This document shows positions 1 to 64,000 of a stretch of 64,000 bases of DNA, piece after piece. The notes under the pieces were generated by a model. It saw only the letters and a list, made by a program, of their open reading frames with translations. It ran no database searches and was not told the DNA's origin. How positions within the stretch are numbered: the first letter of the stretch is position 1; each line of letters opens with the position of its first letter. The position numbers and the translations under genes are program-made. Origin of the DNA: Nyssa sinensis (lineage: Eukaryota > Streptophyta > Magnoliopsida > Cornales > Nyssaceae); contig CM018052.1 of assembly GCA_008638375.1 (NCBI GenBank), positions 3,782,501 to 3,846,500 on the forward strand, written 5' to 3'.

Positions 1-1450
1 TCTTAGGTCCCAGTGTGATACTAACCTAGAATGGGGGGTTGAATATGTATGTACTAATTTTTTGATATTTTCAAATCTTCAACCACAATACTAATGATTA
101 CTATAATTGGCTACATATGTGAACAACAATTTCAATCAATGTTCCACAATCATCAACTATTCAACCAATTAATTGAAGATATTCAATTAAGCTATCATGT
201 AGTGTTTATCAATATATACCATTCAACATTGCCCAATTGATTAACTACTCCAATTTGTGTCAATTTCACAGTTCAACTCTCAATTTAACAAAGTAATCAA
301 TTAGAAATTTTCTACTGCAATTCAATTTGCTCAAAAAAGGTTTTCAATTATCGAATTCATATACAATTATCACTATCATGAAAACCTTATTATCAAAATA
401 GCAGAAGCAATTAAATAAAAAAAATAGGAATTGTAAAGACAGAGAATAGAAAGTGTAAACCACAATGATGATGGACAAACCATCACGGATGACTATCCAC
501 GATAGAAAACTCTAGAGCCGGCTATGCTTGGGGAAGAATATCACTATGATCGAGATTGAAATACATGTAAACAAGACATGGTCTACATATGTCAAGCATC
601 GTTCTACACATTCAAGTCATCAACCTCCCTTGAATTTACAAGCTCCATAGACAAATTCTTTATACATCCGATTCTCCTCTCGGTTTCGAAATCCTCTGAT
701 CAGCCACCCATAATTGTAAATCCACACAATCTCGATATCTACTGATCACTCAATGTCGAATCCTCGAGGTTGAACTTGTCTCTCTTCAATGGCGAGAACA
801 CATAAATTTGGGGCTTTTTGACATGATTTGGATCTTTTGAATTAATCAAAATCAATGTATGTAATGAGTAGAGAAATATATGATATACAATTTTTGTTAT
901 TCACTCATAGAAGCTTTTAGATCTAACAATTAAAAAGCTTTCACAAGTATGAAAACTCTCTCACTCTGTTCTCTCTATTCATAAAACTAAATTTTTGTCA
1001 CTTTATATGAATGAGATCGGATCTCAAATAAGCTTGAAAATAGAAATTTTTTCTATTTTTATGTAGTGTTCGTTCGAATGAAAGATGCTCGTTTGAACAA
1101 GCTGGTTGTTTGTTTGAAAGAGTATGAAACAAACATCAAATGAGCAAATTTCAGAAGTTGCAATCCATCATTTGATCCTGACAATTCAAATGAGCAAATG
1201 AGAAAAACGAGCTTTTGTTGTTCATTTGAACGAGCCACTAAGTTCGTTCGAATGAGAAACAGAAAGTTGCTCATTCTCACCTAATCTTATGAAATCAATT
1301 TCCCTAAAGTTTTGAAATATGCATATTTGGAAAAATTGTTTCATAAATGCAAGATCACTACACATATGATGATATAAAATCTATTATATGCTATGCATGC
1401 AATGTGTGATATCCAAATAATAATAAAAGTCCAAATTACTCAACTGCCTT
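1..1450 (-). repeat. Copia-like LTR fragment (inverted copy of about 7750-9121)
   Basis: No coding capacity. The segment is AT-rich and carries a cluster of TTCGTTCGAA-type palindromes (about 1065-1260). At its left edge there is a G run followed by 'gttgaatatg', which is the reverse complement of the C-run boundary seen at 9060-9080. Read on the minus strand it follows the same order as about 7750-9121: a 'ccaaaatacg/ccaaatatgc' block, the palindrome cluster, then the C-run. The two are therefore inverted copies of one LTR-like repeat. Assignment to Ty1/copia rests only on the C-rich LTR end followed by a TGGTATC primer-site start in the right-hand copy. The left end lies outside the window. 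The stretch 1451-1689 shows nothing recognisable. Confidence 0.5.
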
Positions 1451-1689
1451 TCAAGAACCAAGGCGGCCGATAGATGATCATGACAATGAAGCTTGAACCT
1501 TATTAGCGTAGAACGGGCATTGAGGTACATTAAGTCTAGGACTAATTTTTTCAAAATTTGGATTAGCCAATTACAACAATGGACCCTATGGTCCTAACAC
1601 CCATCTAATTCAGAGAAAGAAACTACATTGCACAGACCTTCTATGGCCATGGATCAAGAATAGTTACTCCAAATACTAGCCAAAATCAG

Positions 1690-2504
1690 GAAAGACATTT
1701 CTGATCAAATGAGAGAGTCGTAACGACTCGCCCAAACTTTTTAAGGGTTTGCATAGTAAATTCTGCTACCATCACTAGCTCTAGTAGATCCAAACAGTGT
1801 GCCACCAGTTCCTCAGCCAATCCCTCCGGGACAAGGCCAAGATCCGCCTCAGTAGAACTTGTCAGTTCATAATGTAGTTGTCTATGATCTATTTGATTAG
1901 GCTGAGCAATATCCACCTACAGAGGAGGTGAAATCTCAAGGTGAAACCCTCATGAAGAGGCTAAAAGAAATGAAAATATTCATCTATAGGTCCAATCAAG
2001 GTGACGACATGATTGACATCCACAAGTTGTCTCCCTACCTTGAGGTCCACCTCCTTCAAAAGTTCAAGATGCCTAACTTGGAACCACCTGCCCAAAGCAC
2101 ATCTAAAGATCTATGTGAGACAAATGGAACCAATGGGAGTTAACACCGACATGCTAGCTCAAATGTTTCACCAAACTCTGACAGGCGCCGCCTAGTGTTG
2201 GTTCCTCAACCCAGAAGATGCCTTATCTAAAGATGACGAAAAGTTGTGTTATGCCTACGTAAATAAATACAAGTACAACAATGAGCTCGACATTACCCAA
2301 AGAGACTTGGAAATCACTAAGAAAGAACCAAATATGAGTTTGTCTGCCTTAATGACCCACTAGAGGAACAAGGCAGCACAAATAGTCAACTGACCTAGCG
2401 AATCAGAATAGGTACAAATGGTCAAGAAGTACCTACTTCCCATTTATTAAGACCCTTTGTTTTCCCACTACTATGAAACCTTCAAAGCATTGGTCAGGGC
2501 TGGA
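1690..2504 (+). pseudogene. Ty3/gypsy (Tat/Athila-group) gag relic
   Basis: Degenerate Gag coding sequence of a non-chromoviral Ty3/gypsy retrotransposon. Recognisable pieces in order are KFKMPNLE (about 2065), then after a frameshift near 2090 PMGVNTDMLAQMFHQTLTGA (about 2130-2192), a WFLN segment, NKYKYNNELDITQRDLE (about 2265-2310), and an ALVRAG segment just before 2504. At least four in-frame stops and one frameshift are present, so no protein is made. The reading ends exactly where an LTR beginning TGTCACGACTG starts at 2505. Later parts of what may be the same element (RT) reappear at 9827. Family known from motif order; clade inferred. Confidence 0.7.
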
Positions 2505-5500
2505 TGTCACGACTGAAAACCCACCCTATGCAGATTAAGGGTCGTGGGGGCAACCCTTAAGCCATATTTAACCAATTTCAGTTGTAAATTACTAATAGTG
2601 ATGCCAGAATTAGATAAATACATAGCAGATTCATAATAAGGTTTACAGACCATGGTAAAAGTGATTCTTACCGTTACAGATCCTTTAACAAAATGTTAAC
2701 CCAAGACATGGACTCATGGGAGAGACTACAACATGCTTACTCAATTACGTCAAAAGACAAAAACATTACGCCAATAGGTAGTGAGCACTCTACTGTCCTT
2801 CTATTGTGCCCCTTCTTGCAAAATGTGATATAAATTTAGGGTGAGCTAACTTAGCTCAATAGGTAAATTCTCTTACTTTGCCATCGGTTAGATATAGGTT
2901 AGATAAAAAGATGCATACGATGAAGAGTAAGCGAAGGGTTTCGAATAATAATCAGTTACAAGAGAAGCAAATCCAATAAAGGTGACCCTTTGGCCAAAAG
3001 GTATAATCCAAGAGTAGCTTTCATTGAAATATGAATAACCTAGCAAGTTAACAATCAAGGATTTAGCACATATAATATTTAGCTGCCAAGAATCACAAAA
3101 ATCAAATCGAATACAACGATAAGCTTGGAAAGTATAACTATCATCCAAAGAGTAACATCATTAAATCATAGTCATAATGTAAAATCTATTATACAGGAAT
3201 AATGAGTCTACTAGATGCTATTAACAAATAAGGCCCGGGTACCCCCCAAACAACACTCGTTTAGGTTCACCACTCCATCTCTAGGTTTCTCTGAATGGTA
3301 CTAAGAGCTCTTATCAAATAATCATGTCCTCATTAGGACTACGTGTTGAGTATCATTCCCAAACACTAACCCGTAGGTCATGAGCATCTATAGAGTTAGA
3401 ATGGGCATTGTGGTGACACAACCTTAGGTACTTACAACAACGTTATTATCACATGGATTTCATGAGGTAAATGCATATACATAGTTTACAAATGCCCACA
3501 ATAGAAGGGATCACAATAGTTTGCCATAATCCAACAACAAGAGGTTATAACGATGTGCAAGCAACCATAACAGGATATCAATAATAAGAATCTCAGTATA
3601 ACCATAAGGATGTCACAACTATCAAATTATGAAATCAAACAACTAATAGAAGTATGAAAAAGAATGAGAACTGGCAGCTTTGAGAAAATACGATCACATC
3701 ATGGTTAGGGAATACCACACATAAGAATTCGGGTTTACTTACCTTCAAACGATTTTCCCCTTTAAATAATCTCCTTCTTTGTCCCTTTTGCTGATCCTAT
3801 AAAACAGGGAATATCACTTAGTTCAATTTCACTCAAAAGGCTTATTTTGATTTTTATTGATGAATCCTTCAGCGTTTAGTCTCATGAGTTATTTTTTTAG
3901 GTCTAAGGATTTGTGATAATCAATTTAGGTCTTTATTGATTCCTCTATATTGTTTGTAACCTTAAAAGGGACTTAAAATTGGCTAATTTTGCATATCAGT
4001 ATTTTGAATATCTTATTTGACAAAATGAATCCCACCATTGAGTCCAGAACATCAAAAAATCTTAAGGTAGGTCCCCTTACGATTTTTAGAGGTCATTTGG
4101 TAGCTTAATTTAGTCTTTAAGACTTCTTTAGAATTAGTCCAGTTTATCTGTTTATGTGCTTGGAAATATAATTTGCCCAAACAGAGCCCACCATTGGGTT
4201 CATAGTGCCCAAAAATATTGAAAATGTCTCTTCTCGCATTTTTGTTGGCCTTTATTTCATCACTTTTAGGCCTAGGGGTAAAATAGTAAATTTACCCGAT
4301 ATTAGGGGCATTATTGTAATTATGCTTTTGTTGTATTTAATTTTTCAATATCTCATTTGTCAAAATGGACTCCGCCATTAAGTCTGGAGCATCCACAAAT
4401 GCTTGGCTAAACACCCCTTTCATTTTATTTGGACATATGTAGCATTTAGTTTAATTAACTTAAATAATTTAATTAAACTAATTAAGTATGTAATATATCT
4501 ATATATATATATATATACTAATTAAGTATGTAATATATATATATATATATATATTATGTGGAATAAATTAACAAGGGGATTGGCGGCATATTGGTAGCCA
4601 ACTGAGCCTACAGTCTCTTTGATTTTGATAGGTCTTGGGTTTGAATTGTCCGAACAATAGGTTTCCTAGTTTTTTTTTTTTTTTAAGGAATTCCCAAGCC
4701 AAACAATGGATAAGGGTTCGAAACAGTGGAAAATAGGCAAAACTTGGGATAAGTTATCCCTATTCTAATTTTTACATTATTAAAGTCGTAACCAAATAGA
4801 GGCTAAGGCGTTTTAAACCTAGCATCAAAACGACGACATCCTATTAATGCAGTAGCTCATTCGCATGCTGACATGCATCTATGTCAACACAATAAGCCGA
4901 GTTGGCTCATTAGAAACGACTGAGTCAACTTGCGAGTTAACTCAGCGGGGTCATCTCCTTCCCTATGCTCAATCCACTATAGCTCTGCAAACCCTAGTTT
5001 ACATCGAACCTATTTCACAGCATTCTAGTTTGTTTCTCAAGCTCTTTTCCATCTCATTTAGTTTCTTCACGCCTAAGGAACCTTTTGGCAAAGGTTTAGT
5101 GGTTTAATGTGAGCTCAATAGATTAATCGAGGTTCAATGGTGTTCATTGTTCAAGGTCTGTTACATGGCCATATCAAGGTCATTTCAAGCATGGTTTGTT
5201 GCATTGGGTTCCTTGAGTTATGAGGTCTCTAAATCCGTTCATGCATGCAAGCTTAAAGGCCATTTTTATGGGTTTACCATTGTTGGCCATTTGGAAACTA
5301 GGTTGTGTAGAGCTTATTCGTGAGCTTTTGAACTGGGTTTCTGGTTCATCCTTCATTATTTCTTGTCTGTAACTTCATTCAGAGCCTAAAACTTGATTTC
5401 ATGCAAGTTGATTTCTAAGTATTGTTTTCAAGCTTCATCCATGGCAGTTCAAACTAGAACTAGCCATTTGGGACACATGCAAGCCTCTATTTTTCATTTA

Positions 5501-6153
5501 TATAGCTTATAAACTATACAAAAATAGAAACAAAACAAGAGATCGGGTTCTAACCTTGTGATTCTTGAAATTCCAAGTTTCCCTTCTTTTTTTCTCTTTC
5601 TAGTATTAGCTTGGTTTTGCTCTCACCATGCACGAAATAACTATCTCTCAACCTCATTCGTGTGTTTTTGTGACAGAAAGGTCTAATTACTCCTACATTT
5701 TGGGTTTTGTAGATAATCATTTTGGGTTTGCAATGCTTGCCACATGGCTTACACCTCTTTTCACTGTTTCTCTCACGGGGGCTTGTGTGATTTGGTATGA
5801 TTGCTTTCCTTAGTGGAAAAATCTAACACACAGCCCCTTGTTTTGGGTGGTGGTATTTTACTTTCCATGCATATACATATATATGTGATTATATACATAC
5901 ACAAGTCTTTGCTCTCTTTATATGTCATACATCATGGGTTGCCTTCTATGGTTATGTATTATGTAATTATGTCTTGTATTAGAGATGTTACATTAGAGAA
6001 TACTAGGATTTGCCTAATTTTTCTTGTGCATAAATCTTTTGGGTAAATTGACTGTCTACTCTATAATCTTATGACCAGGCAATTAAGAAGTTAAACTCTT
6101 CTTAAGTAGACTTAATTATGTGATTATGCTTTAATCTTGGTTAGGCTATTACA
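2505..6153 (-). mobile_element. Tekay-type 3' LTR (minus strand), degenerate
   Basis: A 3.65-kb LTR read on the minus strand. Its + strand left end is TGTCACGACTGAAAACCCAC, the same terminus as the intact element at 16053, and its right end is GGCTATTACA followed by a pyrimidine tract (polypurine tract on the minus strand) and a chromodomain relic, as expected for a 3' LTR. It contains three copies of the 'CACCATTGAGTCC' module (4031, about 4188, about 4371), a (TA)n tract at about 4500-4555, and a weak tRNA-like segment at about 4584-4665. No ORF in it looks like a real protein. Its sequence differs strongly from the 16053 LTR, so it is an older family member. No matching 5' LTR is seen. Confidence 0.75.
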
Positions 6154-6186
6154 TTCCCCCGCCCCTTAAGAAAGTCTGGTTCCCAA

Positions 6187-6402
6187 ACTTGGCGTACCTT
6201 GTAACGTGAACAGTTGCAGATATTTGGCATAAATTTCATCCTCTCGCTCTCATGTGGCCACCCCTATTTTATGATTCCTCCGGAGTACTTTCACTAGTGA
6301 AATGGTTTTGTTTCGCAAAATATGTTCTTGGTGGTCTAAAATCTGCACTAGTTATTCGACATAAGTCAAATCCTCTTAGACATCCAAGGGTTCGTGTTTC
6401 AC
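6187..6402 (-). pseudogene. Chromodomain relic of a Tekay-type integrase C-terminus
   Basis: Reverse-strand translation gives a degenerate integrase tail plus chromodomain that parallels the one at 18859-19062: KHEPLDV, stop, EDLTYVE, stop, LVQILDHQEHILRNKTI, VKVLRRNHKIGVAT, stop, EREDEIYAKY. At least three stop codons and a W-to-R change in the core (RRNH where the family has WRNH) make it non-functional. It lies just inside the LTR at 2505-6153, separated by the pyrimidine-rich tract at 6154-6169 that acts as polypurine tract on the minus strand. The remaining integrase is missing because another LTR starts at 6403. Confidence 0.8.
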
Positions 6403-7740
6403 TGTCACATCCTAGATCCCACCCTATATCGATTAGGGATAATGATTGGCCAATTAGACACCTAGTCAATACGTTTGACTCTTTTTAGCATATTGATGAC
6501 ATGTTTAACCAAAGGCCTCTTTATATAACCAAGTGGATTGCATTCAATTTTATAAAAACTTGCAGCAGAAATCTGAGTCTGTAAAAACTTTTTGTTTAAA
6601 TGTAGTCACGCGCGGCAGAGCATAAGTAACATTACATCAAAGTTGTAATAATATGAGCCCAACATAGCTGTCACATTAATATGGTATTTGCCACCTCAGG
6701 TTGGCACTTCTATAGTTGGGATACTAATCATCTTCTAGCTATAGTCTCTCATTAACATATGGATTTATAGCTTTTTAGTCATTCCTGAAAATACATAGGA
6801 TGAAACCTATGAGCTTTTTGAAAAGCTCGTGAGTAACAAAATTCTCTGTAATGGGTTTCTGGAAAAACCCCTTTTTAAAACCTTTCATGACTTTGTGTAA
6901 CCTTTCATATACTTTCATAAATATTTGGAAACATTTATGGCTTTCGTAAACATTCATGGCTTTCATAACTTTCATAACATTTAGAAACATATAACTTTCA
7001 TAAACATTCTTGGCTTTCATGGATATCAGTTAAAAGAGTTGTATTTAAAAGCTACTAGCATTCTTAAAATGTATTCGTATAACTGATCGCATGGCATTTA
7101 AAAAAATATAGATTCCTTTGCCAGATAGTTTTGCAAGGTAAAACATAGTAAGCATGAAGGTATAGTTGAAAACTGAGTGATGAAACAATGTATATGCCAA
7201 TTTTTCTTTCCTTAATCCTGTCTTGTATAACCACTTGGGCAGCTATTTAATCTTGTCTTGTATAGTCACCTAAGGGACTAAGTGTAATCTACAGCCCTAT
7301 GCCTACACAGTCTAGCTTAACCCCCCCAACCGAGCATGAATTTGTCATGAATATGGCTTAACCCCCTAACCGAGCATGACTATTCGTCATGAACTAAAAA
7401 CATTGTAAGGCATATAGTTTCATGCTAAATCATGTCTGCAAAACTTTTCATTAAGCTATCCATCCTATATAAATCATTTGAAGATAAGCTAATAAGCCTT
7501 TAAAAAAATGCTAGTTAAAAGCATGCAATTCAAATATCAATTACTGTATTCTGAAAACTGTCATGTAGTTAAAACATTTGATATAACATCATAAAATTGT
7601 AAAGGTACTGCATATAGTATCGTAAAACTATAAGAATTGTATTTAATAGAAAATCTTTATTTCAAGGTCCAAGGTTACTCACATGTGGTCCATAATCCAC
7701 AGTTACTTTCTTGCTTGGCTTGCCTTGACATTCTTCTTAT
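6403..7740 (-). mobile_element. Partial LTR inserted in the chromodomain relic
   Basis: Starts with TGTCACATCCTAGATCCCAC, the minus-strand LTR terminus shared by several elements here, directly after TTCAC (6398-6402). Contains the usual features of these LTRs read backwards, including a 'gttactcaca' segment near 7680. I could not find a right end with a matching TTCAC target duplication, and neither the expected upstream integrase nor a second LTR follows. It is therefore probably truncated. The right boundary is approximate. Short ORFs in it are AT-rich noise. Confidence 0.5.
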
Positions 7741-7749
7741 ATATATTTT

Positions 7750-9121
7750 TTTGCTAGTGATCCTAATAACATTATGTATGTGATTGACTTGTAGTTGTGA
7801 ATCAATTTTTCCAAAATACGTCTTTAAAATCTTGAAGGGAAAAATTCAGTTCACAAAATAAGGAAGAATGAGCAACACTTTGTTGCTCTTTCGAACGAAC
7901 AACAGAAAAGTTTGTTTTCATTCGTTCGAAGGTTCTGTATCAAATGAAAGTTACAACCTCAAAGTTGTGCTCGTTTGATATTTGTTCCTTGTTCGTTCAA
8001 ACGAACTAGTGCTCGTTCGAATGAATGATGGTTCGTTTGAATAAACCCTGGACGGAAAACAAATTTTTAATATGTTTTCAATCTCATTTGGGATTGAACA
8101 AGCTCTTTGCAAAAATATATGAAAATACAATTTAGAGCAGTTAAAAATAGAGTGAGAGAGTCTCAAATTATGAGAGCTAAATTTTTTTGAGATCATAAAG
8201 CTCTTATAAGAGATCATTCATACATGTCATTCATAAATTTCTTTACTCTTGTTCATTGATTAATTTAGATCATCAACTAGATCCAAATCAGATCTAAGAG
8301 CCATTATTCATGTCAATTTCACCATTGACAAAAGATGGAGTTCAAGCTTAAGGATTCGGCGTTGAGCAATCGGTGGACACCGAGGTTGTGAGGGTTCACA
8401 ATTGTTGAGCGACTTAATCAGAAGATTCTAAGACTGTCGAGGACTCCGATTGTTTGAAGGTTCCAGCTATGAGATGCTTGAGGATTCATGAGAAATTTGA
8501 ATATGTGATCGAGGAGAACGGAGCTTAAGGTACTAAGCTTATTCGTATATACGTTGTATTTTATTTTTCATCAAAGTGGAAGTCTTCCTTGAGCATTGGC
8601 CCAACTCTGGAGTTTTACTCCAAGGATTGTTGTCCTTGGTGTTTTCTCTATCATCATTCAGTTTGCAAATCTCTCAATCTTTCAATCTCTTTCAATTTAC
8701 TAATTGCTTTAATTGAATGCCTCTGCTAGAATATTAAAATTGAGTTTTCACGAAATTCATAATTGTTCTTTAATTTGATTAATATAAAACTTGATTGAGT
8801 AGATTGAATGAAACCATAAATTGATTACTTAGTTGAATTTTTCGTTGAATTGATTAAATTGCATATCAAATTAAGCTAGATTGATCAATTTGATGAATGT
8901 TGATAGGTTGGTGTCTTTGAATGATTCTTGGCTATTTCATTGGTGGATGGGCATAAATGTTGGATCAATCACATTGAGTAATTTGGTTGTTGTGACATCT
9001 TACATTATAAACAAGAATTGAAATTAACATAGGAGAAATTTTTATTCTAAGACCTATATATTCCCCCCCCCCCCCTCTTCTAGGTGATATTCGCACTTTG
9101 AGACCTTGAGTGATATCCAAG
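7750..9121 (+). repeat. Copia-like LTR (plus orientation) ending at a C-run
   Basis: Inverted counterpart of 1-1450. Carries the TTCGTTCGAA/TTCGAACGAA palindrome cluster at about 7890-8040, a run of about 14 C at 9062-9075, the segment CTCTTCTAGGTGATATTC, and then AAGTGGTATCCCTCC. The TGGTATC at 9122 resembles the first seven bases of a tRNA-iMet primer-binding site, as would be expected immediately downstream of a 5' LTR. No copia coding region follows; gypsy-derived sequence takes over from about 9130. Left boundary approximate. Confidence 0.45.
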
Positions 9122-9129
9122 TGGTATCC

Positions 9130-9826
9130 CTCCAAAACAGTTGGTACTTACAAGGCCTGCCAACACCACCTCGACAGCTAGAGAAGGAGTACACATTCGA
9201 CCTCAGTTATATGTCTATTAAATAAGGTTTCTGAAACAATGCCTTGCAAGAGAGTAGGGGCTACCTCGAAAGTTGATTGAGATTAAGCCGTATTTCCCCA
9301 CCTTAAATGGATGTTTTGTTCAGCAAGGGGAAGAAAACATCTACTATGGCTTCCTAGAGCCCGGTTATGAAAAGAAGTCAAAGATCATATTCTCCGATTG
9401 GGAAATCTTAGAGGACTGCACCTATGGCTGTGATGAAGTTATGAAAGACACTCCCCAAGAGCCTCCAGCAGAGGATTTGGTAGAAAAGCTCTAAGGGCTG
9501 TCAAAGCTCTTTGTTAAGATAGAACTGGCAGAAGACATGGTTGGGATGGTCAATGAAGGTAGTGTTCAAAAGAATCCCGAGAAGCAATTTGCTCAAGCTT
9601 TGACAACCACAAACATCTGGTACATCATCAAGGGATCACAGGCTTCTAGGGACTAGCTTAAGGAGGAGTTAGACTATTCCGTGCAAAGTGATACAGATTC
9701 TGAAAACCTCTACTATTCTGACTTTGATGAGTCATTTGATTTAAATTTTCTTTACTTTGATGAACTTGTAGCCTATGCTCTTCTTGATTTTATTTTTAAT
9801 AAAATAAGTGATTCTACTACACTGTC
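9130..9826 (+). pseudogene. Gypsy pol linker relic upstream of RT
   Basis: Frames are broken, but acidic, Glu/Pro-rich open stretches persist (for example 9273-9494, with PQEPPAEDLVEKL at its end, and 9681-9806), in the position where Tat/Athila-group elements have the protease-to-RT linker. I do not recognise a catalytic motif. A deletion must lie near 9810-9827, because the next readable codons are already in the middle of the reverse transcriptase palm. Call is by context only. Confidence 0.45.
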
Positions 9827-10096
9827 ATGCCTTTTGGACTCAAAAATGCAAGGGCTACATACAAAAGGGGAGTGACCACTATCTTACATGACTTTATCCA
9901 CAAAGAGGTTGAGGTGTACATTGATGATATGATCATAAAATTCAAAGATTGGGAGAGCCACCCCACTGCCCTTAGAAAATTATTAGAAAGAATCAGAAAG
10001 TATCAAATGAGGCTGAACTCTAAAAAGTGCGTATTTAGAGTTGTATCTAGAAAGATCTTTTGGCTTAATGGTAAGCCAAAAAGGAATCGAGGTAGA
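9827..10096 (+). pseudogene. Ty3/gypsy reverse transcriptase fragment (YIDD)
   Basis: About 90 codons of a non-chromoviral Ty3/gypsy RT. MPFGLKNARATYKR opens the fragment, the catalytic YIDD box lies at 9917-9928 within VEVYIDDMIIK, followed by ALRKLLERIRKYQMRLNSKK. The RT palm N-terminal half is missing. The reading frame continues to the residues before 10097 and is then cut by the long LTR E1, so the host element was interrupted by that insertion. The other flank, with the expected TAGAC duplication, was not found and may lie outside the window. Confidence 0.85.
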
Positions 10097-11499
10097 CTAT
10101 AACACCCCGACCCAAAATACCCAAGTAAACTGGCTCGCTTTACGAGATTTAGAATAGTAGTTTAAAAATAACTACAAAAAAATCGGGAGTCAGGCAATAT
10201 ACGAGTATACACAAATATGAATACATACTTAAGTTATGTGTGTACATGTATATAGTGATATATATATATATAATTATGCATGTATATAAATATATGTATA
10301 ATATATACACTAAGTGTGTATGTGTATGTGTACAGTTGAATGTGTATAAGGATATATATATATATATATATGTATATGTATATGAAGAAATATATGAGCA
10401 TATATATATATGCTGTATGTGTTTGTTCAGATTTGTGAGGGGATTGTGGTAGTGTCGGCAGCTAGTGTGTGTAAGTGAGTGTGTGTAGTGTGTTTTAGTA
10501 TAATATACATATATGAACACAAATATCAGAAAGCATTAAATGCAAAGCTGAAAGAAAAGAAAGAAAGCATAAAGGAGGTCAAGGAAGGGAGGAAGAAAGA
10601 GAAATTATGGGCTGCAAGTGGGTGATTTATTGCCTATATATACGATTAGTTAGCTTAGAGAAAATCAGAAACCAAAGGAGGAAAGACCAAGAAGCTGAGA
10701 GTGTTTCTGAGATTCAGAAGAAGAAAGAAGAAAGAAGAAAGAAACTAAGAAGAAAGGAGAGGGACACTGCGAGCCAAAAGCTCATACGGGTAAGTGAAAA
10801 CCTCATTTTGGTTTTTAATGTTCAAGCATATTCATCTAGTTTTGAGTATAGGGTCCAAACAAGCATGAAAGTGGGAACATTTTGAAAAAAGAATCAATTA
10901 AAAAGGTTTAGAAATGAGGGAGAAAGAAGTAGTTCCAGGTTTTTGATGATAGTTTCGGTTTTAGAAATTTTTTGCATGAAACCTTATTTTAAGAATGTAG
11001 AATTGTTAGAAATGTACTCTTATAATGTTCAGAAACAAGTTTGGGCCTAAGTAATGACTCAAAAGTCACGAAATTAGAAGGGAAGACTTGGCCGGAAAAC
11101 CGACCTGAATTACTGTTCCCTCTATTCATGAGTTTAGAGTAATCCAAATGGAAAACGAATAGTAGATTTATAAGCTCCAGGAAATTGTGAAGAGAATCAC
11201 ATTGAGCTAAGTCAGAAAAATGATTGGAAAAGATCATCCGTTGCTGGAGAGGGTGACAGAGACTGATCGGGGAAGAAGATGAATAGGGACATCAAACGAT
11301 GTCATGTTGAGGGATTTTCCATTGAAGCTACGTCATTTAGGGTTTCTGTTCTTAATTATGAAAATGTATAAATGACTCTTTGGTTACGTAGTTAGGAAAT
11401 TAGATGATGGACTGTTGGGGGATGGGGTTATCCTATCCCTGTTTTACAAATAAGTCGCGGTTTGGTTTAAAGAATTTAAAAAAAAAAATAGCAGGGGCT

Positions 11500-11580
11500 A
11501 CAACCCCCACGATTTGAACTGAGGACCAAGGCAAGGGAAGGTTTTCAACACGGATACATGTGCCATTGAGCCACTAAGGC
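11500..11580 (-). repeat. tRNA-like (Pol III box) segment in E1 LTR
   Basis: On the minus strand, an A-box-like TGGCTCAATGG (11563-11573) is followed about 40 nt later by a B-box-like CAGTTCAAATC (11511-11521) and GTGGGGGTTG. The spacing suits a tRNA-derived sequence or SINE head rather than a functional tRNA; I could not fold a full cloverleaf. It lies next to a poly-A stretch (11478-11488). Confidence 0.4.
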
Positions 11581-11913
11581 CCATGTGACCGTATACTGTC
11601 AAGATATATATAAATTATGTAATTATTTAATTAATTAAATAAATTAAATAAATTAATTTAATTAAAGTAATTAAAGATAATTAACATGTAGTCTAAAATA
11701 AATGAATGAATAGTGTTTTCTTTAAGTTTTGGGCATTTTAAAACCAATGGAAGGGTCCATTTCATGAGACGGAGTCCCCAAAAATAAAGGCACGTAAAAG
11801 TGCAAAATGACCATTTTGTCCTTAGTACCCCGAAGCCAAATAGAAATTCGAGAGGGTCTAAGTTGACTTTCTCTGACGTTTTGGACTCAATGTTGAGATT
11901 GAATTAAACCAAC

Positions 11914-12135
11914 ATGGATGATTTAACCTGAGAGTAGAGGGTAATCGAAAGAAAAATAAACACCGCCAAGATAGTGGAAATACTATGTTGGGAGCCGTTC
12001 ATTATCCAGACTCCTATCGTCCCAATGGGACGACTGATGAAAGAAAAGGCCACAAAGGAGCTGGCTGAAAGAACAGAAGGTGTGGGCAATAAATTTGAGA
12101 AGTTTGAGTCACCCGAGGACAAGGAATGGAGGTAA
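11914..12135 (+). pseudogene. LTR-borne ORF homologous to the one at 29859-30113
   Basis: Reading from ATG at 11914 gives MDDLT, stop, E, stop, RVIERKINTAKIVEI, PFIIQTP, then a Lys/Glu-rich tail ending EDKEWR and TAA at 12133. Two early stops interrupt it. The pattern M-D/E-D-L..VI-x-RKI..AK..EI..PF...TP recurs in LTR C (29859-30113), on the strand that is sense for that LTR. This conserved coding-like block inside two different LTRs is unrecognised to me. It is highly charged and probably helical. It could be a captured host exon or an extra element-encoded ORF. Confidence 0.5.
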
Positions 12136-15100
12136 TATCTATTTTATTAATTAAGTACAAAACAATAAATAGATATGTAAATGCAAAATATAAATTGTTA
12201 CGAATAGTCAAATTTAAGAAGAATAAAAACCTATGATAGGATTTAGGCTTTACACCGTCTGAGCAGAGGTTAAGATCACAAATTGATGATAATTGAAGTG
12301 CATGTGAAATTTTCATAAATTGTTTTAGGCGTATCAAATGAAAGGGAAAGGCACATCAGTAGCGTCAACCCCCAAGTTTAAGGTAAGTAATCTTGTATTT
12401 GAAGTGAAGATTTAACTTCACGGATTTGAAGAAGTTTTAAGTTCAAAATATCTAAAGCATTTGAATTTCAAATTCAGTATTTACATGATTCCTGTTTTAA
12501 AGTGTTTTTGTTCTTATAAAACCTTATAGTGACATGCTCAGTGAATGGTTTCTACTACAGTTTCTCCTTAAAATTTGTTTCAGCATGTCTAAGTTTAAAA
12601 TGCCAAATTTTGTTAAAATATTCTGAATTTGCATATTCCAAGTAGTTGAAGAATCTATCATGAAGTCATGAACATCATGTTTTGAATGCTCCTAAAAGCA
12701 TCTATTTGAAAAAGTCATGTGTTAAATGTATTTAAATGCAATTATAAGGAGGACATGTTTTAATGTTTTGAATAACATCTACTTGAAATTTTTATATACC
12801 TCATGTTGCCACTAGTAATGCAAGATAAATCGTGCATAAGCACTAAGATTGATATTGGGTTCTTCGGAACTCAATTAACATGAAGAATGCTAGGTAACAG
12901 GATCTAATCCCCCAGCATGAGATTCTCCACAGGAAATAATACTGGAGTCCGGTTCGAAATGGATTCTACTAATGAAAGTGATAAGAGGTTATGTTAAAAA
13001 ATGGAAGCAGGTTTTACCCCCCATTTTGTTAACGTAATTACATGTTTTGAAGTTTCTTTTATAGTATATTTGAAGAAGTACATGTTTAGCTTGAATACTT
13101 TAAATGTTTCGAAGCTATCTGTTTTAAAGAATGCATATATTCTGTAGTTGAAGTATACAAACAATTAGTAGTGAATGTTTTATAAACTCTCTTATGCTAA
13201 CCACTGCCAATTAAAAACCCATGACAAATGCTGGAATTACTCATGAGCTTAGTTTAGCTCATATGGATTTATCTGACATATATTCAGGTATCTGAAGCAA
13301 TCCTAACTTTTTTATAATGAAGATGGATAGAGCTTTGCCCATTTTGAGGAAGGGCGTAGGAAGCTTCGTACATGATTAGCAGTTTTAGGAAGCACTGAGG
13401 ACTTATAGTTAGTCACTTTTGTTATAAGTAGTTTTTGACAATATGTACTTAAGTCCCATGGGACAACCAAACATGTATTGATTATAAAGTCGTAAAATTT
13501 TTTATTATGCTCTAAATATATAATCATGTGTACCGTTCTGAAGAGCAACAATATCGAGCAGATGTGTGGGAAATTTAAAAGAAGAAAAAAAAATTCACGC
13601 TTCTACAAATACGGGCTGCACTGCCGTCCGACATAGTTGCTTACTTAAGCCTCACTCGACGGCTCCTGAGCCGAAGGGTGGCGGTCTCAATTCGGGATCC
13701 GCATAGTATTTAGCTAATAAATTTAATTAATTAAATTATTATTAATTTAAATCCCGATGTTTAAATTAGTCAAGTGAATAGTGAAAATTTATTATTTTAA
13801 ACCTTCTAGACCCAATGGTTAGGTCCATTTCACAAGACAGAGTCCCAAAAAATAAAATACCCGTAAAAGTACCAAATGACCAAAATGCCCCTAAGTCAAA
13901 CATGAGTCAAACGGACCCCGATTAAAATAAAGGAATAGTGAATCCTTATTATTTCAAACATTCTGGACTCAACAGTGAAGTTCAATTTGTGAGAATAAGT
14001 TTTAAAAAATAGAGACATGAAAAAGTAAAAAATGATCGTTTTGCCCTTTTCGATATAGAAGTCCAAATTGAAAATCGTGAAAGCCTAAATTGAATTTATT
14101 CAATGTTCCAGACTCAATAGTAGAGTCTAAATTAGCAAAATAGACACTTATCGTAATGAAGTACAAAATTTGATGAATAGCATTAAAATTGAAACTTGTC
14201 TACTAAATGATAGGGAACTCAAAGGGAAAAGGAAAAGTTACGGTATACTGAGCTAGATCACATGGATAAAAAGTAAGTAAACTTATATATCTTATATAAG
14301 GTTTTCCAATTCACATTTTTTCTATTACTACCAAAATTTTGTACTCAAGTATATACCCACTGCTATTGTCCCACCATCAATATTGTTCTATCTGGTGGAT
14401 GCTTATTGATTGCTATCTCATGATTGCTTTGTGTACTGTGCCTTGAAAGGCCTATTATTGTATGTTTACTGCATGATATTCCATACCTTATGCACTTCTT
14501 CTGGAATCACGAACAATCATGATTTATTGTGAATGCCGGATTTATGCTCAATCACAATATCCATCCAATGCTATCTGATTAACAAGACCTACGAGTCGAT
14601 TTGACAGGAACTACAAGTCAATTGACAGGACTTTCGGGTCGAGTCCGTGAACAGAAATATGGCAATGATGGCATTTTTACGCAGTGAGTTATAAGGGCAT
14701 TTTATATGCATTCATGTTAAGGGGGCTATAACGGGTCCCCAAAAGACCGAGGGTCTACCTAACCCTAAATAAAGTAAATGCATCACTCATGATTGACAGT
14801 TATGTTAACATTTATTAGATTCATAAGATATTTTCATTTCCCTATGAATAGTTCTATGTTGTTAGTTTCCTTATTTGTTGGACTTGACTGTGACCGGTTT
14901 ATTATGGTAGTACATTTATGTTGACTGTGATTATTGAGTTTTTCTCATATTTATGTTATACCATTACTCACACTTGTTTATTGTGCCTTACTATTCATTG
15001 GCCATTGTGGAATTTTACCATTAACTGCAACTGTTTCCATGATTATCTACCATGTTACCCGATGAGTTCATATGTTTCTATATTAATCCTAACCCGTATT

Positions 15101-15450
15101 AGAGATAGGCTTTTACTTATTGAGCTTTGTTAGGTCACCCCACTTGCTTATTTTTTAGGTAAGAATGCCACAGGACCACAGTAGGAGTCCAAGAGCATAA
15201 AGGGACAATTTTAGAAAAATGTTATGTAGTTTCTCCCATGTACTCACCACCTAAGAGTGGTATGTTATGTTTATGTTGGTTTACAGTTTTTAGTTGTTAA
15301 ATAATATTTTGTATTAAGGCTTCCGCTAATTTATTGTTAAGTTACATTATATATTGTTGTCATTGATACAAAGAAAAGAAAAAATAAGGACAGCCATTGG
15401 GTCAACCCCGAGACACGAGATCAGCATAGGGTGGGTTTCGGGTCGTGACA

Positions 15451-16052
15451 GAATGGTATCAGAGCAGAGTCTTAGGCTCTAGTGAGTCATGGGAGACAGG
15501 ATTAGAGTACTAGAACTGTTAAAGTCTAAGAGTCAGTCGATAGATAACACTGACATTGCTAAGTTAGACTTTATGTGAACAATGACTATTATTTTACATA
15601 CACCTTGATTGATTATCTTTATAGAAAAGGTTAACACTAGGAATACGCTGATATCTAAAAATCATCCGACTGAGATGGATCAGTTAAATAGATTATAACT
15701 CCTTATAAAAAGAGTCACCAAGGCTCTACCCAGAATTAGGCCCTAGCGGTTGAGCACTTACAATAAAGTAGTGGCACCAGCAGAGACCATAAAACGGGGC
15801 GGAAACGAAATTGCCGAAAAGGGTCAAAGATGACAATAGAGGCATAATTACATGCCCTAACTTCCTAAAAGTCCACCAAGGAGAATGTCTCAAAAACATC
15901 GCCAAGAGATGATCGGGTTACTGTATCAATAGTCGTAGGTATTTTCTAGTTACTTACAATCTGCCAATATATTGTTTAAATATTTGATTTATAGTTTCCA
16001 CATTTATAGCTAAGTTGAACTTAGAAACAGAACCCCTAAGTTACATGTTAAC
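15451..16052 (+). pseudogene. E1 internal start: PBS and gag relic
   Basis: A primer-binding site TGGTATCAGAGC (15454-15465), complementary to the 3' end of initiator tRNA-Met, lies 3 nt inside the LTR. At about 15625-15730 a degenerate Gag N-terminus (NTRN...MDQLNRL...KALPRI) parallels the [18 protein letters not shown] start of the intact element A, so E1 is a relative of the Tekay group. Stops interrupt it, and the rest of gag is largely lost. The sequence ends with the target TTAAC (16048-16052), where element A is inserted. Confidence 0.7.
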
Positions 16053-18810
16053 TGTCACGACCCAAAACCCACCCTATGCGGATTTCGTGTCGCGGGGCCG
16101 ACCCTAAGGCCGTCCCTACTTTTTCCATTCCTGTATCATAGTACTAATATGCAAAGTACCAAATTCTTAAAACAATAACAACGGAAGTTTATCACTACAA
16201 TAGTCAGCGGAAGTCTTAACATACATCATATGGTTTTACAGTACCGAGTCAAAACTAAACATAACCAGCACCCGTGGGTGGTGAATACATGGGAGAATTA
16301 AAACATAGTCTGATACAATTCTTCAAAATATCCCCCTATGCTTCCAGACTCCTATTGGGGTCTTGCGGTGTCATTACCTGAAAAGGGGTAAGTAGGGTGG
16401 AATGAGCTACAAGAGCCCAGCAAGTAAATACAGATCTCCGACACTGGTATCGAGGATCATAAAAGAATATGAATCCAAGGATAAGAATATGATAGCCAAT
16501 CATAAAAATAAGATGCTATAATAGCCAATGAAAACAATTGTCATGATGGCAAATGAACAGTGGAATCACAATGTGTAATCAGTAGGAATGGCATAACAAT
16601 GTCCTGAAATTCTCGACGATAATACAATAACAAGAAATTTCTGCCAATATAATTGATCACAATAAATCAATAAAGGAATATCTCGCAATACAAGATAATC
16701 ACAAGAATAATGTAATTCAACAATTATAGTTGAGCAATCGTGTAAGAGATGCTTTTGTTCTGTGTCAGGGCTTGATATGCCCTCGGTCCTTGGGGGCCCG
16801 GTTTACCCCCTTCAGTGCATTCCAGTGTATGGCCACATGTCCGTTCACGGACTCGACCCGAAGGTCTTCAGTGTATTTAAAAGCATCGGATGGATATTGT
16901 GACTGAGCACAAATCCAGTATACATAAACATTTCATGATCATAAATGATTCCATAGGAGTATATAAAATGGAATATCATCAATTCAATGGAAACATAACA
17001 ATAGGCATTTGAAAGTACGGTTCAACATGATAACAATGGTACAACAATAAATCAATGTCCACCAGATAGAACAATATCACATTGTGGAGACAATAACATC
17101 AGATACGCTCAGAGTACAAGTTTGGCAGTAAAAGAATGAACTTGGCTTGATAACACCACATGGAAGAGAAAGGGTATCTACTTACCTTTAATGAAATCTT
17201 AGCTTAGAAATTCGTGAGTGGGCCCTTCCCCTTCAAGTTCCCTATATATCAATAAACGTGTTTCAGAATAAATGTTTATTCATCAATCTTACGTCTCGTC
17301 ATCTTAAGTATCTCTAATGCCAATTTAGACTTCACCATTGAGTCCATAGGGTTCGAAATAATAAAAATTCACTAGTTCTTTAATTTAATCGGAGTCCATT
17401 TGACTCACTTATGCAGCAGGGGTATTTTGGTCATTTTTACAAGTTGTAACTTTTCGGGACTCCGTCTCGTGAAACGGACCTCACCATTGGACTCAGAGCA
17501 TCCGAGATAATAAAAATTGACTAATCATTTACCTTATTTGGACCTCGTTTGACCTACTTTTGAGTTAGGGGTAATTTGGTAAAATTAACATTTTTCTATT
17601 GGGCCTTAGTGTAATTATTCAAAACTTTTGGGGCCGGTTCATAAATCCCATAAGCAACTGGTTCAGACCCCAAAACCCTAAACCGGTCAGCCTTTCACCT
17701 GAACCAAACGGTTCAGTTTCATACAAGAACCGGAATACAATAACCCAATTCCCTATCCCTATCCATGGTTCGGTTAACCCCTAAACCCCATTTCTATTTA
17801 TTGTCTCTGCAACCAAACAGCCCAATTGATTTTAATTTTTCATTCAAAACGACATAGCATCACTGCCCCTAATCGTTTTCGGTCGGGTCCCGACCCGGTC
17901 CGACCCAAACCCGGTCCTGTTATGACCCGAAGAAGCCCCCGACTATCCGGTCGTCTTCTCCGGTTGGTTTTCCGACCACGGTCACCGGAAAAATGCACTT
18001 CCTCACGGATCTTCATGGTTTTACGTCCAAAATTCACTGTTTTTCTTCCCAATGAAATCTAAGATTGCAAGGAATATTTTAGGACTGTTTTTAACCTCCA
18101 ACCTCATCGGTTTCATGCACCCATTCCCAGTTTCCGGCGTTGCACCGGTGAGGGAATAACCGGCCATAAAATGGCCATTTCTTGACCATTTAATCTAATT
18201 CAAAGTGTTTTGAGATCCTGGGGTAATTTCCTATGCATATGATGGTTCAATTTTCCATTTAGGTTCACCTATTTTAAATCACCATTTCTAACCGAAACTC
18301 AATTTCTTTCTTTTTCTTTTGTTTTTCCTTCTTTGTTTCAGATCCTATTATTCCAGTAAGCAATTCTATAGTTATACAAAATGAATTTAAAGAACAAAGG
18401 CGCAGGGGTTTACCTGTTCTCAAGCAACTGCTATACCTCAATTTTCAGCTTTCTCTCTCTATCTCTAAGTCTGATTCTATTTTTTTCTCTTTTCAATCAC
18501 CTTCTTTATTCCTTAACCGACCCTCAGTCGGTGGCCCTTGCCACCTGTAGCTGCGGTGGTAGCATACCCGAGCACCCAAGACACCTCACCAAATTTCCTT
18601 ATATATATATATATATATATATATATCTATACCGTACTCAAATTATATATATACATATGTATTCATGAGATCACTTAATACATTATTATGCATACATATT
18701 CATATACACATATCCATTTAATTATGCAACGTAACTTAAAACAGTTCGGGTTTTATTATTGTATCGACTTACCTCGATATTTGTGCCGTACCCCGGGTCG
18801 GGGTATTACA
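16053..18810 (-). repeat. Element A 3' LTR
   Basis: 2758-bp LTR, left copy in window coordinates and the 3' LTR on the minus strand. Carries two copies of the CACCATTG-GTCC module (about 17330 and 17482), a Cys/Pro-rich open stretch at 17826-18062 that is not convincing as a protein, and a (TA)n tract at 18602-18625. Relative to its partner it lacks 13 bp at about 17650. Confidence 0.93.
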
Positions 18811-18830
18811 TCCTTACCCCCTTAAAAATA
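18811..18830 (-). promoter_or_regulatory. Element A polypurine tract
   Basis: On the minus strand AAGGGGGTAAGGA lies directly against the inner edge of the 3' LTR, the expected position for plus-strand priming. The + strand reads TCCTTACCCCCTT. Confidence 0.85.
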
Positions 18831-18858
18831 AGTTTGTCCCCAAACTTAGCATACACAA

Positions 18859-19062
18859 CTATGAAAATAATTGCGGATATTTGGCGCGTATGTCATCTTC
18901 CCGCTCCCAGGTAGCTTCTTCTATCTGATGGTTCCTCCACAGGACCTTGACTAATGGAATAGTCTTGTTCCGTAGAACCTGATCTCGATGATCCAAAATC
19001 TGCACTGGGTGTTCTATATAGCTCAGATCCTCCTGAATATCTAGAGGCTCATGTTTAATTAC
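18859..19062 (-). pseudogene. Chromodomain of element A beyond an in-frame stop
   Basis: Directly downstream of the gag-pol stop codon and in the same frame are 67 open codons ending at TAG (18859-18861). They contain IQEDLSYIEHPVQILDH, LRNKTIPLVKVLWRNHQI and EEATWEREDDIRAKYP, which is the typical Tekay integrase tail plus chromodomain. Chromodomains of this kind are known to direct integration toward heterochromatin marks. A single TAG (19063-19065) separates it from the integrase, so this copy either lost the domain by a nonsense change or makes it only by readthrough. I see no other lesion in gag-pol. Confidence 0.85.
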
Positions 19063-22000
19063 CTAGTCTTCACTCTGTACACATTTCCTTAACATTGAAA
19101 CATGAAATACGTCATGTACATGTGCTAACTCCGGAGGTAAGACAAGTTGGTAGGCTACAGGCCCAATTCTCCCCATGATCCTGAATGGTCCAATATACCT
19201 TGGCCCTAGCTTCCCTCGTTTGCCAAATCTCACTACTCCCTTCATGGGCGACACTTTCACAAACACGTAATCGCCCACTATGAACTGCAACTCTCGTCGG
19301 TGGACATTCGCATAGCTTTTCTGTCGACTTTGAGTTGCTAGTAAACGTTGCTTGATCAGTTGTATTTTCCCGGTAGTCTGTTCTACTATTTCTGGCCCAT
19401 AGAGTTTCCTTTCACCCGCCTCTGTCCAGCACAGTGGTGATCGACACTTCCTGCCGTATAACGCCTCATATGGTGCCATACCAATACTAACTTGATAGCT
19501 ATTATTGTATGTGAATTCTACCAAGGGCAACTGATCTTCCCAACTTCCTTTGAAATCTATGACACAGAAACGTAACAAGTCTTCTAAAGTTTGTATTGTT
19601 CTTTCTGACTGTCCATCAGTCTCAGGATGGTATGCAGTGCTAAAACTCAGCTCCGTACCCATAGCACTCTGTAGACCTCTCCAGAATCTTGACACAAACC
19701 GTGGATCTCTATCAGATACAATTGAGACTGGAATTCCATGAAGTCTAACAATCTCTCGGATGTATAACTCGGCTAGTCGCTGTAGGCTTTGTGTCGTTTT
19801 AGTTGCCAAGAAATGCGTTGTTTTAGTCAACCTATCCATGATGACCCAAATCGAATCATTCCCTCTTACTGTCTTTGGTAACCCTGACACAAAGTCCATT
19901 GTAATGTGTTCCCATTTCCACTCAGGAATAGGTAGCGACTGCAAAAGTCCTCCTGGCTTCTGGTGCTCTACCTTGACCCGCTGGCACTCGACACATTGTA
20001 ATATGTACTTGGCTATATCCCGCTTCATCCCAGACCACCAATAAGTACCTTTAACATTGTGATACATTTTGGTGCTCCCTGGATGCAAAGCGAATCTTGA
20101 ACTATGTGCCTCATCCAGGATCTCTTTCTTGAGCTCGGGCACGTCGGGTACGCAGATCCTACCCTGGTAGCACAACATCCCCTCTCGTACAGTAAACTCG
20201 GAGTCAATGCCTGTCTCGGCTTCTTGACGAAGCTTAGTCAACTTCTCATCATGAGTTTGCTGCTCTTTGATCTTGTCCACAATTAATAGACTGATTGTGA
20301 CGTTGGCACATCTTGCCTCAGAGATGGGCAAAATTACCTCTATTTCCATACTTTCCAAGTCCTTCAGTATTTCTGTCTGTATTGTTAACAGGCAAGCCAT
20401 ACTGCCTGATGACTTCCTACTCAAAGCATCAGCTACCACATTTGCTTTCCCCGGGTGGTATTGTATGCTGACCTCATAGTCCTTTAACAGTTCCAGCCAA
20501 CGGCGCTGTCTCATATTGAGTTCTTTCTGTGTAAACAGATACTTAAGGCTCTTATGGTCAGTAAAGATCTCACACGTGGTTCCATACAAGTAATGCCTCC
20601 ACATTTTCAAAGCAAAAACAATAGCTGCCAGCTCGAGATCGTGTGTCGGATAGTTCCCCTCGTGGGGTCTCAACTGTCGTGAAGCATACGCTATCACCTT
20701 TCCGTTCTGCATCAACACACACCCCAAGCCTTTGAATGAGGCATCACTATAAATCACAAACCCGTCAGTTCCATCCGGCACTGTTAATATAGGAGCTGTA
20801 ACTAGACGTTCCTTCAATTCTTGAAAACTCCTCTCTTGCTCCTCGGTCCAATCAAAAGGAACACCCTTCCTAGTCAGTTGGGTAATTGGCGTAGCTATCT
20901 TGGAGAAGTCTTTCACAAATCTCCTATAGTAGCCTGCTAATCCCATGAAACTTCGCACTTCTGTGACGCTAGTGGGTGGAGGCCAATTCATGATTGCTTC
21001 AATCTTTTTCGAATCGACAGAGATTCCTTCCTTACTGATCACGTGTCCCAGAAATGCTATACTAGGGAGCCAGAACTCACACTTCTTCGACTTAGCGTAC
21101 AACTTCTGCTCCTCTAGCTTCTGTAGAACTCTCCTCAGATGTACCTCGTGTTCTTCCTGGTTCTTAGAATAAACCAAGATATCATCTATGAACACAATCA
21201 CGAAGTCATCCAAGTACGGCTTGAATACACGGTTCATCATATCCATAAATGCAGCTGGGGCATTAGTCACCCCAAATGGCATAACAAGAAACTCATAATG
21301 TCCATACCGTGTTCTAAATGCCGTCTTCTGAATATCAGCGGGCTTGACCTTCAACTGGTGATAACCGGATCTCAGGTCAATTTTCGAGAATACTTGAGCC
21401 CCCTTCAACTGATCGAACAGATCATCTATTCTAGGCAGTGGATACCTGTTCTTGACGGTAACCTTGTTCAGTTCACGATAGTCAATACATAACCTCATGG
21501 TTCCATCCTTTTTCTTTACAAATAGTACAGGTGCACCCCATGGTGATGAACTAGGTCGTATAAAACCTTTGTCCAATAATTCCTGTAACTGGAGCTTCAG
21601 CTCTTTTAATTCTGCTGGTGCCATCCTATATGGGGTTTTGGATATTGGTGTAGTGCCTGGCAATATATCAATGCAAAACTCTATCTCCCTATCTATGGGC
21701 ATCCCCGGAAGATCATCCAGAAATACCTCGGGAAATTCCCTGGCAATAGGAATCTTCCCTAGTTCAGGCTGCTGTGAGTCAACATTTTGGACACTGCACA
21801 AGAACCCGTGGCATCCCTTGCGAAGCAGACGCCTAGCCTGGATAGAGGAAACAAAGTAGGGTGGTGAAGCCACCCCTGTCCCTTTAAAATCAACGATCGG
21901 AAATCGAGGATTTTGTATGAGAACTCGCTTGGCCTCACAGTCTATCGTGGCGTAGTTGGCGGCCAGCCAGTCCATTCCAAGGATAACATCAAACCCACAA

Positions 22001-23394
22001 ATTCCCAATGGTATCAGGTCAGCTAGCAATTGTATATCCCCAATCTGTATTGCACAATTCTTATACATGGTATCTCCCAACAAAGATTTCCCCGATGGTA
22101 TAGAAACATTCAGTAAATATCCTAAGAGTTCTGTCACTATGTTCAATCTAGCAGCATATGTAGGGGATATAAATGAATGTGTAGATCCAGTGTCAAATAA
22201 AACACGAGCAGGCTGTGAGCAGACTAAAAGGGTACCTGCGACTACAGAGGTTGTAGCCTGCATGTCTCCTGGCACGATGGAGAAAACCCGTCCTGCTTGC
22301 TGCTGGACGTTTCCTTGTCCACTCCTCTGGATCTGAGATCTAGGTGCTGCTGCTCCAGGTCCCGGCGCTTTAACCGAAGTGGCACTTGTCGTGGCCTGAC
22401 CCTTCTTGGGGCAATCCCTCGCAAAATGTCCTTCCTGGCCACAGTAGTAACAAATATTACTATCCCTAAGGCACTGGCCTTTATGGACCTTCTCGCAACG
22501 AGGGCATTTGATTGCACCCTCCTTAGTGTTGCCCTGTTTCTTCTGACTGGACCCTGTTGCTTGTGACACAGCTCCAGGTCTGGTAAATGTGGGTCCCAGT
22601 CCGGAAGAAGAAGGCCCTTGCCTCTTATTCTGATTACCTCCCTGTTTCTGATTCCCCCTTCTCTTGGCGAATTCCTCGCCACTCCTTTCTATGATCCGAG
22701 CTGTCTCTACCACATCATCGTAGGTAGCCAGACGATGGGGCACCAGTCTATCCTTGATGGACCACCTCAATCCCTCCTCAAACTTGCGAGCTTTTCGATT
22801 CTCATTATTGATAGCCTCTGGGGCAAACCTGGCCAATTCAGTAAATGTGGCCTCGTACTGCTCCACCGTCATATTCCCCTGATGCAATGTCATGAACTCA
22901 GCAACTTTTCGGTTTTGTACTTCTTGGGAAAAGTACTTCTTATAGAAGATCTCGGTAAACCTCTGCCAGTTCATCCCTGGTTCTCTAGCCTTCTCATTTA
23001 TCCACCACTTATGAGCCATTCCCTTGAGCATATATGTGGCATAAGCCACTTTCTGAATGTCAGTACACATCAGGATCTCATAAATCCTGTTCATTTCTAA
23101 CATCCACTCTTCAGCTTTGGTGGCCCCACCCGTACCATCAAATATCGGGGGTTTCATTTTCTGAAAACGTTCATATAAGTATGCAGGGTCTCGCTCGTTC
23201 CCCTGACGACCACCAATGTTGCCGCCTATATTGATAGGCTGCTCCTGTTGTTCCAGTTGTACCGGCCGATCAATACCGGCCTGCATCCGTGGCAACGACT
23301 CAATGACGCCCTGCATCAACCTTTCCAACTGTTCCAGACGATCCATAGGCAACGGACCTTGCCTTGTGTTTACCATGTCTGTAAGAATAACCAA
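19063..23394 (-). CDS. gag-pol: Gag-Pol polyprotein of element A
   Basis: 1443 codons, one uninterrupted frame. Gag with the retrotransposon-gag core at about residues 75-230 ([20 protein letters not shown]). A CCHC zinc knuckle [14 protein letters not shown] at about 315-328, preceded by a second Cys cluster [12 protein letters not shown]. Aspartic protease [11 protein letters not shown] with catalytic Asp near 401. Reverse transcriptase about 560-745 with FIDD at about 735-738. RNase H about 875-990 ([19 protein letters not shown]). Integrase zinc finger about 1096-1137 (H-H-C-C), then D,D,E near 1167, 1228 and 1264, and the GPF/Y-type end [10 protein letters not shown]. The natural start is probably the Met at 23376 (MVNTRQGP), about 150 nt after the PBS. 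Potentially active apart from the chromodomain stop. Confidence 0.95.
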
Positions 23395-23523
23395 TGAAGA
23401 TAACCAATGAGAGGATCAGTCAATGTGTAAGATAACAATCAATGCCTCTAGAACATAAACGTCAGTTTTATCTAACCCTTCTAATTCTAGTCCTATCTCC
23501 CATGACTCACAGTCGAACCTATA

Positions 23524-23535
23524 GCTCTGATACCA
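23524..23535 (-). promoter_or_regulatory. Element A primer-binding site (tRNA-iMet)
   Basis: Minus-strand TGGTATCAGAGC, 3 nt from the inner edge of the 5' LTR, complementary to the 3' end of initiator tRNA-Met. Same PBS as E1 (15454) and F (37459). Confidence 0.92.
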
Positions 23536-23538
23536 AGC

Positions 23539-26307
23539 TGTCACGACCCAAAACCCACCCTATGCGGATTTCGTGTCGCGGGGCCGACCCTAAGGCCGTC
23601 CCTACTTTTTCCATTCCTGTATCATAGTACTAATATGCAAAGTACCAAATTCTTAAAACAATAACAACGGAAGTTTATCACTACAATAGTCAGCGGAAGT
23701 CTTAACATACATCATATGGTTTTACAGTACCGAGTCAAAACTAAACATAACCAGCACCCGTGGGTGGTGAATACATGGGAGAATTAAAACATAGTCTGAT
23801 ACAATTCTTCAAAATATCCCCCTATGCTTCCAGACTCCTATTGGGGTCTTGCGGTGTCATTACCTGAAAAGGGGTAAGTAGGGTGGAATGAGCTACAAGA
23901 GCCCAGCAAGTAAATACAGATCTCCGACACTGGTATCGAGGATCATAAAAGAATATGAATCCAAGGATAAGAATATGATAGCCAATCATAAAAATAAGAT
24001 GCTATAATAGCCAATGAAAACAATTGTCATGATGGCAAATGAACAGTGGAATCACAATGTGTAATCAGTAGGAATGGCATAACAATGTCCTGAAATTCTC
24101 GACGATAATACAATAACAAGAAATTTCTGCCAATATAATTGATCACAATAAATCAATAAAGGAATATCTCGCAATACAAGATAATCACAAGAATAATGTA
24201 ATTCAACAATTATAGTTGAGCAATCGTGTAAGAGATGCTTTTGTTCTGTGTCAGGGCTTGATATGCCCTCGGTCCTTGGGGGCCCGGTTTACCCCCTTCA
24301 GTGCATTCCAGTGTATGGCCACATGTCCGTTCACGGACTCGACCCGAAGGTCTTCAGTGTATTTAAAAGCATCGGATGGATATTGTGACTGAGCACAAAT
24401 CCAGTATACATAAACATTTCATGATCATAAATGATTCCATAGGAGTATATAAAATGGAATATCATCAATTCAATAGAAACATAACAATAGGCATTTGAAA
24501 GTACGGTTCAACATGATAACAATGGTACAACAATAAATCAATGTCCACCAGATAGAACAATATCACATTGTGGAGACAATAACATCAGATACGCTCAGAG
24601 TACAAGTTTGGCAGTAAAAGAATGAACTTGGCTTGATAACACCACATGGAAGAGAAAGGGTATCTACTTACCTTTAATGAAATCTTAGCTTAGAAATTCG
24701 TGAGTGGGCCCTTCCCCTTCAAGTTCCCTATATATCAATAAACGTGTTTCAGAACAAATGTTTATTCATCAATCTTACGTGTCGTCATCTTAAGTATCTC
24801 TAATGCCAATTTAGACTTCACCATTGAGTCCATAGGGTTCGAAATAATAAAAATTCACTAGTTCTTTAATTTAATCGGAGTCCATTTGACTCACTTATGC
24901 AGCAGGGGTATTTTGGTCATTTTTACAAGTTGTAACTTTTCGGGACTCCGTCTCGTGAAACGGACCTCACCATTGGACTCAGAGCATCCGAGATAATAAA
25001 AATTGACTAATCATTTACCTTATTTGGACCTCGTTTGACCTACTTTTGAGTCAGGGGTAATTTGGTAAAATTAACATTTTTCTATTGGGCCTTAGTGTAA
25101 TTATTCAAAACTTTTGGGGCCGGTTCATAAATCCCATAAGCTGCGGTCTGAACCAGTTGGTTCAGACCCCAAAACCCTAAACCGGTCAGCCTTTCACCTG
25201 AACCAAACGGTTCAGTTTCATACAAGAACCGGAATACAATAACCCAATTCCCTATCCCTATCCATGGTTCGGTTAACCCCTAAACCCCATTTCTATTTAT
25301 TGTCTCTGCAACCAAACAGCCCAATTGATTTTAATTTTTCATTCAAAACGACATAGCATCACTGCCCCTAATCGTTTTCGGTCGGGTCCCGACCCGGTCC
25401 GACCCAAACCCGGTCCCGTTATGACCCGAAGAAGCCCCCGACTATCCGGTCGTCTTCTCCGGTTGGTTTTCCGACCACGGTCACCGGAAAAATGCACTTC
25501 CTCACGGATCTTCATGGTTTTACGTCCAAAATTCACTGTTTTTCTTCCCAATGAAATCTAAGATTGCAAGGAATATTTTAGGACTGTTTTTAACCTCCAA
25601 TCTCATCGGTTTCATGCACCCATTCCCAGTTTCCGGCGTTGCACCGGTGAGGGAATAACCGGCCATAAAATGGCCATTTCTTGACCATTTAATCTAATTC
25701 AAAGTGTTTTGAGATCCTGGGGTAATTTCCTATGCATATGATGGTTCAATTTTCCATTTAGGTTCACCTATTTTAAATCACCATTTCTAACCGAAACTCA
25801 ATTTCTTTCTTTTTCTTTTGTTTTTCCTTCTTTGTTTCAGATCCTATTATTCCAGTAAGCAATTCTATAATTATACAAAATGAATTTAAAGAACAAAGGC
25901 GCAGGGGTTTACCTGTTCTCAAGCAATTGCTATACCTCAATTTTCAGCTTTCTCTCTCTATCTCTAAGTCTGATTCTATTTTTTTCTCTTTTCAATCACC
26001 TTCTTTATTCCTTAACCGACCCTCAGTCGGTGGCCCTTGCCACCTGTAGCTGCGGTTGCAGCATACCCGAGCACCCAAGACACCTCACCAAATTTCCTTA
26101 TATATATATATATATATATATATCTATACCGTACTCAAATTATATATATACATATGTATTCATGAGATCACTTAATACATTATTATGCATACATATTCAT
26201 ATACACATATCCATTTAATTATGCAACGTAACTTAAAACAGTTCGGGTTTTATTATTGTATCGACTTACCTCGATATTTGTGCCGTACCCCGGGTCGGGG
26301 TATTACA
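23539..26307 (-). repeat. Element A 5' LTR
   Basis: 2769-bp partner of 16053-18810, the 5' LTR on the minus strand. At about 25141-25164 it has a palindrome, GGTCTGAACC-AGTT-GGTTCAGACC, half of which is missing in the other LTR. It should hold the element's promoter, but I did not identify a certain TATA box. Confidence 0.93.
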
Positions 26308-27651
26308 TTAACTGTTTTAATACTATCGAGAGAATTATTATTGATGAACACTATATATCGGGGAAATGACTATATGTTATGATAGAAATCGGTGATTCTT
26401 GAACAATTGAGATAATTAGGTAAATAGTGACCTTTAAGGAATAGTAGTATGTTTAAGGATAAACAATGAGGATTCTCGGGGAATTACACTGAAAATACTA
26501 GAGGAGATTTCAATAAATGTTATAGATAAATAAACGAGGCTTGAATGAGAGATAGTCTAAAGGAAACTTAATGGATAATGACACGAGGAGTTGATACTCT
26601 AAATAAATTAATGATGTACAAAAAATATGAAAATTCTTGAGTAAGTTATGAGTAGACCCTGATAGGGTAGAGATGAATAGAGTCTTGAAGACAATAACTA
26701 ATGAGCGAGATTGCCAAAATTGATCTTATGAAATATAATGATTTTGAAAAGAGGCTGACACATGATGAATAAATATTAGGAAGGAATTCAATGAATCTTG
26801 TGATCCAAGATGATGCATGATCTGATTTTAGTCAATACTCTATCAAGTTAGATAAAGGTAAATGATAAATGATTCTGAATAACTGTTGGAGATTAATGTG
26901 ATCTAAATGATCGTAAAGACTAAACTGGTAGTAAATCATTTAGAGAAACCATGAAATTGAGATGATATATGATTTTTGAGGTACTACAAGGAAACCATTA
27001 TTCATGAATGATATACATAGAACACATGAGGTACATATCATAAGTATACAGTTATTAACCGATTAGATACCCTTAAAGAAACTATGAATTTGATGATTTA
27101 AATAGTTAAATGATCGGTGACTTTTGGGGACGATAGCTTGTTTAAATACTAAGGTTAAATAGTCATTGGGAAAGACTATGCTATGACTGACTTGATATTT
27201 CTTGGACGATTGCGATGATCAAATAAATAGTAACTTTTGAGAGAAAGTAGTGTGCTTAAAGGGAAAAGGTTAAGGATTCTTGGAAAGAATCGTACCAGCG
27301 TCGAGGTTAATGATTCTTAAGTCATTAAATTATGAATTGATCAATGAATTGGGGGAAACTATCCTTTGAACAAAGGCAACGGTTAATACTCTTTTGAAAG
27401 ATATAAGGACATAGAGTTGGGATTGCGAAATCTTGGAAAGTCGATGGACTTAACAACAAATATATATAAGGGATGGTCTAAAAAAGTCTTAATAAATAGT
27501 AACATGAGGAGTTTGAGACTTCAGATGGATTGATGACATATCAGAAACATGAGGATTCTTGAGTGAGTTATATAGGGTAAAGACAAAAGGATCATTGGGA
27601 GGCAATTACTGATTAAATGAAACTATCAAGCAAACTTTATGAAATGTGATG
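26308..27651 (+). other. E1 interior, non-coding degenerate repeat
   Basis: Continuation of E1 after element A, starting with the TTAAC duplication. No ORF of note. The sequence is built from loosely repeated units rich in 'gattcttgag', 'ggaattac', 'aaataaatagt'. A block at about 26385-26680 (AAATAGTGACCTTTAAGG ... ATTCTTGAGTAAGTTATGAG) recurs at about 27190-27600 (AAATAGTAACTTTTGAG ... ATTCTTGAGTGAGTTATATA), an offset of about 0.8-0.9 kb. Similar wording appears in the coding-free interior of element F (about 37840-38100). It resembles the filler interior of a large non-autonomous LTR element. Confidence 0.55.
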
Positions 27652-28388
27652 TGTCATGACCCGAAATCCACCCTATGCGAATCTCGTATCGCGACTGCCA
27701 CCCTTCGGCAGAGGCTTTAGGGTAAGGCTCACATAAACAACAGTATCGGATAGCGGTGCGGCCTGTGTTTTGCGGAAGCGTGAAAACTTTTTCTTTTATT
27801 TTGTTATTTAAAATACTTTTGCACATCCGCCCGGTACTGCCGTTCTTCATAGCGGTACACATGAATATACATTCAAAGCATAATAAAATTTTTAAAGTTT
27901 TATACATAATACATATACGATTGCCTCTTGGGCTTAAGTACATAATGGTCCAAAAGCTACTACATCAAAATTTGACCAACTACAGGTCCTAGTACACCAA
28001 AAATTCTGATCCAAATGGAACCGCTAATCGTTGATACTCAAATGGGGTGAGGCTCCTATTTATCATCAATACCTGAAAAATGTTAGGGAATGGGGTGAGC
28101 TTCAAGAAGCCCAGTGCGTAATCCTGCATTTGTCATGGGTTTTCAATCGATAGTGGTTTCGCACATGAGAGTTTATAAAATACTCACTACCAATTGCTCA
28201 TATATTTTGAACATAGAGTACATGCATTCTTCATAACAGATACCTTTGAAACATTTAAAGCATTCAAGCTAAACATATATTTCTTCAAATAGAGTATATG
28301 CACTTCAAAACATATAAACATGCATAATAAAAATGAGGATAAAACCTGCTTCCATTTTCAAAATTGTTACTTCAAAACATATAAACAT
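27652..28388 (-). mobile_element. LTR B, left part
   Basis: Begins TGTCATGACCCGAAATCCAC after TGATG (27647-27651), the minus-strand LTR end typical of this group. Broken at 28388 by solo LTR C; sequence resumes at 56823 with the matching AACAT duplication. Near 28310-28388 B contains a partial tandem duplication of the 'ACCTGCTTCCATTTTCAAAA' segment that recurs at 56846. No protein-coding ORF. Confidence 0.75.
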
Positions 28389-29858
28389 TGTCACGACCCA
28401 GAAATCTGCCTCGCGCAGATCCCGGACCCCGACCACTGCCTACAGACCCGGGGGCTTGAGGCAAGGCTCACACAAGCGATGGTATCGAATAGATGTGCGA
28501 CATGTGGTTGCGGAAGCGTGAAAAATTTTTCTTTTCTTTTCTCATTTTAAAATTTGCACATCGGTCCAGTACTGCCGCTCTTTATGTTGCGGTATACATG
28601 ATCATACATTCAGAGCATAATTAAAAACTTAAAAGCTTTATAATTAATACATGTTTAACTGCCCCACGGGGCTTAATACACAACAGTGTAATATTTCCTA
28701 ATACAAAATGCTATCAACTTCATAATACAGTCCCAAGAGAATTTGCTAGTCCTGTGATTAGTTGCCTAACCCTTCTTCCAAAACAGGTAGGCTTATCATC
28801 ATCGCCATCAAAATCAGAACTGCTATTGATCACCTGAAAGGGGGACGGATAAAAATTCAGGTAAGCTAATCTAAGCTTGTGAGTAATTCCTGCACTTGTC
28901 ATGGGGTTTTCAATTGGCAGTAGTTTAGCACATGAGAGTTTATAAAATACTCACTACCAATTGCTCGTACGTTTAGAACACAGAATATATGCATTCTTAA
29001 AACAGATAGCTTTGAAATATTTAAAGTATTCAAGTTGAAGATACATTTCTTCAAGTTGAGTATATGCACTTCAAAAACATATAATCATGCATGATAAAAA
29101 TGGGGGTAAAAACCTGCTTCCATTTTCAAAAGCGTTTCTCATCTTTTCTCTTTAATTAGGTGGAATCTGTTTCGAACTAGACTCCCGTTTTATTGCAATG
29201 CTACAATGGAGATATCTCATTTGCCAAGGGGGTTAAATCCTACTACCAGGCATTTCTTCGTGTTATAGCTGAATCCCAAAGGATTTCAATGTCGCATGTG
29301 GTACTTAAGTACTATTTATCTTATAAAACATTTATCACATGACTTCTTCAATAGATACTTTTCATGAGTATTTAAAACATGAAATATATAAATTCTGTAA
29401 TACGACTACAAATACTTGGAATAATCAAATTCAGAATATTTAGGGAAATCGGCATTTTACTCAGACATGCTTAATATTTCTAAGAAAGGAACTGTATAAA
29501 AACATTTACGGAGCATGTCATAACAGAATATTTTAAAACAACAATCATATAAAGACTGAATTTGATATTCAAATGCTTCACATAACTTGAACTTAAAAAC
29601 TTATTCAAATATATGGAATTAAATCTACACTTCAAATACAGAGTTACTCACCTTAAACCTTTAAGTCGACTTTACGGGACTGCTTTTCCTTTTTCCTCTT
29701 TTCAACGTAAAATAGTTTAGAGGAATCTCATAAACTTCATATACATTCAAATCAACTTGTAGTGTAAATCTATCCTTGGACTGTGTAGGCCTAATTAAAA
29801 AAAATCAGCCTAATTATAATTGTACCACATATCTAGTTTTTTAAATGATAAACAAATA

Positions 29859-30113
29859 TTAACTCTGAAGCCATTCACTTAAAGTTTCAGTGTTTTCTTG
29901 CTCTTTAATTTTCGCTTCAGCAAGTTGTGCCTTCGTTGGGGTTTTATACATGAACGGCCTAACTGAAACGATTTCGGTTGACTTGGCAATCCTTATTTTC
30001 CTGGCAATCACTTTTTGTTGCCACAGTAAGTCTTCCATGAACTCCTGTTACTTTTTATCCATTGCTCTCTGAGCTTTGGTCATAATTGTGAACTCCTTCT
30101 GTTTCTTATCCAT
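29859..30113 (-). pseudogene. LTR-borne ORF (84 codons, one internal stop)
   Basis: From ATG at 30113 the minus strand reads MDKKQKEFTIMTKAQRAMDK, then K, a TAA, QEFMEDLLWQQ, KVIARKIRIAKSTEIVS, PFMYKTPTKAQLAEAKIKEQ and so on to TAA at 29859. It is homologous to the block in LTR E1 at 11914-12135, and is sense relative to LTR C. LTR B lacks the block, so it was gained in C and E1 or lost in B. No family recognised; charged, helix-like composition. Could be a captured exon. Confidence 0.5.
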
Positions 30114-30861
30114 TATAGTCTACTTGTATATTTTAGCCTAAAACACAATTTAGCGTGTTAGAGAAATCAATTTCATTTTTAAAATTTTACTCTTCTGGTA
30201 GCTCCATTAATCTTTAATTTAAATTTATTTACTTCTTATGTTCACGCGTCATGTCTTTACGTATCCTATTTTCACGTACGAGCCTTAGTTTAGTACTTCG
30301 GCAAGTGTTTTAGTTCATAGCCTCCTGACTGATGCTATTCGTCAAATTTTATGTCTCTTTATTTTAGACATCTCTTTTGGTTGAATAGACTCTACCATTG
30401 AGTCCGGAACGTCAAAGAAAGTCAATTTAGGTTTTCGCGAAACTCCGTTTGGGTTTGGTAGCAGTAGGGGTATTTTGATCATTTTAACATTTTTACGGGC
30501 CTTTAATTTTTCGAGACCTCGTCTCATGACGTGGACCTCACCATTGGACTCAGGAGGTCCGAGATAGTAAGAATACATTAATAACTTCTTAATTTTGGAC
30601 AACGGGCATTTTTGACATTATTTATTTTTAATTAATTAATTTATTCAAATTAATTTCATCAAGTATTACATATATATATTTTGGTTGCATAAAGGGTTGG
30701 ATGAAATGGGTGGCACGCTGGCCAGTGTGTCACCTCCCCCCCAAAAGATATTGCATTCGAGTCTCCATAGGTGCGTATGCACCTTTTTATTTTCTGAATT
30801 TATTTTAAGTATTATATATATATATATATATATATATTCATGCCACATATACATCACACGC

Positions 30862-30935
30862 GTGCGTGTGGCCGAGTGGAAGAAGGAAGGGTTTAGGCGC
30901 GTGAGGTCTGGGGTTCGAACCCCAGGGCTTACGCC
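30862..30935 (+). ncRNA. tRNA-like segment with A and B boxes
   Basis: A box TGGCCGAGTGG (30869-30879) and B box GGTTCGAACCC (30912-30922), the latter in a perfect T-arm (CTGGG/CCCAG around the TTCGAAC loop). Spacing fits a tRNA-Ser/Leu-like head, but I cannot pair an acceptor stem, so a tRNA pseudogene or SINE-derived head is more likely than a working tRNA. A second, weaker one at about 30700-30790 has ATTCGAGTCTCC as B box. Both sit in LTR C near TA tracts. Confidence 0.45.
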
Positions 30936-31981
30936 CTTTCATATTTTTCCCTGTTTTCTTAAACTAAACGCCGAACAAGGGTATTAAATGCGTATAGGCC
31001 ATCTAAACCGCATGTAGGATATCAAATTGGGTTATAAACGTGTAACCAAACAGGTAGAATCAGGGTTTTAAAACCCTCAAGCCAAAACGACTGTGTTTCA
31101 TTTATGTAGTGGCAGCCTTCAAGGCCACCACGTGTTCGAGTCCACTCACTCGTTTCAAACGAGTGACGAGTTGACTCGTCATCTTCCTCATCATCTCCAT
31201 CACTGTTGCCCTAAATCCCGACTTCCATCTTCTTTAATTTCGTGAGTTTCTATCCATTCTAAACCCTTTGTTTTCATTCTAACTCGTTCCTAAAACATCA
31301 AGGGTTAGTTTGGCATTTGTTTTAGGGTTCGAATTGATCTCACGAGTTCGGGTAGAGGGTTGATAACCCAACCTGCAACTCCTTGGTATACCCTCATTTT
31401 ATCACCATTTTTAATGGAGTTTGGTTCTGCGTGATCCTCATGGCATGTGGATTCAATCCCTATTCTCAAAATCAAGTTTAGAAGTCTAAAAACAAGGGTT
31501 GGGTTTATGGCCGAAACCTACAACTTGATGTTTGGAGGTCATTTCTTAGGCTTTGTGATCGCGTATTAGGGTTTTTAAAACCCTCATGGTCTCTATTTGA
31601 GGTCTTGATAACCCAAAACTAGTTTGGCAAGAGTTGGTTCAGAGTTGGTGTAAGCAAGGTCCTCCAATGGCTGTCATTCGTGGGTTTAGTGCTTTAGATC
31701 ATTTTCAAGGCCAAATTTCATGCTTGAACAAGTTTAAAAATATTATAAATAACATATATACAAAATCAAGGCTTAAAACAATTCATATGTAGGAAAATTC
31801 TAGAGAGAGAAAAATAGTGAGTTTTGATGTTTTTACCTCAAAGGTGGTATCCCTCTCCTTCTCCTTCTGATTTTCTCCCTTCTTCTTCTCAGAACTCTCT
31901 TTCTCTCTCTCTCCTGTATGACAGAATTCTCATGTGGGTGTGTGTATACAATATGTATATATGTATATAGGTGTACACTTG

Positions 31982-32570
31982 TGTCACATCCCACACCCCA
32001 CCCCACACAGATGCTGAAGATGTGATGCCAGTTAGCCGCCTTGCCGGTTTTACCGTCGACAATGCGACCAACCAAAGGAAAATTTCTGAACTTTACCATG
32101 AATTGCATCCCAAATGTAGGGTCAGATCAGTAGAATTTAAAACTATTTTTATCTTGGGAATACAACTCATCTATATACCACATACGTATGTACCACAAAG
32201 TAAGTCTATAATCAGACATATATAACTCTAACCATAGAGCACGTCTATAATAGATATATAACACAGAGTATATCAAATTTCTCTAGAGTACCATTACCAT
32301 GAGCCATGTCCCAATACATCTAATGCATATCAATGAAGTCAATCATAACGTATCACTCACCTGAATAGCTAGAATCAATCCATTAGAACCCAAGTCTCCA
32401 CAAATCCTTGCCATCAGATCCGTACTTGAATTGCCTCACAGCCTACTAGTATCATCTCCTTATACTTTCTAATCCAATGGAGTTATATCTTGAAAAATGT
32501 TAAATAAATGGAATGAGCTTAAACAAGCTCAGTGAGTAACATAAGTTCCTGCCATGGGTTTCAAAACAAG

Positions 32571-32618
<48 letters not shown>

Positions 32619-34055
32619 TGCTCAAATCCAGCTCAGATAGAACAATGCAGCTCAAGTAGAACAGATACAGCTCAAAAAGAACAAATCAGGTCAAAATAGA
32701 ATCAAGTAGGATGGATCAATACTGAGTACCAATCAACAACGGTATATCAAAAAATGTGTTTGAACCTTCCCCAGGCGATGTGGGGTGCCACACAAGATAA
32801 TACGTTAGCCACCCACCCCCGCATATGGAGGGCCCGCGTCCTCGTAGCACACTTCTGGTTGGGGTCAGTATTAGAGCGGAACAGATAGGATTGAGCGGAT
32901 GCTGCGTTCTAGGCGTCCCACAGAGCCAACCATCCATCCACTGATATACTTAATCCCGTAGTGGGCCCAAGACTCAACATGACAAGATAAACACGAATCA
33001 GACTCCAATAGCGTAGACAAGTTAGAACAACAGACTCCAACAAAATCAGAACAGGAGATATCAAGAAGCAGGATAGGATCATGCAGCATGTAATGCAGTG
33101 TAAAGAGTATGCATTAAAATATATGCATTAAAACAGTACAGTGTATAAAACAGTTCAGCATATAAAGCAGTATAGTATACAAAAAATATACACCAAGTCA
33201 GGAGTCTGAGTTACTCACTTGAATATATGCTTATCTCCCTTCACAAATGGTCTGGTAATCTTCAGATACGTCATTAGCCACATCTCTGTATGTCTTAGGC
33301 ACTATCCTTCTGATGGCCATCATAATTGATTCAACATCCAAAAGTCTTCCGGTTCCTTAGATGTGAACATATCCAACCTTTGTCTAATTGCAGTTAACAC
33401 TCCACTAGCACTGCAATCATCAACCTATCTTTGTTGATCCCATTGAGACTGTACACTTTCACTCCAATCGCCAACCTTTGGAGGAATCACAGTCAAGTGT
33501 CAAAAACTCACAAACTCCTTATCAAGTGTCTTGTCTCGACCTTCAACCGATTAGCTCTCTCATTTCAAGGGAACTACATTTGTTTGCCCAATTAATTTTT
33601 CTATACTAAACTTCTCAAACAATCCCTTTTTAGTCTACCCCTGTACCATGGCATGACATCCCCACAAATACAAGAATACTTTTGTAATCATTGGTTTGAA
33701 GACCAGTAATAGTTGCAAATCCTTCAAGTATGCTACTCATTATAATCAAAGTCTTAACACCATAACCAAAGATAAGCAGATCATCCACAAAGCAAACCAG
33801 ACAACAACAGCAACACTAAAACCACATAAAAATCCCAAATTCAGGTATAAAATTTGCTGCTTCAGAATTCTAGAATACCACCTGCTATCCCTCTCAACTT
33901 CATCAATCCCCTCCGAGACACTGCTATAACCATACCAGATCATGTGATTTGCTTTCAAATTCCCCAGGGTATATTGTTTTCTCCATGCCCTACACTTCCA
34001 CACATAATTTCGCCCAATAGCTAGTAGTTATCTTTGAACTTATTCGTATCAAGGT
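31982..34055 (-). mobile_element. Solo LTR D, left part
   Basis: Starts TGTCACATCCCACACCCCAC after ACTTG (31977-31981). Its far end GGGATATTACA is at 56027-56037, followed by ACTTG (56038-56042). Read on the minus strand this left half is the 3' part of the LTR. 31982-33240 matches the 3' segment of LTRs F and H (TTGGTCGCATTGTCGG..., GTGAGTAACTC..), including a (TA)n tract at 32576-32615. 33240-34055 is cargo-type sequence with a LINE RT relic. Net LTR length is about 3.66 kb. Interrupted at AAGGT (34051-34055) by element F. Confidence 0.88.
33700..33900 (-). pseudogene. LINE reverse-transcriptase fragment inside LTR D
   Basis: On the minus strand one frame reads FVDDLLIFGYGVKTL, then EGFATITGLQTNDYKS and LVFVGM. 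This matches the LINE-type RT palm pattern F-A/V-DDLLIF...F...SGL..N..KS...F.G. Both flanks are degenerate, with stops within tens of codons. It is a relic carried in the cargo zone of LTR D, on the LTR's sense strand. Confidence 0.6.
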
Positions 34056-37000
34056 TGTAATACCTTGAACATTCGACATAACCGAGACTACACCCCGATT
34101 TAATAAAAATAAATTACGTGATGCTAATAATTCGAAATAGCTCAAAATACAGTAAGTCAGGATGGGATTAATTATTAAAAAATATAAAATAAATCCAGAC
34201 CACTAAGAATAATATAGGCTCGGAAAATGGATAATCTAGTTAACCGAGCCAATTGAATTAAGTTAATGCCAAAATTTACAATATGGAACTCATATGAAAA
34301 TTAATTATGGAAATAATATGGGTAAAATATAAAATACGACCGGGAACCCAAAATTAGCAAAATAAATAATAGTGAACCGAGCCCGGCTTTATGGCAATCT
34401 TATCAGCTCAAGATAATTTAATATTTGAAATATATATATATATATATATATATATCAAGACTTAATATAGAAATATATCTAGATATATATATATATATAC
34501 ACATCAGATTGTATATATATATATATATAAGATTATATATTATAGAATATTATAATCTAAAAGTTACCAATGGAAGCAACTAGAATATATATAAGCCAAA
34601 TAAAATAGGAAGAGGGAGAAGCTTGTAGCTTCAGCCGAAGCAATTGACAAAAGGGGCAAATTGTGAAGCTTCTGGATATTAGTAGAAAAATGGAGAAAGA
34701 GAGAGAGTCGGTGGGAACCGAGTCAGAAAAAAGACAAAAAAAAAAAAAAAAAAAACAACAAAGAAGAAGCATGAAGCTTCGAGCATCGTCCCGAGAGGCA
34801 GGATTTGTGATGCATGTACATGAAGAATGAAGCTTTTAGAGCACGAAGAGGGGCGGTGCAGTAGATATATATGTGCATATATATGTGTGTAAGCGGTGTA
34901 GGGAAATTTGTAAAGAGTGCGAACAAATCAGGTCTTGCGGCTTGAGGAATTTGACAGAAATGCAGCAACAGCGATGCGGCGCGGCAGCTCCTGCTGTTCA
35001 AGATGGGCTCGGGTCTGGTGGAATGCTGAATCATCCATTTTCTTTTTTTGGATGGTAGTGTTCTAAGATTGGGGAATTTCATCATCAATTATTATAATGG
35101 AATGCTTGGTTATGAAGCTGCAATGAAGCTTTAAATTATGCAAACGGAGAGCAGAATTTCAATTTTCAGAGACGTAGCTATTTGGTGTTGTGATTGAAGG
35201 AAGGGCAACAGAGTATATGTGTATATGCGTGTGTGTTGTATAGCAGTGCGGTAGGGGAGGTTTCTGTCATGAGATCTTACTGAGATGTTGAGGGCATATG
35301 GGTCGAATGATTGCAGGCCTCCAAGCGTGGTGAATAATCTCTTGGTGCCTTTTGGTAGTAACGCTGAAAATAGAACAACAGCAGTGGGATCGTTTGGATT
35401 AAAAATTTGTAAAGTGGGTCGGTTAAGGTGGTATATGGAAAGCTGATTCAATTCCTAATTCAACTGTTGAATTGGAACACGTCATATCTGTGATGTAAAA
35501 TCAGTTGGTTTGATACCATGGGAACTTGCTTGGGTGATGACTGTTGTCCTTGCAGCAAATCTAAGTATTGTTGCTGGGAATTTCAAAAGGGGAAGAAGTA
35601 GCAGCAAGTGGAGCTACTGTTGTAGCTGCAACCGGAGCTGCTATTGCAGCACCTGTTACGGCAGTTATAGAAGCAGCAGATGAGTCTAATGATGCAAATT
35701 CAGGTGGAGATGGCTCACTCAATTTCAAGCAGAAAAGTTATTATCCGTTCATCTAGAGTGTTGAATGAGCTTGGAAATTTATTCAAAAACTTAATGGCCA
35801 TCCTTTAGGATGATGTTATATGTTATGATGGCACGATGAGGAATGTATGTAGTAATTCGAACCCAATGGTACCAACATCAGGTGATTACTTCCTCTCCAT
35901 CTCTGCTCTTATGCTAATCCAATATTTGTCAATAAGATGCTAAATTGCAACTTGCTATGATCCTTAACAAATGTGATATCTTTTATGGTTTTGGGGTTGA
36001 TATTCAATAATGATAAATTTAGTTTTGTGCCTAGCAAAATTATAATGCCTTGCTTAAAGATTTAAATAAGTGCTTAATAGATAACAATAGAGTCCAAATG
36101 ACTTATATTATAATTCTGATAGCTACTAAGTTTAATTAAGAAACATAATAGCCTCAGTTGAAACCCAATGAGAGGGTAACAGGCCATTAGACTATTTTAG
36201 GTGATCCGATAGACGCCTAAGATGATGAATAATATATGAATGGTTAAATTCTGATGTGTCTATAATTGGTGATGGTTATTCAGGATGATGATTATTCAAG
36301 ATATGCATGGAAATACCTAACGTATCTGGAGGATAACTGTGAATGGAGATAAGCATAAGTTTGTGAGTAACTCGGACTCCTGACTTAGTGTATATTTTTG
36401 TATACTATACTACTTTATATGCTGAACTGTTTTATACACTGTACTGTTTTAATGCATACGTTTTAATGCATACTCTTTACACTGCATTACATATGGCATG
36501 ATCCTATCCCGTTTCTTGATATCTCCTATTCTAATTTTGTTGGAGTCTATTGTTCTAACTTCTCTACGCTATTGGAGTCTGATTCGTGTTTATCTTGTTA
36601 TGTTGAGTCTTGGGCCCACTACGGGATTGAGTATATCAGTGGATGGATGGCTGACTCTATGGGATGCCCAGAACTCAGCATCCGCTCAATCCTATTTGAT
36701 TTGTTCCACTCTGATACCGACCCCAACCGGTAGTGTGTTGTGGGGACGCGGGCCCTCCATGTGTGGGGGTGGGTGACTGACGAATTATCTTGTGTGGCAT
36801 CCCACATTGCCTGGGGAAGGTTCAAGCACATTTTTTGATATATCGTTGTTTGATTGGTGCTCAGTATTGATCCATTCTATTTGGTTCTATGTTGATCCAA
36901 TTTGTTCTCTTGAGTTACATCTGTTTTACTTGAGCTATATTGATCCATTTGAGTTGCATTTGAGCATGCATATATACATATATATTTATATATATTATAT

Positions 37001-37454
37001 ATAAATGGGTTTGAAACCCAAGGCAGGAACCTATGTTACTCATTGGGCTTGTTTAAGCTCATTCCATTTATTTAACATTTTTCAGGTGAAGGCGACGGTG
37101 GCAAGGAATAGAAGGGACCAAGAAGTTAGTTAGGCAGTTTAAATGACGACTAACCCATTTTTGTATCCTATACCATTTTTGGATGTTTGTAGTCAAGTAC
37201 AATGATGTACCTTTTGTTTACCTATGTATGTAAATAAGATTATAGTTGATGCTCTACCAAGTTAATATGCATTCCCTGTTTTTAATTTCCGTTGTTGAAA
37301 TTTTCATATAGTGAATGCATCAACTTGGAGATTACAAGTGAATGGCCTGCGGTTAGGATTACTATCGATATTTTGATAAAGACAAAATACAATGGGTGCC
37401 TAACTGGCCGGTCGCATACCCTAATCCGCATAAGGTGGGTTTTGGGATGTGACA
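34056..37454 (+). repeat. Element F 5' LTR
   Basis: 3399 bp. Layout: shared 5' segment (34056 to about 34600) with (TA)n tracts at 34430-34530; A-run at 34737-34755; cargo zone about 34800-36300 with small open stretches (for example 35568-35756, Ala-rich) and an NRPE1-like fragment at 35710-35859; shared 3' segment from about 36355 (GTGAGTAACTCGGACTCCTGAC) through GGACGCGGGCCCTCC (about 36747) to the terminus. Confidence 0.9.
35710..35859 (+). pseudogene. Captured RNA polymerase V largest-subunit fragment (5' LTR copy)
   Basis: About 50 codons read AHSISSRKVIIRSSRVLNEL, then GNLFKNLMAIL, stop, DDVICYDGTMRNVCSNS. The combination HS-SREVIVRSSR, GTLFKNLMAILRD and YDGT-RN-CSNS is, from memory, specific to the plant Pol V (NRPE1) largest subunit; other RNA polymerase largest subunits have a related but different YD-T-RN box. 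Sense orientation relative to the LTR. This copy has a TAG. After CSNS the similarity stops, suggesting an exon edge or capture breakpoint. Pol IV (NRPD1) is the alternative. Confidence 0.65.
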
Positions 37455-39103
37455 AACTTGGTATCAGAGCTAAGGTTGGTGAATTTTTAAGATTCATTGG
37501 TACCACATAACAATATTTGGGTGAAAGGTTGAGGTTACCTATACAAAATGAGAACATGAGGATAATAAGGTGTGAGATAGTTTAGGAATCATTGTCCACA
37601 CCAGACCACTAAGTTATGGATTAAGAACCACAGAGTACCTGAGCCATGTATACTGAGTCTCAATTTTGGAGATTAGACGTGGGATTATGGAAGTCTTTAG
37701 TAACAGATGATAAACCTGGGATTCTAAAGCATCTAAGGACTAAAGACCAACTGAGCCGCGGTTGCAAATATTGGAGATTCACTAGTACCATAGAGTGATA
37801 TTTGAACAATGGTCCATGATCTTTGGGGGACATTACAGAAGTTTATTTTTCCTTGGATGATTAGGATGATCAGATAATCAATACTTCTTGGAGACAGAAG
37901 TAGGCTTATAAGTGAAATTAATGATCTTGAGAATTCGAGGTTTATATCAGAGTAGCGCAGCAGAAAAGTAAGTTCTAGGTTAATGATTCTTTGAAAAAGA
38001 TCAGACTAGAACTAAATTGGTGGACTATTGAGTGACTCATACGACTAAAGGATTACATAATTTTTGGTGACAATAGCGTGTTTAGTCACTACAGTTAATA
38101 ATCCTTCGGAGAAAAGACTATGCTATAATTAAATTGATGATTCTAAGGCAACTGAACTAATCAAATGCATAATAATTTTGGGAGGAAAACGACTCTAGGT
38201 CAGTTAGCTCTGGTATTGATTATTATAAGTATGGATACCGAAATGATTATTTGGTGGAATCGAATATGATTAAATAATCTTAGTGAATGATTCCAGTCAT
38301 TTGAGGATGATTGTCGCATTCGATCTAATGTGGAATGGATCTATATCAAATCTTGGTGGTAGTATATAGTGGTGAATTGTCAACTAGCCTTATTATGAAA
38401 TTTTTGGATCTGGTTTGATACTTGTAATTGAGGATGTCAAAATGATTATTTTGTGGACTCAAAAGTGATTGACTGATCCGAATGGTTGATTTCTAACCAT
38501 TTGAGGATGATCATCAAATTTGATCTTGGTGATGGCATATACTTAGTGGATCTATTGATTAAGAGAAAATAGCTATAGGTAAGCTAACTCTGATGTCGAT
38601 AATTATGATTGTGGATATCATAAGGATTCTTTGGGAACTCAAAAATGATTGAATAATCTTAGTAGATGATTTCTAAATTATATGAGAGTGACTCCCAACT
38701 TCGAGGTAATATAGATTTGATATTAAATATTGGTGATAACCTATATTTGGTGGGCTGTAAATCAGGACTTCTTGTGGACATTTTGAATCTGATCTGAATT
38801 TGTGTGATTTGAGGTTATAGACTCATGCTATTTGGAGACAGGTTAGTATTCTGCTAAAGGACAAAATTGGTGTGACAGTATATGTTGTGGATTGACAAAT
38901 CAATCTTACTGTGGATTTTTGGATCTGCTTTGAATTTATATAATTGGGGATTATCGACTAGTGCCAAATTGGAGTCATGTCTGTAAAAGTGATTGAGGTT
39001 AAACCTTGTGACACCAGATCGATAAACTTGACTAACAGATGACTATTTTTCCTAGAATACAAGTCGAGTTTTGAGGATAAAACTCTTTTGAAGGTGGATA
39101 GAA
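37455..39103 (+). other. Element F interior: PBS, non-coding filler, polypurine tract
   Basis: PBS TGGTATCAGAGC at 37459-37470 (tRNA-iMet). The rest has no meaningful ORF and consists of loose repeats rich in 'gatgatt', 'ttcttgg', 'gatcttgg', with wording shared with E1's interior at 27190-27300. A purine-rich GAAGGTGGATAGAA (39090-39103) abuts the 3' LTR as polypurine tract. All protein domains for transposition are absent. Confidence 0.8.
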
Positions 39104-39908
39104 TGTAATACCCCGAACATTCAACATAACCGAGACTACACCCCGATTTAATAAAAACAAATTACGTGACGCTAATAATTCAAAATAGCTCAAAATACAG
39201 TAAGTCACGATGGGATTAATTATTAGAAAATATAAAATAAATCCAGACCACTAAGAATAATATAGGCTCGAAAAATGGATAATCTAGTTAACCGAGCCAA
39301 ATGAATTAAGTTAATGCCAAAATTTACAATATGGAACTCATATGAAAATTAATTATGGAAATAATATGGTTAAAATATAAAATACGACCAGGAACCCAAA
39401 ATTAGTAAAATAAATAATAGTGAACCGAGCCTGGCTTTACGGAAATTTTATCGGCTCATGATAATTTAATATTTTGAAAATATATATATATATATATATA
39501 TATCAAGACTTATACATAAATATATCTAGATATATATATATATATACACATCAAATTGTATATATATATATATAAGATTATATATTATAGAATATTATAA
39601 TCTAAAAGTTACCAATGGAAGCTGCTAGAATATATATAAGCCAAATAAAATAGAAAGAGGGAGAAGCTTTTAGCTTCAGCCGAAGCAATTGACAAAAGGG
39701 CAAATCGTGAAGCTTCTGGATATTGGTAAAAAAATGGAGAAAGAGAGAAAGTCAGTGGGAACCGATTGAGAAAAAGAAAAAAAAAAAAAAAAAAAAAGAA
39801 GCATGAAGCTTCTAGCATTGTCCCGAGAGGCAGGATCTGTGATGCGTGTACATGAGGCCTGAAGCTTTTAGAGCACGAAGAGGGGCGGTGTAGTAGATAT
39901 ATATGTGC

Positions 39909-39942
<34 letters not shown>

Positions 39943-42011
39943 AAGTGGTGTAGGGAAATTTGTAAAGAGTGCGAACAAATTAGGTCTTGCGGCTTGAGGA
40001 ATTTGACGGAAATGCAGCAGCAGCGGTGTGGCGCGGCAGCACCTGCTGTTCAAGATGGGCTCGGGTCTGGTGGAATGCTGAATCATCCGTTTTCTTCTTT
40101 TGGATGGTAGTGTTCTAAGATTGGGGAATTTCATCATCAATTATTATAATGGAATGCTTGGTGATGAAACTACAATGAAGCTTTAAATTATGCAAACAGA
40201 GAGCAAAATTTCAGTTTTCAGAGACGTAGCTATTGCGTGTTGTGATTGAAGGAAGGGCAGCAGAGTATATGTGTATATGCGTGTGTGTTGTATAGCGGTG
40301 CGATAAGGGAGGTTTCAGCCGTGAGATTTTATTGAGATGTTGGGGGCATATGGGTCGAATGATTGCAGGCCTCCAAGCGTGGTGAATAATCTCTCGGTGC
40401 CTTTTGGTGGTAGTGCTGAAAATGAAACAACAGCAGTGGGATCGTTTGGATTAAAAATTTGTATAGTGGGCCAGCTAAGGTGGTATATGGAAAGCTAATT
40501 CAATTCCTAATTCAACTGTTGAATTGGAACACGTCAGATCTGTGATGTAAAATCAGTTGGTTTGATACTATGGGAACCTGTTTGGGTCATGACTGCTGTC
40601 CTTGCAGCAAATCCAAGTATTGTTGCAGGGAATTTCAGAAGGGGAAGAAGTAGAAGCAAGCGGAGCTGCTGTTGTAGCAGCAATCGGAGCTGCTATTGCA
40701 GCACCTGCTATGGCAGTTATAGAAGCAGCAGATGAGTCTAATGATGCAAATTCAGGTGGAGATGGCTCACTCAATTTCAAGCAGAGAAGTTATTGTTCGT
40801 TCATCTAGAGTGTTAACTGAGCTTGGAACTTTATTCAAAAACTTAATGGCCATCCTTCGGGATGATGTTATCTGTTATGATGGCACGATAAGGAATGTAT
40901 GTAGTAATTCGAACCCAATGGTACCAACATCAGGTGATTACGTCCTCTCCATCTCTGCTCTTATGCTAATCCAATATTTGTCAATAAGATGCTAAATTAC
41001 AACTTGCTATGATCCTTAACAAATGTGATATCTTTTATGGTTTTGGGGTTGATAGTCAATAATGATAAATTTAGTTTCGTGCCTAGCAAAATTATAATGC
41101 CTTGCTTAAAGATTTAAATAAGTGCTTGATAGATAACAATAGAGTCCAAATGACTTATATTATAATTCTGATAGCTACTAAGTTTAATTAAGGAACATAA
41201 TAGCCTCAGTTGAAACCCAGTGAGAGGGTAACAGGCCATTAGACTATTTTAGGTGATCCGATAGACGCCTAAGATGATGAATAATATATGAATGGTTAAA
41301 TTCTGATGTGTCTATAATTGGTGATGGATATTCAGGATGATGATTATTCAGGATATGCATGGAAGTACCTAACGTATCTAGAGGATATCTGTGAATGGAG
41401 ATAAGCATAAGTTTGTGAGTAACTCGGACTCCTGACTTGGTGTATATTTTTGTATACTATACTACTTTATATGCAGAACTGTTTTATACACTGTACTGTT
41501 TTAATGCATACTCTTTCCACTGCATTAGATATGGTATGATCCTATCCTACTTCTTGATATCTCCTGTTCTAATTTTGGTGGAGTCTGTTGTTCTAACTTC
41601 TCTACGCTATTGGAGTCTGATTTGTGTTTATCTTGTTATGTTAAGTCTTGGGCCTACTACGGGATTGAGTATATCAGTGGATGGATGGCTGACTCTGTGG
41701 GATGCCCAGAATTCAGCATCCACTCAATCCTATCTGATCTGTTCCGCTCTGATACTGACCCCAACTGGTAGTGTGCTGTGGGGACGCGGGCCTCCATATG
41801 TGGGGGTGGGTGACTGACGAATTATCTTGTGCGGCATCCCACATTGCCTGGGGAAGGTTTAAACACATTTTTTGATATACCGTTGTTTGATTGGTACTCA
41901 GTATTGATCCATTCTATTTGGTTCTATGTTGATCCAATTTGTTCTCTTGAGTTACATCTGTTTTACTTGAGCTATATTGATCCATTTGAGTTGCATTTGA
42001 GCATGCATATA
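39104..42011 (+). repeat. Element F 3' LTR, first part
   Basis: Collinear with the 5' LTR up to GCATGCATATA (42001-42011), where viral sequence begins. The LTR resumes in the TA array at about 53985 and ends at 54443. The cargo zone is present, including the open Ala-rich stretch 40602-40808 and the NRPE1-like fragment 40762-40911. Confidence 0.9.
40762..40911 (+). pseudogene. Captured RNA polymerase V largest-subunit fragment (3' LTR copy)
   Basis: Same fragment as at 35710 but open: AHSISSREVIVRSSRVLTEL, then GTLFKNLMAILRDDVICYDG, TIRNVCSNS. It lies in the open frame 40732-40995. Better preserved than the 5' copy (no stop, fewer changes). Pol V makes the scaffold transcripts that guide DNA methylation of transposons; here only a short exon-like piece was taken, too small to act as a subunit. 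Any effect would be at RNA level. Confidence 0.7.
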
Positions 42012-42472
42012 CAACAGTCATCTTCCCCTCAAGGAAGCACCAGTCCAGCAAAATCATCCAGTGCTTTAGCTCTTCGAGCTCCAGCACCCATACAGTCCAT
42101 CTCTTCTCCCCTTTCTCAACGGAATAGTTTCTCCGTTTTGAGCAGCCCTCTTCATCCAAATTATTCTAGACCATCCAGTGGCCCTTTGAGCCTTCCCTGT
42201 TACAGGTCAGCCCTTGCTACTGTTCCATCCAGTCCATATGCGATCATTGACCCTTTTGAAATCTCAAAAGCGATGATCGTCCCATCCAGTACCCTTAGGG
42301 TTCCTTCTTCTCCATACATTAAGAAACCCTATTCAGTCAACATATTCCATATTGAACCTCACAAGAGTCATATCCAGGATCCATGGACTCTTGCCACTTC
42401 ATACTTCCCTCCAGGTTGGCATTTCATTCCCCGCCATCCTTCAAAATCCATCAAGTGGTACAAAGCCATTCT
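42012..42472 (+). pseudogene. Viral ORF2 5' fragment (duplicate)
   Basis: About 150 codons closely similar to the start of ORF2 at about 52036-52493 (for example SSALALRAPAPIQSIS). It breaks off at CTTATC, where the sequence switches to a primer-site-like stretch; TATC is common to both sides. Same orientation as the main unit. It represents a piece of a second viral genome or a rearranged concatemer. Confidence 0.85.
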
Positions 42473-42958
42473 TATCAGAGCCAATTACTAGTGATCCATC
42501 CTTGTTGAAACAATTTACATCTCCGTAGTGATCAACATTCATGGTGATTTTGGCAATGAATGATACTATTCAAGTCAGTTGTAATTATTCAAACTACATA
42601 CAGTTTTACACTTCTTTCTTTGTTTATCTGTATATGTTCATTTTCCCCCTACCTAGTTCAGGTATGGCTTGCCTACCTTTGGTCTGTCCAGTCCCTGCAC
42701 CTAGACCTGCACCTCCCACGAAGTCCACAGATCGAGAAACCGTCGTAAGTCCTGCTGAGCTAAGAGAGCATTTAGGGCAATAGGTTATAAGGTTGCTAAT
42801 GGCTTGGTCAAGGTATGTTAGTTAGGGGTATGTTAGGACAAACTCACCAGAACAAAGGTACCGTCCCATACTTACAAAGAAAGACGATCATGAACCATAC
42901 CGTTATCCAAAGTTAAGACTCAGTAAAACTTTGCCTAGTCCAACCAATTACAGCAGTC
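42473..42958 (+). promoter_or_regulatory. Viral PBS match and leader
   Basis: TATCAGAGCCA (42473-42483) matches positions 4-14 of the complement of the tRNA-iMet 3' end, the primer used by plant pararetroviruses; the first TGG is replaced by the junction. About 475 nt of untranslated leader with short ORFs follows to the ORF1 start. In a circular genome this leader would continue from 53926. Confidence 0.65.
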
Positions 42959-43831
42959 ATGAATAAGCTATTCAGATCCAAATCATCCTATTCTTCCTCT
43001 TCTTTTGCCTCTTCTCTCCCCGATCTCTTCGATACAGTCAACAGTGAAGATTTTCAAGTAGATCTAGAAGATCAACCCCTTAGGAATTGGAGCATCCTTA
43101 AGGTCCTAGTAAACCAAATCTACCATTCATCCTCTTGCATTAAAAACAAAGCTTTCTCCAATAGTCTTCATGTTAAGACCGTAGAACATGCCTACGCTCT
43201 TACCAAAGACCAGATCATACATCAGCTATTTAGTCCATCCATCATCCGAGATCATATCAAGAAAGGATACAATTTTATTCACATAGGTTTGGTACAGATT
43301 GGTATCAATCCTCTCCTCCGTAAAGGTCTAAATGCATCAGTCCTAATAGCCCTTAGAGATGCCAGACATATTCGTTGGCATGATAGCCTCTTAGGTCTCT
43401 TAGAATCCCCTATGAATCAAGGTCCTATCCATTTTGATTGTTATCCAGATTTTACCATCAACCTCCAAGACCCTTATCTCTTGAAATCTCTTTCTCTTCA
43501 CATCCAAACCTCTGGCCTTAACATGCTAAAAGGAACCAAACAGTTAGCCTTAGTCTATAGGATCTACTATAAGTGTTTCAAGACCAATTTGAATGCACTT
43601 GCTCTTAAGCGTAGTCCTAAAGACAAAACCATGCTCATTCAGTCATATGTTGAAGGATCCAACGTTGAGGTCCCAAAGCAGATCCAATGGTCAGAAGTTA
43701 CCCTTCCTACATCCTGGACCATTGAAAATGAAAACCATCCTCTTCCCCAACAAAGAGAATCCAACGTCGATCTTATCCAACAATTCCACGATGGATCTGT
43801 TAGGATTAGTTTTGACAACCAAAGGTTTTGA
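42959..43831 (+). pseudogene. Viral ORF1, movement-protein region
   Basis: First 290 codons of the ORF1 polyprotein, the longest open part. A Ser-rich N-terminus is followed by a 30K-type movement protein core (about residues 80-215) with IHIGLVQIGINPLLRKGLNA, the conserved Asp in LIALRDARH, and a GPIHFDCYPDF block, the pattern seen in Caulimoviridae. Such proteins move virus through plasmodesmata. The frame ends at 43831; a frameshift near 43,830 and several stops up to about 43,955 separate it from the coat region, so the polyprotein is broken here. Confidence 0.85.
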
Positions 43832-43953
43832 CCTACTACATCCATCATTCCACCAAGTATTCAGCCACCCAGATCTGATCTCTCCACTCCCAGATCTGAA
43901 AAACTCATTCCCCGCAACGTCGTGATTTAAACTCAGATCTCCAAGGTCTAAAG

Positions 43954-45972
43954 TTGAATGATCAAGTTGCAACTCCTTGTTACACATCTCATACCTCTCA
44001 GTCTCAAGTCATAGATGATGAGGAATCCATTACCTCTCCCAGTCCATCTGACTTTGAAACTACCCATCATGAACTCAATACACTCAGCAAAGAGTTCAAA
44101 ATAGACATGAAATCCTTAAGTATAGAGCTCACCTCTCCACATAATGATGACAAACGTGCTCATTATCGTGCAACTCATACCAAGGCACAGAAGTTAGAAA
44201 TTCTTAAATCATGGGAAGCATACATGCGTCACCAACGACGTCATATCCATTTCTTTGATTATTTAGAAAATTTCTATAATCATCCAGATCAGTGTCAACC
44301 CATCACCAAAACCCGATGGCTTAAGGAAGATCGCTCTACCGCTTCTTCTTCTAACCCCTCGGTAGGGACTATCCTTGTTGACCACTTAGGATCCCATCTA
44401 ATTGCTTCTCCATACAAAGTTCCTCCCAAAGATGATGACACATCTAGGAAGATCATTTAACAAAACAACTATACAAATCAGTGCCTCATCACATTAGGCA
44501 AACAATTAGATAAAATTGAGAACATAGTAGACAAACATCCAGCTACTCCTTCTCAATCCTCTTCTTCATCCACTTCTTCTTTAGTATAATCATTAGTTAA
44601 GTTACCAGAAGTCAAGAAATCTTACCCTAAGGACACCAACGCCTTAGATCAGATTAAGAAAATGCTTCAGGAACTTAAGAACCCAGATCCAGTCAAAGAA
44701 GAACCTGTTTCTTCTTCTCATACAATTACCGCAGTAGGAAAAACCAGTCCTTCTGTAACCTCAGAATCATCAACTGATGATGATATACCATGTACAATTC
44801 CCAACCCCACATCCATTCTTCCGTTAGAAGAACAACTCTTAGGTCTTTCAGTTAACAAAATACATCGTCCACAATTCAATCCTCCAACCAACATCACCAA
44901 CAGTAGATACAGTCGTCCTATTCCTCCAGATCTCCACATGGAGAATCATAATCAATTTTCAGTCTCATCCGATCGCCTCTATGAATGGAACATAGATGGT
45001 CATTCAGAGCAGGAAATCATTAACAAACTCAGACATATGGCTATGACTGCCAATTTCTACATTGAGAGAAATGGAACCTCTCAAAACGATGTCGTCCAGC
45101 ACCTCACACTAGGTTTCACAGGTAAACTTCTTACCTGGTGGGAAAATCACCTTACCTAGGAAACCAGAGACTCCATCATCCATGCAGTTAAACGTGATCC
45201 AGATGGTACTCCAGTCTTTGATGAAGCCATACGTCGAGCAGAACCTGATGGTGTCAATACACTCATCTATACAATCACCAAACATTTCATAAGAACCCTT
45301 AGTCGTGTTACCGCTAGGATCCATGATCAGTTATCCAACCTTCGATGTCCAACCCTCAGTGACTTCGAATGGTACGCAGAAGTTTTTTGTAACAAAGTCA
45401 TGATCAGAGATGACAGTAACTCACCATTCTGGAAAGAAAAATTCATTAATGGCCTTCCCAGTCTTTTCGCCCATAAGATTAGGGAGCATCTCAGTAAAGA
45501 TACAGGAACCATAGACTATCCCAGTCTCACATATGGTGATATCAAATGTATTGTTCGTAAAGAAGGTATGCGGATGTGCATTGATATGAAAATTAGAAAC
45601 CAAGAATCCAAAGACAAGAAACGTGCCAAATACGAGTTGGGCAATTTCTGTGTTCGATACGGTTTACCATCCATAGCCCCTTCTAAACGCAGATCATCCC
45701 GTCAGCGCCAGGATAGTCATCCTAGACCTCATAGCAAATCCAGTAGTCATTACCATGGCCATCGCCACGATCACAAACATAGGAAATCTCACCGCCATGG
45801 TGAAACCAGCAACAAACAGACCTGTCATTACTACAAAACCAACCGTAGGAAACGGGAATCCACTAGTAAAACCACCCGTAAAGCAACTTCTTCCGATACT
45901 TACTTTAAATGCGAAAAATTCGGTCATTACCAGAAAGACTGTAAATTCAAATCACTCATCAATGCTCTTTAA
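43954..45972 (+). pseudogene. Viral ORF1, coat-protein region
   Basis: One frame interrupted by stops at 44458, 44587, 45157 and 45970. Recognisable: a spacer with KAQKLEILKSWEAYM, a capsid core (LYEWNIDGHSE, GFTGKLLTWWENHLT, FWKEKFINGLP) and a Lys/Arg/His-rich C-terminus. The terminal CCHC zinc knuckle (45901-45942) has Tyr in place of its first Cys (YFKCEKFGHYQKDC), so it could not bind zinc normally. Family assignment from the WW capsid core and the knuckle position. Confidence 0.75.
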
Positions 45973-48505
45973 GTTTCCCAGGATAAAAAACAAGAACTGT
46001 TTAAGATCTTAGAACTTAGAAACATTGATAGTGAATCGTCCAGTAATACTTCTTCACCATACAGTTCAGACAACGATGAAAATGAAATAGATCAGTTAGA
46101 ACATTCTTCTGGATATTCATCCCCACACCATTCAGACTCTCCTCCAGTCAAAATAGGATGTTCAGATAACTGTAAACGCAGTTGCTACAAAACAGTTAAC
46201 GTCCTCAGTAAGGAACAAAAACTCCTTTTAGATATCATCAACAATTTTGAAAATCCAGTCATAAAATCTCAATATCTCAACCAGTGGCAACAAACCATAG
46301 AAACTGAAACGTCCAATCCTTCTCCTTTAAATATTCCTTTTAAACCTCCCATTCAAATTGACAAAATCTTTGATAGATTTACACCATCCAAACCTATAAC
46401 CATCCAGGATCTTCAATCAGAAGTTAACCAAACCAAGAAAGAAATTTCTAGTTTAAATCAGCTTATCCAGTCCCTACAAATACAGCATGATTCTTTAGAT
46501 CAGAAAGTAAAAACACATCTTCTTTCTCCACATCCAGATGACATAAACATCTTTGCAGATCTACCCGATCTTGCTTCATCCAATAAACCTCAAGAATCTC
46601 CAAACGAAGATCGCACCAATTTCCTAGAAACAATCACTAGGATTGATTTCCAGAAATGGCGATGTCCAGTTAAGATCATTATTTGCGATGAATTTGAGCT
46701 TGAGACAGTCGCTCTAGTTGATTCAGGCGCAGATCTAAACTGCATCCAAGAAGGTCTCATTCCGACCGAATACTTTGAAAAAACCCATGAAAGCCTTAAA
46801 TCCGCCAATAGCTCTCGCATGAACATACAGTACAAAATATCTGATGCCCATGTGTGTCAAGATAAAGTTTGTTTCAAAACTCCCTTTGTCCTTGTCAAAA
46901 ATATGACAAACGAAGTCATCCTTGGTAATCTTTTCATGTGTCTTCTCTATCCTTTTACCACAGACAGTGAAGGTATTACTACCAAACCATTCAATCAAAC
47001 CGTCCAGTTTAAGTTTGTAAGAAATCCCTAGTGTAGAGAAATTCACTCTCTTCAGGATCTTTCTATCAAACGATCACTCAGTCTTCTCTCTAAAAAGAAA
47101 TCCCATGCTGATTTCCTCTTGGCAGAAATCCAATATAAGAAAACAGAACAACAGCTTCTTAGTCCTTCTATCCAATTGCAAATTAGCCAGTTTGAATCTC
47201 TTCTCAAACAGGAAGTTTGCTCAGATCTCCCCACAGCTTTTTGGCATAGGAAACAACATGTCGTCCGTCTTCCTTATGTCAAAGACTTCAATGAGAAAAA
47301 CATACCCACTAAAGCCAGACCAATTCAGATGAGTCAAGCTTTAATGGAATTATGCCAAACAGAAATCAATTAGTTGCTCCAAAAGCAAATCATCCGTCCA
47401 TCCAAGTCTCCATGGTCTTGTTCAGCTTTTTATGTCAACAAAAATGCTGAAATCGAACGTGGTGCCCCTCTTTTAGTCATCAATTATAAGCCATTAAATA
47501 AAGTTCTCGAATGGATTAGGTATCCAATCCCTAACAAAAGAGACTTGATTAATCGGCTTCATACAACTACCATATTCAGTAAATTCGATATGAAATCAGG
47601 ATTTTGGCAGATCCAGATTCATGATTCAGATAGATATAAAACTGCATTTACTACCCCCCTTTGGTCATTACGAATGGAATGTAATGCCCTTTGGTCTTAA
47701 AAATGCACCCAGTGAATTCCAGAATGTCATGAACGACATATTCAATCCACTATCCAGTCATATCATAGTATACATCGACGATGTTCTCGTCTTCTCAGAT
47801 TCCATTGATCAACATTGGAAACATTTGGGTTCGTTTCTTAATGTAATCAAACACAATGGTCTTGTCCTTTCATCCAGTAAATTCAAATTATTTCAAACAT
47901 CATTTAAATTTTTAGGCTTTGATATTTCTTTTGGTCAGATTAAGCCCATCCAACGATCTATCCAGTTTGCAGACAAATTTCCAGACCAGATCTTAGAGAA
48001 AACTCAGTTACAGCGTTTTCTAGGATCTCTCAATTATATTTCTGATTTTTATCCAAATCTTCAATCTCAGTGTAAATTACTCTTTGATCATCTTCGCAGT
48101 AATCCTTCTCCTTGGACAATTGCTCATACAACCATTGTTCAGTCAGTTAAGCAATATGTCAAGACTCTTCCTTGTCTTGGTATTCCGTCTCCAACTACAT
48201 TCAAAATTGATCAGACAGATGCCTCCGATATTGGTTATGGTGGCATTCTTAGTCAACGTTCAGGCTCAGATTCCCCCGAACAGATTATCTGTTATCATTC
48301 AAGAATTTGGAATCCCACTCAGTTAAATTATAGTACTATTAAACGAGAAATTTTATCTCTTGTACTATGCATTAGTAAATTTCAATCGAATCTTTTAAAT
48401 AAAAAATTTTTGGTTAAAATTGATTGCAAAAGCGCAAAACATATTTTGGAAAAAGATGTTAAAACATTGCCTCCAAACAGATTTTTGCACACTGGCAAGG
48501 TGTTT
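45973..48505 (+). pseudogene. Viral ORF1, protease, RT and RNase H regions
   Basis: A Gln-rich coiled spacer (about 46400-46510), aspartic protease LVDSGADLNCI with DSG at 46720-46728, stops at 47029 and 47371, reverse transcriptase from about 47374, a frameshift at a C run near 47,660, YIDD at 47771-47782, then the RNase H start (IDQTDASDIGYGG, about 48205-48245) and IKREILSL. A further frameshift lies near 48,473. The gene is cut at 48505 by solo LTR H within the RNase H C-terminus. None of it can give a complete enzyme. Confidence 0.88.
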
Positions 48506-48920
48506 TGTAATATCCCAAAAATCCGACATGACCCAAACTACACCCCCGATTTAAGTAAAATACATTATCTGACGTTAAGAAATTAAAATAGCTCAAATAT
48601 AGTGAGCCATTAATGAATTAATTATTAGAAAGTATGAAAATTAATCTAGACCATTAAGAATAATATAGGCTCGGGAAATAGATGACTTGGTCAACAGAGT
48701 GCTTAGATTAATAAATGGATGCAAAAAATAATTATAAAATAATACGAAAATAAAATATGAATGGGCACCCAATATTGGCAAAATAAATAATTATGATACC
48801 GAGTCTTGGCTTTAAGTCAAATTTGCTACTATTTCATAAATTGATATTTTATGAAATAAAATATAAAAACGGTAAAACATGAAATATATATTAAAATACC
48901 TACACATAAAATATATGGAA

Positions 48921-48954
<34 letters not shown>

Positions 48955-51916
48955 AAAGAGAGAGAGAGAGAGACTAGAAGCTTCCGATGGAAGCAGGGAA
49001 AATTGGATAAAGGGGCAGCATTGAGAGGCAAGTGGAAGTCGGTGATGCTGGTGGGATCTGGAGAGTTCTAGGCTAGGCCACCCACCGACACACACCTATA
49101 TATATATATATATATATATATCTCTGTAGAAAAAATGGAAGGGGGAAATGAATTGATGTTGTTGCTGTTGTAAATTTTGTGTGTGTAGCGGTGACAGCAC
49201 AGCAGTGAGCTGCTCTGTTTGGGGCGATGACGATGTGTGTGACGGTGTTGGTTGAATCGGGTGTATTGATGCTGTTGCGGCAGGGGGAAATTTAGGAAGA
49301 GGAATATACATATGTATATATCTGTGTATGTTTGTTGGAGTAGAGGGGATTTTGATACGGCTTGGAGTTGTGTGGCGTTGCAGGGTAGGCTACCGCAGTG
49401 AGGAAGAGCAGTGGCAGAATGTATGGATTTCAGGTTGGATTTGCTGAAATGGAGAATTCTCAACAGTAACGTGTTGGTGTTGGGTTGTGGTTTGAATTGA
49501 TAGAAAATTGGAGGCAAATTGCTAGCAAATTGGGTTCGATGCGATGAGGTTCGGATTGGGGAATGTGCTTTGCTAACAAATAGGGCAAGTGTGGGAGTTT
49601 CCTTGGTGCAGGAACTAAATTCAGATGCGTTGGCGTGGGTGGCTCCACTCGCTTGCAAATTTCAGAACGAATAGAAGAAAACAGCAAGACCTGCTATGGT
49701 GTCGTGGTGTTGTGGTGTTGAGAGACCAGAAGTGGCAGAGACAAGGCTCGGGAGAAGGAGTTTGGTTTCAGGCTTCCATGACTCGTTCTATATCTCTAAC
49801 TTCTCACCTGCTTTCCATTAATTTAACCCCATGCAAACTGCAAACAGCAGTCACTGGTTGCTATCGAAACCAGTGGCGGGTTTTGAATTTCTTACAACAA
49901 TTGAAGCTGCTATTGTAGCAGCAATCAGGACTGCTATTGCAGCACCTGCTGTGCAATTGGGGACCGACCTGGATGGATAGAGACCGGGTAAAGAGAGCAC
50001 GAAGCAGCAGCGTGTTGGAGCAGCGGTTATGGATTATTGAGCAGAAAATTAGAAGAAATCCTGAAGGTTCTAGGCGGAACACTTGGCAAGGATGATTGGG
50101 TAGCAGGCGTTCATTTAAAAGCCCTGATATAAATAAGGTTTTGGAGCGGAGCTTTGTTGGCATCGGGTGGTCATGGATTCTAAGCCAACGCTTGGAGCTG
50201 AAGAAGAAGCTTTGAATTCTCATTTTTCAAATGGGATTATGGAACGTGGGAATTGTGAAAAGGTGGGAATTACTAATGTTGAAGTGAATTCTAAGGTGAA
50301 GCCAAAACTGGAAATATGTCAAGTATGCTCAATTTTTCTCTGTTTTGGGACTTTGTTGTGGTGGTGGCTTCACTGACTTGCAAATTACAGAACGAGTAGA
50401 AGACGAGATTGAGGGATTGAGGTGGTGATTCTTCATAGAAAGGCTGAAGAAGCTGATGAAACTGGATTTAAAATGGCTGGCCGACTCGATCAACCTGCCA
50501 GTGTATTTTCTTCAACTGCCGAACCATGGACTGAAGATTAACCTCAACTGGAAATTATTAGACCATTTATGAAGGGAGATAAACATATATTCAGGTGAGT
50601 AACTCGGACTCCTGACTTGGTGTATATTTTCTGTATACTAAGCTGCTTTATATGCTGAACTGTTTTATACACTATTGTTTTAATGCACTTGCTTTCATGT
50701 ATATTCCTTGTATTGTACTACATCTGGCATGATCCTATCCTGCTTCTTGATATCTCCTGTTCTGATTTTGTTGGAGTCTATTGTTCTAACTTGTCTACGC
50801 TATTGGAGTTTGATTCGTGTTTATCTTGTCATGTTGAGTCTTGGGCCCCTTGGGATTGAGTATATCAGTGAATGGATGGCTAGCTCTGTGGGACGCCCAG
50901 AACTCAGCATCCGCTCAATCCTGTCTGTTCCGTTTGATACCGACCCCAACCGGTAGTGTGCGATATGAGGCCCTCCATGTGAGGGGGTGGATGGGAAGTA
51001 ATGCCATCCCACATTGCCTGGGGAAGGTTCAGGCACTTTGAGCTGTATCCGTTCTATTTGAGTTGTATCCGTTCTATTTGAGCTGTATCTCTTCCGCTCT
51101 GATACCGACCTCAGCCGGAGGTGTGCGATATGAGGCCCTCCATGTGAGGGGGTGGATGGGAAGTAATGCCATCCCACATCGCCTGGGGAAGGTTCAGGCA
51201 CTTTGAGCTGTATCCGTTCTATTGAGCTGTATCCGTTCTATTTGAACTGTATCTGTTCTACTCGAGCTGCATTGTTTAATCTGAGTTACATTTGAGCATG
51301 CATATATATATATATATATATATGAACTGGTTTTGAAACCCATGGCAGGAACCTATGTTACTCACTGAGCTTGTTTAAGCTCATTCCATTTATTTAACAT
51401 TTTTCAGGATACATCTCCATTGGACTAGAAAGCACAAGGATATGTCACCAGTGGATTGAGAGACATTCCCAAGTGAGGATCTGATGTCAATAATATGTGG
51501 AGACTTGGGTTCTAATAGATTGATTCTGATTATTCAGGTGAGTGTGATGATATAAATGACTTTATTCATATGTAATAGATGTGTAGGGACATGGCTCATG
51601 GTAATGGTACTCTGGAGGAATTTGATATGCTCTGTGTTATATATCTGTTATAGATGTGTTCTGTGGTTAGAGTTATTAGCTGTTTGGTTATAGATTTGCT
51701 CTGTGGTACATGCTTATGAGGTATATAGTTGAGTTGCATTCCCGAGATAAAAAGGTTTTAAATTCCGCTGTTCTGACCCTACTTTAGGAATGTAATTCAT
51801 CGTATGATTCAGAAGTTTGCCTTTGGTTGGTCGCATTGTCGGTCGGGAGATCGGCAAGGCGGCTAACTGGCATCACATCTTGGGCATCCGCGTAGGGTGG
51901 GGTGTGGGATGTGACA
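48506..51916 (+). mobile_element. Solo LTR H inside the viral RNase H
   Basis: 3411 bp, TGTAATATCCCAAAAATCCG...GTGGGATGTGACA, target duplication TGTTT at 48501-48505 and 51917-51921. No PBS, interior or second LTR. Shares its 5' segment (48506 to about 49000) and 3' segment (about 50575-51916) with LTRs D and F, but the middle (about 49100-50570) is different cargo with coding-like blocks (for example 50173-50330, MDSKPTLGAEEEALNSHFSN). Contains a 165-bp tandem duplication (50936-51100 and 51101 to about 51265). Confidence 0.92.
50173..50376 (+). pseudogene. Gene-like cargo fragment in LTR H
   Basis: Open from ATG at about 50173: MDSKPTLGAEEEALNSHFSN, then GIMERGNCEKVG, VEVNSKVKPKLEICQ. The composition is that of an ordinary soluble plant protein N-terminus, unlike the simple-repeat ORFs around it. 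After KLEICQ the text turns hydrophobic and T-rich, as if an intron begins. Not recognised; probably a captured host exon. Confidence 0.4.
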
Positions 51917-51921
51917 TGTTT

Positions 51922-52073
51922 TATCTGTTTTTGATTTTGATATACAGTATATCCTCGGTTCCTCCAACAGTATCCCTGACTTTCTAACTCGTGAAATTTT
52001 GCAGCCCAAAAATGAGCGGGAGGAAGGACAAGCAGCAGTCATCTTCCCCTCAGGGAAGCACCAATCCAGTTAA
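51922..52073 (+). pseudogene. Viral ORF1 end (RNase H tail)
   Basis: After LTR H the reading continues with an RNase H C-terminus: LSVFDFDIQYILGSS and SIPDFLTREILQP, a typical pararetroviral ending. The frame closes at TAA 52071-52073, so ORF1 overlapped ORF2 (start 52012) by about 60 nt. Together with 45973-48505 this locates the insertion of H inside ORF1. Confidence 0.8.
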
Positions 52074-53220
52074 ATCATCCAGTGCTTTAGCTCTTCGAGC
52101 TCCAGCACCCATACAGTCCATCTCTTCTCCCTTTTCTCAACGGAATAGTTTCTCTGTTTTGAGCAGCCCTTTTCATCCAAATTATTCGAGACCATCCAGT
52201 AGCCCTTTGAGCCTTCCCAATTACAGGTCAGCCCTTGCTACCGTTCCATCCAGTCCATATGCGATCACTGACCCTTTTGAAACCTCAAAAGCTATGATCG
52301 TCCCATCCAGTACCCTTAGGGTTCCTTCTTCTCCATACATCAAGAAACCCTATTCAGTCAACATATTCCATATTGAACCTCACAAGAGTCATATCCAGGA
52401 TCCATGGACTCTTGCCACCTCATACGTCCCTCTAGGTTGGCATTTCATTCCCCGCCATCCTTCAAAATCCGTCAAGTGGTACAAAGCCATTCTTATCCAT
52501 TCCGGCTCTGTACGATTTGAAGACATACAAAGTAAACAAGATCCAAACATCATACTGTACCAAAAGTTCATTATAGTCAATTTCATCTCCGAAAAGTCTT
52601 GGGGTTCTCATCCATCCGTACTTAGAACCACCCCCAACTCTTCTGTCCAGTATTCATACTACGACTATATTGAAGCATTCAACAAATCTCTCTACATCCA
52701 GAATGATACTAAGGATCATTCATGGTTTCTTATGTTTGATCTAAAATTTAAAAGTCTCATCCCATCCTGGTTTGCAAAGTGGTGGAATAAGTTTGGTTTA
52801 GTCCCAGATCTTTTTCCAGCTCGTCTTCATTCAGCAATGGAACATTATAGATCCATGATAAAACTTGATAAACATACAGAACAATTCCCTATCATTATCC
52901 TTATGTGCAGCAAATATAGGATCCCATGGATAATGAAATGGAATTATGCAATCCAGAATCATACAGTCATTCGGCAGTTCTCAGTTAAATGGTGGGATAA
53001 GCTTGTCCCTGATAAATTCATTACATTCATTATGAAAGATTTCCCTCATCCAGTTATGGCATCAGTTGAGCCCATTGCACACAGGACAAGGTCATCCTCC
53101 TCTTTTCCCTCTGACCTGTTGCAAGGACAATCTAGAGATGAGCTCAAGGAGCTCGCCAGACAACTTATGATCCATGTTACTCAAATGGGAGATGATCCCG
53201 AAACCCATTCAGAAGCATAA
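52012..53220 (+). CDS. Viral ORF2 protein (function unknown)
   Basis: 402 codons, fully open: MSGRKDKQQSSSPQGS start, a Ser/Pro-rich N-terminal third, then a Trp-rich globular part (LATSYVPLGWHFIPRH, SWFAKWWNKFGLVPDLF, IPWIMKWNYAIQNH, VKWWDKL) and an Arg/Ser-rich tail with SRDELKELARQL. Some florendoviruses have a second ORF of unknown function in this place. It is the only viral gene here without stops. The ATG at 52012 is chosen because it overlaps the end of ORF1 and lies before the Ser-rich start shared with 42012-42472. Expression is unlikely in this nested state. Confidence 0.7.
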   Translation: MSGRKDKQQSSSPQGSTNPVKSSSALALRAPAPIQSISSPFSQRNSFSVLSSPFHPNYSRPSSSPLSLPNYRSALATVPSSPYAITDPFETSKAMIVPSSTLRVPSSPYIKKPYSVNIFHIEPHKSHIQDPWTLATSYVPLGWHFIPRHPSKSVKWYKAILIHSGSVRFEDIQSKQDPNIILYQKFIIVNFISEKSWGSHPSVLRTTPNSSVQYSYYDYIEAFNKSLYIQNDTKDHSWFLMFDLKFKSLIPSWFAKWWNKFGLVPDLFPARLHSAMEHYRSMIKLDKHTEQFPIIILMCSKYRIPWIMKWNYAIQNHTVIRQFSVKWWDKLVPDKFITFIMKDFPHPVMASVEPIAHRTRSSSSFPSDLLQGQSRDELKELARQLMIHVTQMGDDPETHSEA

Positions 53221-53923
53221 TCTAGCCATCCAGCTCCAGAGGATAATTATGATCCTTTTGAATACAGTCAAGACCCCTATGCTTTAGATGATGATTTTGA
53301 CCCATTCAGGACCATCTAAAGTATCATACAGCATACGACATCCCGATAAAAGATTTTGTTGGTACCAGACAGCTTACTATTCATGAACAGTAAAAGTGTC
53401 AACAGTACTATTCATCTACAGTGAAATCACACTTTTACCTCAATTAAAACAAATTCACCCCGCATTTTTCGCCGGGAATCTAGCCCCTTTCTCAAGCATC
53501 CAAGGCGCCCTCTCCCCTATATAATGACGCCTCTTCTCTAGCATTCAGCAGGTTTTTCTACAACGGAAACCATCAGTCATTTACTTCAGAGAACTTAGTC
53601 AGAGAGAATGTATTTCATATCTCTTAATTCCCTCATGTATCCCCATCCAGCTCTTCCCTTTCTTACTTCATATAGTTTGGCTTAAACGCCACATACAGTT
53701 GTAAGTTTATATTTGATTAATATAATTTCAGTTTATCCCATATACATATATTCATTACTCATCCCATTCCCTGATGGAAGGTTTTACCTCCTATCCCAGC
53801 ATATACATCGCACTATTTATTTTATTCTGTCTTCTTTTATTATTCAAATCATTCAGCTTCCGCACACATTTTTACTTTCATGTTAATCATTTATTTAGCG
53901 CATCCACTGGCTCGGTTCAGTCC

Positions 53924-53926
<3 letters not shown>
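53221..53926 (+). promoter_or_regulatory. Viral intergenic region with TATA box
   Basis: A TATATAA box at 53518-53524 (CCCCTATATAATGACGCC) is suited to start the pregenomic RNA about 30 nt downstream. Upstream, two copies of a TACTATTCAT-x-TACAGT-like element (53375-53395 and 53405-53427), the first nearly palindromic, look like enhancer repeats or a hairpin. A short acidic open stretch follows the ORF2 stop (53221-53320). The region ends at the (TA)n array (53926-53987) that marks the insertion edge. Confidence 0.65.
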
Positions 53927-53992
<66 letters not shown>

Positions 53993-54443
53993 AATGGGTT
54001 TGAAAACCAAGGCAGGAACCTATGTTACTCATTGGGCTTGTTTAAGCTCATTCCATTTATTTAACATTTTTCAGGTGAAGGCAACGGTGGCAAGGAATAG
54101 AAGGGACCAAGAAGTTAGTTAGGCAGTTTAGATGATGACTAACCCATTTTTGTATCCTATACCATTTTTAGATGTTTGTAGTCAAGTATAATGATATACC
54201 TTTTGTTAAACTATGTATGTAAATAAGATTATAGTTGATGCTCTACCAAGTTAATATGCATTCCCTGTTTTTGGTTTCCGCTGTTGAAATTTTCATATAA
54301 TGAATGCATCAACTTGGAGATTATAAGTGAATGGCCTGAGGTTAGGATTACTATCGGTATTTTGATAAAGACAAAATATGATGGGTGCCTAATTAGCTGG
54401 TTGCATACCCTAATCCGCATAGGGTGGGTTTTGGGATGTGACA
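53927..54443 (+). repeat. Element F 3' LTR, second part
   Basis: A (TA)n array of about 60 bp, then ATAAATGGGTTTGAAAACC and the rest of F's LTR, collinear with 36995-37454, ending GGGATGTGACA at 54443 and followed by AAGGT. Shows that the virus entered the TA tract present in the 5' LTR at about 36970-37005. Confidence 0.9.
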
Positions 54444-54448
54444 AAGGT

Positions 54449-55617
54449 ATTTTTTGAAACTCAATCCAACACTTCAGTTTGAACCTTCCTATATGACCAC
54501 AATTTTTTGCCACGGTTATAACTGAATCTGATTTTTCCCTTACAAAAATTCCTCTAGTAACCAACGACCACTATTAACAGAAAGCAGGTGAGGATCATGT
54601 TTCCACCCTTCATGATCTTCAAGCAGCCAACAAAATTCTTCACTTGACAGCGGCAGATATGACGTAGTCAAGTTAGCTGCTTCATCCTCATCGACAGGAC
54701 AGAGCCTAATTGTCATCATCTTGCTCTTGACTAGAACAGCAGGAACAGAGGAACCCATCCAAAGCATCACCAATTTCATGAACAGGATTCAATACCTGAA
54801 CAAGAGACCCTAACAATTGGCACTGCTACACTCTGTTGTTACTGCACTCTCTATCATTTCCTCATTGCACTCGACCCAAATGCTAGCAAATTGCCTCCAA
54901 TTTCCATCAATTCAAACCACAACCCAACACCAACACGCTGCTTAAACCAATCCTCATGGCAGAATCCTCCCCTATCACACCGCTACACAAACACAACCAT
55001 ACATATATCCTAGCTTCCAGTAACTTCGCTGCACACATGTTCAATCTCAACGCCCAAAGATACAATAGCACAACGACCAAATTGGAGCTCGTGCCCATTA
55101 TACACATCAAACGCGATCCTCGTAATACCTGTCTTCAATACCACCATCATCGCCCCCTATCGCAACTCCAGTAACAGCCACACGCAATTCAGAGCCACAA
55201 AATCACAACATCTAACCTGCTCAATCTCAATCCAATGGTCCGACTTAGCCACAGAGATTTCAGCCCCGAAATCCAACTCAACAACCAACCATCGCCCTTA
55301 GAACCTGGCTGACGTCGCAGACTTGAGGGTCTTTGCTTGAGGACCGAGAGAGATGATGATGTCGCAACTCGCGATGACGCCTGGTCTGAGGTTAAGAGAC
55401 GAGAGGTGACCGCTGGACAATCACAAAGCAAAAGCTCTGTTCTGGTTTGGGGATTCATTGTGAGACAATCAGAGCTCCCTCCTTCACCGTCTCTCTGCAC
55501 CGCCTCCCTACTGCACCGCCCCTCTCTTTTCTAGCAGCTTCTACTTTCTTCTTCTTTTATTATATATCTATATATAATATAAACCCCTTTCCAACAGTTT
55601 CCATTGGAAGCTCCTAC

Positions 55618-55659
<42 letters not shown>

Positions 55660-56037
55660 TGCCCCCTTCTCTTTTTTTTTTTCCTTTCAATAATTTCCTT
55701 TAGAAGCTTCATGGAAAAATATATAATTTTAATATTTTTATTTCAAAAATATTAAATTATCACATCCGATAAAATTTCCATAAAGCTGGGACTCGATTCA
55801 ATATTATTTATTTTATTTTCATAATTAATAATTCGTATCAGTCTCATATATTTATCCCGACACTCGGTTGATCGAGTCGTCAATTTCTCGAGTATATATT
55901 ATTCTTTTATATCTGAGAGTATTAAATCACGTTAGGGCTTACTGTATTTGGGTTATTTTGAATTATTAATGTCACATAACTTATTTTCATCCGGTCAGAA
56001 TATAGTTTGGGTCATGTCAGATTTTCGGGATATTACA
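54449..56037 (-). mobile_element. Solo LTR D, right part (5' half of the LTR)
   Basis: Continues D after element F. 54449 to about 55540 is cargo-type sequence. A coding-like block on the minus strand at 54540-54779 (MMTIRLCPVDEDEAANLTTS, SSEEFCWLLEDHEGWKHDPH) looks like a host exon I cannot identify. From about 55560 it matches the 5' segment of H and F (TTCCATTGGAAGC, (TA)n at 55620-55656, and the LTR start, minus strand TGTAATATCCCGAAAATCTG). Confidence 0.85.
54540..54779 (-). pseudogene. Unidentified gene-like fragment in LTR D cargo
   Basis: 80 codons open on the minus strand, including KSKMMTIRLCPVDEDEAANL and LPLSSEEFCWLLEDHEGWKH, ending RWLLEEFL at a stop. Codon variety and Trp/Glu content are protein-like, unlike the surrounding AT-rich ORFs. 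The next part of the cargo in another frame (VREKSDSVITVAKNCGHIG) is also protein-like. I do not recognise the family. It lies on the sense strand of the LTR, like the other cargo. Confidence 0.4.
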
Positions 56038-56042
56038 ACTTG

Positions 56043-56817
56043 ATCATCGCATTTTCTGATTTCCCCCACCAACTAGGTTAACTTGTGGTAGCATTTCTAA
56101 TGAGTGTCCTTCATGTTACTATTTGGGGCAGGCCATCAATTGGGCGTGTGTGTGTGTGTGGTGTTTTGTATATATATTTTATATTGCACTCACACACCAA
56201 CACACTAAGATACACACACACCCTTCACAATCTGACACATACACACACACAGTTTCACTATTCTGCACACACTTTAGATATTTACACATATATTCATTTA
56301 ATTCTCTTATATACATACATGTATGTTTACAATATACACACATGCATACATACTTGGCCCCATGTCCATACATACAATACACCTTCAATGTGTGTATGTG
56401 TGTGTCGTCATATTTAATCATAACTAACCAATAATTTCTTATATTAAATTAATTATTTATTTTAAAAAATTAATTATTCTCTTAAGTGTATAGTCTTTAC
56501 ACTAATTTTTCATAACCTCGTAATACGTGCTTAAATCTTATGCTCGTATGAAGGATCGGCGGTTAACGTGAAAACATATAATCACCACGGAACCAACAGG
56601 TTGGTGATTACAGCGAAAGTGATATACAGTCGTCCTGGGTTTTCAAGACTCTTATGTTGGTGAATGCAACGAAAGTGATGTACAGTCGTCCTGGGTTTTC
56701 AAGACTTTTACTAAAAGTCCATGTGTTGGGGTTGAAACCGACCTCGTTACTTAAGGCCTCGATCACCAATTTATAATCAACGGCTTAATGATCGCTAATT
56801 CAGATCAAGGTGTAACA
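56043..56817 (-). mobile_element. Solo LTR C, right part
   Basis: Rest of C after D. Contains CA/TA-rich microsatellite DNA (56145-56420), AT-rich DNA, a 56-bp tandem pair (56601-56656 and 56657 to about 56712; TACAGTCGTCCTGGGTTTTC in both), and the LTR end GGTGTAACA at 56817. ORFs in the CA repeat are not genes. Confidence 0.85.
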
Positions 56818-56822
56818 AACAT

Positions 56823-57930
56823 GCATAGTGAAAATGGGGGTAAAAACCTGCTTCCATTTTCAAAAGTGTTTTCTCATCTTTTCTCTTTGGTTAGGTGGAA
56901 TCTGTTTCAAACCAAACTCTCGTTTTACTTTACGTGGAGATATCTCATTGCCTGGGGGATTAGATCCTGCTACCGGGCATTTATTCGTAGAAACCCATAA
57001 AATCCATGATGCTTATGCATAATTTATTTGCATTTAAATACATTTATCACATAACTTTTCATAATACTTTCGTGAACACTTAATACAAGATGCTTATGAC
57101 TTCATGATGAAATTTTCAAACCTTGAGATAAGAAATTTCAAGATATGTAGACATGTTAAACACTTTTAAACAAAAGACTGTTAAAGAAATCATTCATTGA
57201 GCATGTCACAATAAGATTTATAAGAATGAATATTTTAAAACAGGAATCATGAAATATTGAATTTAACACTTAATCCTTCAGATATTTTGAAATTTAAAAC
57301 ATCTTCAAATCCGTGGAGTTAAATCTCCACTTCAAATGCAGGGTTACTCACCTTAGTCCTTAGGGTTGGTGCTATAATGTGCTTTTCCACTTCCTCTGTA
57401 GTTCCTTAGAACAATTCATAAATAACCTCGTTAACTTCATATCCACTGCAATATCTCTATTGATGCTTCTTAACTTATGCTTATATCATATTAAATCCCA
57501 ACTTTTATCTTAAGCGTTAATTTCTTAACGTATACTCTTCTGGTAGCTTCCTTAAATCATGAGGTTTGATTTTATACTCCACATATTTACGTGTCATATT
57601 TTTTCGTACTTCATTTCATAATATGGACCTCACCATTGGGCCCAGAACGTCGAAGAAAGTCAATTTAGACTCTCTCTACTTTTTATTTGACTTCAGGCAT
57701 GTTAGGGGCAATTTAGTAATTTACACTTTAACGTGTCTTAATTTTTTGGAGTCTTATCTCGAGAAACGGATCCCACCATTGGGTTCAAAATACCCAAAAT
57801 ATCAAAATACACTATTTGTTTATTCTATTTGGACTTCGTTTGACTTGTTTCAAGACTTGGGTAATTTCGTAATTTTATTTAAAATAATATTCTTTAAAAT
57901 CTGTCTAACACATAGTGTTTAATTTAAAAT
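56823..57930 (-). mobile_element. LTR B, right part
   Basis: Resumes after C with GTGAAAATGGGGGTAAAAAC, matching C's own 29090 region, then 'gggttactcacctta' (57339), TCTTCTGGTAGC (57537) and two CACCATTG modules (about 57628 and 57772). B lacks the LTR-borne ORF present in C. A clear right terminus and the expected TGATG duplication were not found, so B is probably truncated near 57930. Confidence 0.6.
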
Positions 57931-58794
57931 AAACATTACCTCCATATTATGCTTATCCCCATTTCGAATTCCATCCACGTGAACTCAATGAAATCTCTCT
58001 TTTTAGTGAAACGTTTCTGGTGATCCATTGAGACTGTACATTTTCACTCCAACCGCCAACCTTTGGAGAATTTGTAGTCGAGTGTCACAAGCCCCAACCA
58101 TGTGTCTTGCTCTGACCTTCAACCGGTTAGCCATCTCTTTCCTGAGGGACTACATTTGTTGCCCAACTAATTTTCTCTACTTGAATTTCTCTAGTTCAGC
58201 ATATATCTCTTCTCAACTAAGCCGCCTTGTCTCACTCTCCTTTGGCAGCGTACATGCTTGAGAGTGATATTTAGGTTGCAGAGTGTGACCAACATATTTT
58301 CAAACAATTCAATTGTTTCTGTGGCTTTTCTAAACTAGGAATACCCTGAAACCAATACAGTCCAAGAGACTTCATCCTAATGTTCACCTCATTGAACAAC
58401 CAATCAGACTCTTCTATGCTTTCACATTCTCAACCCATCAACTCCAGTGTGCTTCATCATCATCGACGAAGCAGTGTCTGGTCATCGACATCCATCCACA
58501 CCAATATCACATGCACCAACACTGTAGCGCACAACCAACTATCAAAACTCATAGCAGGTGATGCTGCACTTTTTGACTCGCAATAAGTGTGGGCTCCGTG
58601 ACCTGTAGAACACTCAGAAAGACGATCAGAGGTCCACTGGATTGGCTCCAGCGGTAGTTGCTCCGATGCTTCAGTAAGTAAAAGGAATTGAAAGACTGTA
58701 TTGAAAGCCAAAGAATGAGCATGAAAATAAAGCGTACCTTTAGGGTTTAATTTATAGACCATGGCCTTCCTAAGTTGATTAGGATTCGGAGCCA
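57931..58794 (-). other. Unclassified, gene-like sequence shared with LTR D cargo
   Basis: 58020 to about 58200 is clearly similar to 33440-33600 in LTR D (ATTGAGACTGTACA, CGCCAACCTTTGGAG, CTTCAACCG, GACTACATTTGTT). On the minus strand this reads coding-like with stops: SLRKEMANRLKVRARHM, RLAVGVKMYSLNG. Upstream on the same strand an ORF 58460-58795 begins MAPNPNQLRKAMVYKLNPKG and contains a plausible GT-AG intron (58739 down to about 58670). It looks like a decayed gene or captured fragment whose parts were spread by LTR D-type elements. Family not recognised. Confidence 0.45.
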
Positions 58795-59148
58795 TGATTG
58801 TAGGGATTTGATCATCAGAGATTGCAGTTACCTTGTTGAGTATCGCATAGAGATAACCATAGATGGTAGTTTCCTTGTTGAAGACTGCTTCCTTATTCCT
58901 TACTCGGCATCTTCTAAGGCGGTGACGAGGTCTGGAATGTTGGTCTGGACCCTGTGATCAGTTCTAAGACCCTTGTCCAGATATATGTGCTCTGAAGGCA
59001 TATGTTCGGTTACTTCCGACCTTTTGTGCTGATCTGGATGCTTGAGCTTTTAGTCATTGGCTGAGTGAGAACCCTGTTGGCCGAGCATGAGTTGGATTAT
59101 GGTCATACGTGTCACGTGCTGATTGGCCTGCTCTTTTATGGTATATCA
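58795..59148 (-). mobile_element. Probable 3' LTR of a Tat-lineage element
   Basis: Minus strand reads TGATATACC...CTACAATCA (354 bp), with TGAT/ATCA ends, and lies next to a purine-rich GGGAGGGAG (59152-59164 on the minus strand), the right place for a polypurine tract. The downstream pol end at 63756 is on the same strand. A G-box CACGTG and an inverted CCAAT lie together at about 59112-59126. The partner LTR is outside the window, so ends are tentative. Confidence 0.4.
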
Positions 59149-59392
59149 GTTACTCCCTCCCAAGTCCTAGTTTGATGCTAGCAAGCAACTAGGGCTAAGC
59201 CTTTTCCGGAGAGTCATGTGTCCTGCTTGTTCGCCTTCCAAGGCAACTGTCGGGGCGCCATTTATTGCGCAGCCGAAGATTAGGTCTTTTCAAGGTCATT
59301 ATTTGTACTGGTTGATAGTTGGGTTTCCCGAAATCATCATTGTTCCAAACCGTCATGGCGTTTGGTCTTGGTGGGTCCCTTCTGATACTGTG

Positions 59393-59402
59393 TTTATAAA
59401 TA
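59393..59402 (+). promoter_or_regulatory. TATA box of the antisense gene
   Basis: TTTATAAATA about 170 nt upstream of the ATG at 59571. An expected start near 59430 gives a leader of about 140 nt ending in CT-rich DNA. A G-box/CCAAT pair lies about 270 nt further upstream in the presumed LTR. Confidence 0.6.
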
Positions 59403-59570
59403 CGCGGTGAGATTTTGAAATGACCTTTTCCCGTCATTTTCACTGTGCTAGAAGATTTCGTCCGCCATTGTTGGTTTGTGCGACCTTAAAGAACACCGAT
59501 TTCCTGAGTTAGAACTGGTTCGACCGATTTTTTCCCTTCTCTTGCTTCTTTCTTCTTAAATTCGGGAATA

Positions 59571-61487
59571 ATGTCTGCTTCTTTTGAATCCCCAATTGTA
59601 AGTGAGGGAGCAGGAAATCCTTTTGAGATGGCTGTACCGTCTCCTGTGGAAGATGTAGGTAACCTTGCTCTCGAGGATATTGGGGAGAGGCCTATTGAAC
59701 CTCCCCTTAGTCCTAGGGTTAGGATAGTTGATGCCTTTGAAGAGCCCCGAGACAGGGCTGGGGAGACCTCTGGTAGGTCTTCCCATAGAGAAGAGGGTGA
59801 GAGTGCTGTTACTCAGAGCCTTCTGGACGAATGGAGGGTAAAATACAATTTTCCCCCGAATGTGACCTGTAGAGTTCCAGGCCCCATGGATCGTCCCCAA
59901 AATATTGAAGCCGGGGAGATTTGTGTTTATCTTGCTTGGTTCGAAATGGGCTTGAGACTCCCATTGCCAGATTTAGTCAAGCAATTCTTTTATTGGTACA
60001 AGCTCTACCCTACTGACCTGAATCTCAATAGCTGGCGGCAGCTTCTAAGGTTTATGTGTTGGGACACCAAAACGAGGTGGATGTGTCCCTGGACTTGATC
60101 CGTAGCAATATAGATCTGAAGTTCAAGCAGGCGGAAGGCCTTTTCTACATGTCCTTTGAGAAGGGGTTCCGACCCTTGTCCTCCGTTCCCACTTCCAATA
60201 AAGCGTGGAAGAAGTGGTACCTCTTCGTCGGAGGAGGATGGGAGCACGAAGACTTCCAGGACAGTGAGGCCTCTCTGTTCCCTCGTGCTACTGGTCATAA
60301 GGGTGAGGCTTATTCCCTTAGGTTTGCTTTAGCTTTGTTACGTCTTCCGAACTGACAAACTGATATATCATTCCTTACTTATGTGTAGTCAAGAGTGCTT
60401 GAAAGAGGCCCGAGTTTACCGACGTACTGCGAGATCAGTATCGAGTGCTGCTTTCGACTTCTGACCGGGGTCACTCTGTTATTATAACTTCGGAGAACTT
60501 GATGGCTGCTCATTCTACAGAGCTCAAAAAGAGGAAGACGTTGAAGTGGGCAGCTGCGGAGGCCCTAGTGGTGGGGGAGGCTTCCTCCCGAGCTGAGCCT
60601 GATGCCCCCTTTGAAGTAAAAATGAGGAGGTTGATTTCTGGTTCTCTCGAGCCAGCCCCTGCCGAGGCTGAGAAGAAGGCCGAACCCGCCGTTCCTTTTT
60701 CGGCCGTTCCTTCTGCCCCTTCCGGTCCGAGCAGAAGGACTAGGAAGGGGAAAGCACCTGCCGCACCATCCGAGCCGTTTGATGAGCCGGACTATCAAAT
60801 TGCCAAGAAGGCATTTGACCAAATATGGGCTCAGGGCCTTCACCGATACAGAGGGGACGACCCCTCAAAGCTGATGACTCAGATGATGAATCTCCAGATG
60901 AGGGTAACTTCTGAAGTTGTTCTTATCTTTACTGTTTGTTCATTTTGTTCAATCGAACTTGTCTGTCTTGCCTTGTGTAGAGCATGCATAGTTTAGCTGC
61001 TCTGATGGTGACTCCCATGGGCCTCGAGGAGGCTGAAAAAATGAAGGCTGAAATGGACGAGATGAGGCTGGAGCTCAGAACAGCCCGATCCAAGGTTCTG
61101 ACTGCTGAAGAGGGTCTGAAGGAAGGTAGCACCAACCTTGCCGTGGCAGAGTCTGAGAGGGACATATATGCTCAGAAAGTTGAGGGGCTTCAGGCGGAGT
61201 TGGTTGAGCTCCGAAATTCCTTTGATCAGAAGGTTCAGGAGACAGTTGATCATGCCAAGATTGAGACTGAGATAGAATTGAAAGAGGAAGTCGAACAGAT
61301 GGGTGATGACCTGATCCGGTTTGGTTTTGAAAGCTTCCGAACTAGATTTCAGGCTCAGTTCCCAGGTTTTGACGTGTCGTCAATCGTTCCTCCTGAACCT
61401 ACCTCGTCTAGTCCTGACCCGTACAAGACGTCTAGGGCTACTGCCCTAAATTTGGAAGAGGATCCAGGCCCTTCTGACAAGGCTTGA
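59571..61487 (+). pseudogene. Antisense gene of a Tat element: PF04195-like protein with coiled coil
   Basis: Exon 1 from ATG 59571 (MSASFESPIVSEGAGNPF): acidic N-terminus, then the 'putative gypsy type transposon' core (SLLDEWRVKYNFP, RVPGPMDRPQNIEAGEICVY, LAWFEMGLRLPLPDL, LYPTDLNLNSWRQLLRF). A one-base frameshift near 60055 shifts to VSLDLIRSNIDLKFKQ and WYLFVGGGWEH. An intron lies about 60350-60410 (edges uncertain). Exon 2 runs to 60903 (Pro/Ala-rich, basic patch RRTRKGK). Intron 60904-60980 is GT-AG, 77 nt, phase 0. Exon 3 60981-61487 is a coiled coil (about 61030-61300) with an acidic tail. About 590 aa in all. It lies antisense to pol, between pol and the 3' LTR, where Tat elements are known to carry extra ORFs. 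The frameshift makes this copy defective. Confidence 0.75.
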
Positions 61488-62326
61488 GGCTTTATGGGCT
61501 TTTTTATTTTTCTTTGTTTTTTTTTTTTTTTTGTCATTGCCCTTTCGATGTAACAAATATACACTTTTGATCAGTAAAATTGACTTTCCTTCAAATTCTT
61601 CTTGTGTTCTCTCCTTCTGTGCAATTTTGTCGTAAGTATAGCTATTCTGAGCCTCTTGCATGTTAGATCAACCGTCCAGTAGTCAATAGTTGCTTTCTGA
61701 GCTTCGATACTTGTTATTGAATAATGAGTGTAGATTAACTTCAACTGTCTCATTATAATAAGATAAGAAAACAAACATAATCAGATAGACAGAGCCTAAT
61801 AGAGTGGGAGTAAACTTTTGTAGAGCTCTGAAATAGACTGCTCTGAATCAAGAGCTTGTGAAGATAACTAGGCAGCTTGTGCTTGTCATTATGATGCTCG
61901 GCATGCTGTTTTATCCGAGCTGTTTGGCCTTTGTTATATGGCTGGCCTGTCATAAAATAGTTAAGACTGGAAGGTCTGAATCTCGGATAGGGGGCCTGTA
62001 CATCCAGATTTTTTCCCTTTCTCTTTATCAATTCAGAAGCTTCAGTGCTGGACTGTGGTTTTTGTTCAAAGAGTTCTGTACCCTGTCTCTTGGTATATCA
62101 AAGAGGCACATTTAATGCACCGTTTATTTATTCGATTGTTGTTTGGGATTTTGAGGCCAATCTCTTTTTCACCGTTGCGACGGTTCAGTTGGGTGGCTTT
62201 TGGACTTCAAAGGTCTATATATATGGAAACGAGGGCATACGGTTGCGTTCAACCCTTTTTGTTCCCAAATTGTTTCCTCGTAGGAGAGACTTTAGATGCT
62301 GTCGGAATTTTGTCACTCACCCGGAG
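61488..62326 (+). promoter_or_regulatory. Intergenic region with second antisense promoter
   Basis: After the first antisense gene there is a T-run (61517-61533) and AT-rich DNA without genes. From about 62100 a promoter-like stretch leads to a TATA box (TCTATATATATGG, about 62213-62226), followed by about 100 nt of leader to ATG at 62327. The layout resembles that at 59270-59571. Confidence 0.5.
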
Positions 62327-62752
62327 ATGATGGATGATTCTTTGTCTGAGTTAGGAATGATTAAACTGTGGCCGAGAGTTAACCTTCCCCCTTTCTCAGT
62401 CTCCAAGGAAGGATTAAAGGAGGCACAAGTCCTCTTGTCCCCTTTGGTATCCGGTCGAGATTCCTCCGATTGGTGGTGGTCCCTCCTTGATTCAACCGAG
62501 GCTTGGAGCGTCGGTGATGAAGACGCAAGTGGGGTGCCTCCTCTTCTTCATGTCTTGTCAGAGACCCTTGCTCCAATCGGCCGGGGTGTGACAACTGATG
62601 TGAGGAAGACGAATGTCGGTCCCCTGAGACCCAGAGCCCTCATCATCCGTTGGTCGTGAGATCAATGATAGTGATGATGAAATGGCCTGGGTGCTTCTTG
62701 ATGCGGATTGGGGTTCAGGGTTCCTTCCTTTCAAATGGAGCCGGCGACGGCG
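62327..62752 (+). pseudogene. Second antisense ORF of the Tat element (frameshifted)
   Basis: From ATG 62327: MMDDSLSELGMIKLWPRVNL, PPFSVSKEGLKEAQVLLSPL, SSDWWWSLLDSTEAWSVGDE, and so on to a stop at 62659. In the next frame, starting near 62625, protein-like reading continues (DPEPSSSVGREINDSDDEMA, WVLLDADWGSGFLPFKWS) to a stop at about 62752, so a single-base shift near 62,620 is likely. The product is acidic and Trp-rich. A polyadenylation signal AATAAAG follows at about 62927. Family not recognised. It is a second gene on the strand opposite to pol. Confidence 0.5.
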
Positions 62753-63279
62753 GTAATGGAAGTTTTGGATCCTGTGCCCCTTTATCATCCGAGGAAGAAA
62801 GCCGTGATGTTGCAAACTGTAGCTTCTGTAGTAACTTCTGTAGTAGCCTATGTAACGATGTCTTTATTGTAGCCTCTGTTTTATTTCCAGTCTTTGTTGT
62901 ACTAATGTAAATCTTCTGAATCATCAATAAAGTTGAGTTCCCTTTTCTCAGATCTGATGTTCTTTTCTGTTTGAATGTGCTTTTCTGAGTTAGATCACCC
63001 TTTTGTGCACTTCTGATAAATAACTCCTCTTTATGCCTCAAGAATAGATCAAAGAAACTTTGCACAAAATTTGAAGTTTCGAAATAGTATTCTTCAAATC
63101 TGTTCGGCACTTGTAATGTTTGTTGCTAGATAAGCAAAATAATTTAAGTGTCAGCTTTGGGGAGTTCAGACTTGGGAGACTTGCGTGAGTCTTGGTCGAA
63201 GATGCTTAGAACTTCTGCCTTTGGATGGACTGGATCACAGAGTCTGCTAATTGAAGATGGGTCAGGCTCGGAAGGCCTG

Positions 63280-63725
63280 TGCAGTAGGGTGGACCAGGCT
63301 CTGAAGGCCTGTGCATTAAGGTGGACAAGGCTCTAGAGGCCTATGCATTAGGAGATAGACCAAGTATTTAAGATCTGTACATTATGGACCAGGCTCTAGA
63401 GGCCTGTGCATTATAGATGGACCAAGTACTGAGACTTGTGCATTATGGACCAGGCTCTGGAGGCCTGTGCATTATAGATGGACCAAGTACTGAGACTTGT
63501 GCATTATGGACCAGGCTCTAGAGGCCTGTGCATTATAGATGGACCAAGTACTGAGACTTGTACATTATGGACCAGGCTCTGGAGGCCTGTGCATTATAGA
63601 TGGACCGAGTGCAAAAACTCGTACATTATGGACCAGGCTCTAGAGGCCTGTGCATTTATAGATGGACCGAGTGCAAAAACTCGTACATTATGGACCAGGC
63701 TCTGGAGGCCTGTGCATTTATAGAT
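63280..63725. repeat. 61-bp minisatellite in the Tat 3' region
   Basis: ATGGACCAGGCTCT recurs at 63384, 63445, 63506, 63567, 63628 and 63690: period 61 (last 62), with degenerate copies back to about 63280. Each unit consists of two related halves, one with GACCAGGCTCTAGAGGCCTG and one with GACCAAGTACTGAGACTTG. 61 is not a multiple of three, so the ORF across it is accidental. Confidence 0.93.
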
Positions 63726-63755
63726 GAACATTCTATGGAAGTAAAAGCAACATTT

Positions 63756-64000
63756 CTACTGATAATACTTCTGTAAGTGTTCCACGTTCCATGGCCTAGG
63801 AACAGGCTTCCCGGTCATGTCTTCTAGCTAGTAGGTGGTAGGCCGAACAACCTTTGTTACTTTATAGGGGCCTTCCTAGTTTAGTGACAACTTTCCCATA
63901 GTACGATCCTTGGTGTTTTGAAAGACTCTTCTTTAGACATAGTCTCTGACTTGAAAGCTGACTGTCTTGAGTCCTACCTTGGATTTGTTGACCATTCTCT
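63756..64000 (-). pseudogene. Tat-lineage Ty3/gypsy integrase C-terminus
   Basis: Minus-strand reading at the window edge: VNKSKVGLKTVSFQVRDYV, stop, RRVFQNTKDRTMGKLSLN, WEGPYKVTKVVRPTTYQLED, GKPVPRPWNVEHLQKYYQ, stop at 63756-63758. The WEGPY...RPWN-EHL-KYY ending is typical of the Tat group of Ty3/gypsy elements. One internal stop. The rest of pol lies beyond 64000, so transcription of this element runs leftward into the minisatellite and the two antisense genes. Confidence 0.88.

Follow-up and report, generated by a model that had tools for sequence, protein, structure and literature searches.

Pol V is an enzyme that silences LTR retroelements through RNA-directed DNA methylation. Large retrotransposon derivatives (LARDs) have long LTRs, a PBS, a TSD and a non-coding interior, and those of the barley type are larger than the element described here, which has LTRs of 3.4 kb and an interior of 1.65 kb. 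According to a review (PMC13317346), host-gene capture by plant LTR elements has been described for Bs1 and the Sireviruses of maize, for a TRIM with a P450 piece, and for Rider, and in BARE-2 an LTR chimera arose through abnormal template switching. Host-gene capture by LTR elements is already known, and we found no report of a Pol V gene as element cargo in the part of the open-licence PMC literature covered by our search.

In this study, we describe element F, an LTR retroelement of Nyssa sinensis that carries a piece of NRPE1, the gene for the largest subunit of Pol V, in each of its LTRs. We consider it highly probable (about 0.87) that the LTR lineage of F captured a segment of an NRPE1 exon, which was then amplified massively along with the LTRs. 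The window is a stretch of 64,000 nt from contig CM018052.1 (GCA_008638375.1), and coordinates are positions within it unless another contig, locus or element is named.

Element F and its Pol V fragments

The features of F are as follows.

34051..34055, no strand: left TSD of F, AAGGT, equal to 54444-54448
34056..37454, plus strand: 5' LTR of F (TGTAATACC...GGGATGTGACA), placed by self-alignment and its ends, with 94.7% identity to its 3' counterpart
35706..35860, plus strand: NRPE1 piece of the 5' LTR, with one stop (codon 33), identical to host gene DNA at 143/155 positions
37455..39103, plus strand: non-coding interior of F, in which no stop-free stretch exceeds 90 aa (reached on the minus strand)
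37457..37470, plus strand: PBS of F, CTTGGTATCAGAGC
39104..42011, plus strand: 3' LTR of F, first part
40758..40912, plus strand: NRPE1 piece of the 3' LTR, in open frame, identical to host gene DNA at 147/155 positions (95%)
42012..53957, plus strand: insert nested in the 3' LTR, containing solo LTR S and caulimovirid-like frames for movement protein, coat, protease and RT
53958..54443, plus strand: 3' LTR of F, last part
54444..54448, no strand: right TSD of F, AAGGT, equal to the left copy

F has the marks of an LTR retrotransposon, with direct LTRs of 3399 and 3394 nt that end in TG...CA, a PBS adjoining the 5' LTR, which we take to be of the initiator-Met type, and a 5-bp TSD. A Pfam search with all six frames of 37455-42011 returned no match at E<=1, and the non-coding interior of 1.65 kb between LTRs of several kb is that of a LARD. 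F is a complete, LARD-like, non-autonomous LTR retroelement; the initial annotation, too, had called it non-autonomous. The LTR of another element in the window, A (16052-26308), shares with that of F no more than about 32 nt, located at its end.

The same annotation had placed about 50 codons of Pol V, in sense orientation, in both LTRs, and both statements are borne out; it had also given 35710-35859 and 40762-40911 as the LTRs themselves, whereas these are the bounds of the 50 coding codons, which lie in the middle of the much longer LTRs listed above. The homologous DNA comprises 155 nt and begins 4 nt upstream of an ATG, and 10 nucleotides differ between the two copies. The 3' copy matches Pol V at E 2.7e-17, with 39/50 residues identical to Arabidopsis 755-804 as counted on the alignment, compared with E 0.019 for Pol IV, 0.39 or worse for Pol II and 0.78 for Pol III, in a comparison list that held no Pol I chain. 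The proposal that NRPE1 would be the best match is thus correct, and the coding match is confirmed as specific to NRPE1 rather than Pol IV or Pol II. A search of 5.8 billion proteins, limited to long candidates, gave 202 proteins at E<=0.001; among the 120 matches listed, 96-100% of the fragment stretch was aligned at 78-90% identity. No relevant match was obtained in Pfam with the 58-aa translation, in Rfam, or in the viral contigs searched. With about 50 codons each, and a stop in the 5' copy, the pieces fall well short of a full-length NRPE1 frame.

The host gene and the dispersed copies

The host NRPE1 gene, whose locus the initial annotation had recommended finding, lies on contig C7, from C7:2765495, and the segment in question belongs to a large exon (L009:1507-3243). 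All 18 compared copies, including the two of F, have their 5' breakpoint at host position 2925-2927. Their 3' ends form two groups, at 3235-3238 in ten long copies and at 3079-3088 in eight copies of the F type, so that the long form of the piece measures 314 nt and that of F is a shortened version. Capture at intron edges, for which a comparison had been suggested, is ruled out, as the 5' edge is internal to the large exon; the long form stops about 5-8 nt short of the 3' end of that exon.

Genome-wide, 461 matches to a 31-nt word of NRPE1 were counted when up to three mismatches were allowed, against none for its reversed control; exact occurrences number 73 including the gene, i.e., 72 outside it. 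When 23 of 1388 candidates were scored with a 2017-aa query, all 21 matches outside the gene fell within residues 728-873. Element H (C11:1088932-1098565) is a second complete element, with a PBS and the piece in both of its 3.9-kb LTRs, and at two further loci (L027 and L028) the piece lies inside a solo LTR, with TSDs of TTGTT and TAAGA, respectively. With a query made of flank only, 40 family members were scored, of which 19 or more adjoin a listed piece. Several LTR subfamilies carry the first piece, which is dispersed over some hundreds of sites in the genome; the view that it spread with the elements holds, and absence of the piece from other copies of the family was not what we found.

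Further NRPE1-derived sequence lies in a sibling LTR in the window, G, and tentatively in another, S.

31977-31981 and 56038-56042: TSD of G, ACTTG
31982..34055, minus strand: sibling solo LTR G, 3' part, in which F is nested
33246..33472, minus strand: second NRPE1 piece, in G, frameshifted, from the C-terminal linker before the DeCL domain
48506..51916, plus strand: sibling solo LTR S, TSD TGTTT
50440..50538, plus strand: tentative third NRPE1-derived frame, in S, weak, resembling the GW-repeat region
54449-56037, minus strand: sibling solo LTR G, 5' part

Whereas the first piece belongs to the catalytic core of NRPE1, the second comes from the part that follows the GW region; it is likewise a dispersed repeat. 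S agrees with F and G in parts of both LTR termini, and it may hold a third piece: a frame at another locus (L043), alike by eye to that of S, matches P0098 1570-1612 at E 3e-4 in a set of 243 proteins, but the frame of S itself has no match in that set, and the assignment is weak. The idea that F keeps a tail of the second piece was dropped, as F 1809-2283 scores against that part of G within the range of shuffles (14/200 and 41/200 as good; 3/200 for the last 83 nt).

Probable origin and decay of the NRPE1 pieces

We propose that the LTR lineage of F took up the 314-nt segment of the NRPE1 exon, presumably through read-through transcription or a template switch, and that retrotransposition, which copies LTR content into both LTRs, then spread it. 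Related LTRs carry the second piece, which derives from the C-terminal region of NRPE1; each piece would have been captured once, and the pieces would have been neutral passengers after insertion. For the first piece, a single capture is probable because 18 copies have one 5' breakpoint within 3 nt. More than one capture is possible, since one copy (L015) and both LTRs of H have V, as in the host, at a site where 20 of the 23 copies covering it have a T to C change (V to A) that is not in the host gene.

This change might also suggest that the source was an NRPE1 pseudogene or retrocopy and not the working gene. Such a source seems improbable, as a change that arose after capture and was then inherited accounts equally well for the 20/23, and as the tree of copies is star-like around the host gene, which stands near its centre on a short branch; nor did an intermediate locus appear in searches aimed at the pieces themselves. 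The piece could also be a recombination hub at which template switching joins unlike upstream and downstream modules. Among the 190 pairs of 20 copies, sharing is confined to the downstream flank in 66 and to the upstream flank in 2, extends to both flanks in 9 and is absent in 88, while 25 lie between the thresholds. These counts speak for a hub, but downstream-only sharing would also result if the copies descend from one ancestor and its upstream portion later diverged or was replaced, and upstream-only sharing is seen in just those two pairs; we regard the hub as unlikely.

In F and H together, LTR-to-LTR differences amount to 14/303 in the piece and 333/6925 outside it (p=1). With the 5' copy of F as query, divergence is 164/1891 (8.7%) in the piece versus 95/1170 (8.1%) in the flank; with the 3' copy it is 140/1989 (7.0%) versus 108/1160 (9.3%), the piece being somewhat less diverged, although the two comparisons lack independence, since both queries draw on one set of related copies. 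A further comparison, in which the piece was less diverged in 82/89 pair-flanks (6.3% vs 11.2%), was rejected as a sign of constraint because the loci had been selected by their match to the piece. Coding constraint was rejected as well: across 26 copies, differences from the host at codon positions 1, 2 and 3 are 111/1856, 95/1826 and 56/1848, so that third positions differ least, the reverse of what coding constraint would give. Stops occur in 7 of these 26 copies, and the two LTRs of F differ by six replacement codon changes (one of them nonsense) and two silent ones, where neutrality predicts 71% replacement. Once inserted, the pieces decay as fast as the remaining LTR, which fits neutrality; weak constraint is possible, as the comparisons free of selection bias range from mixed to equal.

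Regulatory readings and known systems

The 3' copy of F contains 25 24-mers and 35 21-mers that match the gene exactly, and each of the 294 21-mers of the host segment has an exact match in one or more of 26 copies. Because of this complete coverage, NRPE1-matching small RNAs may arise from these copies, and the initial proposal of such matching is compatible with the sequence at the 95% identity of the 3' copy. That LTR small RNAs act on NRPE1, by methylation (24 nt) or cleavage (21 nt), so that the level of Pol V would be set by element load, is quite unlikely; if true, it would constitute a feedback by which retroelements hold down or gauge their own silencer.

Transcripts of the LTRs might serve counter-defence, yielding small RNAs that lower NRPE1 and weaken RNA-directed DNA methylation of the elements. 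The target would be the very pathway that silences them, the exact 21-mers cover the whole host segment, related LTRs took two regions of one gene, and rice offers a precedent in miR820 of a CACTA element, which lowers OsDRM2 (PMC3459959). However, the piece shows no hairpin (six folds of 141 nt, z -0.40 to 0.94) and no inverted copy of it was found within the window; as consistent excess conservation is also absent, and stops are present as noted above, regulatory design has no structural support, and we consider counter-defence very unlikely. Conversely, resemblance to a needed gene might act as camouflage, elements being silenced less where small RNAs would strike the gene too. This idea has been put forward in the review cited above (PMC13317346), and hundreds of copies do retain high identity to the gene, but captured pieces can attract silencing as well (PMC13317346), and decay after insertion proceeds at the LTR's own rate; camouflage appears very improbable.

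Hundreds of gene-matching copies make it possible to test directly, within one species, whether elements and RNA-directed DNA methylation are in conflict: the host either tolerates small RNAs directed at its silencer or avoids producing them. NRPE1-like fragments, and small RNAs mapped to NRPE1, may also mislead annotation in Nyssa sinensis.

Like Bs1, TRIM, Rider and the Sireviruses, the F family carries and copies pieces of host genes; unlike in those elements, the piece of F lies inside the LTR, and hence twice per element, is dispersed in hundreds of copies, and derives from one of the host's own silencing genes. F differs from a LARD in that each of its LTRs holds part of a host exon. BARE-2 resembles F in that a subgroup has foreign sequence within its LTR, but that sequence is from another retroelement, whereas that of F is from a host gene. 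In miR820, too, a transposon sequence matches a gene of RNA-directed DNA methylation, and this microRNA has a demonstrated effect (PMC3459959), while the piece in F lacks a hairpin. Pack-MULEs, Pack-CACTAs and Helitrons likewise amplify captured gene pieces, but these are DNA transposons, whose termini and mechanism are unlike those of F (PMC13317346).

Source of the NRPE1 codons

The two LTRs of element F, a non-autonomous retroelement, hold 50 codons of NRPE1, the gene for the Pol V largest subunit, at 35710-35859 (F5) and 40762-40911 (F3). This source, claimed in the initial annotation, was borne out, as the open copy matched Pol V in the Protein Data Bank at 2.7e-17, with 39 of 50 residues identical to Arabidopsis, ahead of Pol IV (0.019), Pol II (0.39), and Pol III (0.78). 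When the protein search was limited to long candidates, 202 proteins matched the piece at E ≤ 0.001. The best 120 of these are 78-90% identical across 96-100% of the stretch and contain RNA polymerase domains; 'Pol V subunit 1' is the name of several, many are called hypothetical, and one is labelled 'RNA pol I, largest subunit'. A short-protein search gave only three matches, two from Rhododendron and one from a contig, and none of the three is an F-type copy because their sequence runs on into the next NRPE1 residues.

Features in the window and on contigs C7 and C11 of the same genome
16052-26308, minus strand: complete Ty3-type element, 1450-aa gag-pol frame, LTRs 99.1% identical, TTAAC either side
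31977-56042: four-level nest of G, F, caulimovirid-like insert, and S, with a separate target-site duplication (TSD) for each of G, F, and S
33424-33353 and 33344-33249, minus strand: second NRPE1 region, from the window search with 120 NRPE1 proteins
34056-54443, plus strand: element F, with LTRs, primer-binding site (PBS), and TSD
42012-53957: insert within F's 3' LTR; disrupted caulimovirid-like frames for movement protein (PF01107), coat (PF22909), A3 protease, and RT/RNase H
C7:2767563-2787454: host NRPE1 gene region with long introns (loci L009, L032, L033)
C11:1088932-1098565: complete element H, with PBS, 3.9-kb LTRs, and the piece in both LTRs

The host NRPE1 gene lies on C7. Its exon of interest (L009:1507-3243) comprises 579 stop-free codons; of the NRPE1 proteins fetched, those closest to it are from Cornus florida (87.6%), Ilex (87.0%), and Camellia (86.9%), which makes an asterid the probable source plant. 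F3 is identical to the gene DNA at 147 of 155 nt and F5 at 143 of 155. Between the host exons that encode residue 922 and residue 1129 (numbering of protein P0019) lie introns of about 7.0, 7.8, and 4.3 kb.

When the window was searched with 120 NRPE1 proteins, counting E up to 1, a second region was found, corresponding to the stretch TATRQRLD..LLDVEPIM..RRIM, which precedes the DeCL domain. Its first part was matched by 76 of the proteins and its second by 36 (best E 2.8e-7), and a Protein Data Bank search with the translation joined across the frameshift gave Pol V alone at E values under 1 (best 1e-5). This region lies in the solo LTR G, immediately before the shared LTR part, and is also dispersed in the genome (40 scored loci, of 1322 candidates). 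In one of the loci, L044, the region is longer and its frame is open; it is matched by 104 of the 120 proteins (best E 5.7e-26), and its Protein Data Bank matches are to Pol V only (2.5e-9). A weak third similarity, to the GW-rich region, occurs in locus L043 (E 3e-4, 243-protein set); the solo LTR S holds a frame that resembles it by eye and is itself without a match.

Element F and its nest

The LTRs of F (3399 and 3394 nt) are 94.7% identical (K2P 0.055), its PBS is CTTGGTATCAGAGC, and its TSD is AAGGT; neither a Pfam match nor a long frame was found in the 1649-nt interior. Assuming rates of 0.7-1.3e-8 per site and year, F presumably inserted about 2-4 million years ago. Two 200-nt windows right after the piece (35855-36254 in the 5' LTR) are 98-98.5% identical between the LTRs, against the overall value.

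The minus-strand solo LTR G (TSD ACTTG) encloses F, the 3' LTR of F is interrupted by the 11.9-kb insert with caulimovirid-like frames, in which 42012-42476 is repeated at 52033-52497 (95.5%), and S (TSD TGTTT) sits within that insert; therefore, the order of events was G, F, insert, S. The LTRs of G, F, and S have in common parts of their opening 140-470 nt and, nearer the end, some 740 nt (F 2284-3026), and S and G additionally share the last 0.8 kb, while the middles are unlike, save for patches of 49-81 nt. For the separate Ty3-type element, the search scored only part of its candidates, and the best polyprotein listed is 62% identical.

Spread and breakpoints

The searches covered the 1.0-Gb genome to which the window belongs, and the loci examined were the best matches of their searches rather than a random sample. 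With 91 nt of flank added to the piece, 40 places spread over 18 contigs were scored out of 924 first-look candidates; two of them belong to F. A full-length NRPE1 protein gave 1388 candidates, of which 23 were scored, two in the gene and 21 dispersed, and all of the latter fall inside query residues 728-873. With the flank alone, at least 19 of 40 scored members (2830 candidates) adjoin a listed piece, F's two included. A 31-nt NRPE1 word occurs 461 times with up to three mismatches (control, 0); the mismatch-sorted listing contains the exact word at 73 places, one being the gene. These occurrences, together with the piece in both LTRs of H and internally in two solo LTRs with perfect TSDs (L027 and L028), uphold the earlier claim that the fragment spread with its elements. 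The pentamers flanking H, GTATG and TTATG, are alike at four of five positions.

On contig C2 (15720640-15742436), four copies of the word share a strand and are spaced about 7.25 kb apart; they may form a tandem array of elements. At C11:603534-616216, two copies of the piece lie on one strand 12.5 kb apart, and no PBS match was found in the 25 kb examined around them.

The intron-edge comparison called for in the initial annotation spoke against capture at such edges. In 18 of 18 compared copies, F's two included, the 5' start is at host position 2925-2927, which is mid-exon; ten long copies stop at 3235-3238, about 5-8 nt short of the exon's 3' end, and eight F-type copies stop at 3079-3088. 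A T to C change that is not in the gene is common to 20 of 23 copies and is not present in L015 and both H LTRs. As read from these sequences, the simplest account would be one capture of about 314 nt, followed by a deletion in the F branch. Flanks among 20 copies form 11 upstream and three downstream groups; therefore, the segment resides in several LTR subfamilies.

Probable capture, possible regulation, and known systems

The best supported explanation of the pieces is that gene sequence was captured into an LTR, copied by reverse transcription, and then left to drift. As is well established, reverse transcription produces new copies whose two LTRs are alike, and in F and H the piece decays after insertion no slower than the remaining LTR. 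Alternatively, the LTR-borne pieces may act on NRPE1, as the initial annotation suggested by way of small RNAs. F3 shares 35 exact 21-mers with the gene and F5 shares 12, and each of the 294 21-mers of the 314-nt segment occurs in one or more of 26 copies. However, several findings speak against design as a regulator: folds of the piece revealed no hairpin, the window contains no inverted copy apart from two shared 12-mers, seven of the 26 copies contain stops, and no consistent excess conservation was found.

For capture followed by copying and drift, the first step may have occurred by template switching or read-through, by analogy with the known cases described in PMC13317346. That source also covers two known points, that LTR elements capture gene pieces and that these pieces have been proposed to act back on their donor genes through small RNAs. 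In rice, according to PMC3459959, a transposon microRNA targets a gene of the same pathway; the piece described here also comes from that pathway, but lacks a detectable hairpin. As far as the literature searched tells, what is new is NRPE1 as the cargo, its location inside the LTR, and its derivation from two gene regions, of which the first is present in hundreds of copies.
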